From: a virus | Reading direction: 5' to 3' (one strand) | Length of the DNA stretch: 64,000 bases | IMG/VR virus record: IMGVR_UViG_3300012922_000007 | Span: 1-64,000 of that record | Shown here: piece by piece, positions 1 through 64,000 of the stretch | Layout: each line of letters starts with the position of its first letter | Position numbering within the stretch: position 1 is the stretch's first letter | Position numbers and translations under genes: made by a program | Notes under the pieces: generated by a model | What the model saw: only the letters and a program-made list of their open reading frames with translations | Told to the model about the DNA's origin: nothing | The model's database searches: none

Positions 1-723
1 CGATTCGAGGTAAAGTTCAATCTGTGCAGTAGACCCGGCTCTAGCTGCCGTAGCCGTCTGTTCCGGCTTCATACCATGCCGCAACTCATACCAACGTTCG
101 TTGGCAGCAGCAGGGTCGGTCTTATACAGATCGTTAATCTCTTGAGCTTCTTGAGCAGTAAGCTGTCGTCCAGAAGCTGTAATACGAGCCGGAGGATTAG
201 GATCAACCTCAGTCGTATTAGTGCCAAGGCGTTCGGCCTTGGCCATCTGATGAATCTTCTTAGTTGCATTGACCTTGCCTACGGCAATTCGCTGCAACAG
301 TTCGGTCTCATCTTTACCGTAGAAATATTCGGGATTAGCCCCGGTGTTGCTATCCAACGTCGCTCGGAGGCCCTTACGAGTCTGCTCGAAGGTAATTGAC
401 GCGCCATCCTGAAGATCAAGGACCTTAGGATAAACCGAGGAAACTTCCTCGACCGGAGGCGCAGCCGGAGCACCTGAAGGATCTGCATGAACGATTTCAG
501 ATTCGTGCTCAATCTGCGTCATGGGATCAACAAAGGTCACTACGTCTCGACCGGCCTTGGCTTGGCGGACGCCGCTGAACAATTTGTCCACATCGGCATC
601 AGAAAGGTTATCTAGACCTTGGACAGGAAGGACAGAGCCTTCGGGAAGATCATCTTTTGTGATTCGTGTATCGACGCCTGCAAACTGGTCATCAACCCAG
701 GCGCTGTTATCAATATTAGGCAT
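1..723 (-). CDS. Virion-block protein, 3' end beyond window
   Basis: The reading frame is open from an ATG at 723 to the window edge (at least 241 residues), so the C terminus is missing. The start is preceded by GAGGAG. The protein begins MPNIDNSAWVDDQFAG and is acidic, with a Pro/Ala-rich stretch near residues 80-90 and a charged, probably helical second half. I recognise no domain. It lies downstream of the portal gene on the same strand, a usual place for scaffold, protease or capsid-assembly proteins, but that role is only inferred from position. Confidence 0.75.
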   Translation of the reverse strand, partial: MPNIDNSAWVDDQFAGVDTRITKDDLPEGSVLPVQGLDNLSDADVDKLFSGVRQAKAGRDVVTFVDPMTQIEHESEIVHADPSGAPAAPPVEEVSSVYPKVLDLQDGASITFEQTRKGLRATLDSNTGANPEYFYGKDETELLQRIAVGKVNATKKIHQMAKAERLGTNTTEVDPNPPARITASGRQLTAQEAQEINDLYKTDPAAANERWYELRHGMKPEQTATAARAGSTAQIELYLES

Positions 724-759
724 TTTCATTCTCCTCTAGTAATCCACTAGAACGGTGAT

Positions 760-1146
760 TTATAACATGCTCTCGGGCGGCGCAGGTGATACCTTTCGCA
801 ACCCGTCTTTTACTACATTTGGTGTCTTACGAGCACTATCTACTGCTTTTTGAACATCGTCTACAAGAAGATTACATATTCTAGTCGTAGTATAAGTAAT
901 CGCGTGTTCAGCTAAAATATCTTCTGTATCTTTTGGATCTGTAGCATGAAGTCTTCGAGCGGAGTCTGCTGCATACGAAGCCAGCATTTCCAGGATTACT
1001 CTCCATCCTGGCATACCCACAATTTGTGCCAAGGCCCGACCTTTGTTCCATAGATCTATTTCTGAGAGTTCTTCGGGGTCAAGTTCTTGACCTCGTATAG
1101 CTTCGAGCGTTTGTATTACATTCATCCCTGAATCCTTTGCAGGCAT
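760..1146 (-). CDS. Conserved-looking hypothetical protein, virion operon
   Basis: A 128-residue acidic, mostly helical protein with no motif I recognise. The start has the site AGAGGT. An alternative start is the internal Met at residue 8. It lies between the tRNA gene and the window-edge virion gene on the same strand and is probably transcribed with the portal gene. Confidence 0.7.
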   Translation of the reverse strand: MPAKDSGMNVIQTLEAIRGQELDPEELSEIDLWNKGRALAQIVGMPGWRVILEMLASYAADSARRLHATDPKDTEDILAEHAITYTTTRICNLLVDDVQKAVDSARKTPNVVKDGLRKVSPAPPESML

Positions 1147-1166
1147 TCTGGACCTCTTTTCTAAAT

Positions 1167-1242
1167 TGGAGCCACCGGGATGATTTGCACACCCGACATC
1201 CGAGGTACAAGCTCGGCGCTCTGCTCACTGAGCTACAGTGGC
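1167..1242 (-). tRNA. tRNA-Thr (anticodon TGT)
   Basis: Read on the minus strand this folds as a full cloverleaf: a 7-bp acceptor stem (GCCACTG with CGGTGGC), D stem GCTC/GAGC, anticodon stem CCGAG/CTCGG with loop CTTGTAC, and T stem GGGTG/CATCC with loop TGCAAAT. The anticodon TGT reads ACA (Thr). The 3' end encodes discriminator T followed by CCA. The T loop starts TGC instead of the usual TTC. The gene directly abuts the portal stop codon, so it is probably cut from the late transcript. Confidence 0.9.
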
Positions 1243-3306
1243 TTATTCTGAACTACCGAAACCCTGACCACCAGGTTCACCAGTAATCGCGAACGGCATA
1301 GCAGATTTCTCTAATGATTGGCGGAGAACATCTCTACCCGCCCTTGCAATATTTTCGGCATCAACAAGTTGAAGTTTATTGTTTTGTTGCTGCTGCGTCT
1401 GTTGTGCCTGAACCTGCGCTTTAGCCTGAACCTGTGCTCCAGGCTGCATGGCTTGCCATCTCTGCTGATCTTCCGGACTCATATCCACGATTACGTCGCT
1501 GAAGTTCTTCCAGTCGGAGACCTCGAACAACATACGGAGGACCTCGACCATATCAACTTTCTTACTTTGAATAGCGAGTTGATTTTCAGTCTGCTGGTTC
1601 GTAATGAACTGTATCATGATAGGTAAAGCCTGAGCCATGTTCTTACGAGCGAGAAGCTTAGCACCTGCTGAGATATTGAATCGTACACCGGCATTCAGGA
1701 TCTCGATGATATCGTTTTGACCCTGCATATACGCACTCTGCAACTCATCACTTAGAATGTACTTAATAGTTGCAGTAGGTAGCAACGAACGGTTAAGCTC
1801 GTGGGCTGCGTACAGGAAAGGAATAATAACCTGATTAGCAAGTTTCTCGACAAAGTCTGAGATCCGGTTGCCCTGACCACCGGAGAGCAGGTTCGCTCCT
1901 GCGGCGGTTCGGGCAAGATTCGAGTGTCCGCTTGATCCAGCGAACCCGGTTGCAGACTCGCCTAGTGCGGCGAATTGCTCGACTCTATTCTGAGATAACT
2001 GAAGGTGTTCACCGGCTTCTGGGACAGCGGGCTGACGTTCGAGGGGAGCAAAGTCGCCCTTAGCATCGACCTCGACTATCTTACCGGGAGAAATACGAAT
2101 ACTCTGTGTAGGAACGCTCTTGCCCTTGACTCGAATATAAACACCATTCAGGTTCAAGGTCGCTTGATCGATCCAGGTATTCGTGATACCCTGTTGCAGT
2201 CTTTGTTCCGGGCCAATGACCTTGCCTAGACCAAGACTCCAGAAAGCTTCTGGAACATCCCACCAACCTACGGACAAAAACGGGATTACGCCGTAGGGAT
2301 TATTATCGTTACAAATAACTAATTTCTTGTTGAGGACAACGATATAACTATCCGGGGTCCATCGCTCTAGAACTTCGAGAGGCTGGTCAAACGGATCAAT
2401 AGTCGTGTCCTCGTAGCGCATAGTTGCTCGTGCGTCCCACAATGGGTTACGCAACATGTTCTCTTGAGCAGCCTGCTCTACGGGTTCCTTAGGAGGAAGG
2501 AACAATTCGAGTAGTTCGCCTCGACTAGGAATCTCAAAGCCAGGACGTTCTCTAAGTTTATCGAGATCATTCCACGTAAGGTAAAGACGATGGATAACAT
2601 ACTTAGCCTTACGAATATCCGGAACCTGGAGACCTGGATCGATCATAACATGTCTCATACTGACGATATGTTCGAACGTCGGGCGGTCTACATATTCTTC
2701 GACAATCTCCTCGTCTATCTGATCGTCGTCAGGATGAATCGTAACACTACCACTGCTTACCTGGACTTGGGTAGTGTTGTCTTTACGTTTATAGACCTTG
2801 CGTTCACGAGTGAAAGTCTCCCATCCCCACTTCCAGATAGAAGTACCAAATAGGACAGCGTTGATAGTACCGAGGCGAATCTCTTCTTTAAAATTGATGT
2901 CTTGAAGCTGATAGTCTAGAAGATCGCCAATCGCATCGGCTACAATCTTTTTTGTCCCCGGACGATTCTGTGTCATGAACGGAGGATTGTCATAAAACAA
3001 TCCGTTCACGATCTGAGGAGTTATAGCATTAACCGCGTGTGCCACAGTGAAGAAAGGAACATTGGCTTTCTCAGTCTGCGTACCTTCCCAGTAGCGGGCA
3101 GTATAGGGGGATTGATAGAGCGTGTTAGCAGAAACCCAGCCTAAGACGAATTGTTTCGAACTTTCGAAAGATTCTGCTCTAATAGTATCTTGTAATACAA
3201 GGCGCAAAGCAGCGTCATCTTCCCACAGACCAGTAGCAAGAACATGTTTTGCTTGGTCAGGAGTTACTGGTCCATACGCATCAAATCCGGGGCGTTCGAG
3301 CAACAT
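1243..3306 (-). CDS. Portal protein (head-tail connector)
   Basis: A 687-residue protein with portal features: an N-terminal helical region, a central segment GTSIWKWGWE, a wing region with acidic insertions near 190-210, a crown-like helical region (ERWTPDSYIVVLNKK, then RLQQGITNTWIDQ), and a Gln-rich C-terminal tail. Portals form the dodecameric ring through which DNA is packaged. The length fits podovirus-type portals. The start overlaps the end of an inserted GIY-YIG gene by 26 bp, and the terminase gene lies upstream. I infer the family from overall pattern, not an alignment. Confidence 0.85.
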   Translation of the reverse strand: MLLERPGFDAYGPVTPDQAKHVLATGLWEDDAALRLVLQDTIRAESFESSKQFVLGWVSANTLYQSPYTARYWEGTQTEKANVPFFTVAHAVNAITPQIVNGLFYDNPPFMTQNRPGTKKIVADAIGDLLDYQLQDINFKEEIRLGTINAVLFGTSIWKWGWETFTRERKVYKRKDNTTQVQVSSGSVTIHPDDDQIDEEIVEEYVDRPTFEHIVSMRHVMIDPGLQVPDIRKAKYVIHRLYLTWNDLDKLRERPGFEIPSRGELLELFLPPKEPVEQAAQENMLRNPLWDARATMRYEDTTIDPFDQPLEVLERWTPDSYIVVLNKKLVICNDNNPYGVIPFLSVGWWDVPEAFWSLGLGKVIGPEQRLQQGITNTWIDQATLNLNGVYIRVKGKSVPTQSIRISPGKIVEVDAKGDFAPLERQPAVPEAGEHLQLSQNRVEQFAALGESATGFAGSSGHSNLARTAAGANLLSGGQGNRISDFVEKLANQVIIPFLYAAHELNRSLLPTATIKYILSDELQSAYMQGQNDIIEILNAGVRFNISAGAKLLARKNMAQALPIMIQFITNQQTENQLAIQSKKVDMVEVLRMLFEVSDWKNFSDVIVDMSPEDQQRWQAMQPGAQVQAKAQVQAQQTQQQQNNKLQLVDAENIARAGRDVLRQSLEKSAMPFAITGEPGGQGFGSSE

Positions 3307-4141
3307 TTGACGTAGGCCCCTTTTCCTTAAATCTATGAATAGGGCGAATAGTCGCTCCCATTGTTTTAAGACGCTTCCATACTGTAGTTTGATTAGTATT
3401 CAAAATCTTGCCAATATCGGTTGTGCTGTAACCAGTTTGATACAATTTCAAAATTTCTTCGTTAGATAAATCTTTTCTGAAGAAAGGGTTATTTTCTCCA
3501 GTATAGTTTCTATTCTTTGTTACTTCTTTCATCTTCTCTAGAGTTTCGGGAGAAGCTTTCTTTCCCAAACGACCTTGTCTGTTTTTCTCTCGCCGCTCGT
3601 CAGTCATTACTGATTTGCCAACAGGACGACGACCAATCCCTGCTTTATCTAATCGTTTAATAATGGTTCGGCTTGAGCAGTTTAATTCTTTACAAATTTG
3701 TGGCAAACTCATACCACTAATATACATCAGAACAATCTGGAAAGTATTGAGGTCATCCCTTGTTTTGGAATGCTTAAAACTTGGATCGTTCATTGCTATA
3801 CGAACGCTCTTACTTCTCTTGGCTCGAACTTCTGGACTAAGACCTCGTCTACCGTCCCCACCCTCGGTCATTACATATCCGGAATCCGGATTGTTAGCTT
3901 TGAGGGCAGAGATCCACATCCATTCAAGGTATGCGGCATCTTCTGACGATTCGGTTGTATCAACGGTTTGAATATAGAAGTTCTCCAAACCATCTTTACG
4001 CATCGCTCTATATAAATACTGGTCAGTTCCTTTTGCCGCGTCTCGTTGGTGTTGGTTCCAACGACGAGCAATACCTTGACAAGTCTGGCCTACGTAACGC
4101 TTATCGTTTAAGCGATTAGTAATTACGTAGATCTCGAACAT
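3281..4141 (-). CDS. GIY-YIG homing endonuclease
   Basis: A 286-residue protein with an N-terminal GIY-YIG nuclease domain (IYVITN, then RYVGQT at about residues 5-20, catalytic-type Arg in ARRWNQH, Glu in AYLEWMW). The C-terminal part has two helix-turn-helix-like repeats (LPQICKELNCSSRTIIKRL and STTDIGKILNTNQTTVWKRL), which fit DNA target recognition. It starts one base into the stop of the upstream gene and overlaps the portal start by 26 bp, so it sits precisely between virion genes. This is typical of a free-standing homing endonuclease that can mobilise neighbouring portal alleles. Confidence 0.88.
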   Translation of the reverse strand: MFEIYVITNRLNDKRYVGQTCQGIARRWNQHQRDAAKGTDQYLYRAMRKDGLENFYIQTVDTTESSEDAAYLEWMWISALKANNPDSGYVMTEGGDGRRGLSPEVRAKRSKSVRIAMNDPSFKHSKTRDDLNTFQIVLMYISGMSLPQICKELNCSSRTIIKRLDKAGIGRRPVGKSVMTDERREKNRQGRLGKKASPETLEKMKEVTKNRNYTGENNPFFRKDLSNEEILKLYQTGYSTTDIGKILNTNQTTVWKRLKTMGATIRPIHRFKEKGPTSNVARTPRI

Positions 4142-4605
4142 TAAGCGTTCTCGACGCCGACAGAAGCCGAACCAACGCCCTTGGTCTTAACACCAGGACT
4201 CGGCTTACCTTTGCCCTCGGGAATATGAACGTTCATGTCTGCGACAGAACCAACAGGAGAAACACGTTCCTCGTAACCATCCATCTTTCCAGTAACGAGG
4301 TTAACTGAATTTCCAAAACTTGGCGAATCGGCAGAGCTATTAGACTCGCCTCGATTTGTTTCGACGGTCCAAGTTGTCCCACCTTTGCCCCAGACGCTGG
4401 GAGTCTGATCGCCAGAGTCTTCGAGGTTGCGATTGCCGCAAGGCGCTTCGGCAAGCTCATTATGACCTTGAGCGAAACCATGTTCTTTACCAGCCGGGAT
4501 AAGGTCGGAGCCTTTTCCCGTAACTGGAAAATCTTCTCCACGAATGTAATAATTATCGACCTGAGTTATCGATTGATCAATTAGCTTATTTTTCTCGTCT
4601 GACAT
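4141..4605 (-). CDS. Hypothetical Gly/Ser-rich virion-block protein
   Basis: A 154-residue low-complexity protein rich in Gly, Ser, Thr and charged residues, with no recognised domain. It lies between terminase and portal, reads in the same direction, and its TAA overlaps the ATG of the GIY-YIG gene. A minor head or decoration role is possible from context only. Confidence 0.65.
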   Translation of the reverse strand: MSDEKNKLIDQSITQVDNYYIRGEDFPVTGKGSDLIPAGKEHGFAQGHNELAEAPCGNRNLEDSGDQTPSVWGKGGTTWTVETNRGESNSSADSPSFGNSVNLVTGKMDGYEERVSPVGSVADMNVHIPEGKGKPSPGVKTKGVGSASVGVENA

Positions 4606-4626
4606 TTTATATCCTTTATAATTCTT

Positions 4627-6630
4627 TTACCAATCTATCATGCTACCAAGCCCATCCGAAAATTGATTATTTCGAGGCGCTGGTTCTGGTTCCGAAGGTT
4701 TGACCTCAACCAAAGGCTGAGGCACTTCACCGAATCCTAGTCTTCCGAAGGCATCTGCAGGTAATTCCGAGTCCGACAACCAGGGTCCGAACATGAGGTT
4801 ATACTCAGCTTGTGCTCGACTATTCGGCATCGGTGTCATCTGAGGACCGAAGTTCTTTGCCCCCGGTAGTCCAGATGCGGACAACATCCGATTCATTCGT
4901 GGCGCATACGTAAGCTGCCTACTGATAGAATCTGGAATGTCATTCTTAGTCTGTTTATGAAGCAAGCACTTCTGGAACTCAGAATACAGTTCTTTCAGAT
5001 ACGGTAGATGAGCCACAAAGCGAAGTTTGCTCTCAAAAAGATACGGATGAAGTGCCGCCATCCTCGTCTGTTTCGCGCCGTCTTCTTTAGTGGGCTTTAT
5101 CCAGTCGATTTTGCTGCAAACTGCAATAGTAGCCGGGTCCCCTGTCTTGAGAGCCTCGGATATAATCGTCGGTTCAATGAGATCGCTTCCAGCAGCGTTC
5201 TCGATTCCTATAACAAAAGGACGCCACTTGCGGGCGCACGAGACGACGGCTTTAGCGAGGTCAAGTGGTGTGAACCTCTGGCGGATAAGATCTATTACAA
5301 CCATCCCGCCTTTTTCATCCCAGACTACGGTGGAGCAGACACAGAAATCTCTGTCTTTCTTTCGACTAAAGGCAAAGTCCCAGGTCTGAGAAATTGGCCC
5401 TCGCATTGGCATTTCGCTAATCGGAATCGTATTTCTCTGAAGCAAGGGCAAATCAAACGCTGTAGCAGTCTGAATACGGGGGTTCTGATTATATTGACCC
5501 TCCATGATGAATTCATCATCACGCCATTCCATAAGCAACTTAGAATAATCTAACAGCTTAGGAAGAAGAAAGTCACAACCTTCTGGCCCTGCTTCTATAT
5601 AACTTACTTGTCGTCCTTCATCTTCAATTCTTTTCTTGACCTCGGGCTTAATTACAATAGCCCTAGCAATCATGAAAGAAGTCTTAAGCGAGGTATTAGT
5701 AATTATTTCTACGCAAGGACCATCGGTAGTAATTGTTACATCCCCGATATTTAGTTTCTCGATATCGATACCGTACATATCGTCATCGAGATAGCGAGTC
5801 CCTACTTTATATACATAACCCCACGGACGAAGTGTCTTTTTATTAATTCCAAAGTCTTTTGAAATCTTGGCACATTGTTCTACTGATGTAGCGTTATCAT
5901 TTGAAACTACGTCGTCTGCAATCATTACTTCATAGTGACGACCAGAAATATTAGCACCAATAGAAATAGCATTTACAGTGCTTTCTTTTCTCTTTGTGCC
6001 GGGATTCTTATTGTACCATTTTGGACAACGATAGCCCTGAGAGGCTACGAAATCCTCGTCTGATACACACCACTCTGGAAAGAACAGATTCATCAGAGTA
6101 GGCGTTTCTTCTCGCAACACAAAATGAGCTTTAAGCTCTTCGACTAGACCGAAAGCCAAAGGGTCAGTAGCAGTAATAAAACAAATACGAATATGAGGAA
6201 AATTTAATATCCATTGAACTGCTTCAACAATGGTTAGCGTGCTCTTTATTCCACCACGAGGCCACAACAATCCTCGTGTTTTAATATCCTTATCTTGATC
6301 GGCTAGAGCTTTTGTCTTGTCTTTCTGGACATAGAACTTGGCTATTCTACCGTGTGTATCTTCTCTAAGCGCGTTGTTTATATGCGGTTGACCCGCGCCT
6401 TCTGGATTTGTTTCCCAGCAGAACCACCCGGCCAACCACAAAACATCTTGCTCACAACGTCGGATTACTTCTTGCCCAAGAGAACTTGAAGAAAGAGCCT
6501 CAAATCCATTCTGTTGGACAAACTCGGTATATTGATCTCGGTTCTCTAAGAGCAGACTATAGAGCCGGTCATTAGGAACTTCGCGCAGAGTCCGGAATTC
6601 GGACAAGAGACTCTCGATTGTATCGGGCAC
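4627..6630 (-). CDS. Terminase large subunit
   Basis: A 667-residue DNA-packaging motor. The ATPase part has a Walker A motif PRGGIKST (about 124-131), a Walker B with VMIADD (about 235-240) and a motif like FITATD (about 151-156). The C-terminal nuclease half has an RNase H-like start TWDFAFSRKKDRDF and a later acidic motif IGIENAAGSD. The motor cuts and pumps DNA through the portal encoded downstream. Its start codon lies inside the 3' end of the endonuclease VII-type gene (59 bp overlap). No small terminase subunit is evident beside it. Confidence 0.93.
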   Translation of the reverse strand: MPDTIESLLSEFRTLREVPNDRLYSLLLENRDQYTEFVQQNGFEALSSSSLGQEVIRRCEQDVLWLAGWFCWETNPEGAGQPHINNALREDTHGRIAKFYVQKDKTKALADQDKDIKTRGLLWPRGGIKSTLTIVEAVQWILNFPHIRICFITATDPLAFGLVEELKAHFVLREETPTLMNLFFPEWCVSDEDFVASQGYRCPKWYNKNPGTKRKESTVNAISIGANISGRHYEVMIADDVVSNDNATSVEQCAKISKDFGINKKTLRPWGYVYKVGTRYLDDDMYGIDIEKLNIGDVTITTDGPCVEIITNTSLKTSFMIARAIVIKPEVKKRIEDEGRQVSYIEAGPEGCDFLLPKLLDYSKLLMEWRDDEFIMEGQYNQNPRIQTATAFDLPLLQRNTIPISEMPMRGPISQTWDFAFSRKKDRDFCVCSTVVWDEKGGMVVIDLIRQRFTPLDLAKAVVSCARKWRPFVIGIENAAGSDLIEPTIISEALKTGDPATIAVCSKIDWIKPTKEDGAKQTRMAALHPYLFESKLRFVAHLPYLKELYSEFQKCLLHKQTKNDIPDSISRQLTYAPRMNRMLSASGLPGAKNFGPQMTPMPNSRAQAEYNLMFGPWLSDSELPADAFGRLGFGEVPQPLVEVKPSEPEPAPRNNQFSDGLGSMIDW

Positions 6631-7138
6631 TGTTGATGTACTCCGTGGCTTTATTCGCCCATTGTCGGTCTTTATCCAATCTCTCTAAAGAACGATTACA
6701 ATTAATACACAGAAGTCCGCGAACACACTTACCACAAGTTAGTTTTCCCGGACAACAGTTGTGGTCGTGATCAACACGAAGACTATTGTTTCCGCTCGGA
6801 CTCTCTCGGCATATGGCGCACCGTCCATCTTGTTTCTTAAGAAGAATTAGAAAATCTTCGGGAGAAAGTTTGTATTTCAAAAATCTCTGATAATCTGCAG
6901 AGTATTGTTTTGCATTAGCCCAAGGAATAGACGGGGAGGAGCCATTTAAAACGCCTTTACCGGGTCCAAAACCTCCGCATACACATTTTACTCTATAGGG
7001 TTTAAGACAGCCGCATCTTTTACAAAGAACTAATTTTCTTTGCCCTTTGTTAACAGGTTCCCGGCCTTTAAGAGATTGGCTAATTTTTATTTTTGTTTCT
7101 TCCCGCATCGGTTTGCGAGCATACATACCTTTAGGCAT
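6572..7138 (-). CDS. Endonuclease VII-type HNH homing nuclease
   Basis: A 188-residue protein. The N terminus has a NUMOD-like segment (EETKIKISQSLKGR), followed by a CxxC pair, then the endonuclease VII signature CAICRES and LRVDHDHNCCPGKLTCGKC with a final GLLCINCNRSL. Four cysteines bind zinc and DHDH supplies the His-Me finger catalytic site. It overlaps the terminase start by 59 bp, consistent with a mobile intergenic nuclease. It shares the core VDHDHNCCPGK/GKC pattern with the protein at 39788. Confidence 0.88.
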   Translation of the reverse strand: MPKGMYARKPMREETKIKISQSLKGREPVNKGQRKLVLCKRCGCLKPYRVKCVCGGFGPGKGVLNGSSPSIPWANAKQYSADYQRFLKYKLSPEDFLILLKKQDGRCAICRESPSGNNSLRVDHDHNCCPGKLTCGKCVRGLLCINCNRSLERLDKDRQWANKATEYINSARYNRESLVRIPDSARSS

Positions 7139-7162
7139 TTTTTCTCCACGAAAGATCGGATA

Positions 7163-7183
7163 GGCGGTGTTCGTGGCACCGCC
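7163..7183. other. Hairpin in a virion intergenic gap
   Basis: GGCGGTG and CACCGCC form a 7-bp perfect stem with a 7-nt loop in the 78-bp gap between two virion genes. A second small stem (ACCCT/AGGGT) follows. There is no T tract, so it may be a processing or pausing site and not a true terminator. Confidence 0.4.
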
Positions 7184-7216
7184 AACCCTACTCAGGGTAA
7201 TTAGTCCTGAGATTAT

Positions 7217-7426
7217 TTAAATTTTGTCTTGCTGTAATTCAGGATTAACAGGAACCGACCCTTTGGCCGCTCCGCTCGTTAATTTTTGTATAGCTCCTTG
7301 AACTTGTTCCGTTGTGCCGGAAACTTTCAGTTTAACCTTAACTGACTTCTTCTTCGAGGACTTTTTCTTTCCTGGTTTTGTCCTTGGACCCTTACGTCTA
7401 CCACCAAGCATCATGCCGACTTTCAT
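7217..7426 (-). CDS. Small highly basic hypothetical protein
   Basis: A 69-residue protein with a Lys-rich N-terminal half (GKKKSSKKKSVKVKLKV). No domain is recognised. Its ATG overlaps the stop of the preceding gene by 4 bp, so the two are probably translationally coupled. Nucleic-acid binding is plausible from charge alone. Confidence 0.65.
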   Translation of the reverse strand: MKVGMMLGGRRKGPRTKPGKKKSSKKKSVKVKLKVSGTTEQVQGAIQKLTSGAAKGSVPVNPELQQDKI

Positions 7427-7713
7427 TCTTCGTCCTCGTCTTTCCGGCCAACGCGCTCAACATATTCACAGCAGCCTTCAGGATCTACAACAACTCGCTT
7501 ATCTTCAGTTCGTGGTTCTTTCGACCACTTCATCATATCTTTTTGACCACACGAGTTATCGGACTTTTGAAAGTAAGAGCAGTTTTCGCATTCGAATTCT
7601 CCGAGGTCGTTTTCAGCCTCGTACCCAGTACCCGGCTCTCCATGAACCGATGCGGAGTTGATCTGGATTAGTTTCTTTTTGTTCTTTCCACCAAGGGTGT
7701 TTTTTACCGCCAC
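7423..7713 (-). CDS. Cysteine-containing small virion-block protein
   Basis: A 96-residue protein with ECENCSYF, a later SCGQ and GCCEYVER, that is C-x2-C, C, CC. This spacing resembles small phage proteins often found near portal genes with a HiPIP-like or zinc-binding cysteine cluster. The function is unknown. It sits in a run of four overlapping genes. Confidence 0.65.
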   Translation of the reverse strand: MAVKNTLGGKNKKKLIQINSASVHGEPGTGYEAENDLGEFECENCSYFQKSDNSCGQKDMMKWSKEPRTEDKRVVVDPEGCCEYVERVGRKDEDEE

Positions 7714-8159
7714 TATTTTAGACCTTTTCTTCGGGCAGTATCGAGGGCGATTGCAACTGCTTGTTTCTGACTTGTTACCTTGGGGCCTTTCTTACTACCA
7801 GAATGAAGTGTTCCAGCCTTCCATTCATCCATGGTCCGTTTAATCTTCTTCTTAGCTTTAGCACTCTTTGGTGCTTTCTTTTTACCACCGAGGTTAAGTC
7901 CACCAGCACGATAATGTTTTGCCTCGTCTTTATTCAAGACGGCTTCATCTTTGTGAAGCTTTGCCATCCCTGTCTTAGAAACTCTCTTGGTTCCTTTCTT
8001 ATACGAGGGTGGTTTTCCGCCCGAAGGCGCTCCGCCGCTAGGATGCTTGGCATCCGCATCGGCTTGCTCTTTATCACCAATCTCTCCGAGGATAGCGCCA
8101 CCTAGACCACTAAGAGCGCCGCCCTGAAGCATTCGACCTATAAATTTTCCGACTCCCAT
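7713..8159 (-). CDS. DUF6496-like virion protein
   Basis: A 148-residue basic protein. The C terminus TMDEWKAGTLHSGSKKG followed by VTSQKQAVAIALDTARRKG matches the small DUF6496 pattern as I remember it. The middle has one copy of the motif G-T-K-R-V-S-K-T-G-M-A-K-L-H-K-D-E-A-V, also repeated in the next gene. The N terminus is Gly-rich and could cross or touch a membrane. A virion role is inferred from context. Confidence 0.7.
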   Translation of the reverse strand: MGVGKFIGRMLQGGALSGLGGAILGEIGDKEQADADAKHPSGGAPSGGKPPSYKKGTKRVSKTGMAKLHKDEAVLNKDEAKHYRAGGLNLGGKKKAPKSAKAKKKIKRTMDEWKAGTLHSGSKKGPKVTSQKQAVAIALDTARRKGLK

Positions 8160-9397
8160 TAGACTTTCCCCGGATCTCTTGTAGCTACTTTGGGATCATT
8201 CCTCCAACGACCACCCTCGCCAACACCACTCTTGCGAATTGCATTTATTTCTTCACGAGTTTGTTTTTTCGTTGGACGATCTTTCTTTGGGTCTCCGGCG
8301 AATGGAGCAAAAGATTTTGGCTTTTGTTTCCCACCAATCGTAATGGCCGGATTCTGGATAACTTTATTAGCCTGATCTTTAGGGACAACAACTTCGCCCT
8401 CGTGTACTTGAGCCTGACCGCTCTTTTCAACTACTCCGCCATCCTCGAAACTAGAAGGCGAGGCCATCTGAGTTCCAGGGCCGCCTTCGGAACTTCCAGG
8501 CACATCGAAGTGCGGGGCCATACTCTCTGCAGCGCTATTAAAATCTGGGTGATGGTGCATTTCACTCTTACCGCCGTCGAAATGATGTTCGAGGACAACG
8601 CCGCCATTCGCAGATTTATGAACCGTAATCTTATGTGACTTCTTCTTGGAACCCTTCTTAGCGGCTAGTTTCTTCTTTCCTCCCATAGCACCCTTCATTC
8701 GAGTTTCAGGTTTGGCTTCGGAATCCGGATTCTGGACTTCCGGGACAACCTTCTCGCCTTCATGAAGCATCGCAGGGCCATCTTCAGGAACGCTTTCGAC
8801 ACCGTCCTCGTACGAAGGCAGCTTCTTAGTCATTCCAGAAACGTCGATTCGCTGTTCACCGGGTCTGCTACCATACGGCTTAGAACCGACTCGGTCTTTA
8901 GGAGACTTAGCGGCAGGCTTTGGTTCTGACGCAGGAGTCTGCATCGAACTCTGGTACTCGTCAATATTTGCTTGCTTAACTGCGAGGTCTTGGGCCTGAT
9001 CCTCGGGAGCCTGAACACCTGTAGCTCGACCCGCACTTCCAAGAGCAGACGCTACTTTACTAACTTTATCTGATGCCATATTCTTATCTTTAGAAACTAC
9101 TTTTTCGCCCTTGTGAAGAATAGCAGGACCGGACTCAGGCACGTAATCAGTGCCTTGCTCATATGACGGAATCTTGTGCTCCGAAGATTCTTTATACCAA
9201 TCTTTTGGAGGTTCTGAGGTTTTAATTTTGGGGGTTGGGCCGGGACTGAAGTCTACATTCTCTTCTTCATTCTTTGACCTCGGAAGAAGGAAAGTTTTAG
9301 CAACGCCCTTGGCTACAGGAGTATAAGTTTTTATATCCGAGGCTAAGGACCGAAGACCTCGTCCTAGCTTCTCGACGCCACTCTCTTTATCTGGCAT
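8159..9397 (-). CDS. Repeat-containing virion protein (LHxGE repeats)
   Basis: A 412-residue hydrophilic protein with three copies of a repeat like SYEDGVESVPEDGPAMLHEG followed by EKVVP, at roughly residues 80-110, 195-220 and 315-340. This repeat is common in phage tail or internal virion proteins. I chose the ATG at 9397, one base after the preceding stop. A TTG at 9421 is in frame but less likely. Confidence 0.75.
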   Translation of the reverse strand: MPDKESGVEKLGRGLRSLASDIKTYTPVAKGVAKTFLLPRSKNEEENVDFSPGPTPKIKTSEPPKDWYKESSEHKIPSYEQGTDYVPESGPAILHKGEKVVSKDKNMASDKVSKVASALGSAGRATGVQAPEDQAQDLAVKQANIDEYQSSMQTPASEPKPAAKSPKDRVGSKPYGSRPGEQRIDVSGMTKKLPSYEDGVESVPEDGPAMLHEGEKVVPEVQNPDSEAKPETRMKGAMGGKKKLAAKKGSKKKSHKITVHKSANGGVVLEHHFDGGKSEMHHHPDFNSAAESMAPHFDVPGSSEGGPGTQMASPSSFEDGGVVEKSGQAQVHEGEVVVPKDQANKVIQNPAITIGGKQKPKSFAPFAGDPKKDRPTKKQTREEINAIRKSGVGEGGRWRNDPKVATRDPGKV

Positions 9398-9398
9398 A

Positions 9399-9758
9399 TC
9401 AGACTCGGTAGTATATTTCAAGGACGGCAGCAGCAGCGGTTACACCTGTAACAATAAAATCAGCCCAACCGGGGGGAGCACCTTCGAAATCAAATTCCAT
9501 TGGAGTGTTCGCAACGGTCGCGCCCACAACAATCTGCCACAATACAACGCCGGTAGTAGCCGCAGACGTAACCTGATTAATTTTAATCAACCCTGCAGTA
9601 TAGGCAGTTGCTAGAGGAGTAACAACAATCTTAACCGGACGGATACCGATCCCACCTGTAAACGCCTTGCCACCGCTCGCTCCGCGCCAATTAGTTCCGC
9701 CAACGACAGTAGTGTCCGTATCTATATAAATTGGATTGCTGGAAAAGACGTTCGCCAT
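9399..9758 (-). CDS. Small beta-rich virion protein
   Basis: A 119-residue Gly/Ala/Thr/Val-rich protein, predicted mainly beta, with no signal peptide. Proteins like this next to head genes are often decoration or minor capsid proteins. The family is not recognised. Confidence 0.65.
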   Translation of the reverse strand: MANVFSSNPIYIDTDTTVVGGTNWRGASGGKAFTGGIGIRPVKIVVTPLATAYTAGLIKINQVTSAATTGVVLWQIVVGATVANTPMEFDFEGAPPGWADFIVTGVTAAAAVLEIYYRV

Positions 9759-9765
9759 TTAGAAC

Positions 9766-9909
9766 CTACAGTTTCTTAATTTCGTTGTTTACTGCGTCTT
9801 TTACTACCTTTTGGCTATACTCAACCCACAAGGCTTTAACTTTTCTTGCGAGCCCTGGAGCGAATACTCCGACCGCAAACCCGGCAACTAGACCTACAAT
9901 AAAACTCAT
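9766..9909 (-). CDS. 47-residue membrane protein
   Basis: A short gene with an excellent ribosome-binding site (AAGGAGGTCC). The product MSFIVGLVAGFAVGVFAPGL has one N-terminal membrane segment, followed by an amphipathic charged helix of about 25 residues. It could be a holin-like or virion membrane protein. The function is not known. Confidence 0.7.
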   Translation of the reverse strand: MSFIVGLVAGFAVGVFAPGLARKVKALWVEYSQKVVKDAVNNEIKKL

Positions 9910-9934
9910 AGGACCTCCTTATAATACGAGGCAA

Positions 9935-9960
9935 GGGCAGATATCTTTCGAAGTCTGCCC
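9935..9960 (-). terminator. Possible terminator hairpin
   Basis: GGGCAGA and TCTGCCC form a 7-bp GC-rich stem with a 12-nt loop, between two leftward virion genes. It is followed by only a short TT on the minus strand, so termination would be weak. It may instead protect the 3' end of the upstream message. Confidence 0.4.
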
Positions 9961-9974
9961 CGATAAAGAATTAT

Positions 9975-10568
9975 TTAAACCTGATCAAACTGAAGAACAA
10001 GGTTAGCCACAGAACCCGTATCAGCGGTTCCCGTCAAAGCTGTCACATAAAACTGTACAAGACTTTGAGAAGAAGTAATAGCTGTACCGGAATTGCCAAT
10101 AACATCTGTCGCTGCAAAAACAGCGGAAGTTCCTGAAATACTCTTTAGACCACCCGCTTCCGGATAGAAAGCAATACGACCCGCTGTTGCAGAAGTTGAG
10201 TTCCACAAGAACAGCCCAGAGATAGTAAAAGCCAATGTACCCGCAGCTCCTGTAGCCATGGTGCTGGTATTCAAGACTTTAATATCATTGGTAAAGGTAG
10301 TTAAATTTGTATTTGGAGTAGTGGCATTATTGAGGTATACCGCAAAAGTAATATTTTCCGATGCAGTAGCAGTAACGTTTCCGGAAAGGCGAACCACAAA
10401 AGGTCGTCCATCCCATCGCCCATTCTGTGCCAAATCAACATCTAGACCAAGCATAGAGTTAGCACGAGTTGTATCGGCGGAACGTCCGGGAAAGAGCGCA
10501 ATGGTTTCAGTTGCGGGGATAGGAGCCACCGTCAACTGAATAGACTGAGAACTATTAACGTTAGACAT
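9975..10568 (-). CDS. Beta-sandwich-like virion protein, paralogue of 12862
   Basis: A 197-residue Thr/Ser/Ala-rich protein. It shares a spaced pattern with the product at 12862: RPF.VR..G near the middle, then a Y.N or Y.G segment, then LF.W.STS. These look like two copies of one beta-rich virion protein. Head decoration or fibre function is possible. A good start context is not obvious, but the gene fills its interval. Confidence 0.7.
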   Translation of the reverse strand: MSNVNSSQSIQLTVAPIPATETIALFPGRSADTTRANSMLGLDVDLAQNGRWDGRPFVVRLSGNVTATASENITFAVYLNNATTPNTNLTTFTNDIKVLNTSTMATGAAGTLAFTISGLFLWNSTSATAGRIAFYPEAGGLKSISGTSAVFAATDVIGNSGTAITSSQSLVQFYVTALTGTADTGSVANLVLQFDQV

Positions 10569-10650
10569 TTATTTTTATCCTTGTAAAACTTAATTCGTTA
10601 TTACATCTCCGAACAGGGAGCTTACCGCTCTCTACCTATCGGTAAATCTT

Positions 10651-11334
10651 TTAAAGTGTTTGTCCCTTGCCAGCTGTGAGGGCGACCTCAATCTGATCCG
10701 GGGTAAAATTCAATCCAAAACCTACAGTCGTTTTGTCATGTCCATAAGTTACGAGGGCAACGATCTTGCCATCCTCGCCGAATATAGCAGCTCCACTGTC
10801 TCCGGGAACATCATGCATCGAGAATTGCTGGATGTGCGCAGCTTGATCGACCTCGCTCTGAGAATCGAAATCAGGAATCTGGTTTCCGGACAACAAACGA
10901 GGAGGGTATGCTCCCGCTCCGCAACCGTACATATAAACCGCTTCGCCGGGAACAACTTCGCGGCTACTTTTGGATAGGTCTATATAATTAGTAAACTCCG
11001 GACCATCGACAGCCACCATGATGTGTTCTTGGTAGTCCTCGGTTGCCGCTAGTACGTGATACTTAAAAGTAGATAGATCTAAGGTAACAATCTTATCAAA
11101 CTCTTCAAAACAATGTTTTGCGCCTAGTAGCACATGTGGACCAATCGAAGTTACGGTGCACATGCCGTCGGGATGTTCGTTGCCCTCGGAATCAACCGCG
11201 ATCAGGTGCAACATGTGGGTTGCTTTTTGCTGGATAGAAATAGGGGCCGAGGGAAAACGAATCTTAACTTTTTTGGAACAAGAGACAAAAGAAAGAAGAA
11301 CGATAAGACAAACACTAGTAATTTTTGAGAACAT
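10651..11334 (-). CDS. Trypsin-like serine protease, predicted lipoprotein
   Basis: With the ATG at 11334 the product is 227 residues: a signal peptide ending in FVS-Cys19 (lipobox-like), then a chymotrypsin-fold protease. His74 lies in GAKHC, Ser180 in GDSGAA, and the Asp candidate is near residue 100-110. Gly-rich GCGAGAYPP and a C-terminal beta strand fit the family. A longer in-frame start at 11415 would bury the signal peptide, so I reject it. It lies among virion genes, and an exported, lipid-anchored protease is unusual there. A role in the cell envelope or in virion maturation is open. Confidence 0.83.
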   Translation of the reverse strand: MFSKITSVCLIVLLSFVSCSKKVKIRFPSAPISIQQKATHMLHLIAVDSEGNEHPDGMCTVTSIGPHVLLGAKHCFEEFDKIVTLDLSTFKYHVLAATEDYQEHIMVAVDGPEFTNYIDLSKSSREVVPGEAVYMYGCGAGAYPPRLLSGNQIPDFDSQSEVDQAAHIQQFSMHDVPGDSGAAIFGEDGKIVALVTYGHDKTTVGFGLNFTPDQIEVALTAGKGQTL

Positions 11335-11395
11335 CGGGGCCCTAAACAGAGCATGTATTATTGTGGTTTCCCGAAGGAAGCCTCTGTTCCACAAT

Positions 11396-11716
11396 CTAGG
11401 GGAAGTAATTTCCACCGGGACCTAATTTTTTATTTCTTCTAAATTTCTCGGCGTCTGACTCTTTCGCTTCTTTGTTAATTTTTGTAAAATATTCTGATTT
11501 ATCCAATACGACGTATTCAGCCCAACAAACAGAACACACAACAGGATAGTCTCTATTTATAAAATGGGGTGATGGGGCACCTTCAGACGGATAACCGTTT
11601 TTATCGAGGTTATATACAAAGAACCCACAGCAGGAGCATTTCCAACTATCCCAAGGGTGAGCTGAACTTGGCTGTCTTTCTGGAACATCAGAGAGGATAT
11701 TCTCTTCGTCACTCAT
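11396..11716 (-). CDS. Zinc-ribbon protein
   Basis: A 106-residue protein with WKCSCCGFFV and CSVCWAEYVV, two C-x2-C pairs about 45 residues apart. I chose the ATG at 11716 because the stop of the preceding zinc-ribbon gene overlaps it as TAATG. Upstream in-frame starts would overlap that gene entirely. The Lys-rich C terminus could bind nucleic acid. Confidence 0.7.
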   Translation of the reverse strand: MSDEENILSDVPERQPSSAHPWDSWKCSCCGFFVYNLDKNGYPSEGAPSPHFINRDYPVVCSVCWAEYVVLDKSEYFTKINKEAKESDAEKFRRNKKLGPGGNYFP

Positions 11717-11880
11717 TACACCCCCGAAGAAGAACCCCGCTGATCTTTCAATAATGTTCTGAAGCAGTCGGCGCACCACGGCAATCGTTGAACCCAATCG
11801 AACACGATGCGATTCGTAACCGTTCCGCAGTCCGAGCATTTATGCTTCGCTAGAAACTGGCGATAATATTTGCTTTCCAC
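11716..11880 (-). CDS. 54-residue zinc-ribbon protein with GTG start
   Basis: A short gene starting GTG, 5 bases after AGGAG. The product has HKCSDCGTV and WCADCFRT, two C-x2-C pairs about 17 residues apart, enough for one zinc ribbon. It starts inside the 3' end of the JAMM peptidase gene and its stop overlaps the next start (TAATG). This arrangement strongly suggests a real coupled gene. Confidence 0.75.
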   Translation of the reverse strand: MESKYYRQFLAKHKCSDCGTVTNRIVFDWVQRLPWCADCFRTLLKDQRGSSSGV

Positions 11881-12313
11881 GGTTTCTCCTGGACTTTTTA
11901 TCCGGTTTCGAGATAACTAGCTCGACGGGCGAACCATCGGTCAAGTAGAACCCGTAGCCAGTAAGCCATCGGTTTCCAGATCTGGACAGAGAGACTATAC
12001 CAAAAACTTGTTCAACAGGGGGTTCCGACGCTCCCTCTAAATCAGTCGGTGAAGGAACACAGGACCAGTTAGGGTGCGTATGAATCGTGCCAAGAAGAGT
12101 TTGACCATTGACCACATCTCCATACGAATAAGGAGATTCTATATCGAGGTCATCCTCATCATTCTCACAACCATAAGCTCGATCAATAACGGTAATTACA
12201 AAGTCTTCGTTATCCTTGCTTCCCCAGATGAATTCTCCATACTCCAGAGGGTAGAACAACTTGGCTCTGTTTTTAAATCCTAGAAGGACACCATCATCAA
12301 TCAGTACCTTCAT
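11840..12313 (-). CDS. JAMM/MPN metallopeptidase
   Basis: A 157-residue protein with the JAMM zinc motif: a Glu near residue 24-27, IHTHP with His78 and His80, and S-x2-D at residues 88-91 (SPTD). Prokaryotic JAB domains cleave isopeptide or peptide bonds. In phages they are often part of tail-tip proteins (lambda gpK type), where they are joined to NlpC/P60, but no such partner domain is present. The length fits a stand-alone domain. Confidence 0.82.
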   Translation of the reverse strand: MKVLIDDGVLLGFKNRAKLFYPLEYGEFIWGSKDNEDFVITVIDRAYGCENDEDDLDIESPYSYGDVVNGQTLLGTIHTHPNWSCVPSPTDLEGASEPPVEQVFGIVSLSRSGNRWLTGYGFYLTDGSPVELVISKPDKKSRRNRGKQILSPVSSEA

Positions 12314-12551
12314 TTTTGTCCCCGAGAAGTTTTTTGAAATCCAACGTCTTTTTCGGTTTCTGGTTTTTTAAATTCTTTGCGTTGCCCTTGCTTCCGGGGC
12401 GGACATTACGATGTTTATTGTACCAGTCCATGGCTTCTAGTTTCTGGGCTATAGTCGCGTCTTCGTCGGACATTATTTTTTTAGCGAGGTCAGCTAACAG
12501 TTTACATCTTGATAGCTGTTGATCCTCGGTTACCGACCTAGATTTCGCCAC
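12297..12551 (-). CDS. Small basic hypothetical protein
   Basis: An 84-residue Lys-rich protein starting with GTG, preceded by AAGAG. No motif is recognised. It overlaps the JAMM gene by 17 bp. The C-terminal half (NLKNQKPKKTLDFKKLL) is strongly basic. Confidence 0.6.
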   Translation of the reverse strand: MAKSRSVTEDQQLSRCKLLADLAKKIMSDEDATIAQKLEAMDWYNKHRNVRPGSKGNAKNLKNQKPKKTLDFKKLLGDKNEGTD

Positions 12552-12769
12552 TCGATACTCTTAATCTCTTGAATAGAGTTGAGCCGCTCCCAGAGCAAGA
12601 TCTCGTCCGAGGTCGCAGATTGCGTACTCAAAAGAGACCCTTTATCGGAACGGTATTCTTTAAGTCCGGATTCAGGATCAATAGAGAATGTCATACAAAC
12701 CTTGGCCACCTTTTTTACATCCCGGTTGTTTAGGACGGCATAAAGGCATTGGATCAGTTCCGTCAGCAA
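12530..12769 (-). CDS. Possible hypothetical protein, start uncertain
   Basis: An open frame of 79 codons from TTG, ending WERLNSIQEIKSIEWRNLGR. No ribosome-binding site precedes the TTG. It overlaps, in another frame, a short secreted-peptide frame (12678-12824). One explanation is that the two are halves of one secreted protein separated by a +1 shift near a run of six A. Confidence 0.4.
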   Translation of the reverse strand: MLTELIQCLYAVLNNRDVKKVAKVCMTFSIDPESGLKEYRSDKGSLLSTQSATSDEILLWERLNSIQEIKSIEWRNLGR

Positions 12770-12824
12770 CGACTGCAGAAGCGAATACCAAAATAAAAAG
12801 AATAGTAATAAATGTTTTCTTCAT
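12678..12824 (-). CDS. Possible 48-residue secreted peptide
   Basis: Starts MKKTFITILFILVFASAVVA, a clear signal peptide, followed by only about 28 residues with two Cys. There is no good Shine-Dalgarno site. It overlaps another frame, so one of the two, or a frameshifted fusion, is real. Confidence 0.45.
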   Translation of the reverse strand: MKKTFITILFILVFASAVVADGTDPMPLCRPKQPGCKKGGQGLYDILY

Positions 12825-12861
12825 AGATGTAAAGGACTAACCGAAGCTAGCCCGAGAACAA

Positions 12862-13536
12862 TTAGCCCTGACTAATAGAGAATTCTGAAACGGTTGTAGT
12901 GCCTCCATTGGCGGCACCCCACGTCACAGAAAAGCAGAACTGAAGACTAGCGTTGGTTGTGACGCTGGCACCGTTGTTGGTAAGTGTTACCCAGCCAGAT
13001 TCAACTGGAGTCGTGCCGTTAGCATTAAGATCGTACCGACCCCTAACCGCTTGTGAAGTGCTATCCCAAAATAGAACCGCTTCTGCTAAAAATCCATACG
13101 TAGCTCCAGCTGCGTTAGTGTTAGCAACAGCTGCGGGAGAAACAAGAGCTGTGCCCGCTTTCGAGGTTCCGAGATAAATTTTAGGTGCCCAGGACACTGA
13201 ACTAGATCCAGTAAGTGGGGTGTAAGTCCCACAAACTCGAACTAAAAACGGGCGGCTTGAATCGAAAGCCGTATTAGGAAATGCGGGAATCGGAGTTCCT
13301 GGATAAGAATATCTATTAAAACCACCATCTAGCGCAGCAGAATTAGTGGAAATATCTAGAGGAGTTGTCGATCCCTGAATTAGAGACTGAGTGGGAATAG
13401 ATAGAACCGCAATCGTGGTGGCATTAGTATCTGTGCCAATTTTAACTTCCGTCTCAGTAGCTGTTGCCAAAGTCTGAGGAAGGATCTGACCTGTTTTTGT
13501 ACCACCAAAATAACCTACAACAACTGTTGAATTCAT
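12862..13536 (-). CDS. Beta-sandwich-like virion protein, paralogue of 9975
   Basis: A 224-residue Thr/Ser/Ala-rich protein, start preceded by AAGGT. It shares the pattern RPF.VR..G, a Y.G segment and LFWDSTS with the 197-residue protein at 9975, so the two are probably duplicates. Its abundance of small residues and lack of a signal peptide fit a virion surface protein. Confidence 0.7.
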   Translation of the reverse strand: MNSTVVVGYFGGTKTGQILPQTLATATETEVKIGTDTNATTIAVLSIPTQSLIQGSTTPLDISTNSAALDGGFNRYSYPGTPIPAFPNTAFDSSRPFLVRVCGTYTPLTGSSSVSWAPKIYLGTSKAGTALVSPAAVANTNAAGATYGFLAEAVLFWDSTSQAVRGRYDLNANGTTPVESGWVTLTNNGASVTTNASLQFCFSVTWGAANGGTTTVSEFSISQG

Positions 13537-13592
13537 TTTATTACCTTAGTTTGAAATCTGTCTTAAAAATCCATTGCCTCAACAGGCGAGAA

Positions 13593-13967
13593 CTAGATAC
13601 CTAAAAGCTTTTGCCATGCAGTCTTAGAAGCGTTTAAACTCGCCCCATTAGTCTCAAAGGCTTTCCTCCACTGCCGAACGGCCAGGAGGTGCTTCGCGCC
13701 GTCTACTGCGAGGACAACGCACGAAGCAGTCACAATTTGATAGTTGCTATGAAACGCAAAACCGGCTGCGGCAAACAATCCAGCGAAGAAGTAATTATAA
13801 AGGGATAGGTCGAAATACGAAGGCTTTTTAGTCTTGAAGATCGACGTAATTCGTTCGTTGGCTTCTTCGTAACCCTTAGCAAAACCTTCCTCGCTTATCG
13901 AGGCATCATAATGACCGGCAACGACATCAAATACGGTGGCGAGGGCAACGGCTAGGACAGAGATCAT
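13593..13967 (-). CDS. Membrane protein, holin-like position
   Basis: A 124-residue protein with an N-terminal hydrophobic segment (ISVLAVALATVFDVVAG) and two more near residues 60-95, separated by a charged region. It lies at the promoter-proximal end of the leftward block. It could be a holin, but nothing specific shows this. Confidence 0.65.
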   Translation of the reverse strand: MISVLAVALATVFDVVAGHYDASISEEGFAKGYEEANERITSIFKTKKPSYFDLSLYNYFFAGLFAAAGFAFHSNYQIVTASCVVLAVDGAKHLLAVRQWRKAFETNGASLNASKTAWQKLLGI

Positions 13968-13969
13968 TA

Positions 13970-14311
13970 TTAATCCTTACTGGCCCACGGAGGGCTAGAT
14001 TCACTAACGTCTTGGGAATCGACCTCGTACTGAGGAACTCGGGCCAGGATCTCTGCAGATAGTTTAAGGGCAGACAACTTATAGTCGGCGTAGGTTCGGG
14101 TTAGGGGGTTGGCACTGGATAGCCAGACTCGTATTCCATCGAGGTCGTTTTCCCGGTACAGGGAATCAATTTGACCTCGTGTCTCGTCAGACAACTTCCA
14201 GCCATACTCGTTCAGACTGTCGGGACGTTGGAGGTACTCGTGAGGACAAGCTGGAGACTGAGTCTCTAGACGGTAGTGCTGAGTACAGCTTGAACAGTAA
14301 AGGCTCGCCAA
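13970..14311 (-). CDS. Small protein with N-terminal Cys cluster
   Basis: A 113-residue protein starting at TTG, with GAGG 7 bases upstream. The N terminus has YCSSC and CPHE, which could hold one zinc. The rest is helical. It is the first gene after the promoter at 14479-14516. Confidence 0.65.
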   Translation of the reverse strand: MASLYCSSCTQHYRLETQSPACPHEYLQRPDSLNEYGWKLSDETRGQIDSLYRENDLDGIRVWLSSANPLTRTYADYKLSALKLSAEILARVPQYEVDSQDVSESSPPWASKD

Positions 14312-14478
14312 CGGTTCGCCTCGGATTAGAAATTTGGGCCTGAATCGAAATACTCGACGGCGACGTAAAGTGTGTTCGCACAGGCCCGGTTCCCATTACT
14401 TATAGGGTTGGCTCTCGGCAGGAAGAGCAGGCCGCCACGGGAAAGGCGGGAAGGAAACAAACGAAGGGATTTAGCCTT

Positions 14479-14516
14479 CTATTTAATTAGACGAGGCAAA
14501 CGGGTGAAAAGGCGCA
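14479..14516 (-). promoter_or_regulatory. Putative ECF-type late promoter, copy 1
   Basis: Read leftward: TGCGCCTTTT, 11-12 nt, then TCGTCTAATTAAATAG. One of five copies with identical spacing. It points into the virion block, with the first start codon about 170 bases downstream. Confidence 0.75.
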
Positions 14517-14528
14517 TCATTTCAAAAT

Positions 14529-14702
14529 TTATTTTGTCCAGGGATCTCCAGTATCATACTGACAGCTTTCATACTTCCTGTGTAGACCCTCACAACGAGT
14601 ACAGGTATATAAAGCATCTCCCTCAGGGGACCATCCCACAGCCGTGCCAGCTCCCGGTCCTTGGGGCTCCGATGGAAAATTTCCGTAAACTGTTCTAGTC
14701 AT
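14529..14702 (-). CDS. 57-residue protein with CxxC
   Basis: Starts MTRTVYGNFPSEPQ with the ATG overlapping the stop of the upstream gene by 8 bp. It has TCTRCEGL and a later Cys. It is the last gene of a four-gene leftward cluster that stops just before the first late promoter. Confidence 0.6.
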   Translation of the reverse strand: MTRTVYGNFPSEPQGPGAGTAVGWSPEGDALYTCTRCEGLHRKYESCQYDTGDPWTK

Positions 14703-14955
14703 TAGTCTTATCTTCAATTCTGTTAGTAAGGTCGAGGGCTTGAGCAACTTGGTCTGTCCCAAATTCTAGGAACTCATGATCTGTAAAATCCTCGCCTTCG
14801 ATAGATTCATGGACTTTGGCATAAACCACAACAGCCGAACCAGTTTGTTTCAGCTTCAGAAGTTCTGAGAAGGTTTCCTTACTAACTCCCAATGTTTCAA
14901 GGACATAGCTAATACCAGCTTCATATCCATCGGAATATGTTTCCATTCCTGTCAT
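14695..14955 (-). CDS. Hypothetical acidic protein
   Basis: An 86-residue helical acidic protein, start preceded by AAGGA and overlapping the previous stop by 4 bp (ATGA). No domain is recognised. Confidence 0.65.
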   Translation of the reverse strand: MTGMETYSDGYEAGISYVLETLGVSKETFSELLKLKQTGSAVVVYAKVHESIEGEDFTDHEFLEFGTDQVAQALDLTNRIEDKTND

Positions 14956-15146
14956 AACAATCCTTTTAGTTTCAACAGATTAGCTTCCTTGGCGAAGTAC
15001 GTATAGACACCGATAAGGCCGAGGCTAATAATTCCACATAGAATTTGACCTCGCTGGAAGCAGTAGATGGCCCCAATGAACCATGTTCCGAAGACTGCTG
15101 ATACTGCGATAGTGCCGATTACCTTCTCTGTCTTAGACTTCTTCAT
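14952..15146 (-). CDS. Small two-helix membrane protein
   Basis: A 64-residue protein with two hydrophobic segments (about residues 10-27 and 33-50) and basic ends. This topology is seen in holins, but the evidence stops there. Coupled to both neighbours by 4-bp overlaps. Confidence 0.65.
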   Translation of the reverse strand: MKKSKTEKVIGTIAVSAVFGTWFIGAIYCFQRGQILCGIISLGLIGVYTYFAKEANLLKLKGLL

Positions 15147-15349
15147 TCGTCCTCCAAAGGTTCGGGTATAGATTTAAAGCCGACTGCATCTACTGCACTG
15201 TCCTTGCATTCTCGTTTCGAGGCCATTCCCTCGGGAGTAGACTCTATGAGAAAGACCTCGTGTATCGGAAGACCTTCGGCTAGGGATATAGCCTCTAGTA
15301 CAGAGGAGGCACGAACGTATTTTACGAGGCGGTAGTCTTGTGGTTCCAC
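15143..15349 (-). CDS. Hypothetical protein, first gene after late promoter 2
   Basis: A 68-residue acidic protein with a GTG start and AGAGG site. It begins about 40 bases from the predicted start of transcription of the promoter at 15392-15429. No domain is recognised. Confidence 0.65.
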   Translation of the reverse strand: MEPQDYRLVKYVRASSVLEAISLAEGLPIHEVFLIESTPEGMASKRECKDSAVDAVGFKSIPEPLEDE

Positions 15350-15391
15350 GGGTCCTCTTTTGGGACCCCTATCAATGGGACCCTTTTACTT

Positions 15392-15429
15392 CTATTTAGT
15401 TAGACGAAAAAAGTCACCGATAAGGCGCA
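15392..15429 (-). promoter_or_regulatory. Putative ECF-type late promoter, copy 2
   Basis: Read leftward: TGCGCCTTATC, then TCGTCTAACTAAATAG with the same spacing as the other four copies. It drives the small-gene cluster 15349-14529 and perhaps the whole virion block. Confidence 0.75.
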
Positions 15430-15669
15430 CTGTAAGATAAAATATCAACTAACTAGGTCACTACGGTAAGTAACTGATGGTCAAGGGGGCTTCCCCACTC
15501 CCACCCCCTGAGGCAATCAAGGGTCCCCTATCCTAACTCCTACTGTCTCACACACATACACTCACACGAATATAAATAACACACTCGAACACACGGGATA
15601 CCGCGATCACACACGCACGCATACATAACGCGCCCGCGAAACGAGTGTTGAAAACAAAGGCATTGCCGT

Positions 15670-15692
15670 AGGTTGATTGGAGTAATCAACCT
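15670..15692. other. Perfect 9-bp hairpin
   Basis: AGGTTGATT and AATCAACCT with a 5-nt loop GGAGT. No T tract follows on either strand. It could be a protein-binding site or RNA element in the control region. Confidence 0.5.
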
Positions 15693-15897
15693 CATCGAAA
15701 GTGACAGTAAAAACTAGTCTCGAAAATCAAAACCGCACCCACGTAACTCGTTTGCTTTCAATAGTTTGCCGCTAAGTGTATGATAACACGCGCACACGCA
15801 TGCAATCGAAGTGCCAACAAAATTTCCATTTCCCCTTGACACGTTCGCTCTTCCCCTACATTCGCATCATGAGTTCGAGGTCAAACGCGAGGTCATC

Positions 15898-15911
15898 GTC
15901 CAGATCTGGAC
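15898..15911. promoter_or_regulatory. Perfect copy of the dispersed palindrome
   Basis: GTCCAGATCTGGAC, a perfect 14-bp palindrome, lies downstream of the possible early promoter. It is the best-placed member of the dispersed family to act as an operator. Confidence 0.5.
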
Positions 15912-15950
15912 AACAGCACGTAGAGATGAAAAATCGTGTAAAATTTTCCC

Positions 15951-16081
15951 GTTTGTTTTCATGCATTTGCGTCGAAAACGCTCGCATGTCGTTGAAAACA
16001 TAGGTGTGTAAAAAATACTCGAAAGCGGTAAAAATTACACGATATGAAAAATGGAAGTCGTTTGTTTTCATGCACTTGCGT
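15951..16081. repeat. 22-bp direct repeat pair
   Basis: GTTTGTTTTCATGCATTTGC at 15951 and GTTTGTTTTCATGCACTTGC at 16060 differ at one base. The copies are 109 bp apart, in the non-coding control region. Confidence 0.6.
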
Positions 16082-16277
16082 TTGGAACGGCACCTGCACT
16101 AGCACTTGCGACCGACGGTTACACAGGCAGTCCCGAACCCGAGAGCTTCTCGGTCGATGAGAGCATAAGTACTCGGCAGTAGCGATAGCATACCGTATAC
16201 ACCCGCTGTCAAACGGTCCTGTTAACCCGAGGTCAAACGTTAGCTGGCGAGCTATAAACGCACGCGGAGAAAACACA

Positions 16278-16556
16278 ATGCCAACCGAACAAGAAATTCT
16301 CAAAGCACGTATCGCTGAACTGGAGAAAGCTCTGGCAGCTAAGAACGCACCCAAGGCTATCTCGTTCAAGGTCAGCGAGAAGGGCGCGGTTAGCGCCTAT
16401 GGTATCAACGCTCGCTTCCCAGTAACTTTATATGCGGACCAATGGGTTCGGCTAAGTGCGGCGATGCCTGCTCTTGGCGAGTTCATCAAGGCGAATGCAT
16501 CTAGCCTGTCAGTGAAACCGGCCAACCACGTCACGACTGTTCCGCCCACGAAGTAA
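16278..16556 (+). CDS. First rightward gene, conserved-looking small protein
   Basis: A 92-residue protein with an N-terminal coiled coil (EILKARIAELEKALAAK) and a segment ISFKVSEKGAVSAYG, then RFPVTLYADQW, a pattern I have seen in small phage and bacterial hypothetical proteins. GGAGAAAAC precedes the ATG. The 48-residue product at 20063 shares the LLARILELENAL-like start. As the first early gene it may act on host takeover, but this is not shown. Confidence 0.72.
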   Translation: MPTEQEILKARIAELEKALAAKNAPKAISFKVSEKGAVSAYGINARFPVTLYADQWVRLSAAMPALGEFIKANASSLSVKPANHVTTVPPTK

Positions 16557-16631
16557 CACGGGTTTATTGCAAGCCGAATGATGACTGGCAACAGGAACTT
16601 TCGGCTTGACAATGCATCCGGAATGTGGACA

Positions 16632-17141
16632 ATGCGAGAAATTAAACTAACCCGAGGCTATGTCGCATTGGTCAGCGACGAAGACTATGACCGAATATCA
16701 GTGCACAAGTGGTGTGCTAGCGAGTCGTGGTCAAGAGGCAAGATGCATAACGTATACGCTATCAGAAGTGCGGACGGATATACGCTGCGGATGCACAGGT
16801 TTATCCTTGGCGTCGATGAACACAAGGTCGAGGTCGATCACATTGACGGCAATGGACTTAACAATCAGCGCCACAACTTGCGAACGGGCAGTAGATCAGA
16901 TAATGCTACGAATATGCCTAAGCGCAAGGATGCTAAGTGGTCTGAATTCAAGGGAGTGGTATTACACGTCCAAAGTGGATTGTGGCGATGTGAACTATCC
17001 CTTGGCGGAGTTCGGATATATTTGGGCTACTATCGTACCGAAATTGAGGCAGCTATGGCCTACGATATAGCGTCGCTGTTATTTCGAGGTGAGTTTGCGA
17101 GGTTAAACTTTGCCTCTGGCCCACCACTGCCAGTAATCTAA
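16632..17141 (+). CDS. HNH homing endonuclease with AP2 domain
   Basis: A 169-residue protein. An HNH core (MHRFILGV, VDHIDGNGLNNQRHNLR) is followed by an AP2-like DNA-binding domain (GVVLHVQSGLWRCELSLGG, YYRTEIEAAMAYDIAS). I chose the ATG at 16632 because the product then aligns from residue 1 with the related protein at 28148 (MREIKLTRGY against MKEIELTQGY). An inverted repeat AAGCCGAA/TTCGGCTT lies just before. It is likely a mobile free-standing nuclease. Confidence 0.85.
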   Translation: MREIKLTRGYVALVSDEDYDRISVHKWCASESWSRGKMHNVYAIRSADGYTLRMHRFILGVDEHKVEVDHIDGNGLNNQRHNLRTGSRSDNATNMPKRKDAKWSEFKGVVLHVQSGLWRCELSLGGVRIYLGYYRTEIEAAMAYDIASLLFRGEFARLNFASGPPLPVI

Positions 17142-17153
17142 TTCGAGGGCTAT

Positions 17154-17411
17154 ATGACACACTGTATCGAATGCGAGGGCAATTCCGAAGTAGGGCACGA
17201 GGCTACTTGCTACTATGCCCAAAACGAGGTCAATGTCCCTTGTGGGAAATGCGGACAGCATATGGCCGATGGGAGCGTCGTGGTTATGTCTTGGCAGAAC
17301 ACGGCTATTGAGCATGTTAACTGTCCAGAACCGGACGGGGAATACGAGGTCAGAACACGGACTGCTAATGTCCAGATTCCGGATACATGTGTGCCCGAGG
17401 TCATTCGCTAG
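17154..17411 (+). CDS. Cysteine-rich small protein
   Basis: An 85-residue protein with CIEC, C, CGKCGQH and two further Cys, likely binding one or two zincs. The start follows CGAGGG. The function is unknown. Confidence 0.65.
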   Translation: MTHCIECEGNSEVGHEATCYYAQNEVNVPCGKCGQHMADGSVVVMSWQNTAIEHVNCPEPDGEYEVRTRTANVQIPDTCVPEVIR

Positions 17412-17473
17412 GTCACTATCACGCATATAATGCCATGTGTGCGTGAGTAGTAATCTAATGCGAGGTCAAGTCT

Positions 17474-17647
17474 ATGATCGAAGTCAAGACAACAACAACG
17501 AATTTACATGTTTTCCTGTCGCTAACTGGACACGCCTTCGACCAAACGACGCCAGATTCTGATAGGTCACATGGATTTTACTGGTCTATGCGTTGGCTTG
17601 CGCGTCAGGTTATTGGCCAAACTTGGATGGACTGGCTTATTACGTAA
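17474..17647 (+). CDS. 57-residue hypothetical protein
   Basis: Starts MIEVKTTTTNLHVFLSLTGH after CGAGGTCAAG. A Trp-rich C-terminal half (FYWSMRWLARQVIGQTWMDW) could be amphipathic. No family is recognised. Confidence 0.6.
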   Translation: MIEVKTTTTNLHVFLSLTGHAFDQTTPDSDRSHGFYWSMRWLARQVIGQTWMDWLIT

Positions 17648-17667
17648 TTTCAATGCGAGGTTAAACC

Positions 17668-17799
17668 ATGAAAGCACTAGCCAAACTCCGAGCCATTGCC
17701 CGGCAAAAGCATGATTGCGGGGAAATGACTTACACTGAACTTCAACTAATCCTGCTCGAACTTGAGAAGCGCAAGCGAGCATTACGAGGCAAGCCTTAG
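17668..17799 (+). CDS. 43-residue basic helical protein
   Basis: Starts MKALAKLRAIARQKHD after CGAGGTTAAAC. Very basic and helical throughout. No family is recognised. Confidence 0.6.
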   Translation: MKALAKLRAIARQKHDCGEMTYTELQLILLELEKRKRALRGKP

Positions 17800-17811
17800 G
17801 CGAGGTCAAAA

Positions 17812-17943
17812 ATGAAAGACACGATTGTGTACATACTTGTAGCGGGTTTGTTGCTCCCTGTGTATACCATTGCTGCACTTGGTTTATGGGCTCTGGTTAT
17901 ACATGTATACACGGAACTATTTGTTCCGAGGTCAAAACCATGA
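17812..17943 (+). CDS. 43-residue membrane protein
   Basis: Starts MKDTIVYILVAGLLLPVYTI after CGAGGTCAAAA. One long hydrophobic segment fills most of the protein. Its TGA overlaps the next ATG by 4 bp. Confidence 0.65.
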   Translation: MKDTIVYILVAGLLLPVYTIAALGLWALVIHVYTELFVPRSKP

Positions 17944-18110
17944 AACTAAACACTTTGCTCGGATTGTTAGCGGCAGTTTGCCTTGGATTAACCCTGTCCA
18001 ACGTCGCCTGCCTAATCGCGTATACCGATCTGGACAAGGAATATTCACAGGAAATGGGCTTGCGGGATCAATCTGATTCAATGCTTAGAGCTTGTCAGGC
18101 GGGGAATTAA
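17940..18110 (+). CDS. Small membrane-anchored protein
   Basis: 56 residues: one hydrophobic segment (LLGLLAAVCLGLTLSNVACL) followed by an acidic helical tail with one Cys. Coupled to the preceding membrane protein. The two may work together, like a two-part envelope complex. Confidence 0.65.
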   Translation: MKLNTLLGLLAAVCLGLTLSNVACLIAYTDLDKEYSQEMGLRDQSDSMLRACQAGN

Positions 18111-18129
18111 CTCAATACGAGGTCAAAAT

Positions 18130-18261
18130 ATGATTGTGTACATCGTCGTTATCGTGTTCATGGTGCTGCTTTTCTCGTTCATGGGAATTGTAGTATACTT
18201 TGAACATGTGGAAGCAATGACATTGCTGAAAAACGCAGACGAAAACGAAGATAGTCTCTAG
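18130..18261 (+). CDS. 43-residue membrane protein
   Basis: Starts MIVYIVVIVFMVLLFSFMG after CGAGGTCAAAAT. One membrane segment, then an acidic tail. Third of three adjacent single-span microproteins. Confidence 0.65.
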   Translation: MIVYIVVIVFMVLLFSFMGIVVYFEHVEAMTLLKNADENEDSL

Positions 18262-18328
18262 TTACGAGGAGTATGTCCGGATTATGGACCTTGGCATACT
18301 CTTGGCAACTAGCCAATTCGAGGTCAAT

Positions 18329-18523
18329 ATGCGTAAGAGTGTAATTCTTGTACTGGTCCTGTTCGCGGTCGGCGCGATGGCTGCTGAACGCGTGAAAAGT
18401 CTGTATCACGTCTCGCACGTGTCTGAATCCCTAGTCGGGATTAGCTGCCCAATCAATCATGCCGACGTAACAGTGATTGGCAACTATAATGGCGTGTTGC
18501 TTATTAGCTGTGGTACTCGGTAA
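18329..18523 (+). CDS. Secreted small protein
   Basis: 64 residues starting MRKSVILVLVLFAVGAMA, a signal peptide, then a mature part with two Cys (GISCPIN, LISCGT) that could form a disulfide. The start is set by CGAGGTCAAT. The upstream interval holds one dispersed palindrome (18275). Confidence 0.7.
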   Translation: MRKSVILVLVLFAVGAMAAERVKSLYHVSHVSESLVGISCPINHADVTVIGNYNGVLLISCGTR

Positions 18524-18862
18524 TCCCGTTTCCCTTGGTAGGACGCGAGGTCAATCTCGCGTAAGCTATTTAGTTTAACGTACTTAGTATAATTCAGCGA
18601 GTTGTGAAACGCTGTTGCTGAGGGACTAAGTAGCTTACGGAAGGTTGTCCAGTTCTGGACAGCTAACCTCGCCCTTGGCTTGGCGCCATCGGCTGATTCT
18701 GGCTGCTCAAGTGATTTCGAGGGCCGTTTAAATGCGATATGGCGAATCGAGGTCACGGAATGGGTTCGAGGCCGGAAACGAGGTCAAACGCCTCGCCTTG
18801 GCCTCGGAAACTAGGCTAGCGAACGTTTTACAGCACGGTCGGACGTGCGGAAAGCGGGTTTT
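18524..18862. other. Non-coding stretch with a long imperfect hairpin
   Basis: No gene is supported. GTAAGCTATTTAGT (18561-18574) pairs with ACTAAGTAGCTTAC (18625-18638), 13 of 14 bases. Inside the loop, CAGCG and CGCTG form a smaller stem. A GCGAG/CTCGC hairpin lies just before, and a dispersed palindrome (18647-18660) just after. It could be a structured RNA or a leader for the next gene. Confidence 0.5.
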
Positions 18863-19051
18863 ATGACGGACGAAGAATTGGAAAACAGTTATTACGGCCC
18901 TGTATGTAACATTGCAGGGTGTGTCGAGTGTTATGTTATGGTAATCGAGTGTAACTTCTGCGGAGAGATTAGCACAGTCCAGAATCCGGATAATGCGCCT
19001 CGTATTAACTGTCCGAACTGCGGTATTTCTAATTCTGTACCTCGGGACTGA
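18863..19051 (+). CDS. Zinc-ribbon protein
   Basis: 62 residues, MTDEELENSYYG, with four or more Cys pairs: CNIAGC, CYVMVIECNFCG, CPNCG. The last two C-x2-C pairs form a typical zinc ribbon. An upstream GTG is in frame, but the ATG has the better context. Confidence 0.65.
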   Translation: MTDEELENSYYGPVCNIAGCVECYVMVIECNFCGEISTVQNPDNAPRINCPNCGISNSVPRD

Positions 19052-19350
19052 TATAACGAGATCATTGTAGTCTTGTAGTCTTAGGGCGGGATCGAATATG
19101 TACACAATGCTTCGCGCAAGCTGTTCATAATAGAGCAGCTTACGAGGTGCATACCTCAAGACAAGTTAGACGGACCTGCAAGCTAGGTAACTAGCAGCTG
19201 TGCAAAGCAGCATCGAGGCGACGTGGAGTTAACGTCGTGGTCCACAAATATAAGTCTGCGCAAGTAGCGTAGATACCACGAGATAGAACGGGCAAGCTTT
19301 GGGCCAAAATGTCCAGAGAATTGCACTCTACCAGCATATCAGGTAAGGAA
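19052..19350. other. Non-coding stretch with a string of hairpins
   Basis: No gene is supported. AAGCTGTTC pairs with GAGCAGCTT around 19119-19142 (one G.T pair). It is followed by GAGGT/ACCTC, then GCTAG-GTAA-CTAGC with a GNRA loop, then GCTG/CAGC, then GACGT/ACGTC. Five hairpins in about 150 bp suggest a structured transcript. No known RNA family is recognised. Confidence 0.45.
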
Positions 19351-19557
19351 ATGCCTGACCCAAGTTTGATATGCGCCAGTTTGAAGAATATTGCGAACTT
19401 TGCAGCGCGGAGAGTGACCGTAACTGTGAGCGATAGCGGCTTCGAACCCTATACGCTTTGGATGGTAAGACCGCCAGCAGTTGAGTGTCTATTTCAAGAA
19501 GTATCCGCGAGGGCAGCAGCAAGGTTAGGTATAAGCGACCGATATAAGTGCTTATAG
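19351..19557 (+). CDS. Hypothetical protein
   Basis: 68 residues starting MPDPSLICASLKNIANF after AGGTAAGGA. An upstream in-frame ATG at 19309 lacks a site. No domain is recognised. Confidence 0.6.
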   Translation: MPDPSLICASLKNIANFAARRVTVTVSDSGFEPYTLWMVRPPAVECLFQEVSARAAARLGISDRYKCL

Positions 19558-19612
19558 CTAATGCATTTACGAGAGAACCGAGGCAACTCGTGAGCGACCC
19601 GAACTGCATTAG
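19558..19612. other. Nested hairpin after a gene
   Basis: CTAATGCA and TGCATTAG (8 bp) enclose ACGAG/CTCGT. It begins right after the stop codon of the preceding gene and has no T tract. Confidence 0.45.
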
Positions 19613-19645
19613 ACTATGCGCATTTTGCGTATACGAGGTGAAAAT

Positions 19646-19798
19646 ATGCACTTAAGTAACGAAGATTTGCTCTTGTTTATGTTAGACGCTCATCGACGTA
19701 TTGAGGTATCAACTAACGCGTGCGAGGACGAAGAAGCCACTAAGTTATATAGATTATATCGCACAGAGGTTTTGAGGAGAATGAATCACGATGTCTAG
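19646..19798 (+). CDS. 50-residue acidic helical protein
   Basis: Starts MHLSNEDLLLFMLDAHRRIE after CGAGGTGAAAAT. Overlaps the next gene by 8 bp. No family is recognised. Confidence 0.65.
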   Translation: MHLSNEDLLLFMLDAHRRIEVSTNACEDEEATKLYRLYRTEVLRRMNHDV

Positions 19799-20063
19799 TC
19801 TAGTTCTAAACGATGGCAACATAAAGACTTCTACTGGAGTTTTGGAAAGTAATTTGTCCTTTCAAGAAGCCATAGATTTCCTAGTTAATACTCCTAGTTG
19901 GTGGAGCGGGCCGAATGGCAAGGGACCGACATTGACCTTGGAGATTGTTAAGAATAGCAAGAATCACAACGGGAAAAATATTCTGATAGTTTCGGACGGC
20001 GATGTTAGTATTGAAATATCGGAACACGGTATATTTTGCTATGCGTGGTCAGGTGCATCCTAA
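19791..20063 (+). CDS. Hypothetical protein
   Basis: 90 residues with a Gly/Trp-rich centre (PSWWSGPNGKGPT). Its TAA overlaps the next ATG. No domain is recognised. Confidence 0.65.
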   Translation: MSSLVLNDGNIKTSTGVLESNLSFQEAIDFLVNTPSWWSGPNGKGPTLTLEIVKNSKNHNGKNILIVSDGDVSIEISEHGIFCYAWSGAS

Positions 20064-20209
20064 TGTCTGAAACTAAAGAAGTGCTCCTTGCTCGGATATT
20101 AGAGCTAGAGAACGCTTTAAAGCCTAAACCTAAATCCGAGGTCAAACGTAAACCTAGGAAACTAAAGGCTATACCAAATGGCCGCGTGAGTTTCAGATTT
20201 CAATTTTGA
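20063..20209 (+). CDS. 48-residue basic protein
   Basis: Starts MSETKEVLLARILELENALK and ends in a Lys/Arg-rich tail. The N-terminal helix resembles that of the first rightward gene (16278). The start overlaps the preceding stop (TAATG). Confidence 0.65.
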   Translation: MSETKEVLLARILELENALKPKPKSEVKRKPRKLKAIPNGRVSFRFQF

Positions 20210-20217
20210 GGTGAACT

Positions 20218-20418
20218 ATGTTCGGTCTTACCATGATCTATGACAGAGAAACTGCGAGGTTAATTGGTTATCGGATATCCGAGGTCGAAGCCTTGCTAGG
20301 AACTAATCGCAGACGTGAATTCGAGGAGTATATGCGAGGTAAAACCGTAGGTATTGCAAACGGGGAGCACATTGTCTATCCCAATGATTTAAAAGCATTT
20401 TTCCTGTACGGGAATTAA
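20218..20418 (+). CDS. Hypothetical protein, possible DNA-binding
   Basis: 66 residues after GAGGTGAAC. The segment RLIGYRISEVEALLGTNRRREFEEYMRG looks helix-turn-helix-like, and the rest resembles small excisionase-type proteins, but the match is weak. Confidence 0.6.
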   Translation: MFGLTMIYDRETARLIGYRISEVEALLGTNRRREFEEYMRGKTVGIANGEHIVYPNDLKAFFLYGN

Positions 20419-20434
20419 ACACGAGGTAAAAATC

Positions 20435-20620
20435 ATGTATGCTATCGTAATGGCGGAAGGTGACGATAAACAGTCTGTAATCAAGAGTTTGCTAGAAGCA
20501 ATTACAGACTTAGAAAAAACCAGCATTGACAACTGTTCAGCTCACAACTTTGAATACGAGATGTTCGAGGGAGAGATGCCTGCAATGGATATGCTCTTTA
20601 ACGATCATTTTGGAAATTAG
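20435..20620 (+). CDS. Hypothetical acidic protein
   Basis: 61 residues after CGAGGTAAAAAT. Acidic and helical. No domain is recognised. Confidence 0.6.
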   Translation: MYAIVMAEGDDKQSVIKSLLEAITDLEKTSIDNCSAHNFEYEMFEGEMPAMDMLFNDHFGN

Positions 20621-20634
20621 CTACGAGGTGAATT

Positions 20635-20931
20635 ATGTGTTACGACAGACCTTGGGGACACGGAAACAAAATTGGCGAAGTCTATGTTGTTGAGGAAAAT
20701 AGACTTGGTATCAACAATCATCAACCAAAAGATAAAAGTCTGGCTTTGTGTATAGAGCACACTGGAGACTATTTCTACGATTATATGCCAATAGTCGTAG
20801 ATAAAAAAGGCATAAGGGCAAAATTAAACAAACAATTTGGTTCGTACGCCTTCCGTAAATTGTCCAGATTCCGGAAATTCTCAGATAGAGAGTTTCATTT
20901 ACTTCTAGCTGGAGAGAATCTAAGCGAGTAA
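20635..20931 (+). CDS. Hypothetical protein
   Basis: 98 residues after CGAGGTGAAT, mixed alpha/beta, basic C-terminal half (RKLSRFRKFSDREF). It contains a dispersed palindrome (20862). No family is recognised. Confidence 0.62.
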   Translation: MCYDRPWGHGNKIGEVYVVEENRLGINNHQPKDKSLALCIEHTGDYFYDYMPIVVDKKGIRAKLNKQFGSYAFRKLSRFRKFSDREFHLLLAGENLSE

Positions 20932-20944
20932 CTACGGGGTCAAT

Positions 20945-21223
20945 ATGAATCGACACGAACAGAAAAAGTACGCCCATTTGATGCATTGGCACGAATGTGG
21001 TATATGCGAGAAAATGTCTGCTTGTACGGATAGTCCTTGCACACGCCTCGATATCTGTCGAGAATGCGAGGTCAATCCTATGGAACAAGTCCTTGGAAAA
21101 GAAAGATGCGAGGTATTTGAACAGGAAATGTCCAAGGTCAGAGCCTACGAGGTTAATATTAGTAAGTATCTTGACCTCGGAGATTCGTGGCGTGCGAGGG
21201 GAATGTCAATTTCACTAGAGTAA
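20945..21223 (+). CDS. Cysteine-rich protein
   Basis: 92 residues with HECGICEKMSAC, PCTRLDICRECEV and a later Cys. Seven or more Cys and two His in the first half suggest two zinc sites. The start follows ACGGGGTCAAT. Confidence 0.65.
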   Translation: MNRHEQKKYAHLMHWHECGICEKMSACTDSPCTRLDICRECEVNPMEQVLGKERCEVFEQEMSKVRAYEVNISKYLDLGDSWRARGMSISLE

Positions 21224-21236
21224 CGAGGTTCAACTC

Positions 21237-21772
21237 ATGCCGTACTATCGCAGAGGTTCTTTGGAAGAAAGATTTTGGTGGAATGTAGACAAAAACGGCC
21301 CAAAACCCAGTTTAGAATCAATACAAAAATATCCAGAAATTGAAAACACAATATGTTGGATTTGGACTGGCCACACCATAAAACACGGATACGGAAGAAT
21401 GAAAGACAAATCCATAGGCACCCATTTAGCCCATAGAATTGCCTTTTATCTTGCTAACGGAAGATGGCCTAACACAACCACTCCTTTTATACTACATAAA
21501 TGCGACAATCCTCCTTGTGTTAGACTCGAACATTTAATTGAAGGAACTCATGCTCAAAATATTAAAGATTCGTATGATAAAAACAGGGGGGACTGAGCCG
21601 AGTTGGAGAAAATAACTTTTTTGCCAAAGTAACTAAAGACCAGGTAAAACAAATGCGTCAAATGTACGAAGAACAAGATGTATCGTATGCAAAACTTGCG
21701 ACGTTGTTTGGCTTAAAACCGTCTACGGTAAGCGATATTTTGAAAAGAAAACACTGGAAGTGGGTAATTTAA
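21237..21772 (+). CDS. HNH homing endonuclease, frameshifted
   Basis: The first frame (21237-21596, 119 residues) holds an HNH nuclease: ICWIWTGHTIKHGYGR, AHRIAFYLANG, LHKCDNPPCVRLEHL. It ends at TGA just after a run of six G (21586-21591). Reading one base back from there gives a further 58 residues, including ITFLPK-free frame text VGENNFFAKVTKDQVKQMR and a helix-turn-helix-like YAKLATLFGLKPSTVSDILK, to a TAA at 21772. That is the normal C-terminal DNA-binding part of this family. So it is either a recent one-base deletion, a base-calling error in G6, or a -1 shift on G-GGG-GAC. Confidence 0.75.
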
Positions 21773-21790
21773 ACTTAAGGAGGGAAACAA

Positions 21791-22012
21791 ATGTCGGATA
21801 CAGAAAATAAAGAGGTGATGCACGCAATAGCTAACGAGTATGGTTGCTTTTGTTTACCCGATCAGAATTGCGATCAATGTACGGAATATGAAATTGAGTA
21901 TCCGCATATCAACGATCTAAGAGACGAATCAGCCCACAAGTTAGTTGGCCCCGCTCTTCAGAATTACAATTCCCAACATTTTCATAGCTTTATCAGCCGA
22001 AAGTGTAGATAA
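21791..22012 (+). CDS. Small Cys/His protein
   Basis: 73 residues with GCFCLPDQNCDQC and HFHSFISRKC, start after AGGAGGG. A single zinc site is likely. The function is unknown. Confidence 0.65.
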   Translation: MSDTENKEVMHAIANEYGCFCLPDQNCDQCTEYEIEYPHINDLRDESAHKLVGPALQNYNSQHFHSFISRKCR

Positions 22013-22074
22013 GTTTCGTGTCAATCCGAGGCGATTGTCCTCGGGTTGTCAAGAAATTTACCTCGGAGTTAATT

Positions 22075-22356
22075 ATGCCTGAAGATGATCCGCAAATAGG
22101 ATGGGTGACGTTTTATCATGACAGGACAATAACTACCGCGTATGCCCGATGTTTTAATGAAGAATGTATGTCTAACCACCTGGTTATGAGAGCGTTATAC
22201 CTATCGCAGGTCGAAGGTAAATTCCGTGTTAAGTGCTCGACTTGCGGATTTGGTTTGTATTACGAACCAGGTTTGCCTCTTATATTTAATGCGGAAATAG
22301 TAAGAAATCTGACGGAAATCGAAATAATCGCCGCTATGATTGATGCCGAGATGTAA
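22075..22356 (+). CDS. Divergent member of the WPIY zinc-ribbon family
   Basis: 93 residues, MPEDDPQIGWVTFYHDR, then RCFNEEC, then KFRVKCSTCG. The layout (IG near the start, first Cys pair at about 30, second after KF.VKC) follows the family found at 30.1-34.4 kb, but the WP motif is lost. The start is set by CGGAGTTAAT. A longer frame from 22018 lacks a good site. Confidence 0.6.
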   Translation: MPEDDPQIGWVTFYHDRTITTAYARCFNEECMSNHLVMRALYLSQVEGKFRVKCSTCGFGLYYEPGLPLIFNAEIVRNLTEIEIIAAMIDAEM

Positions 22357-22444
22357 ACCCCATGTCACCATTGCACTTAGATGGCCACTACTGCGATTTT
22401 GGCCTCGGGTTTACTTCTGGGCATCTAGCCTACGGAGGAAAGTT

Positions 22445-22648
22445 ATGGCTCGTTTACCGGGAACAAAGAACAAGAAGTTTTCAATATTTGCATTTAAATC
22501 ATCCGAGGACAGGGCATATTTCATCAGGATGAATCTACCTACTGATGCGCCTTATACAGTTTATGTCCATCCCTCGCTATTTAACTCAGCAATTCAGTGG
22601 TATTATCTTCGCATTGAACTACCAGAATCTACACAGAAGGAGGTCTAA
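22445..22648 (+). CDS. Small hypothetical protein
   Basis: 67 residues, MARLPGTKNKKFSIFAFKSS, start after GGAGGAAAG. Predicted alpha/beta, no motif. Confidence 0.6.
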   Translation: MARLPGTKNKKFSIFAFKSSEDRAYFIRMNLPTDAPYTVYVHPSLFNSAIQWYYLRIELPESTQKEV

Positions 22649-22978
22649 ATGTACGTAGCAATAGTATTTAGAAGTCTAAATGACGAGGCGGCAAATCCGA
22701 GGCCATTACCAGGAACAAACTATGCTCGTCTTGATCCACCTGATGTCGTTCCGGAAGAAGACGAGTTTCCATCGTCTGCGTCCGAACGGAGCGGATTTAC
22801 AGTTGCACACACAATCCTTAAACCTACCGCACAAGAAGCAGCCCAAGGTGCTGAAATTAAACGTCTTAGCCTTTCCAATTCTTATCCCAGTCGTAACTAT
22901 AGGATTTGGGTTGGTCTGCTTTCACACGAGGTCCAAAGACCAGAGCCTCGTCCTTTACAGCTTGTAGAATTGGCGTAG
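22649..22978 (+). CDS. Hypothetical protein
   Basis: 109 residues after AAGGAGGTC, Pro/Glu/Ser-rich and probably partly disordered. No domain is recognised. Confidence 0.62.
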   Translation: MYVAIVFRSLNDEAANPRPLPGTNYARLDPPDVVPEEDEFPSSASERSGFTVAHTILKPTAQEAAQGAEIKRLSLSNSYPSRNYRIWVGLLSHEVQRPEPRPLQLVELA

Positions 22979-22994
22979 AATTAACGCGAGGTTA

Positions 22995-23093
22995 GCGCCT
23001 TGCGTCCTACATCCTGAGTCACTTAATATGCGAGCGGGGCTTGCAGCGTGACGAGTAGGTTCGACTCCTATCAGGGTGTAGGGCGGAGGGCGC
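22995..23093 (+). ncRNA. tRNA-like structured leader hiding a ribosome-binding site
   Basis: The arms 22995-23016 and 23072-23093 pair over 22 positions with one G-G mismatch and a few G.U pairs. Directly inside the 3' arm lies a canonical tRNA T arm: GTAGG, loop TTCGACT, CCTAT (23055-23071). The rest folds as TCAC/GTGA enclosing TGCGAGC/GCTTGCA, so there is no D arm or anticodon arm. The 3' arm contains GGAGGG, the ribosome-binding site of the gene starting at 23095. It may be a cis-regulatory RNA derived from a tRNA, or an RNA processed by tRNA enzymes. Confidence 0.65.
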
Positions 23094-23094
23094 T

Positions 23095-23331
23095 ATGAAA
23101 TACGTGGCACTGCTTTGCCTCGTTGCGTTCGCATTTGCACAAGAAACCGAGAAACAGGCTTATCAGGTATGGGACGCCTCGTGTATTGTATCTATTAGCA
23201 AGGGGATTCATACGAGGATGGAAGCTCCACTCAGGAGCGGCAAGCCAGATATGTCCGAGGTCAAAATCCTCGGAATTCACGCAGAATACGTGTCCGGATG
23301 TGGACATATTGAGATAAGGAAGGAGAAATAA
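23095..23331 (+). CDS. Secreted small protein
   Basis: 78 residues: MKYVALLCLVAFAFA signal peptide, then a mature part with two Cys (ASCIVS, SGCGHIEI). Its GGAGGG site lies in the structured leader just upstream, so translation may depend on unfolding. The function is unknown. Confidence 0.7.
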   Translation: MKYVALLCLVAFAFAQETEKQAYQVWDASCIVSISKGIHTRMEAPLRSGKPDMSEVKILGIHAEYVSGCGHIEIRKEK

Positions 23332-23465
23332 TGCCAAAGTACGGAAAGAGTAAGAATCCCGGAGCAAGAGAAAGCTGGCTTCGAGCCAAGAAACAGAACC
23401 GCCCTCGTCAAGTATGGGTTAATGACCACTGGGAGAAAGTATACTTTTGGCCTTGTTCCTACTAA
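23331..23465 (+). CDS. 44-residue basic protein
   Basis: Starts MPKYGKSKNPGARESW, overlapping the preceding stop (TAATG), after AAGGAGAAAT. Basic and Trp-rich at the C terminus (WVNDHWEKVYFW). No family is recognised. Confidence 0.65.
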   Translation: MPKYGKSKNPGARESWLRAKKQNRPRQVWVNDHWEKVYFWPCSY

Positions 23466-23608
23466 GCAATACATGCTGGCTCTGCGCTTATTTAGATCAG
23501 AGAGCGGATCTCGATTATCAATACGAGGTCAACCAAAAGCTAGAAAATAACCTCGATATTTGCAATACGGAGTTAAATCAGGCACAGCATAGGAGCGAGT
23601 TCGAATGA
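23447..23608 (+). CDS. 53-residue membrane-anchored coiled-coil protein
   Basis: TTG start, 7 bases after GGAGAAAG. The product has one hydrophobic segment (ALFLLSNTCWLCAYL) and then an Asn/Gln/Glu-rich helix (YEVNQKLENNLDICNTELNQ). It overlaps the preceding gene and its TGA overlaps the next ATG (ATGA). The size and topology recall small inner-membrane coiled-coil proteins. Confidence 0.6.
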   Translation: MALFLLSNTCWLCAYLDQRADLDYQYEVNQKLENNLDICNTELNQAQHRSEFE

Positions 23609-24039
23609 TTATTTACCTCGTATCAACAGGAGATTACAGCGACTATCATGTAGTCGGTGCCTTTTCTACGAAAGAAAAGGCTTTAGAAGCCTTTCCATCA
23701 AAGGATTATGGGATAGAGGAATACGAGCTTGACAAGCCAACCGTTGTATTGAAACGAGTTTACTCGGATGTAATCGCTATTAGTGACGGTTCTAGATGGA
23801 TTGGCTCTACTCCAGATCACGACGGAACAACACATTTTGCCTCGAAATTGGACGAGGTTGATATAGGATTTAGAGGGAAATATGACTTTTTGCAATGGGA
23901 CTGGCCCAAAAGTCATGGAACTAGCCACGTTTATGCCAAATCAGTGATTAGCCAAGAACACGCCACAAAGTTAGCTGCTGAAGGTCGTCAAGCTTTCCTT
24001 AGAAATGATAAGGCTTTATCGCACAATGTAGAGATTTAG
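23605..24039 (+). CDS. Hypothetical protein with DUF7336-like N terminus
   Basis: 144 residues. The first 35 residues (MIIYLVSTGDYSDYHVVGAF, then STKEKALEA) look like a short domain found at the start of many phage proteins. A second beta-rich half is of unknown function. Coupled to the preceding gene by an ATGA overlap. Confidence 0.68.
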   Translation: MIIYLVSTGDYSDYHVVGAFSTKEKALEAFPSKDYGIEEYELDKPTVVLKRVYSDVIAISDGSRWIGSTPDHDGTTHFASKLDEVDIGFRGKYDFLQWDWPKSHGTSHVYAKSVISQEHATKLAAEGRQAFLRNDKALSHNVEI

Positions 24040-24106
24040 ATTCAAAATCGAGGGCATCTATACGTTGTCCTCGTTTGTGCATCTAAATCAGTTCGAGGAG
24101 AAAATA

Positions 24107-24373
24107 ATGAAAAAGCTAGTACAAGTCACCGAGGTAGAAGGCGAAGGACTTATGGCTCTTATGGGCCAGAAAGTGCTTCTTCTGTGTGCAAACTACTTTT
24201 ACACTGGAAAATTGATCGGGGTTAACGACACTTTTGTTCAACTTGAAGACCCGGCAGTAGTATACGAGACTGGTTCGTGGTCGGATAGTAAATTTAAAGA
24301 TGAACAGAAACTTCATACCAAAACATTCTATATTTCGACCTCTGCTATTGAATCGTTTGGAGTTTCAAAATGA
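24107..24373 (+). CDS. Conserved small beta-barrel-like protein
   Basis: 88 residues, MKKLVQVTEVEGEGLMALMG, then KVLLLCANYFYTGKLIGVND and a strand-rich remainder. The pattern (G.L.GV...V.LEDP..VYETG) resembles SH3- or Sm-like small barrels, and I have seen close relatives as hypothetical proteins in other genomes. The start follows GAGGAGAAAAT. It overlaps the repeat gene by 4 bp. Confidence 0.72.
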   Translation: MKKLVQVTEVEGEGLMALMGQKVLLLCANYFYTGKLIGVNDTFVQLEDPAVVYETGSWSDSKFKDEQKLHTKTFYISTSAIESFGVSK

Positions 24374-24639
24374 AGGATTTACGAAATAAGTGTAAGAAGT
24401 TATACAGGTCCTGGTCCTGGTCCTGGTCCGGGTCCTGGTCCTGGTCCAGGTCCGGGTCCTGGTCCAGGTCCGGGTCCAGGTCCGGGTCCGGGTCCAGGTC
24501 CTGGTCCGGGTCCTGGTCCGGGTCCAGGTCCGGGTCCGGGTCCTGGTCCGGGTCCGGGTCCAGGTCCTGGTCCGGGTCCTGGTCCGGGTCCAGGTCCGGG
24601 TCCTGGTCCGGGTCCGGGTCCGGGTCCGGGTCCTATTAA
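24370..24639 (+). CDS. Ser/Trp/Gly repeat protein
   Basis: 89 residues: a short basic start (MKDLRNKCKKLYR) followed by about 37 dipeptides of Ser with Trp, Gly or Arg. The ATG overlaps the preceding stop (ATGA), which supports expression on this strand. The other strand would read Gly-Pro repeats. Such proteins are likely disordered. Confidence 0.5.
   Translation: MKDLRNKCKKLYRSWSWSWSGSWSWSRSGSWSRSGSRSGSGSRSWSGSWSGSRSGSGSWSGSGSRSWSGSWSGSRSGSWSGSGSGSGSY
24407..24634. repeat. Hexanucleotide repeat GGTCCN, about 38 units
   Basis: Tandem GGTCCN where N is T, G or A and never C. The order of N changes along the array, so it is not a simple recent slippage product. On the minus strand N falls at the third base of Pro codons. 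Confidence 0.9.
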
Positions 24640-24654
24640 AAAAATCTTCAACAT

Positions 24655-24678
24655 TACGAGCCTAGTGATAGGCTCGTA
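24655..24678. terminator. Strong hairpin after the repeat gene
   Basis: A 10-bp perfect stem (TACGAGCCTA with TAGGCTCGTA) closed by GTGA, a GNRA-type loop. It lies 16 bases after the repeat gene. No T tract follows on the plus strand, so it may stabilise the 3' end more than terminate. Confidence 0.5.
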
Positions 24679-24708
24679 TTGATGCAGATTTAATTCGGAG
24701 GTTAAAAC

Positions 24709-25140
24709 ATGGAACTTCAAATGTGTCGGGGAGCAAACTATCCGTATACGGACGAAGAGCTATCCCAAACTACTAGAGTTACACTACAATCGCCAATGTG
24801 GGGACCATTCTCAGGAACTATGAATATTTTCATAGAAAGGGATCGGTTGGCTAGTTTTATTTCCGGGTGGAGCAACCCCGATAATTTATCTAATAAAGAA
24901 TACGCGATGAATATTCACATCGAACCAAATTGGGCGTGTCCAGCAACTCCCTTAGTTAAAATAGATTGCCGATGTCAATTGCGACAGAGTTGCGCTCCTC
25001 TTCTAAATTGGCTTAGTTTGTGGGGCGAGTTTTATTGGGAACCCGAGGAGCAATCTAATCCACACGTAGAATCTCAGTTATGGCTGAGAGCAGACGGGTC
25101 AGTTGTAAAATACGAGTTTAATGATTCAGATGGAGGTTAA
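24709..25140 (+). CDS. Hypothetical protein
   Basis: 143 residues after GGAGGTTAAAAC. Mixed alpha/beta with a Cys-containing centre (KIDCRCQLRQSCAPL). No family is recognised. Confidence 0.65.
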   Translation: MELQMCRGANYPYTDEELSQTTRVTLQSPMWGPFSGTMNIFIERDRLASFISGWSNPDNLSNKEYAMNIHIEPNWACPATPLVKIDCRCQLRQSCAPLLNWLSLWGEFYWEPEEQSNPHVESQLWLRADGSVVKYEFNDSDGG

Positions 25141-25144
25141 ATCA

Positions 25145-25282
25145 GTGTTTTCAACAATTTGGGAAGCTCTATTCTGTTTTGAGCATGGAATCCTGTCCCC
25201 TAAAAATCTTCCGGCTGTCCTCGGACTTTGCGCCTGTCTCAGATGTACGTTCTATGGGATTAAATCGAAACTTGGTTGGTAA
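25145..25282 (+). CDS. 45-residue protein with GTG start
   Basis: Begins 8 bases after GGAGG, the site sitting at the end of the previous gene. Product VFSTIWEALFCFEHGILSP (first residue Met), with a hydrophobic Cys-containing centre (VLGLCACLRC). It fills an otherwise empty interval. Confidence 0.55.
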   Translation: MFSTIWEALFCFEHGILSPKNLPAVLGLCACLRCTFYGIKSKLGW

Positions 25283-25295
25283 CGAGGTCAAAATT

Positions 25296-25505
25296 ATGGA
25301 AAAATCATTAACAGTTGGAGAACTTCGTCAAGCTTTGGAAAACATGTCAGATGATCTGCCAGTTTATATCCACATTCCGGAATACGTTAAATTCGGATCA
25401 CAGGAAGACTGTATGCGGTATGTAACCAAAGCACAATTTGTTCGAGAAGGAAGTATTTCCAATGCATGCTTCGATATCGAGGCGGGAGAAGGGTTTGGTT
25501 GGTAG
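25296..25505 (+). CDS. Hypothetical protein
   Basis: 69 residues, MEKSLTVGELRQALENMSDD, start after CGAGGTCAAAAT. This start and the following LPVYIHIPEY resemble small phage proteins of the type V.EL...L...PDD.PV.I. No known function. Confidence 0.68.
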   Translation: MEKSLTVGELRQALENMSDDLPVYIHIPEYVKFGSQEDCMRYVTKAQFVREGSISNACFDIEAGEGFGW

Positions 25506-25506
25506 T

Positions 25507-25635
25507 ATGACTAGATTTGAGGAATTGCTAAAGCTGCGCCTCTTCGACGATTTTAAACCGTGTTGGAAAGCACCGGAACGTCCTCCGCCTATTGATGGGC
25601 ATTATTGGGATTGCAAATGCGAGGATTGTGCTTAA
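25507..25635 (+). CDS. 42-residue Cys-containing protein
   Basis: MTRFEELLKLRLFDDFKPCW, ending CKCEDCA. The stop overlaps the next ATG (TAATG). A zinc site is possible. Confidence 0.58.
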   Translation: MTRFEELLKLRLFDDFKPCWKAPERPPPIDGHYWDCKCEDCA

Positions 25636-25757
25636 TGTATCCCCAATGGCACGGCAAATCTTACTTTCGCCTCGCATATTTCTATGGAATCTCGGGGCTA
25701 ATCTATCAAATATGGTTCGATCTAAAGAATTGGAGGATATTGTGTCAAAAGACGTAG
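25635..25757 (+). CDS. 40-residue aromatic-rich peptide
   Basis: MYPQWHGKSYFRLAYFYGIS, then a hydrophobic stretch. It starts in a TAATG overlap and ends inside the next gene. Coupling supports it, but it could be chance. Confidence 0.45.
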   Translation: MYPQWHGKSYFRLAYFYGISGLIYQIWFDLKNWRILCQKT

Positions 25758-25948
25758 ATGATGCTGTAGTTCGGCTCAAAAATGCAAGATTAGAGCTAGA
25801 ATTGCTACGGGAGCACGAAAATGACACCGCTCGTACTTTTCATGCGTTGGGCCTCGGAGTAATTGAAAACGCCATCTCTTACTTAAACTCGGGGAAGATT
25901 TACACGAGGCGAGGTCTACATACAGCCATACTTTTCGCCTTGGATTAA
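25742..25948 (+). CDS. Helical hypothetical protein
   Basis: 68 residues from a GTG preceded by GGAGG at 5 bases. Coiled-coil-like first half (VVRLKNARLELELLREHEND). Longer in-frame starts have no site. Confidence 0.6.
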   Translation: MSKDVDDAVVRLKNARLELELLREHENDTARTFHALGLGVIENAISYLNSGKIYTRRGLHTAILFALD

Positions 25949-26020
25949 ATATGTGGATAAATCTCATTAAACTGTGGGTGTTATTGGTAGTTCTCTCAGA
26001 GAAAATGCGAGGTAAAAATT

Positions 26021-26341
26021 ATGTTAAAAACACCTGAAAATGCCAAGATGTCGTTAGAGGAGCTATTTAAAGATAGTTGGAGCGATGGAGAAGAAGTGAC
26101 GGTAAAGAAAGCAAAAGTATTCACATCTAAGGGAACCAAAAACGCCTTGGAAGTGAAAATTTCCCAAATGTATGAGTATCCAACCATAAAGAACTGGGAG
26201 GGCGGGGTTATATCAATGCTCCAGTCTATCGCTAAAGCCTGTGGAGGAAAGGATGTAAACAATGAGAATAGACATTCTTCATCTGGCTGCGAAACGTGCG
26301 ACTATGGCAGCAATTATGTATGGGAATTCGTAGTTTGGTAG
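26021..26341 (+). CDS. Hypothetical protein
   Basis: 106 residues after CGAGGTAAAAAT. Two Cys near the C terminus (GCETCDYG). Predicted alpha/beta. No family is recognised. Confidence 0.65.
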   Translation: MLKTPENAKMSLEELFKDSWSDGEEVTVKKAKVFTSKGTKNALEVKISQMYEYPTIKNWEGGVISMLQSIAKACGGKDVNNENRHSSSGCETCDYGSNYVWEFVVW

Positions 26342-26355
26342 TCCAGAATCCGGAC
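26341..26355. promoter_or_regulatory. Dispersed palindrome before the amidoligase gene
   Basis: GTCCAGAATCCGGAC, a near-perfect 15-bp palindrome, lies in the 84-bp gap before the amidoligase gene. A regulatory role for this copy is plausible by position. Confidence 0.5.
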
Positions 26356-26425
26356 TCGATAATCATGTCATTGGCCTCGTATTGGGCCAATGGCGAGCTT
26401 ATCGGCTCAAAGTAAGGAGGAAATA

Positions 26426-28081
26426 ATGCCAGCAAATAGGGCTAACTGCGGTTGTGCTTTGACCTCGGGTAACCCAGCTTGTACTGCTTGTATGCGATGT
26501 CCCGCGTGCTGCCGCAGCTATGGAGAGTGTCTTACATGCACTGGTCCATCCTGCGTAGATTCGAGACCAAGGCTTACGTATCGCCGAAGTCCGGATGTAT
26601 CAGCAGAATTTAGAGCTTGTCAATCTTGTGGATTTTGTTCTGCGTGTTGTTCTCAGAGGAATAGGTGCCACCGGTGCACAGGGTGTCACAGTAACTACGA
26701 AAGAACTCGTATTTGCGCAAATTGTAATATGTGTACAAATGGTTGTTGTCAATGTTGGAGTTGCGCGGGATGTCAGGTGAGGAGACCCCGAGGCAATCGC
26801 CAATGTCGTCAATGCGCTACTTGTATGCAGTGCTGTCAGTGTAGAACTTGTGAAAGATGCGAGGATCAGCGACGAGTCATTTGGTGTCCAGATTGCGAAT
26901 ATTGTTCTGGACATTGCAATGATCCGGAAAATCATACTGAAAGCTTTGTTGATCTAAGGCCGGAGCATCTTCGACCTAGATCGGCAATTATTGCTTTCCA
27001 AAAACGTGCGTTAAAGTTCTGGAACTCTGAACCTACGCAGTTCAAGAGAAATCCACTTAAACGCCACATTAGTGTTGAAATCGAGTGCGACAAGGTTAAT
27101 ACGTCCGGAAACGGAAAGAAATTGGCCTCGGTTCTCAAGAAATGGTCAGACTCTGTAGTGACAGACGGAAGTCTTTCCGGGGACTATGCACACGAGATCA
27201 ATACCTCACCCTCGAATGGTGATCTATTCGTTAACCATATCGAACAGATTACTGAAGCCTATAAAGACATAGATGGCAAGTGCTCAGTGAAGTGCGGCCT
27301 CCACGTCCATGTAAATTGCCAAGATTTGAAGTTCTATGATCTTCGCAAGGTCATTTTGCTGTATGCTAGGATTGAACGAGCGTTGTTCGAACTATGCAGG
27401 CCAGACCGGGTTAATGCCCAGTATAGCCGTCTGTGTGGCAAGAACTATGCCAACATGTCTCCAAATCCGGAAGAATTTCGCAGACAGCTGTTCGGGAAGT
27501 TCTACTGTGATTCGGAGAAACTTGCAGTTGCTAGACCAGATAAGAACGTTGGCCTCGCGATTAAGAAGAAGAAAGAGGGCAAATATGCTGGTGTTAGGTA
27601 TCGTGCTCTCAATCTTCACAGTTACTTTCTAAGGAAGACTGTGGAATTTCGGCATCATGAAGGGAGTGTTGACCCGGAAGTAATCATTAACTGGGCCGAG
27701 GTTTGTGCTTACATAATCGAAGCCGCGAATAAGCTATCCGAGGCGCAAATTCGAGCTTTACCAGATACCTCTCGCCAAGCTTTGTCCACAATTCTACCAG
27801 AGAATCTGAGAGAATGGTGTGACAAGATTTGGGAGAAATCTGTTGTAAAATGGGAGGAAGTGGAAATCAGCAACAATAGACCAGATCTTCCCCTCGTTCC
27901 AAAGGAGGAAAAACAGTTGGATAGACGAGCACTTCGCAAGAAACACAAGGCCGAAAGGAGAGCCAAGGCTAAAATTAATGAGTATAGGCTGATAGCTTTG
28001 CGAGCCATTATTTCAGGTCAGAGGTTGACTCCGCAACCGGTTGCTGCACAGTCCGGAACTGGACAATCAACTCCATTTTGA
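26426..28081 (+). CDS. Amidoligase with cysteine-rich zinc-finger N terminus
   Basis: 551 residues. The first 170 hold about 38 Cys in C-x2-C and CC units (MRCPACC, CGFCSACC, CATCMQCCQC), probably several zinc fingers. From about 215 an amidoligase-type glutamine-synthetase fold follows: KRHISVEIECDKV, then VVTDGSLSGDYAHEINTSPS, then CGLHVHVNCQDL, and EFRHHEGSVDPEVI. These match the Glu, Glu-x-N and His-x-His metal/ATP positions of the amidoligase_2 family, which joins carboxyl and amino groups. The class II amidotransferase and ATP-grasp genes downstream support a peptide-bond-forming pathway. The start follows AAGGAGGAAAT. Confidence 0.85.
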   Translation: MPANRANCGCALTSGNPACTACMRCPACCRSYGECLTCTGPSCVDSRPRLTYRRSPDVSAEFRACQSCGFCSACCSQRNRCHRCTGCHSNYERTRICANCNMCTNGCCQCWSCAGCQVRRPRGNRQCRQCATCMQCCQCRTCERCEDQRRVIWCPDCEYCSGHCNDPENHTESFVDLRPEHLRPRSAIIAFQKRALKFWNSEPTQFKRNPLKRHISVEIECDKVNTSGNGKKLASVLKKWSDSVVTDGSLSGDYAHEINTSPSNGDLFVNHIEQITEAYKDIDGKCSVKCGLHVHVNCQDLKFYDLRKVILLYARIERALFELCRPDRVNAQYSRLCGKNYANMSPNPEEFRRQLFGKFYCDSEKLAVARPDKNVGLAIKKKKEGKYAGVRYRALNLHSYFLRKTVEFRHHEGSVDPEVIINWAEVCAYIIEAANKLSEAQIRALPDTSRQALSTILPENLREWCDKIWEKSVVKWEEVEISNNRPDLPLVPKEEKQLDRRALRKKHKAERRAKAKINEYRLIALRAIISGQRLTPQPVAAQSGTGQSTPF

Positions 28082-28147
28082 CCTCGTATTTAACTTCAAG
28101 CCCGGACTTCCCGAAAGCGAGGTCCGGAGCGTGCGGTTAGGAGGAAT

Positions 28148-28681
28148 ATGAAAGAAATAGAGTTAACCCAGGGCTACAAAGCTTTGGTGGACGACGAAGA
28201 CGAAGCCAAGGTAAATCAGTTTACTTGGTGTGCTATGGTTAGAAATAATAAAGACGGCTCGTTTCGTACAGTCTACGCACAAACATCTCTTGGAGTGGAC
28301 GAAAAAGGAAAAAGTGTTAGGATATATTTACATCGGTTTATACTCGGTATAGTTGATCCTAAAGTTTTAGTGGATCACAAAGACTATAACGGATTAAATT
28401 GCCAAAAAGAGAACCTCCGAATTGCAGCTGATGGCCAAAATCCATGGAATGCTCGGATTTCAAAAAGCCATAAGACAGAATCTAAATACAAAGGCGTAAC
28501 GTTGTATAAAAGCCACGGCAGAGTCATAGGATACAAGTATAATATATGCAAGAAAGGTGAAAAGTTTTCGGAACGGGGATTTGAAACCGAGGATGAGGCT
28601 GGTCGAGCTTACGATAAAAAAGCCAAGGAGCTTTTTGGAGAGTACGCTTATCTAAACTTTCCGGATGAACAGGAATCTTAA
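28148..28681 (+). CDS. HNH homing endonuclease with AP2 domain
   Basis: 177 residues: MKEIELTQGYKALVDDED, then LHRFILGI and VDHKDYNGLNCQKENLR (HNH), then an AP2-type domain (YKGVTLYKSHGRVIGYKYN, EDEAGRAYDKKAKELFG). Related to the protein at 16632. It separates the amidoligase and amidotransferase genes, so it has probably invaded that operon. The start follows AGGAGGAAT. Confidence 0.87.
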   Translation: MKEIELTQGYKALVDDEDEAKVNQFTWCAMVRNNKDGSFRTVYAQTSLGVDEKGKSVRIYLHRFILGIVDPKVLVDHKDYNGLNCQKENLRIAADGQNPWNARISKSHKTESKYKGVTLYKSHGRVIGYKYNICKKGEKFSERGFETEDEAGRAYDKKAKELFGEYAYLNFPDEQES

Positions 28682-28703
28682 ATTAAACTAACGGAGGATG
28701 TAT

Positions 28704-30068
28704 ATGTGCGGTATTTTTTGTGTTGCAAATAAAGAGGGTTACGAGCCAAAATTGGATATAGCCATTCCAATTATGGCATTGATAATGGAAGAGAGGGGTA
28801 GACACAGTTTTGGCCTCTCTGATGGTGTGGAAATTATCAAAGACACGGGGCCAATTTCTTCTGGATTGACTGTAAACATGTTTACGGGAAAGAAGGAGCT
28901 AATAGCCCACACTAGACACGCCACTCACGGTTCTCAAACTAAACAAAACGCGCATCCTTTTGAATTCGGAGAAGGAGAAAATAAAATTATTGGTTTGCAC
29001 AATGGAGTATTAGTTAATCACGATAAGATGAACGAAGAACACAACAGAAAATTCGAGGTTGATTCTTGTCACATATTTCAGCATATTCTTGAAAACAAAC
29101 CACTTAAGGACATCCAGGGCTACGGTGCGGTAGCTTTCTTCCAGCGTGGTAAAATGTATCTTGGTAGATTTAATGGAGGCCAGCTGGCTATTGCAAGAAC
29201 AAAATTTGGAATAGTTGCGGCTTCGACTCAAGAAGCTGTTTACAAAGCTTTAAAAATATCCGGCTTGGAATTGGAATGTTTTTATGAGGTTCTGGATGAA
29301 AAACTTTATATGGTAGAAGAAGGTCTTTTATTTAACACTGACAGAGATTTCCGCTTCGGCTCTCGCTACCAGCCCATAACCAACAACTATCACGGACATT
29401 ACGAACCCCATGATTGGAGGCAAGGTTCGAATTACTATGAAGGAGCACGAGGCCGATGGATCAACAATCACTGGGAAGAGGGTAAATGGATCAACAAAGA
29501 TACATTTGTCCCAGGAGAATGGAAAACTGGTAAATTCACTCCGAATGACGAGGGCAAGGCTCAATTATTTCTCCTCGGAGATGGTAAATCTAAGAAGGGA
29601 AAGCAGAAGACCAAGAGGGCTGTCGCTGACTCAGATGCAGATAACTGCTGTCTATGTCAGTGTTTGTTCTCAGTCGAGGAAGAAACTTGGGACAGTCCCT
29701 TCGGTGAGTTATGCGATAGCTGCATGATGACTTGTTTTCGGGCTCAAATGGAAGAGGAGACCGAGGTCATTGAACTTGAAGCAACTATCGAGAACTCAGT
29801 AGGCGAGGGTATCCATAAACTGGACGATCCGTTTATTTCTACAACAGTCCGAGACTTTCTAAAGGAGCTAACAGATAAAGAAGCAGCAAGCAATAGATGC
29901 AATAAAGAGACAATGCAAGGATCGTGTGACGAATGTGCAGTTACAGTTAGCAACGATGATAAGATATTTGTTGATAAAGCCGACGGCCACATAGTAAAAT
30001 GGATTTTGTGTGTTGGATGTCATCATCAACTAACAACTCCATATAACACAGAATTTCCAATCTGTTAA
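28704..30068 (+). CDS. Class II glutamine amidotransferase-like protein
   Basis: 454 residues. It starts MCGIFCVANKEGYEP; removal of Met would expose Cys2, the nucleophile of Ntn-type glutaminases. Further family motifs are HTRHATHGSQTKQNAHPF, GLHNGVLVNHDKM and GYGAVAFF. The C-terminal 200 residues are Trp/Gly-rich repeats (GRWINNHWEEGKWINK), then two Cys clusters (CCLCQC, CDSC, CDEC, CVGCHH). The enzyme would free ammonia from glutamine or hydrolyse a gamma-glutamyl amide for the neighbouring ligases. I chose the second ATG because GGAGG is 6 bases away and Cys must be residue 2. Confidence 0.85.
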   Translation: MCGIFCVANKEGYEPKLDIAIPIMALIMEERGRHSFGLSDGVEIIKDTGPISSGLTVNMFTGKKELIAHTRHATHGSQTKQNAHPFEFGEGENKIIGLHNGVLVNHDKMNEEHNRKFEVDSCHIFQHILENKPLKDIQGYGAVAFFQRGKMYLGRFNGGQLAIARTKFGIVAASTQEAVYKALKISGLELECFYEVLDEKLYMVEEGLLFNTDRDFRFGSRYQPITNNYHGHYEPHDWRQGSNYYEGARGRWINNHWEEGKWINKDTFVPGEWKTGKFTPNDEGKAQLFLLGDGKSKKGKQKTKRAVADSDADNCCLCQCLFSVEEETWDSPFGELCDSCMMTCFRAQMEEETEVIELEATIENSVGEGIHKLDDPFISTTVRDFLKELTDKEAASNRCNKETMQGSCDECAVTVSNDDKIFVDKADGHIVKWILCVGCHHQLTTPYNTEFPIC

Positions 30069-30120
30069 GTCTTGAATCTGGATATCGAGGTCAAACTCCG
30101 TGTCCAGAATTGAGGATTTT

Positions 30121-30408
30121 ATGGATAAACCTATTGGATTAATGATATACTCCAAAAACGAGGGAAACAAATATTATGTGTTTTGTAGTGTTTGTTCCAA
30201 AAATAATAAGATGTACTGGAGTAGCTTAGAACCCTTAAAAGGAAGATCGTGGCCAATTTACAGAGAGAATATCGGAGTTTTTGGCCAGAAATGCCATTGG
30301 AACGGATGTAGAAATTTTTTAGTAGAAGGTCATCTTGATTTATTTCCTAATCCGAATGACGAGCACCTCAGTCTAAACTCTCCCTCGGAGATACTAAATG
30401 GCGGATAA
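30121..30408 (+). CDS. WPIY zinc-ribbon family member 1
   Basis: 95 residues, MDKPIGLMIYSKNEG, FCSVC, then SWPIYRENIGVFGQKC and a second Cys. Ends SPSEILNGG. First of six copies before the ATP-grasp gene. The start is set by agreement with its paralogues and GAGG upstream. Function unknown. Two Cys pairs probably hold one zinc. Confidence 0.78.
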   Translation: MDKPIGLMIYSKNEGNKYYVFCSVCSKNNKMYWSSLEPLKGRSWPIYRENIGVFGQKCHWNGCRNFLVEGHLDLFPNPNDEHLSLNSPSEILNGG

Positions 30409-30679
30409 ACCAATCGGCTACCTCGGATTTAATCGAAGAAATTGCGATCATCTGTGCTATTGGTGTATAAGATGTTACGAGCATTATAGTATAGCGAGGC
30501 GGAGTTATTGGAGTAACAACACGTGGCCGATATTCGAGGATCATCTCCAGAAGTTTAGACTTAAATGTCGTCAAGGATGTGGGAATATCCATAATCCGGA
30601 CGAGCCAGAAGAATTTTTAAATAGTGAACTTGTTGAAACTCTTGTCCCCGAATTATTCGACGAACCGGAGGAAGACTAA
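30398..30679 (+). CDS. WPIY zinc-ribbon family member 2
   Basis: 93 residues, MADKPIGYLGFNRRN, CIRC, TWPIFEDHLQKFRLKC, C. Overlaps member 1 by 11 bp and touches member 3. The acidic C terminus (ELFDEPEED) differs from the others. Confidence 0.78.
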   Translation: MADKPIGYLGFNRRNCDHLCYWCIRCYEHYSIARRSYWSNNTWPIFEDHLQKFRLKCRQGCGNIHNPDEPEEFLNSELVETLVPELFDEPEED

Positions 30680-31068
30680 TGCCTTACGTTCCAGCGGGTA
30701 ATGCAACAAATAGACAGGCGACCTCGTATGTCCCTCTAGCACCTAGAGAATGGATTGATGATCCCGAGGGCATTGGATTTATATTGTATTATGCACCGTA
30801 TAGGAGGTATCACTGGTTTTGTAAGAAATGTTATTTAACTGATGAAAAATCATGGGATGCGTATAAAAGCGTGGATAGTGACGAGGGAAACGGTTTATTT
30901 TGGTCGTATAAGGACCAATTCAAAAATATGAGGCAAATTTGTGGTGTGGGGTCATGTACGTTTATTTTGGAAGGGATGGGTTTAAATACGTTTCCCAGTG
31001 ATACTGGAGCTTTACCCTCGCCTACCGAAATTTTAGCTCAAATTACGGGGAGAAACAATGTCAGGTAG
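30679..31068 (+). CDS. WPIY zinc-ribbon family member 3
   Basis: 129 residues. An extra 25-residue N terminus precedes GIGFILYY, then FCKKC, FWSYKDQFKNMRQIC, C, and ALPSPTEI. The WP motif is reduced to W. Confidence 0.75.
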   Translation: MPYVPAGNATNRQATSYVPLAPREWIDDPEGIGFILYYAPYRRYHWFCKKCYLTDEKSWDAYKSVDSDEGNGLFWSYKDQFKNMRQICGVGSCTFILEGMGLNTFPSDTGALPSPTEILAQITGRNNVR

Positions 31069-31543
31069 ATCAGTAGTAGATGTTTGGTACCACGGTTGCC
31101 GCTACGAGGTTCTACGAGGTCAAGCACCTGGATGGGGACTAAGAATCTTCTTTAACGTAGAAGATGATGAGGATCTGTGGGTTCTCGACTCCAGTTCATC
31201 TGTAAAAACTAAGATTGATCCGATGGGAACATACTATGTCTCGCATTATGAGAGATTTTACTCTATCTCTAAGAAAGTAATAGGTTTCCGCAAGGAAGGT
31301 CCGAGGGTAACGCATATCAAGAGCGGGGATAAATTCGATAAATACGTAGACCGTCCGACGAAATGGACTCCGAATAACCGAGCAATCCTGAAGGATTTGG
31401 ATAGATATCGAATCTGGTTGACCTCGCAACCTGAATTGGTCGAGGCGGCTCGTAAAGAGTTGAAAAACAAGGTGTTAGGTTGCTGGCATAGTCCGAAGGC
31501 CGGATTTGCAGATATTTTGCTGAAAGTGGCTAACGAGGAATAA
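31058..31543 (+). CDS. Hypothetical protein between family members
   Basis: 161 residues, alpha/beta, with VDVWYHGCRYEVLRGQAPGW at the start and a helical basic end. It overlaps the preceding gene by 11 bp. No family is recognised. Its place in the cluster suggests a shared role. Confidence 0.68.
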   Translation: MSGRSVVDVWYHGCRYEVLRGQAPGWGLRIFFNVEDDEDLWVLDSSSSVKTKIDPMGTYYVSHYERFYSISKKVIGFRKEGPRVTHIKSGDKFDKYVDRPTKWTPNNRAILKDLDRYRIWLTSQPELVEAARKELKNKVLGCWHSPKAGFADILLKVANEE

Positions 31544-31544
31544 C

Positions 31545-31709
31545 ATGAAAAAGCCAAAGTTTCGTTCTGATCCGTTGACTAAAATTAGAGAACTTCTGGA
31601 TGAAAATAACCGCCAAAAGGAAGAAATATCAAGGCTCGAAAACAGAATATTAACCTTGGAAGCTAGAGTTCATATTTCTAATCTTCGAAACGAAATTGAC
31701 GATATTTAA
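31545..31709 (+). CDS. 54-residue coiled-coil protein
   Basis: MKKPKFRSDPLTKIRELLDE, then a leucine-zipper-like helix (EEISRLENRILTLEARVHIS). Starts after CGAGGAAT and lies 10 bp before the next gene. Confidence 0.68.
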   Translation: MKKPKFRSDPLTKIRELLDENNRQKEEISRLENRILTLEARVHISNLRNEIDDI

Positions 31710-31718
31710 AGGAATAAT

Positions 31719-31982
31719 ATGCCAGATACTCCTGTAGGATATCTACTGTGGTGGCCGAGGACAAAGAAATATTACCTGTATTGTACTATATGTGCAAGTG
31801 GGCCTCGAAGAGAACGTTGGACTACTGCACGAGGACCAAGTTGGCCAATCTATAAAGAACTAGTTGGAAATTATTCACAAAGATGCCACGATTGTGGAAG
31901 AATAACTTTTATGGGCGAAGATTTTCTGTTTCCGGACGAATTTTTGATAGGTTTACCCGGACCTGAGGCCATAAATGCCTGA
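31719..31982 (+). CDS. WPIY zinc-ribbon family member 4
   Basis: 87 residues, MPDTPVGYLLWWPRTKKYYL, CTIC, SWPIYKELVGNYSQRC, DCG, LPGPEAINA. One of the two most typical members. Overlaps member 5 by 8 bp. Confidence 0.8.
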   Translation: MPDTPVGYLLWWPRTKKYYLYCTICASGPRRERWTTARGPSWPIYKELVGNYSQRCHDCGRITFMGEDFLFPDEFLIGLPGPEAINA

Positions 31983-32250
31983 AGAACCAATAGGATATCT
32001 GCTCTGGTGGAATCCGCAAAACCGATGGTTTTATTATTGCCCAGAATGTTCAAAAGTAAATATAAACCATTGGAGACAGCAGGAAGCCAAGTTTTGGCCA
32101 GTATACATTGAACATATAGGGAAATATTCTCAAAAATGTGGGAATTTTCACGAAAATGGTCGTTATAGTTTGTGCGGAGAAGTCTCTACTGTACTATTTG
32201 ACCAAGAATCACTTTTTACTTTGCCTAGACCCGAGGATATTCATGCGTAA
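31975..32250 (+). CDS. WPIY zinc-ribbon family member 5
   Basis: 91 residues, MPEEPIGYLLWWNPQNRWFY, CPEC, FWPVYIEHIGKYSQKC, a longer gap to the last Cys, LPRPEDIHA. Clearly a tandem duplicate of member 4. Confidence 0.8.
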   Translation: MPEEPIGYLLWWNPQNRWFYYCPECSKVNINHWRQQEAKFWPVYIEHIGKYSQKCGNFHENGRYSLCGEVSTVLFDQESLFTLPRPEDIHA

Positions 32251-32473
32251 AGACGCTCTTTTTCCTACTAAAACTAGCCTCGTGTTTAATTTCCGAGGTC
32301 TGCCCTCCTACACAGGAGGACATCGTTTTATTTGTGGCCATATTCAAATATGCGGGGATCATGTCCAACGAATCAAAGAACCCGACGTTTGCTGGGATTG
32401 TTTCAAGGCTATCCGTATTCTGGAAAGTTCTAAGAGTCATAGGGTAATTCAGAAAAGAACGAGGTCAAAATGA
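32243..32473 (+). CDS. Cys/His zinc protein in the cluster
   Basis: 76 residues, MRKDALFPTKTSLVFNFRG, then FICGHIQICGDHVQ and CWDCF. It does not share the WPIY motif. It overlaps members 5 and 6, so it is co-translated with them. Confidence 0.68.
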   Translation: MRKDALFPTKTSLVFNFRGLPSYTGGHRFICGHIQICGDHVQRIKEPDVCWDCFKAIRILESSKSHRVIQKRTRSK

Positions 32474-32895
32474 GCGAGCCTGTTGCGTATTTGTTTTGGT
32501 ATACTTATGGGCCTAGGTGGTATATATTTTGTCCTAGATGTTATAGGGACAGCTGGACCCAAGAATCAAATAAGAAGTACATCTATCCGGTATTCGAGGA
32601 GTATGTTCAGAAATTCCATCTAATATGTCATTCTGGTTGTATTATATCAGGTAAAGAGGAAGATCCTATTTTTGTAAACGCAGATACTACCTCTTTGCCG
32701 TCTCCAAATGAAATTCGAGATGAAATTCGAGGAGAAAATCAGGCAGGCAGTAGTCCGAGTTTCAGAGTTCTGGAACCAATGATATTTAACATACCTGCCG
32801 AGCAGCCATCTCGGAATTATCGAAATTACTTTTCTTATTCTACTAGCACTGATATCTCCAATATCAGGATTGTTCCTAATACAGAGGAAATATGA
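32470..32895 (+). CDS. WPIY zinc-ribbon family member 6
   Basis: 141 residues, MSEPVAYLFWYTYGPRWYIF, CPRC, IYPVFEEYVQKFHLIC, C, SLPSPNEIRDEI, then about 50 extra residues rich in Asn, Ser and Tyr. The start follows CGAGGTCAAA. Confidence 0.78.
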   Translation: MSEPVAYLFWYTYGPRWYIFCPRCYRDSWTQESNKKYIYPVFEEYVQKFHLICHSGCIISGKEEDPIFVNADTTSLPSPNEIRDEIRGENQAGSSPSFRVLEPMIFNIPAEQPSRNYRNYFSYSTSTDISNIRIVPNTEEI

Positions 32896-33035
32896 ACCTC
32901 GGAGACATTGGAGCTTGGGCAGGCGCTATTTTATCTTTAGTCTCGGCTATAGGCTACGCCTTCGCCGGGGATTATCGAAGGGCCTTGTACTTTGGATTCG
33001 CATTTGCTTTGACGTTAACGATTATCTGGAAATAA
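32892..33035 (+). CDS. 47-residue two-span membrane protein
   Basis: MNLGDIGAWAGAILSLVSAI, a short charged loop (GDYRRA), then a second hydrophobic segment. The ATG overlaps the previous stop. Position directly before the ATP-grasp gene. Confidence 0.68.
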   Translation: MNLGDIGAWAGAILSLVSAIGYAFAGDYRRALYFGFAFALTLTIIWK

Positions 33036-33048
33036 CGAGGTCAAAAAC

Positions 33049-33861
33049 TTGAAATACATTCTTAGACGCCGAGGTATGGGCCGAGACTCGTGCCGACTGA
33101 TTGCACAACACAGCACCACGGGTCTCAAAGTTATTCGTAATGACAAATATCAACCCGAGGCCAATTTCCTATTCCGGTGGGGAACTCTCTCAAATGTCCG
33201 GAATCCGGAAAGAGAGATTAACTCTTCCGAGGCTATTCACCTAGCTGCGAATAAGGCAGAGTTTAGGAAGGTATTGCAAGAGGAAAATTTGGCCCCGAAG
33301 ACGTGGTACAATGGATTTGTGTCTTATCCTTGCATAGTCCGACCTTTGCAACATAGCGGAGGACAGAATTTATATGTTTGTAAGGACAGCCTCGATCTAC
33401 AAGCTGCAATTCGAGCGTGTAACGGACAATTTTACGCCTCGGAATTAATAAACAAGAAAGCCGAGTTTAGAGTATATACAGTATCTGGACGAGCCATAGG
33501 TGTGTCCCAGAAATTCCCTCGGGATGCTAATTCGGTTGCTTGGAACGCTAGATGCGGCGGTACGGTGCAGACTGTTAGCTGGGATAACTGGCCTCTACGT
33601 GTACTTAAGTCGGCTATTCGGGCTGATGAACTCTCTGGTTTAGATTTTGCTGCCCTCGATTTGATTGTGGATAACGAGGACAAAGTCTATGTCCTTGAAT
33701 CTAACAGTGCTCCGTCGGTGTCAGATTATCGTGCTAAGTGTTTTGCGAGAGCTTTCGATTATATTATTGCTAACGGAAAAACTCGAATTCCTCTTGTGGG
33801 GCGTCTTGGAGGATGGAGAAAATTTCTCCACCCGTCCTTGTCCTCGGAGGTTTGGCTATGA
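33049..33861 (+). CDS. ATP-grasp ligase (RimK-like)
   Basis: 270 residues from a TTG after CGAGGTCAAAAAC. It shows an N-terminal small domain, a central ATP-binding segment (YPCIVRPLQHSGGQNLYVC), FYASELINKKAEFRVYTV, and the metal-binding C-terminal motif GLDFAALDLIV with VLESNSAPSVS. ATP-grasp ligases activate a carboxylate as acyl phosphate and join it to an amine. With the amidoligase and the Ntn amidotransferase this makes three enzymes of amide chemistry within 7.4 kb. The substrate is unknown. Confidence 0.85.
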   Translation: MKYILRRRGMGRDSCRLIAQHSTTGLKVIRNDKYQPEANFLFRWGTLSNVRNPEREINSSEAIHLAANKAEFRKVLQEENLAPKTWYNGFVSYPCIVRPLQHSGGQNLYVCKDSLDLQAAIRACNGQFYASELINKKAEFRVYTVSGRAIGVSQKFPRDANSVAWNARCGGTVQTVSWDNWPLRVLKSAIRADELSGLDFAALDLIVDNEDKVYVLESNSAPSVSDYRAKCFARAFDYIIANGKTRIPLVGRLGGWRKFLHPSLSSEVWL

Positions 33862-34121
33862 ACGATCGAGTAGGGATATTACTGAAGGATACGCAGAAAC
33901 TATACTTCTTTTGTGCTTTCTGCGCCACTGGCTACGAAAACCTGAAAAGAAGGTATGGGTCGAACTGGGATATTTGGGATGTCTTCGAGGATCAAATCCC
34001 GGAGAACTGGGGCCAACCTTGTCAATCTGGAGGATGTACTAGAACACTAAGGGAAGGAATTCCTTTATTTGCCTCGGAGCTACAGATACAAGAGTTCTAT
34101 GAAATGGTGCAACTCGTATAA
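33858..34121 (+). CDS. WPIY zinc-ribbon family member 7
   Basis: 87 residues, MNDRVGILLKDTQKLYFFC, FC, IWDVFEDQIPENWGQPC, C. The ATG overlaps the ATP-grasp stop (ATGA), after GGAGG, so the two are translated together. Confidence 0.78.
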   Translation: MNDRVGILLKDTQKLYFFCAFCATGYENLKRRYGSNWDIWDVFEDQIPENWGQPCQSGGCTRTLREGIPLFASELQIQEFYEMVQLV

Positions 34122-34371
34122 TTTGTACTTCTTCTGTAACTTCTGTAACGATAGATATGATTTTGCAGGAGATAGAAACGAACGTTGGAAAATTTGGCCT
34201 GTATATTTAGAGCAAATACCAGAGCTATTTGGACAAAAATGTCATCAAGATGATTGTCTTCAGATACTAAAACCAGGTCCGTCGTTATACGAAACGATCT
34301 CGGATATGAGAAAAGATTATAGCATGGTGTCTTTGTATAGGAGGAATAGTGCATCCTCTGGACAGGTTTGA
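34099..34371 (+). CDS. WPIY zinc-ribbon family member 8
   Basis: 90 residues, MKWCNSYNLYFFCNFCNDRY, IWPVYLEQIPELFGQKC, C. The first 10 residues usual in the family are missing. Most similar to member 7. Overlaps it by 23 bp. Confidence 0.72.
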   Translation: MKWCNSYNLYFFCNFCNDRYDFAGDRNERWKIWPVYLEQIPELFGQKCHQDDCLQILKPGPSLYETISDMRKDYSMVSLYRRNSASSGQV

Positions 34372-34498
34372 TAGTTTCGAGGGCATTTCTAATGAGGAAT
34401 TGGCCTCGGTTTATTATGAGGCGCTTAGAGAAAGTGACCTCGATTTACCATGGTTAGAGAAAGAGATGCAAAGACGAGGATTACTTGGAATTACATAG
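34349..34498 (+). CDS. 49-residue acidic protein
   Basis: GTG start after AGGAGG. Product begins HPLDRFDSFEGISNEELASV after the first residue. Helical and acidic. The strong site and overlaps on both sides support it. Confidence 0.65.
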   Translation: MHPLDRFDSFEGISNEELASVYYEALRESDLDLPWLEKEMQRRGLLGIT

Positions 34499-34506
34499 GA
34501 GGAAAT

Positions 34507-34689
34507 ATGTTGACTTGTTCGTGCGGTTCAGTACTTGTAAGTGATGGAACTACGTTTCGATGCCCCTGGGCCTCGGATAAGAATTACCACACCAAACCAC
34601 CTGTTGACCTCGCAGATCTCCGAGTTACCACAATAGACGGACAAGCGAGGATAAAGGGAAAGAAGATCGGGAGGTTAATCAATGTCTAA
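34507..34689 (+). CDS. Zinc-ribbon-like small protein
   Basis: 60 residues, MLTCSCGSVLVSDGTTFRCP, with three Cys, then a basic tail. The start follows AGGAGGAAAT. Confidence 0.65.
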   Translation: MLTCSCGSVLVSDGTTFRCPWASDKNYHTKPPVDLADLRVTTIDGQARIKGKKIGRLINV

Positions 34690-34780
34690 GCCTAGTTACT
34701 TTTGGACGTTTATTGAAGGATTTTTCTTTGGATTTCTTTTAGCTTCATTATTGGGAATAGTGAGGGAGGTGCTTCGATGA
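34682..34780 (+). CDS. 32-residue membrane peptide
   Basis: MSKPSYFWTFIEGFFFGFLL, one membrane segment and a short charged tail. The start follows GGAGGTT and its stop overlaps the next ATG. Confidence 0.55.
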   Translation: MSKPSYFWTFIEGFFFGFLLASLLGIVREVLR

Positions 34781-35127
34781 GAGGACATCCGGCGCAAAAA
34801 GCCTTTGAAATTGACCTTTCGGATGCCCTCGCGAAATTTAACGCTAAAACACGAGGTCGAAGCACTGAAGCGCAGCAATGGAAGCAACTTTTCGTGGCTG
34901 CGACCCTCTGCGGATTCGATATTCAGGTCTTGGACGTTGACCTCGTAGTAGTCACAGAAATCCAGAATCCGGACAAAGATATGACGGATAGATGGACGAG
35001 GAACAGGGACTTGTATTGTCAGCAGCGGGCTATTGTACAGAACGATATCAACAGTTCATATCCGGAACGTTGGCAACCTAATAGCCTCGATTTAGAAATA
35101 ATGAAGGACCTCGGAATTAGTGTTTAG
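34777..35127 (+). CDS. Hypothetical protein
   Basis: 116 residues, MRGHPAQKAFEIDLSDALAK. Two halves: a basic helix and an alpha/beta part. Start in an ATGA overlap after GGGAGG. Its end overlaps the end of the convergent gene by 4 bp. No domain is recognised. Confidence 0.65.
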   Translation: MRGHPAQKAFEIDLSDALAKFNAKTRGRSTEAQQWKQLFVAATLCGFDIQVLDVDLVVVTEIQNPDKDMTDRWTRNRDLYCQQRAIVQNDINSSYPERWQPNSLDLEIMKDLGISV

Positions 35128-35378
35128 TCCTCGGAAATAGACGGAGCTTGAACCGGGTCTGGTAATTTGACCACGCCCGCAACAAAGCCGTTTGGATCGG
35201 CGGGCAAAACTACGGCAATTTGGATAACAATCACTGGTTGTCTGGCAGGAGTCCCGTCTAACCCGAGGCCGGAAGATTCATCAATTATAGAACCAAAGGC
35301 TGTGTTGCCAAGACCCATTGAGAAGGCAATTCGGCTATTCTTGGAAAGTATTTGTCCACTAGTATCACGAAAAACCAT
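35124..35378 (-). CDS. Isolated leftward gene, virion-like
   Basis: 84 residues on the minus strand, MVFRDTSGQILSKNSRIAF, Gly/Pro/Val-rich and beta-like. The start has its own CGAGGTC site. No plus-strand gene with a good start covers this interval. The leftward late promoter at 35876-35913 points at it, with the HNH gene lying in between on the other strand. That suggests a late gene separated from its promoter by an insertion. Confidence 0.65.
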   Translation of the reverse strand: MVFRDTSGQILSKNSRIAFSMGLGNTAFGSIIDESSGLGLDGTPARQPVIVIQIAVVLPADPNGFVAGVVKLPDPVQAPSISED

Positions 35379-35394
35379 TGAAAGGACCTCGTAT

Positions 35395-35883
35395 ATGATT
35401 GATATTAAAACAGCTATTGAAAAATATGGAGCTTGTGAGCACGGGATAATGCCTTATGATACTCCCGATCCGATAAGTCGAAATAATCCTTGCATTTTAT
35501 GCAAAAGAGAATCAACTCTATTAGCACTAAGAAAACGATTTTTATCGGGTAAAACCCAGGCCGATGTAGCTAAGCGTCGAATGCACATATGGAACGCAGG
35601 AGGCAATTTTACTCCAGAAGAATGGCTAGAACGTTTTGACTATTGGGGTAAATGTTGTGTTTTGTGTAATATAGAACTAACCTTACAGAAAAAACACTCT
35701 AATACTGCAACTGTGGGTCATTTGATCCCGGTATCAGAAAAATGGCCGAATAGCAGCAACGAAGCTTGGAATATCGCTCCAATGTGTAAATCTTGTAATT
35801 CCTCTCAAGGAGACCGATATGCTTTAGAAGAATATCCTAAGGGATCTAAAATACTTAGAAAATTCTACAAACACTCTATCTAG
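35395..35883 (+). CDS. HNH endonuclease
   Basis: 162 residues, MIDIKTAIEKYGACEHG, C-x2-C, then WGKCCVLCNIELTL, GHLIPVSEKWPNSSNEAWN and MCKSCNSSQGDR. Zinc-Cys pairs around an H-N core are clear. I chose the ATG at 35395 because longer frames overlap the leftward gene and lack a site. It lies antisense between a late promoter and its gene. Confidence 0.85.
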   Translation: MIDIKTAIEKYGACEHGIMPYDTPDPISRNNPCILCKRESTLLALRKRFLSGKTQADVAKRRMHIWNAGGNFTPEEWLERFDYWGKCCVLCNIELTLQKKHSNTATVGHLIPVSEKWPNSSNEAWNIAPMCKSCNSSQGDRYALEEYPKGSKILRKFYKHSI

Positions 35884-35913
35884 TTAGACGAAGAGAGCAT
35901 AGAAAAAGGTGCG
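35876..35913 (-). promoter_or_regulatory. Putative ECF-type late promoter, copy 3
   Basis: Read leftward: CGCACCTTTTT, then TCGTCTAACTAGATAG with the family spacing. It points through the HNH gene to the leftward gene at 35378. Two changes (A for G, G for A) from the consensus. Confidence 0.7.
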
Positions 35914-35929
35914 AAATGTTGTCTAAAAA

Positions 35930-35967
35930 CGCGCCTTTTTGTACGTTTTGATCGTCAAATTAAACAG
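35930..35967 (+). promoter_or_regulatory. Putative ECF-type late promoter, copy 4
   Basis: CGCGCCTTTTT, then TCGTCAAATTAAACAG with the family spacing, 13 bases before the first start codon of the sigma-factor operon. Together with copy 3 it forms a divergent pair with 16 bp between. If the sigma factor uses it, expression is self-reinforcing. Confidence 0.75.
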
Positions 35968-35979
35968 AGAAAGGTTCAC

Positions 35980-36144
35980 ATGAACGACTTTCCATATCTA
36001 CATTCCGAGGACATCGGCACATCTCCAGTCGGGTTCGTATATTCACAGCCAGTGTTCTACTACTATCCTCAATCTGCTGAAAATAGAGAGGTTGTGCGAC
36101 GGCGTCAATTAATTGACCTCGGACGAGGTGAGACTCGTGACTGA
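35980..36144 (+). CDS. 54-residue leader gene of the sigma operon
   Basis: MNDFPYLHSEDIGTSPVGFV, ending in a basic stretch. It begins after AAAGG and overlaps the sigma start by 8 bp, so it may couple sigma translation to its own. Confidence 0.68.
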   Translation: MNDFPYLHSEDIGTSPVGFVYSQPVFYYYPQSAENREVVRRRQLIDLGRGETRD

Positions 36145-36712
36145 ACTATTGGGCGAAGTTTTATCATACGATCCATCAGGAGTACGAGAAGATACGGAAC
36201 TGATTGAATCCTACAAAAACGGAGATACCGAAGCATTTGGTAAGCTATTCGAAAAATACAAGCATTTTGTCTATAATTGCTGTATTAAGGCACTAAAAAA
36301 TCCGGAAGATGCCGAGGATGTTTCTCAGAATGTTTGGGTTCATTTTTCAGCCTATCTCTTTCAATTTAAAGAAGATTGTTCTGTTCGCACGATTCTTTTC
36401 CGAATTTCAAAAGATCGCTCCATAGACTATATTCGTCAGAAAGATACGAGGTCAGAAGAAGAACAATATTCTCCTGAAGACTTGAAGGAATTATATGCCT
36501 ATTCCAAAGAATCCCCCGACCAGGATCTCCTAGTAAATGATATGCTTAAGTCGCTTGAACCCGAGGAAAAAGCCCTCGTAATTGCTATGGTATTCGAGGG
36601 TCATACAGGCGAGGAAGATGATCTAGCAGGCAAACTTGGAGTTGCGAGGTCAACCGTAAGTCGCAGATTAGACAGAGCTTTAGAGAAATTACGAGGTGAA
36701 ATTAATGGTTGA
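36137..36712 (+). CDS. ECF-type RNA polymerase sigma factor
   Basis: 191 residues from a GTG after GAGGTGAG. Region 2: DTEAFGKLFEKYKHFVYNCC, then NPEDAEDVSQNVWVHF and FRISKDRSIDYIRQ. A linker of about 45 residues follows. Region 4: LEPEEKALVIAMVFEG and LAGKLGVARSTVSRRLDRAL, the DNA-binding helix-turn-helix. There is no region 3, as in ECF factors. It would direct host polymerase to phage promoters, most likely the five-copy family described here, one of which precedes its own operon. An earlier TTG at 36113 is possible. Confidence 0.9.
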   Translation: MTELLGEVLSYDPSGVREDTELIESYKNGDTEAFGKLFEKYKHFVYNCCIKALKNPEDAEDVSQNVWVHFSAYLFQFKEDCSVRTILFRISKDRSIDYIRQKDTRSEEEQYSPEDLKELYAYSKESPDQDLLVNDMLKSLEPEEKALVIAMVFEGHTGEEDDLAGKLGVARSTVSRRLDRALEKLRGEING

Positions 36713-36824
36713 CCATGAATTCTCAGACTCAGTTGAGAAGAATAAAGAACTATTGACGAGGTTGGTCGATTGTAACGATTGTGCTGTTAGGTGGAGTTGT
36801 TCATTAGAGGCGGATGGCCCCTAG
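36705..36824 (+). CDS. 39-residue protein coupled to the sigma gene
   Basis: MVDHEFSDSVEKNKELLTRL, then CNDCAVRWSC. It starts 8 bp before the sigma stop after CGAGGTGAAAT. Genes in this position often encode anti-sigma factors, and this one has a C-x2-C, but it lacks the usual H-x3-C-x2-C motif and is very short. Confidence 0.6.
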   Translation: MVDHEFSDSVEKNKELLTRLVDCNDCAVRWSCSLEADGP

Positions 36825-36868
36825 TTCGGAAAATGTCCGAGGCATAAAAACGAGCCACAGGAGAAGCC

Positions 36869-37045
36869 GTGAGCGAGACTGTTAAATGTCCTAGGTGCGG
36901 CGGGCCAGGGCGACACTCAGGCCCAATCTGTCCGTTCTGTGACGATTGTTGTGCCCAGGAGGGTTACGAGGTCGCGCTCGACCCGTTCTCGCGATTCTTT
37001 GAGAAAATTCGCTGGATAGCCCGACACTGGAGAAAACTGCTATGA
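36869..37045 (+). CDS. Zinc-ribbon protein
   Basis: 58 residues from GTG after AGGAGAAGCC. CPRCGG and CPFCDDCC give two Cys pairs, then a basic helical tail. Its stop overlaps the next ATG. Confidence 0.68.
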   Translation: MSETVKCPRCGGPGRHSGPICPFCDDCCAQEGYEVALDPFSRFFEKIRWIARHWRKLL

Positions 37046-37707
37046 ACGAAGATTGGTCGAATAAGAACGATTTCGCGTCGGGGCAAAATGCGGGGCACAC
37101 CTCCGCGCCGCCCGCTCCAGAGTGCACTTGCGGCTCGCATCCATTGGCTCCTCTTTATCACACGCCAACTTGCCCGAAGGCTTCTGCGGCACAACGCAAG
37201 CCCGCTCCTCCCGCACCCGCAGAATGCCAGAATTGCGATGAGCCGAAAGAGTGGCATGGCTCTGAAGCAGGGAAGATGCATCACGAATTTAATCCCAAGA
37301 GCGCACCCGCGGCGCCCTGCCCAGAATGCAATCGTCCGACTGTTCACACGGCCACAATCTCAGGAATATGCCTATGCGTCTGCAACACATGCAAGCAACC
37401 ATTTATCGGCGCACCCGCAGCGCAAGAGACGGCGGACATTTGGAAGGAATGGGATAGCGACTCGCAACTTGTTAAATGGGCGGATTCTCGTGCCGCTTCT
37501 CTGAAAGACTCTCTAGAAATTCTCGGAGGTCGCGCCGACTTGGAGAAAATGCGAGCAGATATTGCTGAGGAGAAGGTAGAGAGTCTACAACGAGACAATG
37601 TGGTATTACTGGATGCGTTAGAGAAAGCGCAAGGTGAAAAGATTGAGGCCGAGATTAGTATCCGGAATCTGGAAAATACCCTCGAACAGAGCAAGGGAAA
37701 AGATTAA
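37042..37707 (+). CDS. Multi-Cys protein with C-terminal coiled coil
   Basis: 221 residues: three Cys clusters in the first half (CTCGSH, CQNCDEPKEWHG, CPECN, CVCNTC) joined by Ala/Pro linkers, then a 90-residue coiled coil (from about 130). The DNA is more GC-rich than its neighbours. It immediately precedes the polymerase gene. Confidence 0.68.
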   Translation: MNEDWSNKNDFASGQNAGHTSAPPAPECTCGSHPLAPLYHTPTCPKASAAQRKPAPPAPAECQNCDEPKEWHGSEAGKMHHEFNPKSAPAAPCPECNRPTVHTATISGICLCVCNTCKQPFIGAPAAQETADIWKEWDSDSQLVKWADSRAASLKDSLEILGGRADLEKMRADIAEEKVESLQRDNVVLLDALEKAQGEKIEAEISIRNLENTLEQSKGKD

Positions 37708-39786
37708 TTGATACATTGTCATGTAGATTTCGAGAGTAGGTCGCTAAAGGACCTTACTGAAGTGGGAATTGACGTGTATTCAAACGATACGAGTACGCAG
37801 GCGATTCTCCTCGCTTGGGCTATTGATGATGAGCCGGTTAGCATAGTGAGTCTTCTCCGGGATTCTCTACCTAACCGGCTGCTGGAGGCTGTCCATAATC
37901 CGGATGTTATAATGGTAGCCTGGAATTCAATGTTCGAGCGCCACATATTTGCCAAGTGTCTTGGGATAGTGATACCTATTGAACGGTGGCACGATCCGAG
38001 GATAACTGCGAGGTTTGCCTCTATTCCTGGAAGCCTTGAAGAATGTGGGAAGATTTTAAATCTTCCCCTCGAACAACGAAAACTTAAAGAGGGCCATGAT
38101 TTAATCCAATTGTTCAGTATGCCTTATAGAACCGGAGGCGAAGAGACATTATTTGGAATCCAGCCTGCGGAATTCCACGATTGGAACGATAGACCGGAAG
38201 AGTGGAGCCGGTTCGAAGAATATTGTAAACAGGATGTAGCCTGCGAGCGCTTTATTATGAAGGCGTTGCGGGGATTTAAGCTACCTGAAAAAGAGATTCG
38301 AGGATGGTGGTTGGATCAAAGGATTAATGATCGTGGCTTAAAAATTGGATTAGATTTAGTCGGAAATGCTCTAAAACTAGCCGAAAAAGAAAAAGAAGAT
38401 ATTTTATCTAATTTATCAGAAAAAACTGGTCTGGCAAATCCTAATTCTAATCCTCAGATGCTTGCGTGGATAAAAGAGAGAGGATATGTTTTCTCTAGTA
38501 TGGGTAAAGCTTTTGTTGCTAGAGCGTTGGCGGGGGAAAGTCCTCTTACGCCGGAATGTAAAGAGGTCCTTGAACTACGACAGCTATCCTCTCGAACCAG
38601 CTACACCAAGTATATTAATATTCAGAATAGAACTGGACTGGATGGACGACTTCGAGATCAATTTTCATTTTTAGGTTCATCTAGGGCCGGAAGATGGGCA
38701 AGTTTAGGCGGAGCACAGCTCCACAATCTCCCGAGACCTACTAAAGAAGTTAGCAAAAATATGGATTTAGCTGTGGATCTGCTTAGAAAAGGAAATTTTG
38801 AAGAGATTAGATCAAAATTTTCTGATCCAATGGCACTAGCGGTTAGCTGCGTGCGCTGCGCTATTGTTGCAGACAAAGATAAAAACTTGGTGGTAGCGGA
38901 CTATGGGGCTGTGGAAAACAGAGTATTAGGATGGGTGGCGAGGTGCGACGGTATTCTAAAAGTTTTCCGAGATAATCTTGATCCATATGTTAGTTTTGGT
39001 ACATTTATGCACGGTAAATCTTATGAAGAATTAGATCCAGAAGCAAAAGGAATTACGGAGGAAGAAAAAGCAGCTCGAAAAGAGAAAAGACAAGAAGCAA
39101 AACCTGCGGTTTTAGGAGCAGGCTATCGCCTTGGAGGCGGACAGCTTGGTACAGATAAGTTTGGGAACGAAATTCGCACGGGGCTTTGGGGATATTCGAA
39201 GGCTATGGGAGTCGACCTTCCTCAAGAAGAATGCGAAAGAATTGTAGCAGTATTTAGAGCTGCCTATCCTGAAGTTTGTCATCTTTGGTACGATCTTGAA
39301 AATGCTTCTTTCGATTGTCTGGATGGCGGTAAGCATGAGGCCGGCCGATGCGTATTTGAAGCATTCGGAGGCGTGGATAGATTTGATAGAAAGCTCATGC
39401 GAATTACTTTGCCATCCGGCAGGGGGCTTCACTATATAAGACCTCGTGTTGAATCAAGGGAATTTTTCGGTAAACCAAAGAAAACACTAGTATACGAGGG
39501 CATTCATCAGCAAACAAGGAATTGGGAACCTACCACTACACACGGTGGAAAATTAACAGAGAACATCGTGCAAGGGATAGCAAGAGATCTTTTAATGGAA
39601 GCAATGCTTGCTGCAGAAGAAGAAGGATATTTTATTGTTGCCCATGTTCATGATGAAATTGTGTGCGAGGAAAAAGAATTAGGTTTAGAAGGTTTGATTA
39701 AAATAATGATTAAACCACCCGATTGGGGGCAAGATTTACCTTTGTCGGCAGAAGGCTATATCAGTAAATATTACAAGAAAGGGTAA
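37708..39786 (+). CDS. Family A DNA polymerase with 3'-5' exonuclease
   Basis: 692 residues from TTG right after the previous stop. The exonuclease domain has D7 and E9 (VDFES), a middle Asp region (WNSMFERHIF) and YCKQDVACE. The polymerase domain has motif A VVADYGAVENRVLGW, motif B region KPAVLGAGYRLGGGQLG, and motif C VAHVHDEIVCE. There is no 5'-3' exonuclease domain, typical for phage replicases. The second half is visibly poorer in the CGAGG word than the first. Confidence 0.93.
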   Translation: MIHCHVDFESRSLKDLTEVGIDVYSNDTSTQAILLAWAIDDEPVSIVSLLRDSLPNRLLEAVHNPDVIMVAWNSMFERHIFAKCLGIVIPIERWHDPRITARFASIPGSLEECGKILNLPLEQRKLKEGHDLIQLFSMPYRTGGEETLFGIQPAEFHDWNDRPEEWSRFEEYCKQDVACERFIMKALRGFKLPEKEIRGWWLDQRINDRGLKIGLDLVGNALKLAEKEKEDILSNLSEKTGLANPNSNPQMLAWIKERGYVFSSMGKAFVARALAGESPLTPECKEVLELRQLSSRTSYTKYINIQNRTGLDGRLRDQFSFLGSSRAGRWASLGGAQLHNLPRPTKEVSKNMDLAVDLLRKGNFEEIRSKFSDPMALAVSCVRCAIVADKDKNLVVADYGAVENRVLGWVARCDGILKVFRDNLDPYVSFGTFMHGKSYEELDPEAKGITEEEKAARKEKRQEAKPAVLGAGYRLGGGQLGTDKFGNEIRTGLWGYSKAMGVDLPQEECERIVAVFRAAYPEVCHLWYDLENASFDCLDGGKHEAGRCVFEAFGGVDRFDRKLMRITLPSGRGLHYIRPRVESREFFGKPKKTLVYEGIHQQTRNWEPTTTHGGKLTENIVQGIARDLLMEAMLAAEEEGYFIVAHVHDEIVCEEKELGLEGLIKIMIKPPDWGQDLPLSAEGYISKYYKKG

Positions 39787-39787
39787 A

Positions 39788-40330
39788 ATGCCTTCAAAAG
39801 AAGAATACGCGAACATGACCGAGGAACAAAAAAATATCATATTAGAAAGAAATAACAAGTGGAGAGAAAACAATAAAGAGGCTTATGCGATTTCACAAAG
39901 AAATTATAGAAAAAGAAACAAAGAGAAGATAGCTTCGTTGAAAAAGACGCAATATGAGGAAAATAAACATGTTGTTTTATTAGCAGCTAAAATAATTTAT
40001 TATTTACGCAAAGCTCTTATGCCGAATACTTTAGCAGAATCAGGGTCTAGGCAGCAGAGGAAGACTCTTTATAAAATGACTCCAGAACAGCTAGATCAGA
40101 TGTGGAGCGAGCAAGGCGGTGTTTGCAAAATGTGCTCTCTTCCTACTAACAAATTATGCGTAGATCACGATCATAATTGTTGCCCCGGAAAAGCTTCGTG
40201 CGGTAAATGCATCCGTGGCATTTTATGCCATACGTGTAATATTGCTCTGGGGGTATACGAAAAACACAAATCAAATTGCGAAGATTATTTAATAAACTTC
40301 CTAAGAAAACGCGATACGAGGTCAATCTAA
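39788..40330 (+). CDS. Endonuclease VII-type HNH homing nuclease
   Basis: 180 residues: a Lys/Arg/Asn-rich helical N terminus, then CKMCSLP, CVDHDHNCCPGKASCGKC and ILCHTCNIAL. The same signature as the nuclease at 6572 next to terminase. It starts one base after the polymerase stop and its TAA overlaps the next ATG. Confidence 0.88.
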   Translation: MPSKEEYANMTEEQKNIILERNNKWRENNKEAYAISQRNYRKRNKEKIASLKKTQYEENKHVVLLAAKIIYYLRKALMPNTLAESGSRQQRKTLYKMTPEQLDQMWSEQGGVCKMCSLPTNKLCVDHDHNCCPGKASCGKCIRGILCHTCNIALGVYEKHKSNCEDYLINFLRKRDTRSI

Positions 40331-40692
40331 TGCCTTCACCCAAGAAGATCGGCATCCTGATATTTCACGAGGAATACCGTCATTATTTAACACTTTGTAC
40401 GGAGTGTTTCGAGGGGCATAATTGGTTAACCGAAAACAGAAATTGGCCGATTTACGAGGGGGATTTCGGAATGTTTCGTCAACCATGTGACTATTGCCAC
40501 GAAGAAATGAATCCCGAGGCCAGTCCTACAATGTCTGAACTATTTACCATCAGAAAACTTACAATTACGAGGTATGATAGTTACACGAGAACTACGAGGC
40601 CAAAACTTCCTGCCCCTCGAACTATTGAAAGGATGGTGAAAAATGAAACTATTGGCGACCTTAATATTCCTGTTGTTCCTAGCACCCAATGA
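40330..40692 (+). CDS. WPIY zinc-ribbon family member 9
   Basis: 120 residues, MPSPKKIGILIFHEEYRHYL, CTEC, NWPIYEGDFGMFRQPC, C, then an extra basic tail of about 45 residues. It is separated from the main cluster by 6 kb. The start follows CGAGGTCAATCT. Confidence 0.75.
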   Translation: MPSPKKIGILIFHEEYRHYLTLCTECFEGHNWLTENRNWPIYEGDFGMFRQPCDYCHEEMNPEASPTMSELFTIRKLTITRYDSYTRTTRPKLPAPRTIERMVKNETIGDLNIPVVPSTQ

Positions 40693-40855
40693 TGTCCGGA
40701 ATACGGATTCTTGCCCTAACTGCGATTGTCATAATTCTAATTGGTATCATTGTTCGGCTTACTGCTATACGAGGAAAAATTCACGAGGTCAGCCGACTTG
40801 TATGAATCAAGACGAATTTAAGGCTTGCACAAAGTTGTGCGCGAGGTCAAAATGA
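40643..40855 (+). CDS. Secreted cysteine-rich protein
   Basis: 70 residues: MKLLATLIFLLFLAPND signal peptide, then 9 Cys (SCPNCDC, CSAYC, C, CTKLC). It overlaps the zinc-ribbon gene by 50 bp, with AAAGGATGG upstream. In the periplasm the Cys would form disulfides. Function unknown. Confidence 0.68.
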   Translation: MKLLATLIFLLFLAPNDVRNTDSCPNCDCHNSNWYHCSAYCYTRKNSRGQPTCMNQDEFKACTKLCARSK

Positions 40856-41034
40856 GCGAATACCAAGAAGGTTTTGTAGACGGTATTTCTTCAATGGAGG
40901 GACGAATAGATAACTTAAAGGAGGACTTGGAAGCATTAAAAGAAGAAAACAGGATTCTAAGAATTAGGTTAAATATGTGTCCAGAATGTGGACTTACAAA
41001 ACCAGACCATAAAATGAGTTGTGATACACGATAA
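40852..41034 (+). CDS. Coiled-coil protein with C-terminal zinc motif
   Basis: 60 residues, MSEYQEGFVDGISSMEGRID, a coiled coil, then CPECGLTKPDHKMSC. Start after CGAGGTCAAA, overlapping the previous stop. Confidence 0.65.
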   Translation: MSEYQEGFVDGISSMEGRIDNLKEDLEALKEENRILRIRLNMCPECGLTKPDHKMSCDTR

Positions 41035-41067
41035 TGGGCCACTCCCCATAAAATAAAAAGGAGAACT

Positions 41068-41517
41068 ATGAAACTAATCTCTGTTATTATCCTTGCCCTT
41101 GCGAGTTCGTTCGCCTCGGCTCAGACTACATACACAACCACACAGGACGCTTGTAGCGGAAAGGCTAATCAAGCGTGTTTCAACATTCCAGTAGTTGATC
41201 AGAATAACTTTTCCGGGGTCATTTCTATTGATAACCGATCTGTGCAGTACGGTGGATCGCTTTACCTCGGGCCATTCGGGGTCAATGGATATCACGGAGT
41301 TTATGCCGGATTTGTCGCTAATCCGGATGGAACCAAGAACGATTTCAACGGTATCGGATCATTTGAATCTGACGACACAAGCGTAGTTGGGCAGTTTCAG
41401 TTCCACGCTTACTATGTCAAGTCTTGTTCAGGGCGAGGCTGTGGTTCGACCTTGGGCTGGCATTTCCGTATCTTGGCGGGAAGTACAGTAACTGTCGGTG
41501 CAACGCAGCCCGACTAA
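41068..41517 (+). CDS. Secreted beta-rich protein
   Basis: 149 residues: signal peptide MKLISVIILALASSFASA, then a Gly/Thr/Ser-rich beta protein with three or four Cys (ACSGKANQAC, SCSGRGC). Start after AAAGGAG. A strong terminator follows. It may be exported to the host periplasm. No family is recognised. Confidence 0.72.
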   Translation: MKLISVIILALASSFASAQTTYTTTQDACSGKANQACFNIPVVDQNNFSGVISIDNRSVQYGGSLYLGPFGVNGYHGVYAGFVANPDGTKNDFNGIGSFESDDTSVVGQFQFHAYYVKSCSGRGCGSTLGWHFRILAGSTVTVGATQPD

Positions 41518-41527
41518 TAGAATACGA

Positions 41528-41573
41528 GGTTCACGATCCGGCTAACCGGCTTGGTCGTGAACCATGTGTTTTT
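41528..41573 (+). terminator. Rho-independent terminator
   Basis: GGTTCACGA and TCGTGAACC (9 bp) enclose a smaller CCGG-CTAA-CCGG hairpin and are followed by TGTTTTTAT. It follows the secreted beta protein and precedes the integrase pair. Confidence 0.8.
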
Positions 41574-41588
41574 ATAGGAGGTTAAAGA

Positions 41589-41774
41589 ATGAATCACAAA
41601 TGTGGTGCTGTAGACGACGAATCGTGTTTGTTTGGCTCCGTACACCGCTGCAAGTTTTGGTGTCCTGAAGATAATACTATATGCGGCGGACCTCACACGT
41701 GTCTATGCGGATCAAAGTGGCAATATTATGAACCTAGTGGTCTTTATCAAAGTTCAGACGATTCGAGACCGTAA
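41589..41774 (+). CDS. Cysteine-rich small protein
   Basis: 61 residues with nine Cys (CGAV, SCLFG, RCKFWC, CGGPHTCLCG). Start after GGAGGTTAAAG. Its TAA overlaps the integrase ATG, so it is co-translated with it. Confidence 0.66.
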   Translation: MNHKCGAVDDESCLFGSVHRCKFWCPEDNTICGGPHTCLCGSKWQYYEPSGLYQSSDDSRP

Positions 41775-42619
41775 TGACATTCGAAACCTATGTAAATTAC
41801 TTCAACGAAAGTATTTTGGCCTTGGGTAAGACTTCGTCCATAAAAAGTTCGAGGTCAAGGCTAAAGAAATGCGTAGAAGTCTTTGGTAAAGAAGAACTTC
41901 CCCTAGATCCTAGGCGCGTTCAGAAGTTCATTACTCAGCTTAGTCAGAAATATCCTAGCCAAACAGTGGCTAATGTCTGGGGAGCGTTTAGAGCTGTACT
42001 TATGCGGGCAAAATCTGAGGGATTAATCTCCTCCGTCCCCTCTCCTCTATTACCAAAGATAGAACGATCAGAACAGCCTTGGTTTACAGTCGAGCAGATG
42101 CGAATTCTTTCGAGGTACGAACCAATCTACGCATTCGCTTCTGAGACTGGCGCGAGGATAGGCGAGATCTTAGCGATCCAGATTCCGGATATTGACTTCG
42201 AGAACAAGACGATCCATATAAGACGCAACGTGTATGACGGGGTTATTTCAAGTCCTAAAACGAGGGCGGGGACAAGGTTAATTTCAGCCTCGACTTGGCT
42301 CTGTGATATTCTAAAGAAAGAATGCGAGGGCCGCGAGGATGGTTTTATATTCCAATCGCTTGGAGGAGGGCCTCGTAATCCAGATTCTGAGACTAGAAAA
42401 TTGCAACATGCGTGTACAGTGTTTGATATTCCGTATGCAGGGTGGCATGGATTTAGGCGTGGAAATTGCACGCTTATGGCGATGACTTTAGGAATAGCGG
42501 AGAGCCTAATAGAGTACAGAGTTGGACACTCTGTTAGAGGCGTTTTGAGCCGGTACATACATTTTTTCCCTGGCGAAGACCGGGAAATTTCCGAAAGGAT
42601 ATCAGAGGTATTACGATGA
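41774..42619 (+). CDS. Tyrosine recombinase (integrase)
   Basis: 281 residues. The N-terminal SAM-like DNA-binding part (30-100) is followed by the catalytic domain: Arg in SETGARIGEI, His and Arg in WHGFRRGN, His in VGHSVRG, and Tyr in SRYIHFFPG. All family residues except the lysine are easy to see. It implies integration or resolution of the phage genome. No attachment-site repeats can be identified in the window. Confidence 0.88.
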   Translation: MTFETYVNYFNESILALGKTSSIKSSRSRLKKCVEVFGKEELPLDPRRVQKFITQLSQKYPSQTVANVWGAFRAVLMRAKSEGLISSVPSPLLPKIERSEQPWFTVEQMRILSRYEPIYAFASETGARIGEILAIQIPDIDFENKTIHIRRNVYDGVISSPKTRAGTRLISASTWLCDILKKECEGREDGFIFQSLGGGPRNPDSETRKLQHACTVFDIPYAGWHGFRRGNCTLMAMTLGIAESLIEYRVGHSVRGVLSRYIHFFPGEDREISERISEVLR

Positions 42620-42843
42620 CATATAAACCTAGATACTCAGGACCAAACAACTCGGGGGTGTGTATATGTGGTCACGACTGGACCGAACATCATCTAGGCG
42701 TGATTATGAACGAGGATTATTTCGAGGCTACTGGAGAGTCTTATCTACCTGAAGAATGCGAAGCATATGGATCGAATGAAATGGGTGGATTGGATTCCGA
42801 GGGCAACAATCATTGCCAGAGATATAAAGATTCAGGAGAATAA
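42616..42843 (+). CDS. Cys/His small protein
   Basis: 75 residues with CICGHDWTEHHLG and, near the end, CEAYG and HCQRY. This C-x-CGH...H...C...C pattern is common in small phage zinc proteins. ATGA overlap with the integrase. Confidence 0.65.
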   Translation: MTYKPRYSGPNNSGVCICGHDWTEHHLGVIMNEDYFEATGESYLPEECEAYGSNEMGGLDSEGNNHCQRYKDSGE

Positions 42844-42844
42844 A

Positions 42845-43030
42845 ATGAAAATAATTTTAGGAATTACATTTGCGGGGGGTGGAATAATGCTGGGAGTCGT
42901 GTCCTTAACCATCGGATCGTTTCAAAACACAATTACTGGAGCACCAGTGCGTTGGATATTTCTTCCAATAGCGGCGGGATTGCTAATCCTTACTAGCTAT
43001 TATTTACTACGAGAAGAGAAAGGCGAATGA
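42845..43030 (+). CDS. Two-span membrane protein
   Basis: 61 residues, MKIILGITFAGGGIMLGVVS, then a second hydrophobic segment and a charged end. Coupled to the next gene by ATGA. Confidence 0.65.
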   Translation: MKIILGITFAGGGIMLGVVSLTIGSFQNTITGAPVRWIFLPIAAGLLILTSYYLLREEKGE

Positions 43031-43191
43031 TCTTCGACACCCAAGACTTACTGTACATAACCTCGGTTCTATTATTGATCTGGTTTGGATTAGTAGAGGA
43101 TCGGTTGAATAATGCGAGGCGAATTTTAAATCCGAAAGAAAAGAACGAAGCTATTAAAGACTTGCTGAGGACATATGTATGGAAGACATGA
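43027..43191 (+). CDS. Single-span membrane protein
   Basis: 54 residues, MIFDTQDLLYITSVLLLIWF, then a basic helical tail. Coupled to the previous membrane protein by a 4-bp overlap. Confidence 0.62.
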   Translation: MIFDTQDLLYITSVLLLIWFGLVEDRLNNARRILNPKEKNEAIKDLLRTYVWKT

Positions 43192-43324
43192 ACAAATAAC
43201 TAGGACACTGTGTCCATATTGCAAACGTGTTATAGAATGTAAAGAGGTATGGGTGGATGGATATCTCGTTCACCTCGATTTACTTCCCCATAATACATGT
43301 AGTAATCATCAGTTGACTAAATAA
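43175..43324 (+). CDS. 49-residue Cys/His zinc protein
   Basis: MYGRHEQITRTLCPYCKRVI, C, HLDLLPHNTCSNH. Starts after GAGGACAT inside the preceding gene. The Cys/His spacing suggests one zinc. Confidence 0.62.
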   Translation: MYGRHEQITRTLCPYCKRVIECKEVWVDGYLVHLDLLPHNTCSNHQLTK

Positions 43325-43341
43325 AATACGAGGTTAAAATT

Positions 43342-43521
43342 ATGCTCGTAGTGGTAGACTCACGAAAGTTTAAGAAGCTTATGGACGATGTTCGAGGTTT
43401 GCAGCGTTATGAAAGTACTTCAGATCAGTATGATGCGGGGACAAGGGATGGTTCTAATTCGTCCGTAATCCGGATTCACGAGATGTTGACCTCGTTTTGG
43501 AATGAACTTACCAAGGAATAA
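43342..43521 (+). CDS. 59-residue hypothetical protein
   Basis: MLVVVDSRKFKKLMDDVRGL after CGAGGTTAAAAT. Helical. Lies just before the recombinase gene. It contains a dispersed palindrome (43461). Confidence 0.62.
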   Translation: MLVVVDSRKFKKLMDDVRGLQRYESTSDQYDAGTRDGSNSSVIRIHEMLTSFWNELTKE

Positions 43522-43532
43522 CAGGAGAGATA

Positions 43533-44453
43533 ATGGCTTATACAGAAGCAGAACTAAAAGCAATTCGCGAGGTCCATGCAAAGGACGCTACCGACGCACA
43601 GTATGAAAATTTTATCCGGGAATGTAGCGAGAGAAATCTCATGCCGGGTCGTCATGTCTATTTCCAACTGCGGTCTCAGTCCGAGAAGGATGAAAATGGA
43701 AACTGGGTTAAGTCCAAGAGACCTATTCACATAAGCTCTATCGACGCTATGCGTTTGATTGCTCAGAGAACCGGGCAATACCAAGGTCAGGCTCCTCCTG
43801 TTTACATTTACCTCGATGAGAATAATTTTCCAAGTATCAAATCCGAGGTCATGCTCCCTGATAAGGACAACCCTGACATTCCTGCCAAACCGTATGCCGT
43901 TCAGGTATCAGTGTTTAGAGCGGGATTTCAACGCCCGTTGACTGCTACTGCTAGGTTCGAGGCATACGCTACTAAGAAGTTCAATGGCGGGCTGACGGAT
44001 ATGTGGGATCGGCGGGGTCCTGAGCAGTTAGCTAAATGCTGTGAATCGTTGGCTATTAGGCAAGCTTTCCCTGAGGAGCTGGCAGGGGTTTATATCGCAG
44101 AAGAGTTCAAGGACGAACCAGAAACACAGGAAATTCTAATAGAATCTGCAAAGACCTCGAAGAAAAAGGAAGCCAAAATTGAGCCTAGTCCTATTCCTGT
44201 TAGTGATGGTGTTGTTGCTGACGACAAGCCGGGTCAAGTATTAGCAACTAAAAACGAGGTCATCCCCTGGGCTAAGAAACTTAAAGCCCTGGGTGTGGAA
44301 AAAGAAAGATTGCTTAAGTACGTAGAGAAGAAATACAAAGTATCCAAGACCACAGAACTTACTCTAGAACAACTTAACGAGATTGTGCAAAAATGTCTTG
44401 CATCGAGAGAGAAAGGACTCGATACTCTAAATATAATGTTAGATTCTGAATAA
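43533..44453 (+). CDS. RecT/Bet-type single-strand annealing protein
   Basis: 306 residues. The core has NLMPGRHVYFQL, IDAMRLIAQRTGQYQGQ, VSVFRAGFQRPLTATARF and RRGPEQLAKCCESLAIRQAF, which follow the RecT/Redbeta pattern. The C-terminal 100 residues are charged linker plus a small helical domain. It anneals complementary strands during phage recombination, with SSB and the PD-(D/E)XK exonuclease encoded nearby as natural partners. Confidence 0.85.
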   Translation: MAYTEAELKAIREVHAKDATDAQYENFIRECSERNLMPGRHVYFQLRSQSEKDENGNWVKSKRPIHISSIDAMRLIAQRTGQYQGQAPPVYIYLDENNFPSIKSEVMLPDKDNPDIPAKPYAVQVSVFRAGFQRPLTATARFEAYATKKFNGGLTDMWDRRGPEQLAKCCESLAIRQAFPEELAGVYIAEEFKDEPETQEILIESAKTSKKKEAKIEPSPIPVSDGVVADDKPGQVLATKNEVIPWAKKLKALGVEKERLLKYVEKKYKVSKTTELTLEQLNEIVQKCLASREKGLDTLNIMLDSE

Positions 44454-44478
44454 AAACAGGCCGAACCAAGGAGAATTA

Positions 44479-45546
44479 ATGAAGTCAATTACGAAGTTGC
44501 TCGGCACGACCGGACTAGCCTTTTTCTTGTCCCTTTCCCTCGGATGTTACGGGGTTAAGAAAGTAGTAATTTCACCCCCACCGGGACTAACCGAAGCACC
44601 TTCCGGATTTGATAATGAAACTAATGGTTTTGTAGATCAGGCGAGGCACGATGCAGATCGAGATCAATTCGAGGAAGACGCGGGAGATGAAATTGGCCCT
44701 GTGTTTAATCATAGGTCTTGCCTCGATTGTCATTCTAGTCCAGTAACCGGAGGCTATTCTCAAGTATTTGAACACAGAATTGCAGCCGGTGCGAGGTTAA
44801 TTCACGATCAAGTTGTCCCTGGAACTGCACAGGAAGTATCTCCCGCAGGTGCACACAATGCTCTACGAGCCTCGATTTCTCTTATGGGTGATGGGTTTGT
44901 AGAACAGGTTCCGGATAGTTTGTTGAAGTATATCGCATCGGTTAACGGCGGGGTTTTTGTCCTCGTAGATAACGGACGGGTAGGCCGGTTTGGTCACAAG
45001 GACCAGCACGCCGGTCTATTTGAATTCGCAGGCGATGCAGACTTCAACGAGAAGGGAGTAGGCAACAGAGTTAATCCAGATCCGGACAATGGTATCGAGG
45101 ACCTGGAACCAACTTGTCTTGGTGGTGGAGAGGATATTGACTGCTATACGAGGTTTATGCAGGCTCTTAAGGCTCCACCTCGTGGTAAGATCACTGATCA
45201 AGTAAACCAGGGCGAGGAAGTATTCTATAAAATTGGTTGCGCATTTTGCCATACACCAACCTTGTATACTAGCAAGAACGTGTTCCATCCTTATGGGGAC
45301 TATTTGCTTCATAACATTGGGACAGGGGATGGTGTTGCACAAGGCGCGGCTCCTGCTAATGTTGTTCGTACCGCGCCTTTGTGGGGACTTAGAACCAAGT
45401 CTCGCATGTTGCACGATGGTCGTGTGTTCGATGTCCTTGCAGCTATTAAAGCGCATGAGAAAGAGGCTGATAGGTCCGAGGACAAGTTCGAGAGGTTGAG
45501 TAAGAAAGACAAAGAAAATTTGCTTGTGTTTTTGAATTCACTTTAA
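44479..45546 (+). CDS. Di-haem c-type lipoprotein, DUF1111-like
   Basis: 355 residues. A lipoprotein signal (LSLSLGC, Cys23) precedes two haem motifs, C81LDCH85 and C254AFCH258. Between them is VGRFGHKDQHAGLFEFAGDA, and after the second LWGLRTKSRMLHDGR, both typical of the DUF1111 / di-haem oxidoreductase family related to MauG. It would sit in the periplasm or outer membrane and act in electron transfer or peroxide chemistry. Such genes are very unusual in phages. It contains the CGAGG word at normal phage density, so it is not an obvious very recent arrival. Length is shorter than the 400-500 usual for the family. Confidence 0.85.
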   Translation: MKSITKLLGTTGLAFFLSLSLGCYGVKKVVISPPPGLTEAPSGFDNETNGFVDQARHDADRDQFEEDAGDEIGPVFNHRSCLDCHSSPVTGGYSQVFEHRIAAGARLIHDQVVPGTAQEVSPAGAHNALRASISLMGDGFVEQVPDSLLKYIASVNGGVFVLVDNGRVGRFGHKDQHAGLFEFAGDADFNEKGVGNRVNPDPDNGIEDLEPTCLGGGEDIDCYTRFMQALKAPPRGKITDQVNQGEEVFYKIGCAFCHTPTLYTSKNVFHPYGDYLLHNIGTGDGVAQGAAPANVVRTAPLWGLRTKSRMLHDGRVFDVLAAIKAHEKEADRSEDKFERLSKKDKENLLVFLNSL

Positions 45547-45558
45547 GGAGAATAAATA

Positions 45559-45990
45559 ATGGGTAAGTCAGTAAACCGCGTAACTCTTGTCGGGAACCTT
45601 GGTAAGGACCCGGAAATTGTAAACTCAAACAGCGGAACAAAGATTGCAAAATTTTCCCTCGCTACTAATGAAAGTTTTAAAAATAAAGAAGGTTCTTGGA
45701 CTGAAAGAACAGAGTGGCACAATATTGTGGTCTTTGCCCGGCTAGCCGATGTTGTTGAGTCGTATGTTAAGAAAGGAAGTCAGGTCTATATCGAAGGAAA
45801 GATCCAGACTCGGACATACGAGAAAGATGGGGTCACCAAATATTTTACAGAAATTGTAGGTAACGAGCTGGTGCTATTAGGCAGTAAGGGATCATCTTCT
45901 GATATTTCTGGAGATGAACCTCGTGCTGTCGCTGCTAGTCGTCCGGTTACTAAGTCTGATCCGATCGACGATAGTGATTTGCCATTCTGA
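45559..45990 (+). CDS. ssb: Single-stranded DNA-binding protein
   Basis: 143 residues. OB fold with NRVTLVGNLGKDPEI, KFSLATNESFKN and WHNIVVFARLADVVESYVKKG; flexible linker; acidic tip DDSDLPF at the C terminus, the protein-interaction tail. It binds single strands at the fork and during annealing. Start after AAGGAG. A long hairpin follows its stop. Confidence 0.94.
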   Translation: MGKSVNRVTLVGNLGKDPEIVNSNSGTKIAKFSLATNESFKNKEGSWTERTEWHNIVVFARLADVVESYVKKGSQVYIEGKIQTRTYEKDGVTKYFTEIVGNELVLLGSKGSSSDISGDEPRAVAASRPVTKSDPIDDSDLPF

Positions 45991-46027
45991 TAAGTCCTTT
46001 ATTATGTATAACTTAGAAAGGACTTAT
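45990..46027 (+). promoter_or_regulatory. Hairpin covering the next ribosome-binding site
   Basis: ATAAGTCCTTT and AAAGGACTTAT form an 11-bp perfect stem with a 16-nt loop. The 3' arm contains AAAGGA and part of the ATG of the following nuclease gene, so the fold would block its translation. It may also stop transcription after ssb, though no T tract follows. Confidence 0.62.
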
Positions 46028-46919
46028 GCCTCGTAACAGAGTAGAAACAGAAGATAGTTTGATTTACCAGGGCCGCGCACTAATCCATTTCTATCCGAAT
46101 AGTCATAGATACCGGGTTAGTGTACCTGCCTTGGATAAATGGCGAGTTCCTGTCATCGGCGTTACTACGATCCTCGGTGTCAAGGACAAATCATCTGCTC
46201 TCCAGAAATGGACAGCAGATATGGCTGAGCTATATGGCCAGATTCAGGTCGCAGAGAATCAAAAATCCTGGATGTATAATGACCAAGTTTTAAAGATTCT
46301 CAGAGACATGAAGACTCACTATCGTCTTGTCAAACAGCAGGCGGCAGATGTGGGGGTAGTCGTTCATGACTACCTTCATTCTGTGCTTCTTGCGAGGCAG
46401 AATTCTTGGGACGAACCATGTCGTCCGGAACTGGACGAACGGTTTAACTCGAAGATGCGAGGTCAGGTCGATGCAGCAATTGATGCTGGCCTAGAATTTT
46501 TCAGCAAACATAAACTAGTACCATGGACTATGGAAAAACCCGTATGGTCGCCCTCGAATTCTTACATCGGTACGGACGATTTTATTGGAACTCTGGACGG
46601 AGAATTAGTTTGCCTTGATTTTAAAACTAGTAAATATTTATACAGCGAAGTATTCCTCCAGACTATGGCTTATCAGACAGCATACAAAGAAGAATTTCCA
46701 GATTGTGGACAATTCGAAGCTAACTGGGGGGTTCAAGTTGCTAAGGACGGAAAGCTTAATGCGGTACGTCGAGGTAAAGAATATTTTGAAAATGATTGGC
46801 GGGCATTCTTAGGAGCAAAGACTTTGTATGAATGGGACCGAATAGAATCGGGGTCAAAACCCATGGTTAACCTCGGATCTCTAGACGCGATTCCAATACC
46901 TAATGAGGAGGAATGGTGA
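46026..46919 (+). CDS. PD-(D/E)XK exonuclease (RecB/Cas4-like)
   Basis: 297 residues. The nuclease core reads VVVHDYLHSVLL (His/Asp start), GTDDFIGTLDGELVCLDFKTSK (Asp, then DFKT), and then a Gln/Tyr helix (QTMAYQTAYKEEF). These are motifs I-IV of RecB-type nucleases. With the RecT-like protein it probably forms the phage end-resection pair. Its translation start is inside a strong hairpin. Confidence 0.8.
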   Translation: MPRNRVETEDSLIYQGRALIHFYPNSHRYRVSVPALDKWRVPVIGVTTILGVKDKSSALQKWTADMAELYGQIQVAENQKSWMYNDQVLKILRDMKTHYRLVKQQAADVGVVVHDYLHSVLLARQNSWDEPCRPELDERFNSKMRGQVDAAIDAGLEFFSKHKLVPWTMEKPVWSPSNSYIGTDDFIGTLDGELVCLDFKTSKYLYSEVFLQTMAYQTAYKEEFPDCGQFEANWGVQVAKDGKLNAVRRGKEYFENDWRAFLGAKTLYEWDRIESGSKPMVNLGSLDAIPIPNEEEW

Positions 46920-47095
46920 GATTTATATATGAAGCATGGTGTATAATTAGAGGTTATCACAAAACAAAAGGAATACACACCGAGTCGGGGGTACTTACCC
47001 AAACTTGTAGATGTGGTGAGGAGAAGAAGACTTCGTTCTTTCCTAGACCAGGGGCTATTATCAACTATAACACTACATGGAGGATATTTAGTTAA
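46916..47095 (+). CDS. 59-residue hypothetical protein
   Basis: GTG start 4 bases after GAGGAGG, RFIYEAWCIIRGYHKTKG following the first residue, then CRCGEEK. One Cys pair. Coupled to both neighbours. Function unknown. Confidence 0.6.
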   Translation: MRFIYEAWCIIRGYHKTKGIHTESGVLTQTCRCGEEKKTSFFPRPGAIINYNTTWRIFS

Positions 47096-47661
47096 TGGAA
47101 AAAAGATATTATGGAATTAAAGCAATTCCAACTATATTTAAGGGAATAAAGTATGATTCTCTTAACGAAGCACGATGGGCCGTATTCTTTGATGCTTTAA
47201 ATATTCCATTTGAACCTCAGCCTAGAGGCGATATGATGGAGACTCCCAATGGGACAACATATTATCAACCGGATTTTCGTATTAAACTGCCCCACAAAGG
47301 GTGCAATTACACAACAGATTCATATTTTGTAGAGATAAAACATTCAGCACCAGTAGAAGAGGAAGTATACAAGGCCCAACAATTGGCTATTTTAAGTCGA
47401 TATCCTGTGTTTATTCTTACTGAACAGCCGTATGATAATCTGTACGCCTCCTCCGATAAAGGTTGGAAGTTTGATATTTACGGAGACTCAGATACCGGAC
47501 ACGTGTTTACAGAATGCTGCAAATGTGGGTCGATAAATTTAGTTTATGGGGGGTATACAAACGAATTACCTTGCCCTCACGATACTGGTCGAGGAAACGC
47601 TTCTTATAAAATCACCGCCGCTGCTATTACCGCGAGGGGGTTTAATGGCCGGGATATCTAA
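47095..47661 (+). CDS. PD-(D/E)XK endonuclease with zinc ribbon
   Basis: 188 residues. YDSLNEARWAVFFDALNIPF supplies the N-terminal Glu, then YYQPDFRIKL (PD) and YFVEIKHS (ExK), the classic order. A C-terminal zinc ribbon (CCKCGSINL, then C) follows. Similar stand-alone nucleases occur beside replication genes in many phages. A role in replication intermediates or host DNA breakdown is inferred. Confidence 0.8.
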   Translation: MEKRYYGIKAIPTIFKGIKYDSLNEARWAVFFDALNIPFEPQPRGDMMETPNGTTYYQPDFRIKLPHKGCNYTTDSYFVEIKHSAPVEEEVYKAQQLAILSRYPVFILTEQPYDNLYASSDKGWKFDIYGDSDTGHVFTECCKCGSINLVYGGYTNELPCPHDTGRGNASYKITAAAITARGFNGRDI

Positions 47662-48064
47662 GAGTGACCCGCATCGAAAACCAAATTATTTTCCATGGAA
47701 CGAAGATGATTTTAGTGGAAACATAAAAGTTAGATTTATGACACCGGCACAAAGATGGATGTACCGAACTTTACTCTGCAGTGCATTTTTTGAATCCACG
47801 AGACCTCATTTACCAGACGACGATTCTGTTCTTTGGATGATTGCCGGGTGTGAGAGTCAAGAACAATGGAATGAAAATAAAGAACCGGTTCGTGCAATGT
47901 TTTTTCAGATACGAGACGGTAGAAGAAAATTGTTGGGCCATCCTCGACTCGTAAGTGATTGGAATGCCTTGGTTAAAACACGTTTGGATTGGATAGAAAA
48001 ATCTCGAAAAGGAGGGGCCGCTTCTGCTCAAGCAAAGGTTGAGCAAAGGTCAACCACCGGTTAA
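47645..48064 (+). CDS. DUF1376-like replication protein
   Basis: 139 residues. YFPWNEDDFSGNIKVRFMTP, then RWMYRTLLCSAFF and PDDDSVLWMIAG resemble DUF1376, a domain of phage and plasmid replication initiators. Overlaps the nuclease gene by 17 bp. The final codons carry the iteron-like repeats, where an initiator might bind. Confidence 0.72.
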   Translation: MAGISKSDPHRKPNYFPWNEDDFSGNIKVRFMTPAQRWMYRTLLCSAFFESTRPHLPDDDSVLWMIAGCESQEQWNENKEPVRAMFFQIRDGRRKLLGHPRLVSDWNALVKTRLDWIEKSRKGGAASAQAKVEQRSTTG

Positions 48065-48080
48065 CCAAAGGTCAACCATT
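48033..48080 (+). repeat. Iteron-like repeats CAAAGGTYRA
   Basis: CAAAGGTTGA at 48033, CAAAGGTCAA at 48044 and CAAAGGTCAA at 48066 are spaced 11 and 22 bases, one and two helical turns. They overlap the end of a DUF1376-like initiator gene. Confidence 0.5.
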
Positions 48081-48135
48081 TTCAACTAAGGTAAGTAAAG
48101 AGAAGTATAAGTGTAAGTAAAGTGAAAGGAACTTA

Positions 48136-48726
48136 ATGGCTTTATCGGAAAAGTTGCGTAGTTTGGTTTACGAGAAAACAGGAAAAGCTGCTCACATAAA
48201 TGATTGGGCGGTCACAGCTTTTAGAAACGGGCTAGGTGGAGAGAAAGTAATGCTTGCCCGCTTCCGTGATTGGTTAGACAATAATCCGGATTCCGGACGA
48301 CCTCTACAAGACTTCCTAGATGTGTCCGATGAGTTGGCTGAGGAAAGTCCGAGGGAAATCGTCGTAGGCGGGATCATTAAACAAGACGAGGTCAAGCATC
48401 TAGGAGTTAAACTCTTTGCAATTACAGAGTTAGCATTGTCCGGAAAGAATCTACGACCGGCAGCTAACCTTCTCGACTCATATTCCGAGGAAGAGATACT
48501 CAGTGCTTTCAAATACTTCTACGTGAAACTGGATGACTTTGCGAGGAAAAATTCTTTGACCTCGTTCTTCAAAGACGGCGGCGGAGAGATAGTTATACTC
48601 AGTCTCAGGGAACAGAAAGCTCGTCAGGACGAGGTCATGCGCTTAGCCTCGGCTCCAACTGCGCCTTTGGTCGAAGCAAACGAGGTCAAGGACGAGGACG
48701 AAAATTCAATTGAGGTGGACTTTTAG
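48136..48726 (+). CDS. Hypothetical protein, replication region
   Basis: 196 residues after AAGGAAC. Helical N-terminal half (LSEKLRSLVYEKTGKAAHIN), an acidic C-terminal tail (EDENSIEVDF). The tail resembles interaction tails of replication proteins. Could be a helicase loader, but there is no motif to show it. Confidence 0.66.
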   Translation: MALSEKLRSLVYEKTGKAAHINDWAVTAFRNGLGGEKVMLARFRDWLDNNPDSGRPLQDFLDVSDELAEESPREIVVGGIIKQDEVKHLGVKLFAITELALSGKNLRPAANLLDSYSEEEILSAFKYFYVKLDDFARKNSLTSFFKDGGGEIVILSLREQKARQDEVMRLASAPTAPLVEANEVKDEDENSIEVDF

Positions 48727-48884
48727 TCCGGAATATGGACCTACGTAAAACAGGCTAGTTCTATTCACAGAAACGAGCGTAAACCAAAGAATGGACCTAA
48801 GGACCACCCTAAGGTCAAACGTTGATTCTGTAAAGAGGAAACGCAGGGAATCATGGTGTGACAGAACTTTTAAAAGGAGATCCA

Positions 48885-49112
48885 ATGGCGAGAACACTAG
48901 ACGAGGAAATTGAACGAGCTTTAATAGAATGCGAAGCGGAAGGGGTTGATCCGAGACCATGGATGAGTGGGGACCATAAGCTATCCATGAAACACTGGTC
49001 TTTAGTCCAAAAGAAACTCAATGCCAAGTACGAGTTTAAACCTCGCAAACCATTGTCTCCAGAACACAAGGCAAAACTTAAAGCTGGGCGAGAAGCCGCG
49101 AGGTCAAAATGA
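48885..49112 (+). CDS. Hypothetical protein
   Basis: 75 residues, MARTLDEEIERALIECEAEG after AAAGGAG. Helical, basic end. Ends in an ATGA overlap. The 158 bp before it hold one dispersed palindrome (48726) and no clear gene. Confidence 0.65.
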   Translation: MARTLDEEIERALIECEAEGVDPRPWMSGDHKLSMKHWSLVQKKLNAKYEFKPRKPLSPEHKAKLKAGREAARSK

Positions 49113-49723
49113 TTACCATGCCAAAAAATTCCATCTGCAATCGTATAGGAATTACAGATTTTTTGGAAACAGATTTGCATAAATATTTGCAAAGACTTCC
49201 AAATATAACAAAAGAAGGTCCTTGGATTGCGGGCGGAGCAGTACGAAGAACTTTAACTCGTATTCCCTTGACAAGTGATTTGGATTTCTTCTTCAAGGAC
49301 GAGGCCCAAGAAAAGAAATTTGTCGAGGATATTATTCGTATTGGAGCTATTAAGAAATTTGAGAACGAGTTCAATTCTACGTGGATTATACCCGCAATTA
49401 TAGATTCTCCAGAACTTAAGATTCAAGTAATAAAATTTCGATATTATAGTAATCCTTTGGAAGTTATTGATAGCTTTGATTTTACGTTGTGTCAATTTGC
49501 GTATGATAGTGAAAATATTTATATGTCTGATTTTGCCATGTGGGATGTATCCAGAAAACGGATAGTTCCACACAAACTAACGTATGCTACAGCTAGTCTC
49601 CGTAGATTATTAAAGTATATTAATCAAGGATTTACAGTATGTAACGGAGGATTAGCAGACATCCTAAATCAAGTATCAACAAATCCACAGATAATTGAAG
49701 CCGATATAAAATACATAGATTAG
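49109..49723 (+). CDS. Nucleotidyltransferase-fold protein
   Basis: 204 residues. GPWIAGGAVRRTLTRIPLTS followed by DLDFFF gives the GG...D-x-D catalytic pattern of poly(A) polymerase / CCA-adding type enzymes. The remainder is shorter than a full CCA enzyme. It may transfer nucleotides to RNA or protein. With a phage tRNA present, RNA repair is one option. Confidence 0.78.
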   Translation: MITMPKNSICNRIGITDFLETDLHKYLQRLPNITKEGPWIAGGAVRRTLTRIPLTSDLDFFFKDEAQEKKFVEDIIRIGAIKKFENEFNSTWIIPAIIDSPELKIQVIKFRYYSNPLEVIDSFDFTLCQFAYDSENIYMSDFAMWDVSRKRIVPHKLTYATASLRRLLKYINQGFTVCNGGLADILNQVSTNPQIIEADIKYID

Positions 49724-49737
49724 CATTCGAGGTCAAA

Positions 49738-49956
49738 ATGACACAGAAACGATTCCGGTTTGTTCAAGATGATTCTTTACATTGGTATGCTATACCCGAG
49801 GACAAGCGCGAGGCGTTCGATAAATGGATTGAGTATATGTCTGATGAGAGCGACGACGAGCCATATATTAAATACAGAGGCGAGTCATTCGACGTTTTTC
49901 GCCTCGGAATGCATATAAGTAACTATACATTCACAGACTTGAAGGAGGGCAGATGA
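49738..49956 (+). CDS. Acidic small protein
   Basis: 72 residues after CGAGGTCAAA, strongly acidic middle (YMSDESDDEPY). Coupled to the exonuclease gene by an ATGA overlap. No family is recognised. Confidence 0.66.
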   Translation: MTQKRFRFVQDDSLHWYAIPEDKREAFDKWIEYMSDESDDEPYIKYRGESFDVFRLGMHISNYTFTDLKEGR

Positions 49957-50516
49957 ACTATCTAGCAATCGACAATGAGACTGGCGGGTTAGGCGAGGTT
50001 AGTCTCCTAACTTCCTACTTCGCAGTCCTAGATTCGAACCTCCGGATTCTGGACGATTTGTATCTGTATCTCAAACCCGAGGACGGCATCTATCGAATCG
50101 AACCGCAAGCTCTTGAAATCAATGGAATTAACCTCGTGTCTCACGACAAGATCGCCGAGACTAAAAGTACAGCAGGGAATAAACTATATCGATTCCTGAA
50201 ATCTTATAGCAACGATGGAGCAGATAAGCTAATTCCCCTCGGACATAATGTCACATTCGATGTCATAGGGATATACGAGGGCATTCTCAATCGAAATATA
50301 TTCGAGAAGTTTACCTCGTATCGTAAACTAGACACAGCAGTTATTGCTCAGTTCCTTAAACTTGCCGGAAAGATTCCAGACGAGGTTAGTGGAAGTCTCG
50401 GCAGCCTCGCAACCTTCTTCGGGATTGCGAACGACAAAGCACATGACGCAAAGGCGGATGTCCTCGTAACTATCGAAGTTCTCAAATCTATGTTAAAACT
50501 TGTGGAGGGGAAATGA
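49953..50516 (+). CDS. DEDDh 3'-5' exonuclease
   Basis: 187 residues. AIDNETGG (Asp, Glu), GHNVTFDV (Asp) and HDAKADV (His, Asp) give the DnaQ-type site. The replicative polymerase has its own exonuclease, so this may act on RNA or in repair. Start after GGAGG. Confidence 0.85.
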   Translation: MNYLAIDNETGGLGEVSLLTSYFAVLDSNLRILDDLYLYLKPEDGIYRIEPQALEINGINLVSHDKIAETKSTAGNKLYRFLKSYSNDGADKLIPLGHNVTFDVIGIYEGILNRNIFEKFTSYRKLDTAVIAQFLKLAGKIPDEVSGSLGSLATFFGIANDKAHDAKADVLVTIEVLKSMLKLVEGK

Positions 50517-50872
50517 ACGATATTGATAAGTACGGAGAATTCACTGTAGACTTATGGGCCAGTGGAAACTATACTATAGACACTATCTGGAATATGGAAA
50601 CACGGGTAGCAGCTGAACGATCCCTGTCAATTATGGCCTTGGGTGCTGCAGGAGAAACAGGCGAGGTCATTGAACACGTCAAGAAGTTTCTAAGAGATGG
50701 AAAGCTAGACAGAGAGGCTTTGTTGAAAGAATTCGGTGATCAAGTTTACTACTGGGCTAGACTGGTTAAGTTCTTTGGATTCTTGCCTTCGGAAGTCCTC
50801 GCAGCTAATATAGAGAAATTAGAATCGAGGAGAGCCAGAGGCGTAATTAAAGGGTCAGGTGACAACCGATGA
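50513..50872 (+). CDS. MazG-like nucleotide pyrophosphohydrolase
   Basis: 119 residues. GAAGETGEVIEHVKKFLRDG and LLKEFGDQVYYWARL give the E-x2-E ... E-x2-D metal site of the MazG family. These enzymes hydrolyse nucleoside triphosphates or ppGpp-type signals and are common in phages. ATGA overlaps on both sides. Confidence 0.85.
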   Translation: MNDIDKYGEFTVDLWASGNYTIDTIWNMETRVAAERSLSIMALGAAGETGEVIEHVKKFLRDGKLDREALLKEFGDQVYYWARLVKFFGFLPSEVLAANIEKLESRRARGVIKGSGDNR

Positions 50873-51060
50873 AACTAGGTAAAGACTTCATTCAATGGTA
50901 TTTAAATAATCTATGCCATCATTCTGTAGATAGTATTGTAATACACGGCAAGCAAATGATGTGTCTTAGATGTGCTAGGACTATATTCATAACGAACGAT
51001 CTTTTAGAGAGATACAAGAAAGATTGCAAAGAACGCGAGGAATTTCTTAATGGTTCTTAA
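50869..51060 (+). CDS. Cys/His small protein
   Basis: 63 residues with LCHHS and MCLRCART, one likely zinc. It overlaps MazG and the next gene. Confidence 0.64.
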   Translation: MKLGKDFIQWYLNNLCHHSVDSIVIHGKQMMCLRCARTIFITNDLLERYKKDCKEREEFLNGS

Positions 51061-51316
51061 CCTCGGACCCAGCAGATATGCCTTAGGAATCATAAATATA
51101 CAAGAAGAGATTGAGGAATACGAGAAAGAACACCGAATCTGGAGACAAGCTGGATCTGTTAGCAAACCATATTCGGACGACGATGATCCAACATATGATA
51201 TCTGGTATAGGCATCATTGGTCCAAAGAAGATCTTGCGAGGTTAAAAACAGAAAGAGAACAGGAAAAATACTACAAAACTCACAGAGTTGGATTGATAAA
51301 AATTGAGGAGTTTTAA
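51050..51316 (+). CDS. Hypothetical protein
   Basis: 88 residues, charged and helical, with a DDDDP stretch. TAATG overlap with the next gene. No family is recognised. Confidence 0.64.
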   Translation: MVLNLGPSRYALGIINIQEEIEEYEKEHRIWRQAGSVSKPYSDDDDPTYDIWYRHHWSKEDLARLKTEREQEKYYKTHRVGLIKIEEF

Positions 51317-51495
51317 TGGGTCATGTTGTTTCTAAATTAAACTTCAAAAATGTATACATCAACATATCTCCTACTTCTTTATTTGTACACGAAGATGGTA
51401 CAAAAACAACTTTTGAAATAGAAGGAATGAAACCCGGATTTTTTATAAATGTAGATATTGAAATGTTGCAAGAAGATAAAGAGGACATAACTTAA
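51316..51495 (+). CDS. 59-residue beta-rich protein
   Basis: MGHVVSKLNFKNVYINISPT after GAGGAG. Beta strands then an acidic tail (EMLQEDKEDIT). TAATG overlap with the primase-helicase. Confidence 0.65.
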   Translation: MGHVVSKLNFKNVYINISPTSLFVHEDGTKTTFEIEGMKPGFFINVDIEMLQEDKEDIT

Positions 51496-53414
51496 TGTCA
51501 GATGAGAAAGATCTTCGTGCTTTAAAGAGTAATCCCAAAGTCCTCGAACTGTATGCTAAACACGTTCAGTTACATCGCGAGGGCAAGGGATATCGAGGAC
51601 GATGTCCTTTCGGTTCCCGACATGCTAGGGGGGAAGATCGCACACCAAGCATGGATATATGGGCGGCAGAAGACGGAAGTTTTATTTTCAAATGTCTTGG
51701 ATGCGGGTCTTCAGGCAATATTATGCAGTTTGTTATGGATACAGAAAAAGTTAAGTTCGACGAAGCAGTTTCCAGAATCCGGACTTTCCTTAAAGATACT
51801 TGGTTTGAGGGCCGAGATACAGTAGACGAAGTGTTCCGGTCTCCTGTCCTCGAAGAACCCAAGGAATTCATTACCTTCCCAATAAGTAACTGCGAAAAAT
51901 TTACTCAGGCTTTGCGCGAGTCGAAAGATGCGAGGGCATTTTTAAATAGCAGGAAGATTGACCTCGATACTGCATGTCGTCTACATGTTGGATTTCGTCA
52001 GGCGATGCCCTCGGAAGTAAACGTCCCAAACGATGTTAGAGATAAAGGCTGGTTGGTATTTCCATACATCGAGAAAGATAGGGTAGTCCGGGTCAAGTTT
52101 CGGTCCATCGTATCTAAGGTCTTTACACAACAGAGAGCAATGAAACAGCAGGGATTCTTCAACTCCAATGCGGCAGATCCCCTCAAGCCCTTGTTTTTAG
52201 TTGAAGGTGAACTCGACTGTTGTGCTTTAGAATCAGCGGGTTTCAATGCAGTTGCAATTCCAAATGCCTCGTACAAAGTAACTCCAGCAGACAAAGATGT
52301 GCTTATGTCCTCGTCTGAACTTTTTCTTTCAGGCGATAACGACCAAGCAGCCGGAACCGAGGCTATGAAAAAACTTTGGTCGGAACTCCAGGATAACGTA
52401 TATCTCTTGCAGTGGCCCTCGGATATCAAAGACGCTAATGAACTTCTTATGAAGTGCGAGGACCTCGGAGAGTTCAAGGCCAAAGTCCTCGACCTCGCGA
52501 AGAACGCCAAGGCCCAACCAATGCCGGGAGTATTCTCCTTGCAAGAAGCGATGCTAAATTCCACGAATACGGATATGGCTAATCATCCGAATCGGCTACA
52601 CTTTCCGTGGCCCTCGGTTGATTCAATGGCAATTTGTTTGCCGGGGTCGGTAGTTGCTTTTACAGCCTCATCCTCGGGTATGGGTAAGAGCCAGATGCTT
52701 ATGCAAGCTACTCTAGATTCAGCAGTTAGACACGGCGAGGTCGTTCTAAACTACCAAGCTGAAATGTCTCCGGACGAAATTGCCAACATTGTAACGGCGC
52801 ACGTCCTCGCAAAAGATCGAAATGAATTGTCCTCAAACGATTATCAGGAGGCCGCAAGACGAATTCGATGCGCAAAATATTATATCGGATGTAGCCCGGA
52901 TGCACAAAACTCAACTCAAGTTCTTGATTTAATTGAACATGCAATACGTAGACTCAGTCCTACGATTGTTGTCCTCGATCATCTGCACCATATATGTGCT
53001 AATGTTTCCAACGAGATACAAGATCAGTCCAACGCAATGAAGCGTATTAAAGGCATGGCTCAGAAATATGGATTGAAGTTTATTGTTGTCGGTCAACCTC
53101 GTAAGAGCAATCAGCAGAATCGAGGCAAAGATATTTATGCTTCGGACATCAAGGGATCAGAGAGCATCGTAAGTGCTTCAGATGCAGTGTTTATCATACA
53201 CCGGGAGATCATGAAAGACTTTGACCCAGCTCACCCGCCTTTAGATATCTTCAGTCCGGAGATAAAAATAACCCTTCACAAAGGCCGAACCAAGGGAAAA
53301 GGGGCGGCGGCATGTAGTTTAATTTTTCGAGGGAAAATAGCCACATTTGTGGATGCTTTGGAGTTAGAAGCAGGGGTTAATTTGCCCTCGAACGAGGAAA
53401 GTTTTTTCTCGTAG
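51495..53414 (+). CDS. T7 gp4-type primase-helicase
   Basis: 639 residues. Primase zinc site C37, H43, C67, C70 (RCPFGSRH, KCLGCG); Toprim-type core LFLVEGELDCCALESAGF (about 233-250) and LSGDND; hexameric helicase with Walker A SSSGMGKS (about 392-399), Walker B IVVLDHLHHI, and the H4-like FIVVGQPRKSNQQNRG. It makes primers and unwinds the fork for the family A polymerase. Helicase loading needs no partner in this family. Confidence 0.93.
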   Translation: MSDEKDLRALKSNPKVLELYAKHVQLHREGKGYRGRCPFGSRHARGEDRTPSMDIWAAEDGSFIFKCLGCGSSGNIMQFVMDTEKVKFDEAVSRIRTFLKDTWFEGRDTVDEVFRSPVLEEPKEFITFPISNCEKFTQALRESKDARAFLNSRKIDLDTACRLHVGFRQAMPSEVNVPNDVRDKGWLVFPYIEKDRVVRVKFRSIVSKVFTQQRAMKQQGFFNSNAADPLKPLFLVEGELDCCALESAGFNAVAIPNASYKVTPADKDVLMSSSELFLSGDNDQAAGTEAMKKLWSELQDNVYLLQWPSDIKDANELLMKCEDLGEFKAKVLDLAKNAKAQPMPGVFSLQEAMLNSTNTDMANHPNRLHFPWPSVDSMAICLPGSVVAFTASSSGMGKSQMLMQATLDSAVRHGEVVLNYQAEMSPDEIANIVTAHVLAKDRNELSSNDYQEAARRIRCAKYYIGCSPDAQNSTQVLDLIEHAIRRLSPTIVVLDHLHHICANVSNEIQDQSNAMKRIKGMAQKYGLKFIVVGQPRKSNQQNRGKDIYASDIKGSESIVSASDAVFIIHREIMKDFDPAHPPLDIFSPEIKITLHKGRTKGKGAAACSLIFRGKIATFVDALELEAGVNLPSNEESFFS

Positions 53415-53416
53415 AA

Positions 53417-53454
53417 TGCGCCTTTTTACCTATTTGAATCGTCCAATTAAATAG
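53417..53454 (+). promoter_or_regulatory. Putative ECF-type late promoter, copy 5
   Basis: TGCGCCTTTTT, then TCGTCCAATTAAATAG with the family spacing, just after the primase-helicase stop and 13 bases before the next ATG. It opens the operon that leads to the lysis hydrolase. Confidence 0.77.
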
Positions 53455-53466
53455 AAAGAACAATAA

Positions 53467-54129
53467 ATGACAATCGAAGCCATTATAGAACAACCATTTA
53501 CCGATACCGAACTCGCAGAAGCCTCTCGTCTCAAGTCTGAGATCGATGAACTCCTCGGCTCGATCACTAGCCTCGAACGAAGTCTTCTGCAGGGTTGGGC
53601 GAGGTTAAGTTCTAATCTATACGAGGTCAGGGAAAAGAAGTATTGGCTTGAATATGGGTTTAACTCCTTTGGAAAGTACATCGTGGAGATAGGGGACAAA
53701 GTTGGCAAGGGTCGGTCGCAATTGTATATGGGAGTGAGAATTGTCGAACAATTGCCCGAGGTCAGTTCCGAGGATTTGACACAGATTGGTATCTCAAAAG
53801 CTGCAGAACTATGCAAGATTCGATCTGCGGGTAAAGCCGTGCCTCGTGAACTGATCGAACGAGCTAAGCGATCCGATGTAACGATCGAAGAAGTTCGGGC
53901 CGAAGTCTTCAATACTCTTCATGCAACTCCGGAAGAACGAGGTAAGTTCTTCGATCTAAGCGGGTTCCCAGTTACGGAAGACGAGCGTCTTCTCCTCGAA
54001 CATGCAATTGAAGTTGCCAAGAGGACCCCCCCAACAGTTCGCCACGACATTCCCGAATACATGCAGAAGAAAGAATGCTTCATACGTTTTGCCATGGAGT
54101 ACCTGAGTCAATACGAGGATGGTCAGTGA
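53467..54129 (+). CDS. Helical DNA-binding-like protein (DUF3102/ParB-like)
   Basis: 220 residues. A helical region WLEYGFNSFGKYIVEIGDKV, GKGRSQLYMGVRIVEQLP and IGISKAAELCKIRSAG looks like the DUF3102 / KorB-type helix-turn-helix of plasmid and phage proteins. It is the first gene after a late promoter. A role as a late regulator or DNA-partition factor is possible. It is a candidate reader of the dispersed palindrome, but this is speculation. Confidence 0.68.
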   Translation: MTIEAIIEQPFTDTELAEASRLKSEIDELLGSITSLERSLLQGWARLSSNLYEVREKKYWLEYGFNSFGKYIVEIGDKVGKGRSQLYMGVRIVEQLPEVSSEDLTQIGISKAAELCKIRSAGKAVPRELIERAKRSDVTIEEVRAEVFNTLHATPEERGKFFDLSGFPVTEDERLLLEHAIEVAKRTPPTVRHDIPEYMQKKECFIRFAMEYLSQYEDGQ

Positions 54130-54497
54130 AGACACGAGGTCAAAGGAATCACGTATGGGTAGAAGTGTCCGGATCTGGACTTCCAATTCGTATCATAAAA
54201 CACTGGAGCGAAGCCAGTCAGTTGCCCTCGGATCTAGTCCGATTCGTAAATAGAACTTGGGCCGTAGGAGAGATACGAAGACAAGTATTCGAGAGAGATA
54301 ATTATGAATGTAGACGGTGCGGAAAACGAGGCAATGCGCAAACTTTGGAAATGGATGAATTTATATCTAGAGGCGAGGGAGGAATGATCGGATTAGATAA
54401 TTCCTGGACCCTGTGCCACAGTTGTCACACGGGGTCCTCGACCTCGGAACATGGAAATAGGAGACTAATGTTTAGTAAGAACGAGGAACGGCGATGA
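54126..54497 (+). CDS. HNH-fold protein lacking the first catalytic His
   Basis: 123 residues from GTG after CGAGG. ECRRCGKRGN, LEMDEFISRGEGGMIGLDNSW, LCHSCH give the zinc Cys pairs and the H-N-H frame, but the first His position reads Asp (MDEF where relatives have MHEF). The enzyme may be inactive, or use Asp. It contains a perfect palindrome copy at its start (54167). Confidence 0.72.
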   Translation: MKTRGQRNHVWVEVSGSGLPIRIIKHWSEASQLPSDLVRFVNRTWAVGEIRRQVFERDNYECRRCGKRGNAQTLEMDEFISRGEGGMIGLDNSWTLCHSCHTGSSTSEHGNRRLMFSKNEERR

Positions 54498-54712
54498 GTT
54501 TTTGCCCTCACCATGTGTGGAGTTCTAGATATTGCCAGCAATGCACTCCAAATTCTGGAGGTGGAATCTATGTTCCTCCAAAGATATCAACCGAGGAAGA
54601 AGACCTCGAACTTAAAAAGTGGTTCTGTAAGAAGTGTTTAGGTAAGCATTTGGCAGCATACGAGGCGGGGTTATTTTGTCTGGATTGTGGACAAGAGGAT
54701 AAGGAGCGCTAA
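54494..54712 (+). CDS. Zinc-ribbon protein
   Basis: 72 residues: CPHHVWSSRYCQQC at the start and CKKCLG, CLDCGQ at the end. Two zinc sites likely. ATGA overlap with the HNH gene. Confidence 0.67.
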   Translation: MSFCPHHVWSSRYCQQCTPNSGGGIYVPPKISTEEEDLELKKWFCKKCLGKHLAAYEAGLFCLDCGQEDKER

Positions 54713-55213
54713 GTGGGAGCAGAGAAAAATCAACAACTTACATTAAAGAATTGGCCAAACACTGGAGTAGATACTGATCTCGAACCAGGAACGGAGCTGG
54801 TCGGAAGGACCACGTTTAGAGTTTTTTGCGATTCGCGAACATGTAAAAATTCCGTACAATGGGTGCTTGAGACAGCGGGGGAAAACGCCGAAGGCGTGCC
54901 TTGTGATGCTTGGCGAATTCTTATCCTCGAACAGTTCGAAGGCCAGAAGGAAACATTCTGTTCCAAAGAGTGTCTGATTCGTTGGTTGAAAAATTATGTT
55001 CCTCCGTTGTCTCCAAAGGAGAAAGCAATGATTGAAACTAATAATTCCAAGGTCGAAGCTAAGAAGAATATCGTCAAAGTTCCGGTTCCGGACATTCCTG
55101 GAATCGAAGAGTCTACATATGTTAAGGTTCTACGAGAGCAAACTAAAGAACGAGCGGAGTCTGCTGCGCTTAGTCAGCCGGACGGCTTCGCCGAGGAATC
55201 TTCGAATGAGTAA
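54713..55213 (+). CDS. Zinc-binding hypothetical protein
   Basis: 166 residues from GTG directly after the previous stop. VFCDSRTCKNSVQW and TFCSKECLIRWL resemble a treble-clef type zinc site. The C-terminal half is Pro/Lys/Glu-rich. Confidence 0.66.
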   Translation: MGAEKNQQLTLKNWPNTGVDTDLEPGTELVGRTTFRVFCDSRTCKNSVQWVLETAGENAEGVPCDAWRILILEQFEGQKETFCSKECLIRWLKNYVPPLSPKEKAMIETNNSKVEAKKNIVKVPVPDIPGIEESTYVKVLREQTKERAESAALSQPDGFAEESSNE

Positions 55214-55397
55214 TGAATACCTAGTAGTAGTTGAGGCAGTTGACTACGTAAATGTAGAGGCAGAAGACATAGACTCTGCAAGTAGAGAAGCAATCGAGAT
55301 CTTTAAAACTAACCCCGGTTCTGCCGCATTTAACGCAACTATCGTTCGAGAGACTAAAGACGGGGAAGATACTTTTCCTAAGGGAGAGACTGCATAA
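55206..55397 (+). CDS. Small hypothetical protein
   Basis: 63 residues, MSNEYLVVVEAVDYVNVEAE, with the start inside the preceding gene. Acidic alpha/beta. TAATG overlap with the next gene. Confidence 0.64.
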   Translation: MSNEYLVVVEAVDYVNVEAEDIDSASREAIEIFKTNPGSAAFNATIVRETKDGEDTFPKGETA

Positions 55398-55651
55398 TGT
55401 CTGAATTCACAGTACACGATCTTTTGAAAGATGTAATTATGAGTTCTGTTACAGACGAGGGAATGCCGGTATTTCTTATCTACGAGGAAGTTGCTTGTTC
55501 AGTAAATGACCTCGCATTTAGCTATGACCAGTTTATGGACTCTGTAGGATGCCTTGTAGAGAATAAGTATCTTAACGCAAACGAGGTTGATGGAGTTACG
55601 GAACTGTCGTTGTCTAAGGAAAACACTACGCCTAGGTTGGATGTCAATTAA
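55397..55651 (+). CDS. Hypothetical protein
   Basis: 84 residues, acidic, helical. Overlaps the lysis gene start (TAATG). No family is recognised. Confidence 0.64.
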   Translation: MSEFTVHDLLKDVIMSSVTDEGMPVFLIYEEVACSVNDLAFSYDQFMDSVGCLVENKYLNANEVDGVTELSLSKENTTPRLDVN

Positions 55652-56085
55652 TGGCGACCTTCGCAGATTTCGAGAAATCGATTGTCGCGTTAACTTGCCT
55701 TAGAGAGATGCGAGGCGAAGGAATAAATGCTATGTTGGCGGTAGCTTTTGTTCTTCGCAATAGAGCACAAGCTGGTTGGCACAGAAGCAGTCCATATCTT
55801 AACGCTATTGCAGCTAAGCAGTTTAGTTCTCTAACAATTTTAGGAGATCCTAATACTGTTTGGTTCCCCCCAGAGCCAAATGATCCGGAATTTGTTCAGC
55901 TCCTACATCTTATGGATGAAGTGTTTGATGAGAACAATCCTCGTGTAGATAATATTACTGGGAAAGCTCTTTACTATTGGGTTCCAGAGAATTCTACACC
56001 AAATGGTTGGTTTGCTAGAAATATAGCTAATAACCCAGATCATGCTCGGTGCGCGGTTATAGGTAGGACGGTTTTCTACAAATGA
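55651..56085 (+). CDS. SleB-type cell wall hydrolase (endolysin)
   Basis: 144 residues. REMRGEGINAMLAVAFVLRN and GWHRSSPYLNAIAAKQFSSL follow the hydrolase_2 / SleB pattern: Glu near the start and a cell-wall lytic fold that cleaves peptidoglycan glycan strands. It has no signal peptide, so a holin or export route is needed. Translated with the genes downstream of late promoter 5. ATGA overlap with the beta-helix gene. Confidence 0.84.
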   Translation: MATFADFEKSIVALTCLREMRGEGINAMLAVAFVLRNRAQAGWHRSSPYLNAIAAKQFSSLTILGDPNTVWFPPEPNDPEFVQLLHLMDEVFDENNPRVDNITGKALYYWVPENSTPNGWFARNIANNPDHARCAVIGRTVFYK

Positions 56086-57683
56086 AAAAAATCTTCCTGG
56101 TTCTTTTCCTATTTCTAGGAACTGCATTTTCTCAGACATTCGACGGTCCGGCTGAACTGCCTCGATCCATTCCCTCGGTAGTAAGTGTTTCTCCGAATCC
56201 TTCTAAGATAATTGGGCCATCAGATAATCTTCAGGAGGCGTTGAACACCGCAGTATGCGGGGACTATTTCAGTGTACATCCGTCGTTATTGATTACTGGA
56301 GTTCTCATTCTTCCCACTCTTGCCTGCGATGACCAGCATTGGATTACTATTACTAATGGAAACATGACTGCACTTGATGCGCCCATCCGCATACATCCGA
56401 GTGTACCCATGCCGAAGATCACTGGCTCAGTGAAATCGGGATTACAGGTCAGGTTTATAGGATTTGAGGTCACTAGGACAGGAACTGGGGTAGTTACTTC
56501 GTTAATTATACCCGGATCTAACATGATCTATGATCGTCTCTATGTGCATGGTTCTCCTACTACGGAAACAGTGCGAGGAATAAACCTATCTAACTCTGTA
56601 AATGTTGCGATTATTAATTCATGGTTCAGTGATTTCCATTGTTTAGCTGTCGCAGGGGCATGTGGCGACGCCCAGGCAATTGTCGGAGGATTAAGCAACT
56701 CGCAGGACGGTAACTATCTGATCCAGAATAACTATCTAGAAGCTTCCGGGGAGAACATTTTATTCGGCGGTGGTTCTGCGACTGTAGTTCCGACAAACAT
56801 TACGATTCGATATAATGATTTTGCAAAACCTGATTCGTGGAACCCGTCCGATTCAAGCTATGCTCCAGTTGTAGGTAAAGATGGCCTTGCACATCCTTGG
56901 ATCGTGAAGAATCTGTTCGAGTTAAAGAATGCGCAGAGAGTGCTCGTCGAAGGCAATCGAATGGTTGGATCTTGGGGAGGCTTTACCCAAGCTGGAACTG
57001 CAATCTTGATGGGACCAAAGAATCAGGCCGGGGCCAACGGTACGAATCTGTGCTCAATTTGTTCTGTTGAAGATGTGACGTTCCGGAACAACTGGATATC
57101 TAAGACAGGTGGAGCTTTAGTTATTGGATATGGGGCTTCGGATAACGGTGGGTGGCCTACGGCATCAGATCGATTCTCAATTCATGATAACCAGTTTGAT
57201 AGGTTGCAGTATGCAACATGTTCCCAGTGTACTCATTACCTAATCCAGATTGGATCGGGGTATGATGCAGTTCATCCCCCGCCCTCGGTTCTACATGATG
57301 TCAGTATTAAGAACAACGTGTTTTATTTGGATGGAACTGGGTGGCTTCCGCCTCGACCTACCGATGGTGCGGCACACGGGTTCCTTATAGTTAGTGCCCC
57401 TCCAGGAGGAATATTCAATATAGTTTACGAGAACAACGTTCAGCCGGGTGGCAGCAATCCGATCTCTTCCACGGGCGGTGGTTCAAATAACTGCTTTACG
57501 AATCAGTTGAAATCGTATAGCGCCGGGTTAGCCTTATGCTGGACAGGTTCATCCTCGTTCACTGGGAATGTAATCTTCACACAAGGTAGTTTTAATACGA
57601 CTTGGCCAGCAGGAAACTATCCAATTCCAGTAGGCAGTAATCAGAATACGCTTCAATTACAGTTAGGAAATAGAAAACCATGA
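56082..57683 (+). CDS. Secreted right-handed beta-helix protein
   Basis: 533 residues. Signal peptide MKKIFLVLFLFLGTAFSQ, then about 15 beta-helix turns with Asn ladders (LIQNNYLEASGENILFGGG, ITIRYNDF, VLVEGNRMVGSWGG, VTFRNNWIS, SIHDNQFDRL, VSIKNNVFYLDGTGW). It resembles exported pectate-lyase-like or parallel beta-helix proteins of environmental bacteria more than phage tailspikes, which lack signal peptides. Coupled to the lysis gene, so it may be released or act on envelope polysaccharide at lysis. Confidence 0.83.
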   Translation: MKKIFLVLFLFLGTAFSQTFDGPAELPRSIPSVVSVSPNPSKIIGPSDNLQEALNTAVCGDYFSVHPSLLITGVLILPTLACDDQHWITITNGNMTALDAPIRIHPSVPMPKITGSVKSGLQVRFIGFEVTRTGTGVVTSLIIPGSNMIYDRLYVHGSPTTETVRGINLSNSVNVAIINSWFSDFHCLAVAGACGDAQAIVGGLSNSQDGNYLIQNNYLEASGENILFGGGSATVVPTNITIRYNDFAKPDSWNPSDSSYAPVVGKDGLAHPWIVKNLFELKNAQRVLVEGNRMVGSWGGFTQAGTAILMGPKNQAGANGTNLCSICSVEDVTFRNNWISKTGGALVIGYGASDNGGWPTASDRFSIHDNQFDRLQYATCSQCTHYLIQIGSGYDAVHPPPSVLHDVSIKNNVFYLDGTGWLPPRPTDGAAHGFLIVSAPPGGIFNIVYENNVQPGGSNPISSTGGGSNNCFTNQLKSYSAGLALCWTGSSSFTGNVIFTQGSFNTTWPAGNYPIPVGSNQNTLQLQLGNRKP

Positions 57684-57940
57684 TTAATACTGATGCAGAT
57701 CTTAGAAACGTTTACAAACGGCTGTCTTTATCTATGACAGGAGGTACTATGTGTCCAGTTCCGGACAACACTTCGGATAGGATCGAGGTCTTTGCCTCGC
57801 CCTCGGGAAGCACAATCGTATTCTGCGGACGATGTAATGACAATACATATTCCGGACAACCCGCGTGTTGTAAATTTATGATTGACATGTTAACCAAGTA
57901 TTTTGGGGGTAGAGAATGTACGTCCTTGTCCTGTATATAA
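57680..57940 (+). CDS. Cysteine-rich protein
   Basis: 86 residues with six to eight Cys (MCPVPD, FCGRC, ACCKFM, ECTSLSC). ATGA overlap with the beta-helix gene. It contains one perfect palindrome copy (57753). Confidence 0.66.
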   Translation: MINTDADLRNVYKRLSLSMTGGTMCPVPDNTSDRIEVFASPSGSTIVFCGRCNDNTYSGQPACCKFMIDMLTKYFGGRECTSLSCI

Positions 57941-58056
57941 AAAGACAACCAGATCAGTTAATTGGAAAACCTAAGACTTATAACGAGGCGTTTCGTAAGT
58001 ATGAGAAATTGACCTCGCAGTATCCCGACCGACGATACGCATTGAGGAGAGTATGA
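57916..58056 (+). CDS. 46-residue basic protein
   Basis: MYVLVLYIKRQPDQLIGKPK after GGGGGTAG. Overlaps both neighbours, the next by ATGA. The pattern (VLYIK....PK.Y..A...Y) looks like a compact alpha/beta protein. Confidence 0.62.
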   Translation: MYVLVLYIKRQPDQLIGKPKTYNEAFRKYEKLTSQYPDRRYALRRV

Positions 58057-58328
58057 AGGCCAAGGACCGTTGCAAGGATTACTGTCAAGGTGATCGATGT
58101 AAACTTGAGCCGGGGCACGGAGATTCGCACGTCGGTAATTTTGTTGCGTGGGATCGTGCTGATGCTCCAATGGAACTTTATCCTCGTGAACATCGGAGGA
58201 ATCGCCTCGCAGCTAAACAAGATCAACAGCAGAAGTCTTGGATTAAAAATATGACTTTGATGATTCGCCTCGGAGCTTTAGCCGAGATTTACCTCAAACC
58301 ATTTATGAAGGAGCCGGAGGAGAAATGA
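58053..58328 (+). CDS. Cys/His small protein
   Basis: 91 residues: CKDYCQGDRCKLEPGHGDSH, a zinc-site pattern common in small phage proteins (C-x3-C-x4-C ... H ... H), then a basic and hydrophobic tail. Confidence 0.67.
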   Translation: MKAKDRCKDYCQGDRCKLEPGHGDSHVGNFVAWDRADAPMELYPREHRRNRLAAKQDQQQKSWIKNMTLMIRLGALAEIYLKPFMKEPEEK

Positions 58329-58519
58329 CGATAGAAGAAAAGAAGATTCTACTTGAGTTTGTTACTTCTAATACATTTCATGATTCTATGATGAGCACGG
58401 ACAAGATCTTGAATGTAAAAGCTTTGATAGAATTATTCTCAAGTCCGACGCTAGCAGAACAATTGATTCTAGATAATCCGAATCCACGTCCGAAACCCGG
58501 ACAGCTTTTGCCCCGTTAG
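58325..58519 (+). CDS. Hypothetical helical protein
   Basis: 64 residues, MTIEEKKILLEFVTSNTFHD, Pro-rich end. ATGA overlap with the previous gene. Confidence 0.63.
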   Translation: MTIEEKKILLEFVTSNTFHDSMMSTDKILNVKALIELFSSPTLAEQLILDNPNPRPKPGQLLPR

Positions 58520-58528
58520 GAGACGATT

Positions 58529-58684
58529 GTGCTATATCAAAATCGCACATGGACCTGCCCCGCTAGCAGTAATACAGATGATAAGACTTGGGACTTTGCA
58601 TTCTTGAGCAAGTCAGAGTTTATGGAACGTTACTCGGTGACTGAAAAAGAATATAATGATCTCGCATTGAAAGGCACGAAGTGA
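58529..58684 (+). CDS. 51-residue hypothetical protein
   Basis: GTG start after GGAG at 8 bases. Acidic, with one Cys and a C-terminal helix (FMERYSVTEKEYNDLALKG). Stop overlaps the next GTG start. Confidence 0.58.
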   Translation: MLYQNRTWTCPASSNTDDKTWDFAFLSKSEFMERYSVTEKEYNDLALKGTK

Positions 58685-59010
58685 TAGAGAATATTGCCCT
58701 CGTATTCTCCTCAGTCATTATCGGCGGAGGACTAATGTACGGAGCTATTTATTGCTATGGAAGGATTGCCCATTGGAAGGCTTTGTACGAGCAGTCTGAA
58801 GATGATTTTGAGGAAGTCCTCGTACGAGCAACCAAGGCCGAGAGAGCGGCGCAGGCAACAACAGACAAATACGTGGCGATAACTGAATTGATAAAGGCGC
58901 AGATGGAAAGACCGGTAGTTTGCGCTCTAACGGAAACTCAGATACAGACTATCGCCTCGGTTCTTTCTCAGTTGGTTATGGTTAACCAAGGAGTTAATAG
59001 GCTTAACTAA
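58681..59010 (+). CDS. Membrane-anchored coiled-coil protein
   Basis: 109 residues from GTG. One membrane segment (ALVFSSVIIGGGLMYGAIYC), then a long helix. In this position after a cell wall hydrolase, an inner-membrane spanin is possible, though no outer-membrane partner is recognised. Confidence 0.64.
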   Translation: MIENIALVFSSVIIGGGLMYGAIYCYGRIAHWKALYEQSEDDFEEVLVRATKAERAAQATTDKYVAITELIKAQMERPVVCALTETQIQTIASVLSQLVMVNQGVNRLN

Positions 59011-59417
59011 TGAATAAACAGGAGAAGGTAAAGGATCGTCGATTACAGAAACTGTTCCGGACGACCTTGGAAGAATACCGGAAGATCGAGGACTTCCAGA
59101 AGAATAGTAAGTTCAAGATCCTTCTAGGGAAAAAGAATGGGTATGACCATCATCATGCTTCCGGGCGTTGCCGAGGAATCCTGGATTGGAGATTGAATAG
59201 GGCACTTGGCCTCGTAGAATCCGTTGCAAAGAATGAAGGGGAAGCGGCGGAAATTCTCTACGTATTGTCTGAATATCTCGTGTCTCCACCAGCAGTCGAA
59301 GTTATCGGAGAACGGTTCGGATTGATAGGTCAAGCTAAGGTGAAGCGTCGTATGATTTATGGATCTAAAGACGGACCAATTTTGCCCCCGAAGAAAAAGA
59401 GGAAACATGTTGGCTAA
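59010..59417 (+). CDS. Endonuclease VII-like resolvase
   Basis: 135 residues. YDHHHASGRCRGILDWRLNR followed by ALGLVES matches the endonuclease VII core (DH.H.TG..RG.L...N..LG), but the zinc Cys pairs are absent. It may resolve branched DNA before packaging. TAATG overlap with the previous gene. Unlike the nucleases at 6572 and 39788 it does not look like a homing element. Confidence 0.74.
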   Translation: MNKQEKVKDRRLQKLFRTTLEEYRKIEDFQKNSKFKILLGKKNGYDHHHASGRCRGILDWRLNRALGLVESVAKNEGEAAEILYVLSEYLVSPPAVEVIGERFGLIGQAKVKRRMIYGSKDGPILPPKKKRKHVG

Positions 59418-60111
59418 AATCTCGGCGTACTTGCAGTCTCATGAAAAATTGATCCTAGGGGTTGGCACTCTCGTCATTGTACTGTACCTCGGTAATCGTT
59501 GGATAAATTCGTCCGAGGTCAAAGCAGATGAGGCTAATCAAAGGGCACAAGCGGCTCTTGTGGAACAAAAAAAGATTGTAGATAATTTGACCTCGTCTTT
59601 ACAAGACGCACAGAAGAGAAGCGATGCAGTAGTGACCCAGTCGGCTATGCAGGTCTTTAATTTGCAACAGGAAATCGCCTCGCTTCGCAACAGCCTCGCA
59701 TTAGAACAGGAGGCTATTCGGACTAAGCCTATTAGTGCAATCGCCTCGGACTGGAACCAACTGATCCAGATTCCGGACGGAGTAACTAACACGAGTATCG
59801 GGATTACGGTATCGGAGGCTGCCGCTCGTGCGACGTTGTCAACGTTGGTTGAGGTTCCGGTATTGCAGAAGACGGTGGATAATCAGAGTAAGGAGTTGGC
59901 TAGCAAAGACCTAGCGCTGTCTGCACAGGCGGCGACTATTAAGGCATCGGATGACCTCGTATCCGGCTTACGTGTCCAGATTGTGGATGGTCAGACTGCG
60001 TGTACGAAACAAGTGGCGTTGGAGAAGGCTAATGCTCGCAAGGGTAAGCGTACGTGGTTTTTGATTGGCTTCGCCTCTGGCTTAGCAACCCGAGTTCTGG
60101 CACATTTTTAG
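59407..60111 (+). CDS. Coiled-coil protein with a membrane segment at each end
   Basis: 234 residues, MLAKISAYLQSHEKLILGVG. An N-terminal membrane segment (about 14-32), a long Ala/Gln/Ser-rich coiled coil, and a hydrophobic C terminus (TWFLIGFASGLATRVLAHF). A structural or envelope-spanning role such as lysis or tail-tube is possible. The start is set by GAGGAAAC. Confidence 0.68.
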   Translation: MLAKISAYLQSHEKLILGVGTLVIVLYLGNRWINSSEVKADEANQRAQAALVEQKKIVDNLTSSLQDAQKRSDAVVTQSAMQVFNLQQEIASLRNSLALEQEAIRTKPISAIASDWNQLIQIPDGVTNTSIGITVSEAAARATLSTLVEVPVLQKTVDNQSKELASKDLALSAQAATIKASDDLVSGLRVQIVDGQTACTKQVALEKANARKGKRTWFLIGFASGLATRVLAHF

Positions 60112-60130
60112 ACTAAGGCACTTATTAGTC
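60111..60130 (+). terminator. Weak hairpin at operon end
   Basis: GACTAA and TTAGTC (6 bp) with an 8-nt loop begin at the stop codon of the previous gene, followed by an AT-rich 40 bp. It may be a terminator followed by a promoter for the next operon. Confidence 0.35.
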
Positions 60131-60171
60131 AGTATTTAACTTATAAATATAAAGAAAATAAAGGACAATAA

Positions 60172-60942
60172 ATGTCTAGTAATTCACCTCGGATTCTGCT
60201 CTTAGACCTAGAGACGTTACCTCACCTGGGATATTCCTGGGGCAAGTGGGATCAGAATATTATTAGGTTTGCCCAAGAAACTTGTATCGCCACTTTCGCT
60301 GCGAAGTGGATGGGAGATGGTGGAGTATTCGGAAAAAAGCTTAATGACTATCCGGGCTACAAACCGAATTCATATGACGACAAGAAACTCGTTAAAGATT
60401 TGTGGGATCTTTTGGATGAAGCAGATATTGTGATCGCTCACAATGGAAAAGATTTTGATGTCAAGGTGTGCCGAGCACGATTCTTGTTCCATGGGATGCT
60501 GCCGCCCTCGCCGTTCAAAGTAATCGACACGAAGAATATTGCTAAGAAAGTAGGACGGTTTAGTTCAAATTCTTTAAATGACTTGGCCAGTTACCTCGGG
60601 TTTGGTTCGAAGATTAAAACGGACTTCGATCTGTGGTTAGGGTGTATCGCAGGCGACGCGGATTCATGGAATAAAATGCTTCGCTACAATAAACACGACA
60701 TACATTTACTGGAAAAATTATACAAGCGATTGATGGCCTGGGCCGGAAATCATCCTAACTTGACTTTGTTTCGCAAGGATGCCGACTGTCCCAAGTGCGG
60801 CTCGAAGCATGTTACCTGTCGCGGAGTTGCAACTCTGGTGTCCGGACAATATCAGCGCTATCAATGTCAAGATTGTGGTGGATGGAGCCGTTCTACAAAA
60901 CTAATCAACAAGACCAATAAAGTTAATGCACAGACTGATTGA
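60172..60942 (+). CDS. RNase H-fold exonuclease with zinc ribbon
   Basis: 256 residues. LLLDLETLPHLG (Asp, Glu), IVIAHNGKDFDVKV (Asp) and YNKHDIHLLEKLY (Tyr-x3-Asp type) give a DEDDy-type site like YprB proteins. A C-terminal zinc ribbon (CPKCGSKHVTC, CQDCGG) may bind DNA. Third DEDD exonuclease of the window. Confidence 0.83.
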   Translation: MSSNSPRILLLDLETLPHLGYSWGKWDQNIIRFAQETCIATFAAKWMGDGGVFGKKLNDYPGYKPNSYDDKKLVKDLWDLLDEADIVIAHNGKDFDVKVCRARFLFHGMLPPSPFKVIDTKNIAKKVGRFSSNSLNDLASYLGFGSKIKTDFDLWLGCIAGDADSWNKMLRYNKHDIHLLEKLYKRLMAWAGNHPNLTLFRKDADCPKCGSKHVTCRGVATLVSGQYQRYQCQDCGGWSRSTKLINKTNKVNAQTD

Positions 60943-60948
60943 GGATAA

Positions 60949-61935
60949 ATGGGACTTAAAGAAGAACTAGTTTCTATAGAAAAACAATTTGGAAAAGGAT
61001 CGGTTTTTTGTCTAGGAGATAAAGAAGCCGTTCGAATTCCAGCGATATCTACAGGGTGTTTAAGCTTAGACAGAGCAATTGGAATTGGAGGGTTTCCTCG
61101 TGGTCGTATTGTAGAAATTTTTGGTCCAGAATCCTCTGGAAAAACTACACTGGCTCTTCAAACTATCGCTCAGGCCCAACTAAATGGAGGCAAGGGAGCA
61201 ATTATTGACGTTGAGCACGCTCTAGATTTAATTTACGCCAAAAACTTAGGCGTTAAAACAGATGAATTATTAGTTTCTCAGCCGGACTACGGAGAAGCAG
61301 CATTAGAAATATGCGAACGATTAATTAAATCAGGAGAACTGGACATTGTAGTAATAGATAGTGTGGCCGCTTTAGTTCCCCGCTCAGAATTAGAAGGAGA
61401 TTTTGGCGACGCACAGATGGGGCTACAAGCCAGAATGATGAGCCAAGCCATGAGAAAACTTACCGGTTTAGTACATCGGTCTAATTGCTGCCTCGTGTTG
61501 TTGAACCAGTTACGAAGTAAGCTGGGTGTAATGTATGGATCAAACGAAACCACGACCGGTGGGAATGCTCTAAAATTTTATGCTAGTTTGAGAATTGATA
61601 TGCGCAGGATTCAAACAATTAAATCTGGAGATGATGCAGCGGGTTCCAGAATAAAAATTAAATTAGTCAAGAACAAAGTTTTTCGTCCTTTTGGATTCAC
61701 AGAAGTAGATTTAATGTTTGGAGAAGGGTTTTCTAAAGAAGCGGATCTATTAGATTTAGCTATTTCTGGCGGTATTGTTGATAAATCGGGTTCTTGGATG
61801 TCATTTCAAGGAGAAAGGCTCGGACAAGGGCGAGAACAAGTTTGTTCAGAACTACGAGAAAATAAAAATCTTTATGACAGAATCTACAAAGCCGTTGACA
61901 GTCTTGCTGTATATGATTCGAAATCGAGTAAATAA
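60949..61935 (+). CDS. recA: RecA recombinase
   Basis: 328 residues. Walker A GPESSGKT (59-66), [10 protein letters not shown], Walker B region [15 protein letters not shown], then [28 protein letters not shown] and [12 protein letters not shown] (loop 2). The full RecA core is present. The usual acidic C-terminal tail is short. It is poor in the CGAGG word compared with its surroundings and is followed by a GIY-YIG gene that overlaps its 3' end, so the pair may have moved together. Confidence 0.94.
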
Positions 61936-62533
61936 TAAAGTCTATATTGGACAAACGCAGCGTTCTTTAACTCGTCGGTGGTTTGAACATTGTTGGGAAG
62001 CTGATAATGGTTTTACTAGAACTATTTGTAAAGCTATAAGAAAATATGGAAAAGAATCTTTTAGTGTACTTCCTTTGATTCGCTTTGAAACTTCCGAGGA
62101 AGCAAATGCCGCTGAACAATTGTGGATAAAGGCGCTGAAGACACAGAGAAAAGGTTATAATATATCTCCTGGTGGTCCGGCTCCTATGAAAGGGCGGCAT
62201 CACACAGAAGAATCAAAAAAGAAACAAAGCAACAGCATAAGTGGAGAAAAACACCCATTATGGGGTAAAAAACACTCACTTGAGTCTAAAGAAAAGATGA
62301 GACAATCTCAGCTTAGAGTAGCAAAACATGGTAAAGATAAACTCAATTTTCGTCATGACGTTCCGGCCAGCGTAGTAATGATTTTATTTGCTGATGGTAT
62401 TAAAAGACGAACTATGTCGAGATTGTTAAATATAGAAAGAACTAGCTTAGATTCTAGAATTAGAAGCAACAGTTTAGAAAAATTAGCCAAAGAGAACCCT
62501 GAAGTTCTTGCGAGGTTAAAAGATAAACTATGA
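61874..62533 (+). CDS. GIY-YIG homing endonuclease
   Basis: 219 residues, [20 protein letters not shown], then [20 protein letters not shown] (GIY-YIG), [15 protein letters not shown]-like repeats ([20 protein letters not shown]) and a C-terminal helix-turn-helix. The ATG at 61874 gives a natural domain start, 62 bp inside recA. Longer in-frame starts read deep into recA in another frame. A mobile gene beside recA. Confidence 0.87.
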
Positions 62534-62697
62534 CTGCTCAAGAAAAGAAAAAGATTCTTCTAGACCGCGCTATTATTAAATACAACGAAACTCGTCAGAA
62601 GTTTTATCTAAAACGAATCAAGGCTCTTTCAGAAAGTCTTGAAACTGGAAATCCTATTACGGTTGTTGATGCTGATATTGAGGTCAAGAATTCTTAA
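62530..62697 (+). CDS. 55-residue helical basic protein
   Basis: [24 protein letters not shown] overlap with the GIY-YIG gene. Basic helix with an acidic end. No family is recognised. Confidence 0.64.
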   Translation: MTAQEKKKILLDRAIIKYNETRQKFYLKRIKALSESLETGNPITVVDADIEVKNS

Positions 62698-62706
62698 GGG
62701 GGCTCT

Positions 62707-63459
62707 GTGAGTGTTCGTCTATTTGTGGCAGGAGATGTCCATGGTTCGATCCACGAGATGTATCGTATGGTTAAGAAGTACGAGGACAGGGGTCTAAAAA
62801 TAGATGGGATCGTCCAGGTTGGTGATTGGGGTGTGTTTGTAGATGTAGGAGATTGGAAAGATTACTGGAGCGGATCATCCATAGCTCCTAAACCAACTCT
62901 TGTAATTATGGGAAATCATGAAGATCCGAGGGCAATTCTAGATTGGCAAGCAGCTCCAAATCAAGTTCCTAACATTACCCTCGCACCAGACGGGAAGATT
63001 ACAGATTTCCTAGGTGTGCGACTAGCTTGCGTATGGGGTAACTACAGTCCAATAAGTTACATGAACCCGGATCGAGTTGTCCAGAACCGGAAATCCGGAC
63101 AAAATCCTCGAATTGCCGCTCATATCAATCGTTATGCTGTGGAGAATCTCCTCGCACAGGAGGGACCTATGGACATGCTGATAACTCACGACAGTGCGAG
63201 GGTTTCGTTCCCAGCCGGGTTTGGACCTATGGACCCGCTTATTGGAGAAATTCTTGGACTACGAGGTCGAGAAGAGATGTCTATGGCTAAAGGCTGTCCG
63301 GGGTTTGATGATCTGCTTAGGAAATTTAAACCTCGCCACTACCTATTCGGTCATCTTCATTCCTACGAAACTCAACAGATAGGTGGCACGGAATCAACAC
63401 TGCTTCAATGTATTGAATATAACAAAGAGAATAATTTCTTTAAAGTCCTGGAGTTCTAA
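62707..63459 (+). CDS. Calcineurin-like metallophosphoesterase
   Basis: 250 residues from GTG. VAGDVHGS, VQVGDWGV, VIMGNHEDPR, MLITHDSA and LFGHLHSYE supply all five metal-binding motifs. It would cleave a phosphoester: protein phosphates, DNA ends or nucleotides. It holds a doubled palindrome (63079). Confidence 0.88.
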   Translation: MSVRLFVAGDVHGSIHEMYRMVKKYEDRGLKIDGIVQVGDWGVFVDVGDWKDYWSGSSIAPKPTLVIMGNHEDPRAILDWQAAPNQVPNITLAPDGKITDFLGVRLACVWGNYSPISYMNPDRVVQNRKSGQNPRIAAHINRYAVENLLAQEGPMDMLITHDSARVSFPAGFGPMDPLIGEILGLRGREEMSMAKGCPGFDDLLRKFKPRHYLFGHLHSYETQQIGGTESTLLQCIEYNKENNFFKVLEF

Positions 63460-63573
63460 ATGAGTGATCGAACAATGGCAACAATCAGGACTATCGGAGC
63501 TATCGCTTCCCCGGTGATCTCGGTTCTGTCTCTGATAGTCCAACTTTACATACTAACCCATTTACACCGATAG
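63460..63573 (+). CDS. 37-residue membrane peptide
   Basis: MSDRTMATIRTIGAIASPVI, then a hydrophobic helix. Starts right after the phosphoesterase stop. Confidence 0.55.
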   Translation: MSDRTMATIRTIGAIASPVISVLSLIVQLYILTHLHR

Positions 63574-63581
63574 GAGAAAGA

Positions 63582-64000
63582 ATGGCAGGGAAGATCGAGG
63601 TCGAATCAAAGGCAATTAGCACTAATCCAAAAGATATTCTTGGTGCTAAAAAGATCTCACTTACTAAGATTCCTAGCACCGCTTTGCTTCATGAAGCGCA
63701 GGCTATGATGAACGGGGCAGATAAATATGGATCATATAATTGGAGAGCAAAATCGGTACTTGCGAGTATATATGTGGACGCGGCTCTACGGCACCTCTTA
63801 TCTTGGTTTGAAGGTCAGGAGGTAGCTGAGGATAGTGGAGTTCATCATCTCGGACACGCTAGAGCTTGTTTGGGAATTTTGCTTGATGCTCTAGAAACAG
63901 GAAATCTCGTTGATGATCGTCCAGTTTGTGGACAACCAGATTCATTCGATAAAACTCAATCTAGACTGGCAGAGATTGTAAAGAAGAAACGAGGTGTATA
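63582..64000 (+). CDS. dATP/dGTP diphosphohydrolase N-terminal-like protein, truncated by window edge
   Basis: At least 139 residues from ATG after AGGAGAAAG, open to the window edge. GAKKISLTKIPSTALLHEAQ, then MMNGADKYGSYNWRAKSVLA and HHLGHARACLGILLDALETG match the DUF5664 / dATP-dGTP diphosphohydrolase N-terminal pattern. This family removes specific purine dNTPs and occurs in some phages that replace adenine with 2-aminoadenine. No PurZ is in the window. Confidence 0.8.
   Translation, partial: MAGKIEVESKAISTNPKDILGAKKISLTKIPSTALLHEAQAMMNGADKYGSYNWRAKSVLASIYVDAALRHLLSWFEGQEVAEDSGVHHLGHARACLGILLDALETGNLVDDRPVCGQPDSFDKTQSRLAEIVKKKRGV

What the first reader, a model, noticed from the sequence alone, without database searches (positions are those of the whole stretch)
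26426..33861. Amidoligase, Ntn amidotransferase and ATP-grasp ligase in one phage cluster
Three different enzymes of amide chemistry lie within 7.4 kb on one strand. Amidoligase / class II amidotransferase / ATP-grasp neighbourhoods have been predicted by comparative genomics to build peptide tags or modify proteins, but are little studied. Here both the amidoligase and the amidotransferase carry extra cysteine-rich zinc modules, and the cluster is interleaved with eight copies of a zinc-ribbon family, which could be the carriers or substrates.
Basis: partly seen in the sequence, partly recalled or inferred. Interest (0 to 1): 0.86.

Follow-up and report, generated by a model that had tools for sequence, protein, structure and literature searches.

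The report
Zinc-module variant of phage amidoligase cassette
This virus of bacteria carries three linked enzymes that make amide bonds, a gene set already known from other phages and suspected of altering the host cell surface, here in a less familiar form whose enzymes carry cysteine-rich, probably zinc-binding, add-ons, with a family of small orphan proteins around them.

Summary
26426-28081 is an Amidoligase_2 enzyme (glutamine-synthetase/YbdK-like fold), 28704-30068 a class II glutamine amidotransferase (GATase), 33049-33861 a RimK-like ATP-grasp ligase; all pass curated Pfam cut-offs. The Cys-rich extensions are real. The small zinc-ribbon-like family has nine copies, not eight. The trio is not new: LUZ24-like phages carry amidoligase, HNH, GATase and ATP-grasp in this order, and print calls such sets a 'peptidoglycan modification cassette'. 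New here: phage amidoligases split into a short type and a type with long Cys-rich N-termini, which includes the window. In an amidoligase-seeded scan, 21 of 24 Cys-rich amidoligases but 18 of 52 others lie within 5 kb of a class II GATase, and amidoligase and GATase trees broadly agree. So the core is probably a two-protein glutamine-dependent amidating enzyme, with ATP-grasp as an add-on of separate history. The small-protein family was found nowhere else, so its role as carrier or substrate is unsupported. New variant of a known kind; target unknown, cell envelope favoured.

The parts
26426..28081 (+). Amidoligase_2 (GS/YbdK-like carboxylate-amine ligase), 551 aa: Cys-rich N-terminus (about residues 1-185), catalytic domain about 195-470, helical tail
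   Evidence: Pfam PF12224 8e-17; AF2 pLDDT mostly above 85 over 191-350 and 391-470; Foldseek YbdK 1r8g E 1.1e-4 and glutamine synthetases
26426..26985 (+). Cys-rich repeat region of the amidoligase; three units matching CxxCxxCx(1-4)Cx(0-6)CxxCxxC
   Evidence: 39 Cys upstream of E-x-E; repeats counted; no Pfam hit, only a chance-level PDB hit at E 0.97; AF2 pLDDT about 30-45, fold unresolved
28148..28681 (+). HNH/AP2-type (homing) endonuclease gene between amidoligase and GATase
   Evidence: phrog_99 HNH endonuclease 2e-24; an HNH gene sits at the same position in phage UFV-P2
28704..30068 (+). Class II (Ntn) glutamine amidotransferase with C-terminal Cys-rich ribbons
   Evidence: PF13230/PF13522 over cut-off; C2, R71, N100, G101, D120 invariant in 7 aligned sequences; four CxxC in the tail
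30121..30408 (+). zinc-ribbon-like paralogue 1 (likely start 30121; ORF from GTG 30100)
   Evidence: start inferred from the aligned MDKPIG
30398..30679 (+). zinc-ribbon-like paralogue 2
30679..31068 (+). zinc-ribbon-like paralogue 3
31058..31543 (+). DUF4326 protein
   Evidence: PF14216 1e-5, 26.5 bits against cut-off 25; phrog_464 3e-9
31719..31982 (+). zinc-ribbon-like paralogue 4 (modelled by AF2, mean pLDDT 82.9)
31975..32250 (+). zinc-ribbon-like paralogue 5
32470..32895 (+). zinc-ribbon-like paralogue 6
33049..33861 (+). RimK-like ATP-grasp ligase, 270 aa
   Evidence: PF08443 5e-8; R98, E139, R141, K155, D204, E217, N219 invariant in 10 aligned sequences
33858..34121 (+). zinc-ribbon-like paralogue 7 (start inferred at ATG 33858 after GGAGG)
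34099..34371 (+). zinc-ribbon-like paralogue 8
40330..40692 (+). zinc-ribbon-like paralogue 9, outside the cluster
   Evidence: found by the eight-copy model at 1e-10; leave-one-out 1e-11; nine in the 78.5-kb record

Best explanation
A variant of the known phage amidoligase cassette. Its core is two proteins: the class II GATase hydrolyses glutamine and passes ammonia to the amidoligase, which activates a carboxylate with ATP (glutamine synthetase/YbdK chemistry) and turns it into a carboxamide, so the pair works like other two-part glutamine-dependent amidating enzymes such as MurT/GatD. The Cys-rich modules dock the two enzymes to each other or to their target. The RimK-like ATP-grasp enzyme is a separately acquired add-on that ligates an amino acid to the same target. 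The most likely target is a cell-envelope precursor, changed early in infection. Shown: families, fold of the amidoligase domain, conserved residues, linkage, tree pattern. Inferred: ammonia transfer, docking role, target, timing.
For: Families and conserved residues. Fold: top Foldseek matches are YbdK and glutamine synthetases. Amidoligase-seeded linkage: 21 of 24 distinct Cys-rich amidoligase ORFs have a class II GATase within 5 kb against 18 of 52 others (Fisher p 2e-5, not corrected for relatedness); 2 of the 3 Cys-rich misses (L254, L277) lie at contig ends. In 44 loci from bacterial genomes the only strongly Cys-rich amidoligase (L062) is also the only one with a GATase. Amidoligase and GATase trees both put the Cys-rich group largely together (2 label changes each; shuffled means 19.4 and 13.3), with the window inside it. 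ATP-grasp: profile matches in 3 of 16 whole Cys-rich records besides the window, and the window's copy is sister (100/99) to that of a short-type cassette, L004. Print proposes cell-wall modification for such cassettes.
Against: No substrate, product or complex was tested. The window's record lacks the COOH-NH2 ligase and gamma-glutamylcyclotransferase that accompany the cassette elsewhere, so the published wall pathway may not apply here. The host is unknown. Three Cys-rich amidoligases had no GATase nearby, one of them (L247) with ample flanks. GATase tails of L002, L008, L030, L032, L045 and L047 have no CxxC, so zinc modules on both partners are not universal. The GATase could serve another acceptor, and 34 of 52 other amidoligases have none nearby.
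Confidence: 0.5

Rival explanations
1. Protein modification: the enzymes amidate or add amino acids to host proteins (ribosome, RNA polymerase), and the Cys-rich modules are adaptors that pick the protein target.
For: ATP-grasp is closest to RimK, a protein glutamyl ligase. Phage R2K ATP-grasp enzymes are predicted protein modifiers in print (passages). Large Cys-rich modules suit protein-protein contacts (inference).
Against: ATP-grasp is absent from most Cys-rich cassettes (found in 4 of the 24 contigs of the list). The window protein scores below cut-off for R2K models. No protein target is encoded with the pair across relatives.
Confidence: 0.25
2. The nine small zinc-ribbon-like proteins are carriers or substrates of the ligases.
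For: Six of nine copies lie between GATase and ATP-grasp genes and two at the end of the ATP-grasp gene, mostly with overlapping or abutting ends.
Against: The family is an orphan: no convincing relative, although the enzymes are widespread. One copy lies 6 kb away. Only C, C, W, C are invariant, so no conserved attachment residue stands out.
Confidence: 0.07
3. The cassette makes a small molecule or hypermodified nucleotide for the phage rather than modifying wall or protein.
For: Class II GATases and ligases occur in nucleotide and metabolite pathways (established knowledge).
Against: No DNA-modification enzyme turned up among the proteins scanned (not every ORF of the window was scanned). 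The core recurs in contigs whose other genes differ.
Confidence: 0.1
4. Chance neighbours: the three genes are unrelated in function.
For: ATP-grasp has a different history from the pair.
Against: GATase within 5 kb of 21 of 24 Cys-rich amidoligases in an amidoligase-seeded scan; the same enzyme families together in other phages.
Confidence: 0.04

Closest known systems
Amidoligase / HNH / GATase / ATP-grasp block of LUZ24-like phages (UFV-P2 ORFs 23, 24, 25, 28)
   Same: Same enzyme families in the same order, even an HNH gene between amidoligase and GATase (table passage)
   Different: UFV-P2 also lists a COOH-NH2 ligase motif (ORF21) and a GGCT-like protein (ORF29), both not found in the window's record; its amidoligase is 385 aa; no Cys-rich modules or repeated small zinc proteins are mentioned in the passages read
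'Peptidoglycan modification cassette' of RIO1-like podoviruses (PSA-HP1 ORFs 40-47; conserved in phiEco32, LUZ24, PA11, CW02 and others per the paper)
   Same: Amidoligase, ATP-grasp and glutamine amidotransferase among transcription and replication genes (section read)
   Different: Window lacks gamma-glutamyl amidoligase (COOH-NH2 ligase) and gamma-glutamylcyclotransferase
Cys-rich amidoligase-GATase pairs in IMG/VR contigs L006, L030, L043-L047, phage record MW202637 and Elusimicrobia MAG contig L062
   Same: Cys-rich N-terminus, amidoligase 26-39% identical to the window's (whole protein or domain), GATase gene nearby
   Different: Of the first set only L043, L044 and L046 also have an ATP-grasp; the last scan adds L231/L232 and L235 (L237 is the same contig as L046); none has the small orphan family
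YbdK and glutamine synthetase fold enzymes
   Same: Fold of the catalytic domain
   Different: Distant: 9-14% identity and TM 0.41 by YbdK length; the Cys-rich region was not modelled well enough to compare
MurT/GatD peptidoglycan amidation pair (PMC3267633, seen in a search listing with the start of its abstract)
   Same: Works-like analogy: two-protein, glutamine-dependent amidation of a carboxylate
   Different: Different folds (Mur-ligase-like plus GatD, partly recalled); no membership claimed

Membership tests
Phage amidoligase cassette ('peptidoglycan modification cassette') | Amidoligase_2 enzyme | tested here: met
   Pfam over cut-off, GS/YbdK-like fold
Phage amidoligase cassette ('peptidoglycan modification cassette') | Glutamine amidotransferase gene nearby | tested here: met
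   622 bases downstream, with the HNH gene between
Phage amidoligase cassette ('peptidoglycan modification cassette') | RimK-like ATP-grasp gene | tested here: met
Phage amidoligase cassette ('peptidoglycan modification cassette') | Gamma-glutamyl amidoligase (COOH-NH2 ligase) | tested here: not met
   No match in the 78.5-kb record with PF14395 or own profile A9. PF14395 rings in 3 of 17 other records but misses L044, where my own profile sees it. The record may be incomplete
Phage amidoligase cassette ('peptidoglycan modification cassette') | Gamma-glutamylcyclotransferase | tested here: not met
   PF06094 no match; control rang in 9 of 14 genomes
Phage amidoligase cassette ('peptidoglycan modification cassette') | Modifies peptidoglycan | not testable with these tools
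   Only proposed in the papers read
Cys-rich amidoligase group (named here) | At least 7 Cys with CxxC pairs before the catalytic E-x-E | tested here: met
   39 Cys, 27 CxxC-like
Cys-rich amidoligase group (named here) | Falls with the other Cys-rich amidoligases in a tree | tested here: met
   On the 39-row side, support 96/86, which holds 36 of 36 Cys-rich rows (plus L032, just under the cut-off there, and L021 and L023, which lack the module); sister to L006 at 96/79, not starred
Class II glutamine amidotransferase | N-terminal Cys and Ntn glutaminase residues | tested here: met
   MCGIF start; C2, R71, N100, G101, D120 invariant; residue roles recalled from GlmS
R2K clade of ATP-grasp | Score over R2K Pfam cut-offs | tested here: not met
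   R2K_2 22.6 bits against 26.2; R2K_3 21.5 against 26.3

The most novel reading that the evidence does not exclude
The Cys-rich amidoligase plus GATase is a separate two-part phage modification system in which zinc modules select the target, and in this phage the nine diverged small zinc-ribbon-like proteins serve as interchangeable adaptors that direct the amidating enzyme to different host targets.
Probability: 0.08. Interest if true: 0.85.

Novelty: new variant of a known kind. Interest (0 to 1): 0.5.

Why it matters
Amidoligase cassettes recur in many phages, yet I saw no tested function for any of them. Separating a Cys-rich amidoligase-GATase pair from the larger cassette gives a minimal two-gene unit whose chemistry can be assayed directly, and suggests that ATP-grasp and COOH-NH2 ligase are optional. 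If the pair amidates an envelope precursor or a host protein it would define a phage takeover or superinfection mechanism that is now only a prediction.

Tried and rejected
Zinc-ribbon proteins as conserved partners: rejected after searches found none elsewhere. Their AF2 model (mean pLDDT 82.9) has no PDB match better than E 2.1, so even 'zinc ribbon' rests on the cysteine pattern.

Fold of the Cys-rich N-terminus: AF2 pLDDT about 30-45, no Pfam hit, PDB best E 0.97. Unresolved.

None of the 80 had the pattern inside an amidoligase; many matches were out of frame or low-complexity. The scan says nothing about specificity.

PF08443 on whole records missed L004 and L044, which my own profile finds; I used the profile.

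Tunturiibacter phage Tunturi_3, the best terminase match among listed phages, lacks the cassette (one amidoligase-like match at 7e-4 only).

A single-protein scan with the whole amidoligase found no viral contig; alignments were needed.

Rows dropped: one search left out loci of repeated contigs (L007, L031, L041, L042, L050, L060), three short amidoligase hits (first copy of L017, L019, second copy of L033) and five identical rows. One search also left out L029, L038, L056, L058, and the GATase tree lost rows not matching my MCG[ILVM] start filter (L003, L024, L025, L039 and L043 are missing), rows under 130 aa and identical rows. One search counts distinct ORFs only, and the tool kept the best 80 of 110 confirmed matches. 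In one search I compared 18 chosen loci.
Full report
What is there. On the + strand between 26.4 and 34.4 kb lie an amidoligase (26426-28081), an HNH/AP2 endonuclease (28148-28681), a class II glutamine amidotransferase (28704-30068), three small zinc-ribbon-like genes, a DUF4326 gene, a short ORF, three more small genes, a RimK-like ATP-grasp gene (33049-33861) and two further small genes. The window is part of a 78,530-base IMG/VR virus record. Around it are a terminase and portal on the - strand and a replication module with DNA polymerase A, primase-helicase, RecT and RecA on the + strand.

Families. Pfam puts all three enzymes over curated cut-offs and PHROGs agrees. The amidoligase catalytic domain is predicted well (pLDDT mostly above 85 over residues 191-350 and 391-470), and its best structural matches are YbdK (E 1.1e-4) and glutamine synthetases. 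Residues invariant in relatives include E218, E220, H293, H295, N396, E407, R409 in the amidoligase (18 sequences), C2, R71, N100, G101, D120 in the GATase (7 sequences) and R98, E139, K155, D204, E217, N219 in the ATP-grasp (10 sequences). Catalytic roles for these are recalled from the families.

Already known. The paper on phage UFV-P2 lists amidoligase, HNH endonuclease, glutamine amidotransferase and ATP-grasp in this order (PMC3890496, two passages). A section of PMC5498523 (read in full) names a 'peptidoglycan modification cassette' in RIO1-like podoviruses and says it is conserved in phiEco32, LUZ24 and others. PMC10580990 and PMC11318856 (passages) repeat the idea that such enzymes alter the cell wall against superinfection, citing Iyer et al. 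2009, which the library does not hold. My searches listed no paper whose title or shown abstract start describes a tested enzyme activity for such a cassette or Cys-rich modules on phage amidoligases. Most listed papers were not read, so this is no proof of absence. One paper (PMC10945688, passages) reports growth effects of a phage that carries such genes and attributes them to these genes only by inference.

Two kinds of phage amidoligase. I collected loci by amidoligase and GATase searches and scored cassette genes with my own profiles. Amidoligases split into a short type, with 0-3 Cys in up to 80 residues before the E-x-E motif, and a Cys-rich type, with 111-463 residues and 11-39 Cys before it. 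L032, with 135 residues and 7 Cys, is borderline, and four proteins (L034, L035, L037, L038) had no recognised motif. In a 61-row tree the label needs 2 changes against a shuffled mean of 19.4; a branch at 99/96 separates 19 short rows from 42 rows that hold all 36 Cys-rich ones. The window lies among the Cys-rich group, beside L006 (96/79).

Pairing with the GATase. In the first collection all 24 contigs in my Cys-rich list have a class II GATase in the fetched stretch, but 18 of them were fetched through the GATase. The fairer test is the last scan, seeded only with amidoligase: 21 of 24 distinct Cys-rich ORFs have a GATase within 5 kb, against 18 of 52 others (Fisher p 1.7e-5; relatedness not corrected, and the seed came from the Cys-rich group). 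Two of the three misses sit at contig ends; L247 does not. Of 44 bacterial-genome loci only L062, an Elusimicrobia MAG contig with a strongly Cys-rich amidoligase, has a GATase; 16 of the 44 have a cyclotransferase-like neighbour instead. GATase and amidoligase trees agree in broad outline. A marine group (L009, L010, L048, L049, L051-L059, L061) has amidoligase-GATase-amidoligase triples.

ATP-grasp is an add-on. With a profile over whole records it is found in 3 of 16 Cys-rich records other than the window (L043, L044, L046) and in the control L004; the last scan adds L231/L232 and L235, while L237 repeats the contig of L046. The window's copy is sister to the one in L004, a short-type cassette (100/99; 42% identity), so its history differs from that of the pair; the tool warned that long branches meet in this part of the tree. 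The window's record has no detected COOH-NH2 ligase and no GGCT.

Cys-rich modules. The window, L006, L030, L045 and L062 share an 8-Cys repeat of the form CxxCxxCx(2-4)CCxCxxCxxC. It has no Pfam hit and no solved relative, and AF2 did not fold it. GATase tails with two or more CxxC pairs occur beside both amidoligase types and are not universal.

The small family. Nine copies, confirmed by leave-one-out models and by a search of the whole record. Only two cysteines of a CxxC pair, a Trp and a third Cys are invariant. No convincing relative was found elsewhere, and the predicted structure matches nothing solved. It looks like a lineage-specific expansion of unknown role.

Reading. The simplest account is a two-protein glutamine-dependent amidating enzyme with an extra ATP-grasp ligase. 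Chemistry follows from the families; the target is not shown. I favour a cell-envelope precursor because that is the standing proposal for such cassettes, and rank protein modification second because the ATP-grasp is RimK-like and the Cys-rich modules look like docking parts.

Noticed in passing
44479-45543 (+): Phage-borne di-haem oxidoreductase (DHOR, PF06537 3e-18) with two CxxCH haem motifs and a hydrophobic, possibly lipoprotein-type N-terminus; only 1 of 50,697 phage records has a tblastn match.
   Followed up: partly
24370-24639 (+): Low-complexity ORF of Trp-Ser/Gly-Ser repeats; the opposite strand reads as Gly-Pro repeats.
   Followed up: no
31058-31543 (+): DUF4326 protein inside the cluster; print proposes this rhodanese-phosphatase-like domain acts on ADP-ribose products (PMC9503650, passages).
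   Followed up: partly
about 32251-32473 (+): A further small ORF with CxxC-type cysteines ends just inside small paralogue 6 and may be another short gene.
   Followed up: no
L009, L010, L048, L049, L051-L059, L061: Viral contigs with amidoligase-GATase-amidoligase triples, both amidoligases Cys-rich.
   Followed up: partly
L062 7473-9822: Elusimicrobia MAG contig encodes the closest amidoligase found (39% identity) with the same 8-Cys repeats and an adjacent GATase, plus a second shorter amidoligase upstream; perhaps a provirus.
   Followed up: partly
L063-L105 (bacterial genome loci): Amidoligases without Cys-rich module; 16 of the 44 genome loci have a gamma-glutamylcyclotransferase-like neighbour, suggesting gamma-glutamyl amine chemistry.
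   Followed up: no
41774-42619 (+): Tyrosine recombinase (PF00589), so the phage may be temperate.
   Followed up: no

What the first reader, a model, noticed from the sequence alone, without database searches (positions are those of the whole stretch)
35876..36712. Phage ECF sigma factor with a five-copy candidate promoter family
TGCGCCTTTTT, 11 nt, TCGTCTAATTAAATAG occurs at 14479(-), 15392(-), 35876(-), 35930(+) and 53417(+), always with 16 nt between GGCGC and GACGA. Every copy points at a gene start or operon: virion block, isolated minus gene, sigma operon, lysis operon. The TCGTCTAA part resembles ECF -10 boxes, and an ECF sigma gene sits just downstream of copy 4. This suggests a late switch by an ECF factor, a design not usual in phages, with positive feedback.
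Basis: partly seen in the sequence, partly recalled or inferred. Interest (0 to 1): 0.87.

Follow-up and report, generated by a model that had tools for sequence, protein, structure and literature searches.

The report
Phage ECF sigma and late promoters
A soil bacteriophage carries its own ECF-type sigma factor and five near-identical ECF-style promoters, in front of its packaging/virion genes, a lysis-gene run and the sigma gene itself, so it most likely reprograms the host RNA polymerase to late genes through a self-reinforcing switch, a strategy shown experimentally in one unrelated phage group and predicted here in a second one.

Summary
Exactly five copies of [CT]GC[GA]CCTT-N14-TCGTC[TAC]AA[CT]TA[AG]A[TC]AGA occur in the whole 78.5-kb virus record. 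They score 41-45 bits against 6 for the next best site, and all are intergenic. The gene 36137-36712 encodes a genuine sigma2+sigma4 (ECF-type) sigma factor. Four copies sit upstream of co-directional genes: two at the head of the minus-strand packaging/virion block, one before the sigma operon, one before a run containing an endolysin-like gene. The fifth points antisense into an HNH gene. The nearest sigma-bearing relative found (IMGVR_UViG_3300046543_000819; portal 56% identical) has a syntenic sigma next to DNA polymerase A, and an unguided repeat search finds in it an eight-member bipartite family (-10 GC[AG]TCTAA), all intergenic, mostly before virion genes; there the presumed early genes and the sigma gene have sigma70-type promoters on the opposite strand. 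Best reading: an ECF late switch on host RNA polymerase, with positive autoregulation in this phage. It is not unprecedented: phiEco32 gp36 and especially phage 7-11 gp47 (bipartite late promoters, tested in vitro) work this way. New here are the phage lineage, the canonical ECF -10 and the autoregulatory copy. No transcript data exist.

The parts
14479..14516 (-). Promoter copy 1 (TGCGCC..TCGTCTAATTAAATAG), 182 nt from the -10 C to a possible TTG start at 14311; head of the minus-strand packaging/virion block
15392..15429 (-). Promoter copy 2 (TGCGCC..TCGTCTAACTAAATAG), 57 nt from the -10 C to the GTG start of 15143-15349; first gene of the minus block
35876..35913 (-). Promoter copy 3 (CGCACC..TCGTCTAACTAGATAG), divergent partner of copy 4, reads antisense into the HNH ORF
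35930..35967 (+). Promoter copy 4 (CGCGCC..TCGTCAAATTAAACAG), 27 nt from the -10 C to the ATG at 35980; putative autoregulatory promoter of the sigma operon
35980..36144 (+). 54-aa ORF between copy 4 and the sigma gene; its end overlaps the sigma start; no family match
36137..36712 (+). ECF-type sigma factor, GTG start, 191 aa, sigma2 about residues 37-103, sigma4 about 137-186
   Evidence: TIGR02937 E=2.8e-22; PF04542, PF04545, PF07638 over cut-off; PDB sequence matches AlgU, SigW, RpoE; predicted sigma2 overlays E. coli sigmaE region 2 bound to its -10 element, 4lup, rmsd 1.0
35167..35883 (+). HNH endonuclease ORF (gene finder prefers start 35395), overlapped antisense by copy 3
   Evidence: PF01844 E=1.3e-4
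35124..35378 (-). 84-aa minus ORF, next minus ORF after copy 3, about 500 nt away; no family match
37708..39786 (+). DNA polymerase A-like gene downstream of sigma; same neighbour in relative G051
   Evidence: PF00476 E=4e-7, below the curated cut-off; 44% identity to G051 next to its sigma
53417..53454 (+). Promoter copy 5 (TGCGCC..TCGTCCAATTAAATAG), 27 nt from the -10 C to the ATG at 53467
53467..54129 (+). First gene after copy 5, unknown function; homologue in relative G074 lies just upstream of that phage's sigma
55651..56085 (+). Endolysin-like cell wall hydrolase in the run after copy 5
   Evidence: PF07486 E=5e-5, below cut-off; phrog_15649/938 lysis
4627..6630 (-). Terminase large subunit in the minus block served by copies 1-2
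   Evidence: phrog_38 E=2e-35
1243..3306 (-). Portal protein in the minus block
   Evidence: phrog_332 E=7e-26 and phrog_1216; 33% to the annotated Tunturi_3 portal

Best explanation
The phage encodes an ECF-type sigma factor (36137-36712) that binds the host core RNA polymerase and recognises a bipartite promoter: -35 GC[GA]CCTTtT, 17 nt from GCGCC to the -10 CGTCtAA. Five copies serve the packaging/virion block (two, minus strand), a run of genes with an endolysin-like protein, the sigma gene's own operon, and one antisense transcript. The sigma gene is first read from upstream early transcription; sigma then activates its own promoter and the late genes, giving a self-reinforcing late switch. 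Shown by sequence: the motif family, its geometry and placement, the ECF domains, and a matching arrangement with a syntenic sigma in a relative. Inferred: that this sigma (not a host one) reads the sites, that they start transcription, and that the timing is late.
For: Five sites far above background, all intergenic, constant promoter-type spacing. The -10 CGT fits the hallmark given for ECF promoters, and ECF genes are commonly autoregulated (PMC8103513). The sigma has sigma2 and sigma4 only, with a linker under 50 residues, and a predicted sigma2 like sigmaE region 2 bound to its -10 DNA. Copies 4 and 5 leave short leaders: 27 nt from the -10 C to the ATG. Relative G051 has a sigma 28% identical (E=1.6e-14), next to DNA polymerase A as here. 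It also has an eight-site bipartite family found without giving its sequence, -10 GC[AG]TCTAA, scores 26-57 bits against 6.5 for the next site, all intergenic; four sites lie before a tRNA gene at the head of the virion block (16349), the portal (21851), tRNAs and further block genes after the major head protein (28271) and a tail/decoration gene (42323). In G051 the sigma70-type TTGACA sites lie on the other strand before small presumed-early genes and before the sigma gene itself. In the short-sigma relatives scanned (G018, G002, G003, G074) no such family was found. Precedent for the mechanism: phage 7-11 gp47.
Against: No transcript, start-site or binding data. Only one relative shows the paired arrangement, and its -35 differs (TCGC-like with A/T-rich DNA upstream, against GCGCC). 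The -35 lacks the AAC usual in ECF promoters. Conservation runs about 9 nt past the -10, more than ECF promoters usually show. Copy 3 has no obvious gene. No sigma70-type promoter above chance was found in the region scanned for early genes (13.5-27 kb), so the assumed early stage is unseen. The record probably lacks about 16 kb of virion genes, so the full site list is unknown.
Confidence: 0.8

Rival explanations
1. The five sites are promoters, but they are read by a host ECF sigma (or host holoenzyme plus a phage activator); the phage sigma serves other sites.
For: Bacteria carry many ECF sigmas (two bacterial genomes reached here gave 23 and 11 sigma matches). Most related phage records have no detectable ECF sigma and must express late genes otherwise.
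Against: A relative with a syntenic sigma has a family of the same type, while the relatives without that sigma that were scanned do not. One copy is placed exactly at the phage sigma operon.
Confidence: 0.1
2. The repeats are binding sites for another DNA-binding protein (regulator, replication or packaging), not promoters.
For: Conservation extends beyond -10; copy 3 has no gene at promoter distance; intergenic palindromes GTCC-N5-GGAC in these phages show that non-promoter repeats exist.
Against: Bipartite form with ECF spacing, -10 typical of ECF promoters, strand agreement with the downstream gene in 4 of 5, short leaders before ATG in two copies, not palindromic.
Confidence: 0.07
3. Promoters of this sigma, but of a middle rather than a late class: the virion block is switched on mainly by something else.
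For: phiEco32 gp36 serves middle as well as late promoters; timing cannot be read from sequence.
Against: Two of five copies head the packaging/virion block; four sites in G051 lie before a tRNA gene at its virion block, the portal, further block genes and a tail gene, with sigma70-type sites kept to the other strand.
Confidence: 0.12

Closest known systems
Salmonella phage 7-11, sigma SaPh711_gp47 and its late promoters (PMC8948821)
   Same: Phage sigma with a sigma4-like C-terminus uses host core polymerase; eight bipartite late promoters GTAAtg-(16)-aCTA before late genes.
   Different: No detectable sequence similarity of the sigmas; different boxes; no 7-11 sigma promoter consensus upstream of its own gene, whereas copy 4 here sits before the sigma operon.
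E. coli phage phiEco32 gp36 (and SU10 gp32)
   Same: Phage ECF-type sigma for middle and late genes; early genes from sigma70 promoters; phages of similar size; SU10 also lists glutamine amidotransferase and ATP-grasp early genes.
   Different: gp36 promoters have one element (tAATGTAtA) and gp36 lacks homology to region 4; the SU10 sigma gene has a sigma70-type promoter. Here both elements and sigma4 are present.
crAss-like phage 'sigma-W' factors (e.g. cr6_1 YP_010112684)
   Same: Best sequence matches of this sigma among phage records (21-35% identity).
   Different: Unrelated phages; in the one genome scanned (cr6_1) the same search found no comparable promoter family.
Bacterial ECF sigmas (RpoE/AlgU, SigW)
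   Same: sigma2+sigma4 architecture, -10 CGT, autoregulation common.
   Different: No anti-sigma gene recognised next to it; -35 GCGCC instead of AAC-containing; targets are phage genes.

Membership tests
ECF (group IV) sigma factors | Only sigma2 and sigma4 domains, linker under 50 residues | tested here: met
   PF04542 at 37-103, PF04545 at 137-186, TIGR02937 over cut-off; PDB sequence matches to AlgU, SigW, RpoE
ECF (group IV) sigma factors | -10 element with CGT | tested here: met
   TCGTC[TAC]AA in 5 of 5 sites; that the sigma binds them is not shown
ECF (group IV) sigma factors | -35 element with AAC (early hallmark, later dropped from the definition) | tested here: not met
   GC[GA]CCTT in 5 of 5; the review says the definition was later restricted to the sigma2/sigma4 architecture (PMC8103513)
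ECF (group IV) sigma factors | Cognate anti-sigma gene co-transcribed (also dropped from the later definition) | tested here: inconclusive
   The 54-aa upstream ORF has no family match; no candidate recognised
ECF (group IV) sigma factors | Binds core RNA polymerase and directs initiation | not testable with these tools
   Needs biochemistry
phiEco32/7-11 type phage sigma late switch (works like) | Phage sigma plus a promoter family before virion genes | tested here: met
   same pairing in G051
phiEco32/7-11 type phage sigma late switch (membership by descent) | Homologous sigma and virion genes | tested here: not met
   No sequence similarity to 7-11 gp47; neither phiEco32 nor 7-11 among terminase or sigma hits in phage records
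Tunturi_3-like phages | Shared portal, terminase and tail genes | tested here: met
   33% portal, 29% terminase, 44% tail protein, 54% UvsX-like

The most novel reading that the evidence does not exclude
A self-amplifying ECF late switch in which the divergent pair 35876(-)/35930(+) has two jobs: the plus arm feeds back on sigma, while the minus arm makes an antisense transcript through the HNH gene that cuts off the upstream early operon, so one sigma both turns on late genes and shuts off the transcription that first produced it.
Probability: 0.2. Interest if true: 0.65.

Novelty: new variant of a known kind. Interest (0 to 1): 0.55.

Why it matters
It extends sigma-driven late transcription from phiEco32-like phages to a large, little studied group of soil phages. 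It offers a natural pair (this phage and G051) in which a sigma and its promoters appear to have changed together. It may be an autoregulated phage ECF switch, unlike the 7-11 sigma gene, which has no such site upstream. The prediction is concrete, to the base, and testable with bacterial core polymerase in vitro.

Tried and rejected
Exact-pattern scan of IMG/VR for the motif: 4 hits, about the number expected by chance, none with window homologues around them. Searching relatives for the same -35/-10 combination: only scattered hits at control level. Direct look-up of sigma, terminase and primase relatives by short peptides: nothing; the tail protein alignment worked. Assumption that every relative's sigma is the same lineage: rejected; G018, G002, G003/G046 and G074 carry a diverged short sigma, and in the four scanned no matching promoter family was found. 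Unrelated phages with an ECF sigma (G078, crAss-like cr6_1): no comparable family with this search. A phage single-subunit RNA polymerase as reader: none recognised among the large ORFs, though about 16 kb is missing. sigma70 promoters in the window's 13.5-27 kb region: not above shuffles. Structure model only moderate (mean pLDDT 67), used for the sigma2 domain only. One crAss-like phage paper (PMC7886860) was checked and mentions neither sigma nor promoters.

Full report
What was checked. The five copies exist as described, and only these five, in the whole 78,530-bp virus record of which the window is the first 64 kb. A PWM separates them from everything else (41-45 bits against 6.2), and a search of intergenic DNA that was not told the sequence (only a two-block layout) ranks the same family first. 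All five lie between genes, though only about a quarter of the sequence is intergenic by my gene calls. The invariant columns are GC.CCTT, then 14 nt, then TCGTC.AA.TA.A.AGA.

The sigma gene. The ORF 36137-36712 (GTG start, overlapping the end of a 54-aa ORF whose ATG lies 27 nt after the -10 C of copy 4) matches TIGR02937 at 2.8e-22 and Pfam sigma regions 2 and 4 over cut-off. By sequence it matches AlgU, SigW and RpoE in the PDB. A moderate AlphaFold model puts its region 2 on E. coli sigmaE region 2 bound to -10 DNA (4lup, rmsd 1.0 over 85 columns). It is an ECF-type sigma by architecture.

The phage. Portal, terminase, tail and recombination proteins are 29-54% identical to Tunturiibacter phage Tunturi_3, a podovirus of Acidobacteriota (PMC11924767). 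Tail-protein searches found about 80 related IMG/VR loci. Of 76 phage records searched (75 IMG/VR records and Tunturi_3), seven have a TIGR02937 match over cut-off; many records are fragments. Comparison with G051 suggests that about 16 kb of virion genes lie between the two ends of the window's record and are missing (inference).

The key comparison. G051 (IMGVR_UViG_3300046543_000819, 48 kb, 58.6% GC) shares portal (56%), terminase (45%), tail protein (48%) and polymerase A (44%), and has a sigma 28% identical in the same place next to polymerase A. The same layout-only search of its intergenic DNA gives, as its top three families, palindromes around GTCCGGAATCCGGAC, sigma70-type TTGACA sites, and a bipartite family ending in GC[AG]TCTAA. 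The last has seven plus-strand members and one minus-strand member, all intergenic, scoring 26-57 bits against 6.5 for the next site. They stand before a tRNA-Ser at the head of the virion block, the portal, tRNAs and further block genes, and a tail/decoration gene; others lie in gene-poor DNA. The sigma70-type sites are all on the minus strand, most before small genes, one of them before the sigma gene. So in G051 the two promoter classes are split by strand and module as expected for an early-to-late cascade. The -10 boxes of the two phages agree (C[GA]TCTAA); the -35 boxes only loosely (GCGCC against TCGC with A/T-rich DNA upstream).

Controls. G018, G002, G074, G003 and its near-twin G046 carry a shorter sigma lineage that is only marginally similar to this one; in G074 it lies directly after the homologue of gene 53467 rather than next to polymerase A. 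In the four scanned no matching promoter family was found and the -10 word is not clearly enriched between genes. Two unrelated sigma-bearing phages also gave none. These negatives come from one search method and are not strong.

Known cases. phiEco32 gp36 and phage 7-11 gp47 are phage sigmas, annotated ECF or close to sigma24-type factors, for late (and middle) genes; [quoted passage not shown]). There is no sequence similarity between gp47 and this sigma. The mechanism is therefore known; this is a further, independent-looking case with a canonical ECF -10 and an apparent feedback copy.

What is shown and what is not. Shown: the sites, their statistics and places, the sigma, and the paired arrangement in one relative. 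Inferred: promoter activity, that this sigma reads them, late timing, feedback, and any role of the antisense copy.

Noticed in passing
window, whole record; densest 15000-25000 (+): The word CGAGGTC(AA) occurs 108 times on both strands (1.38 per kb) against 0.06-0.23 per kb in five related phages; a few copies are at ribosome-site distance from starts, most are not. Unexplained.
   Followed up: partly
window 15898, 17323, 18275, 18647, 26341 and others; L213-L215, L216-L218, L081-L085: Palindromes GTCC-N5..7-GGAC recur between genes in this phage and its relatives (59 in G002, 30 of them intergenic), like operators of a repressor or another shared DNA-binding protein.
   Followed up: partly
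window 26390-33861: Amidoligase (PF12224), class II glutamine amidotransferase and RimK-like ATP-grasp genes close together, like the glutamine amidotransferase and ATP-grasp early genes listed for SU10, a phiEco32-like phage.
   Followed up: no
L079:8690-9178, L083:14127-14639, G074 28928-29431 (L217): A second, short (152-170 aa) ECF-like sigma lineage in related phages, preceded by a 350-380 nt gap without called genes in G018, G002 and G074.
   Followed up: partly
L086-L090 (G003) 69970, 72006, 72293, 73281 (+): Repeats GGGATTGTCCaCTAGGGAGTTTCCCCgATATAG in gene-poor DNA.
   Followed up: no
window 44479-45546: C-terminal part matches di-haem oxidoreductase PF06537 (E=3e-18) and weakly MauG, odd for a phage gene.
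   Followed up: no
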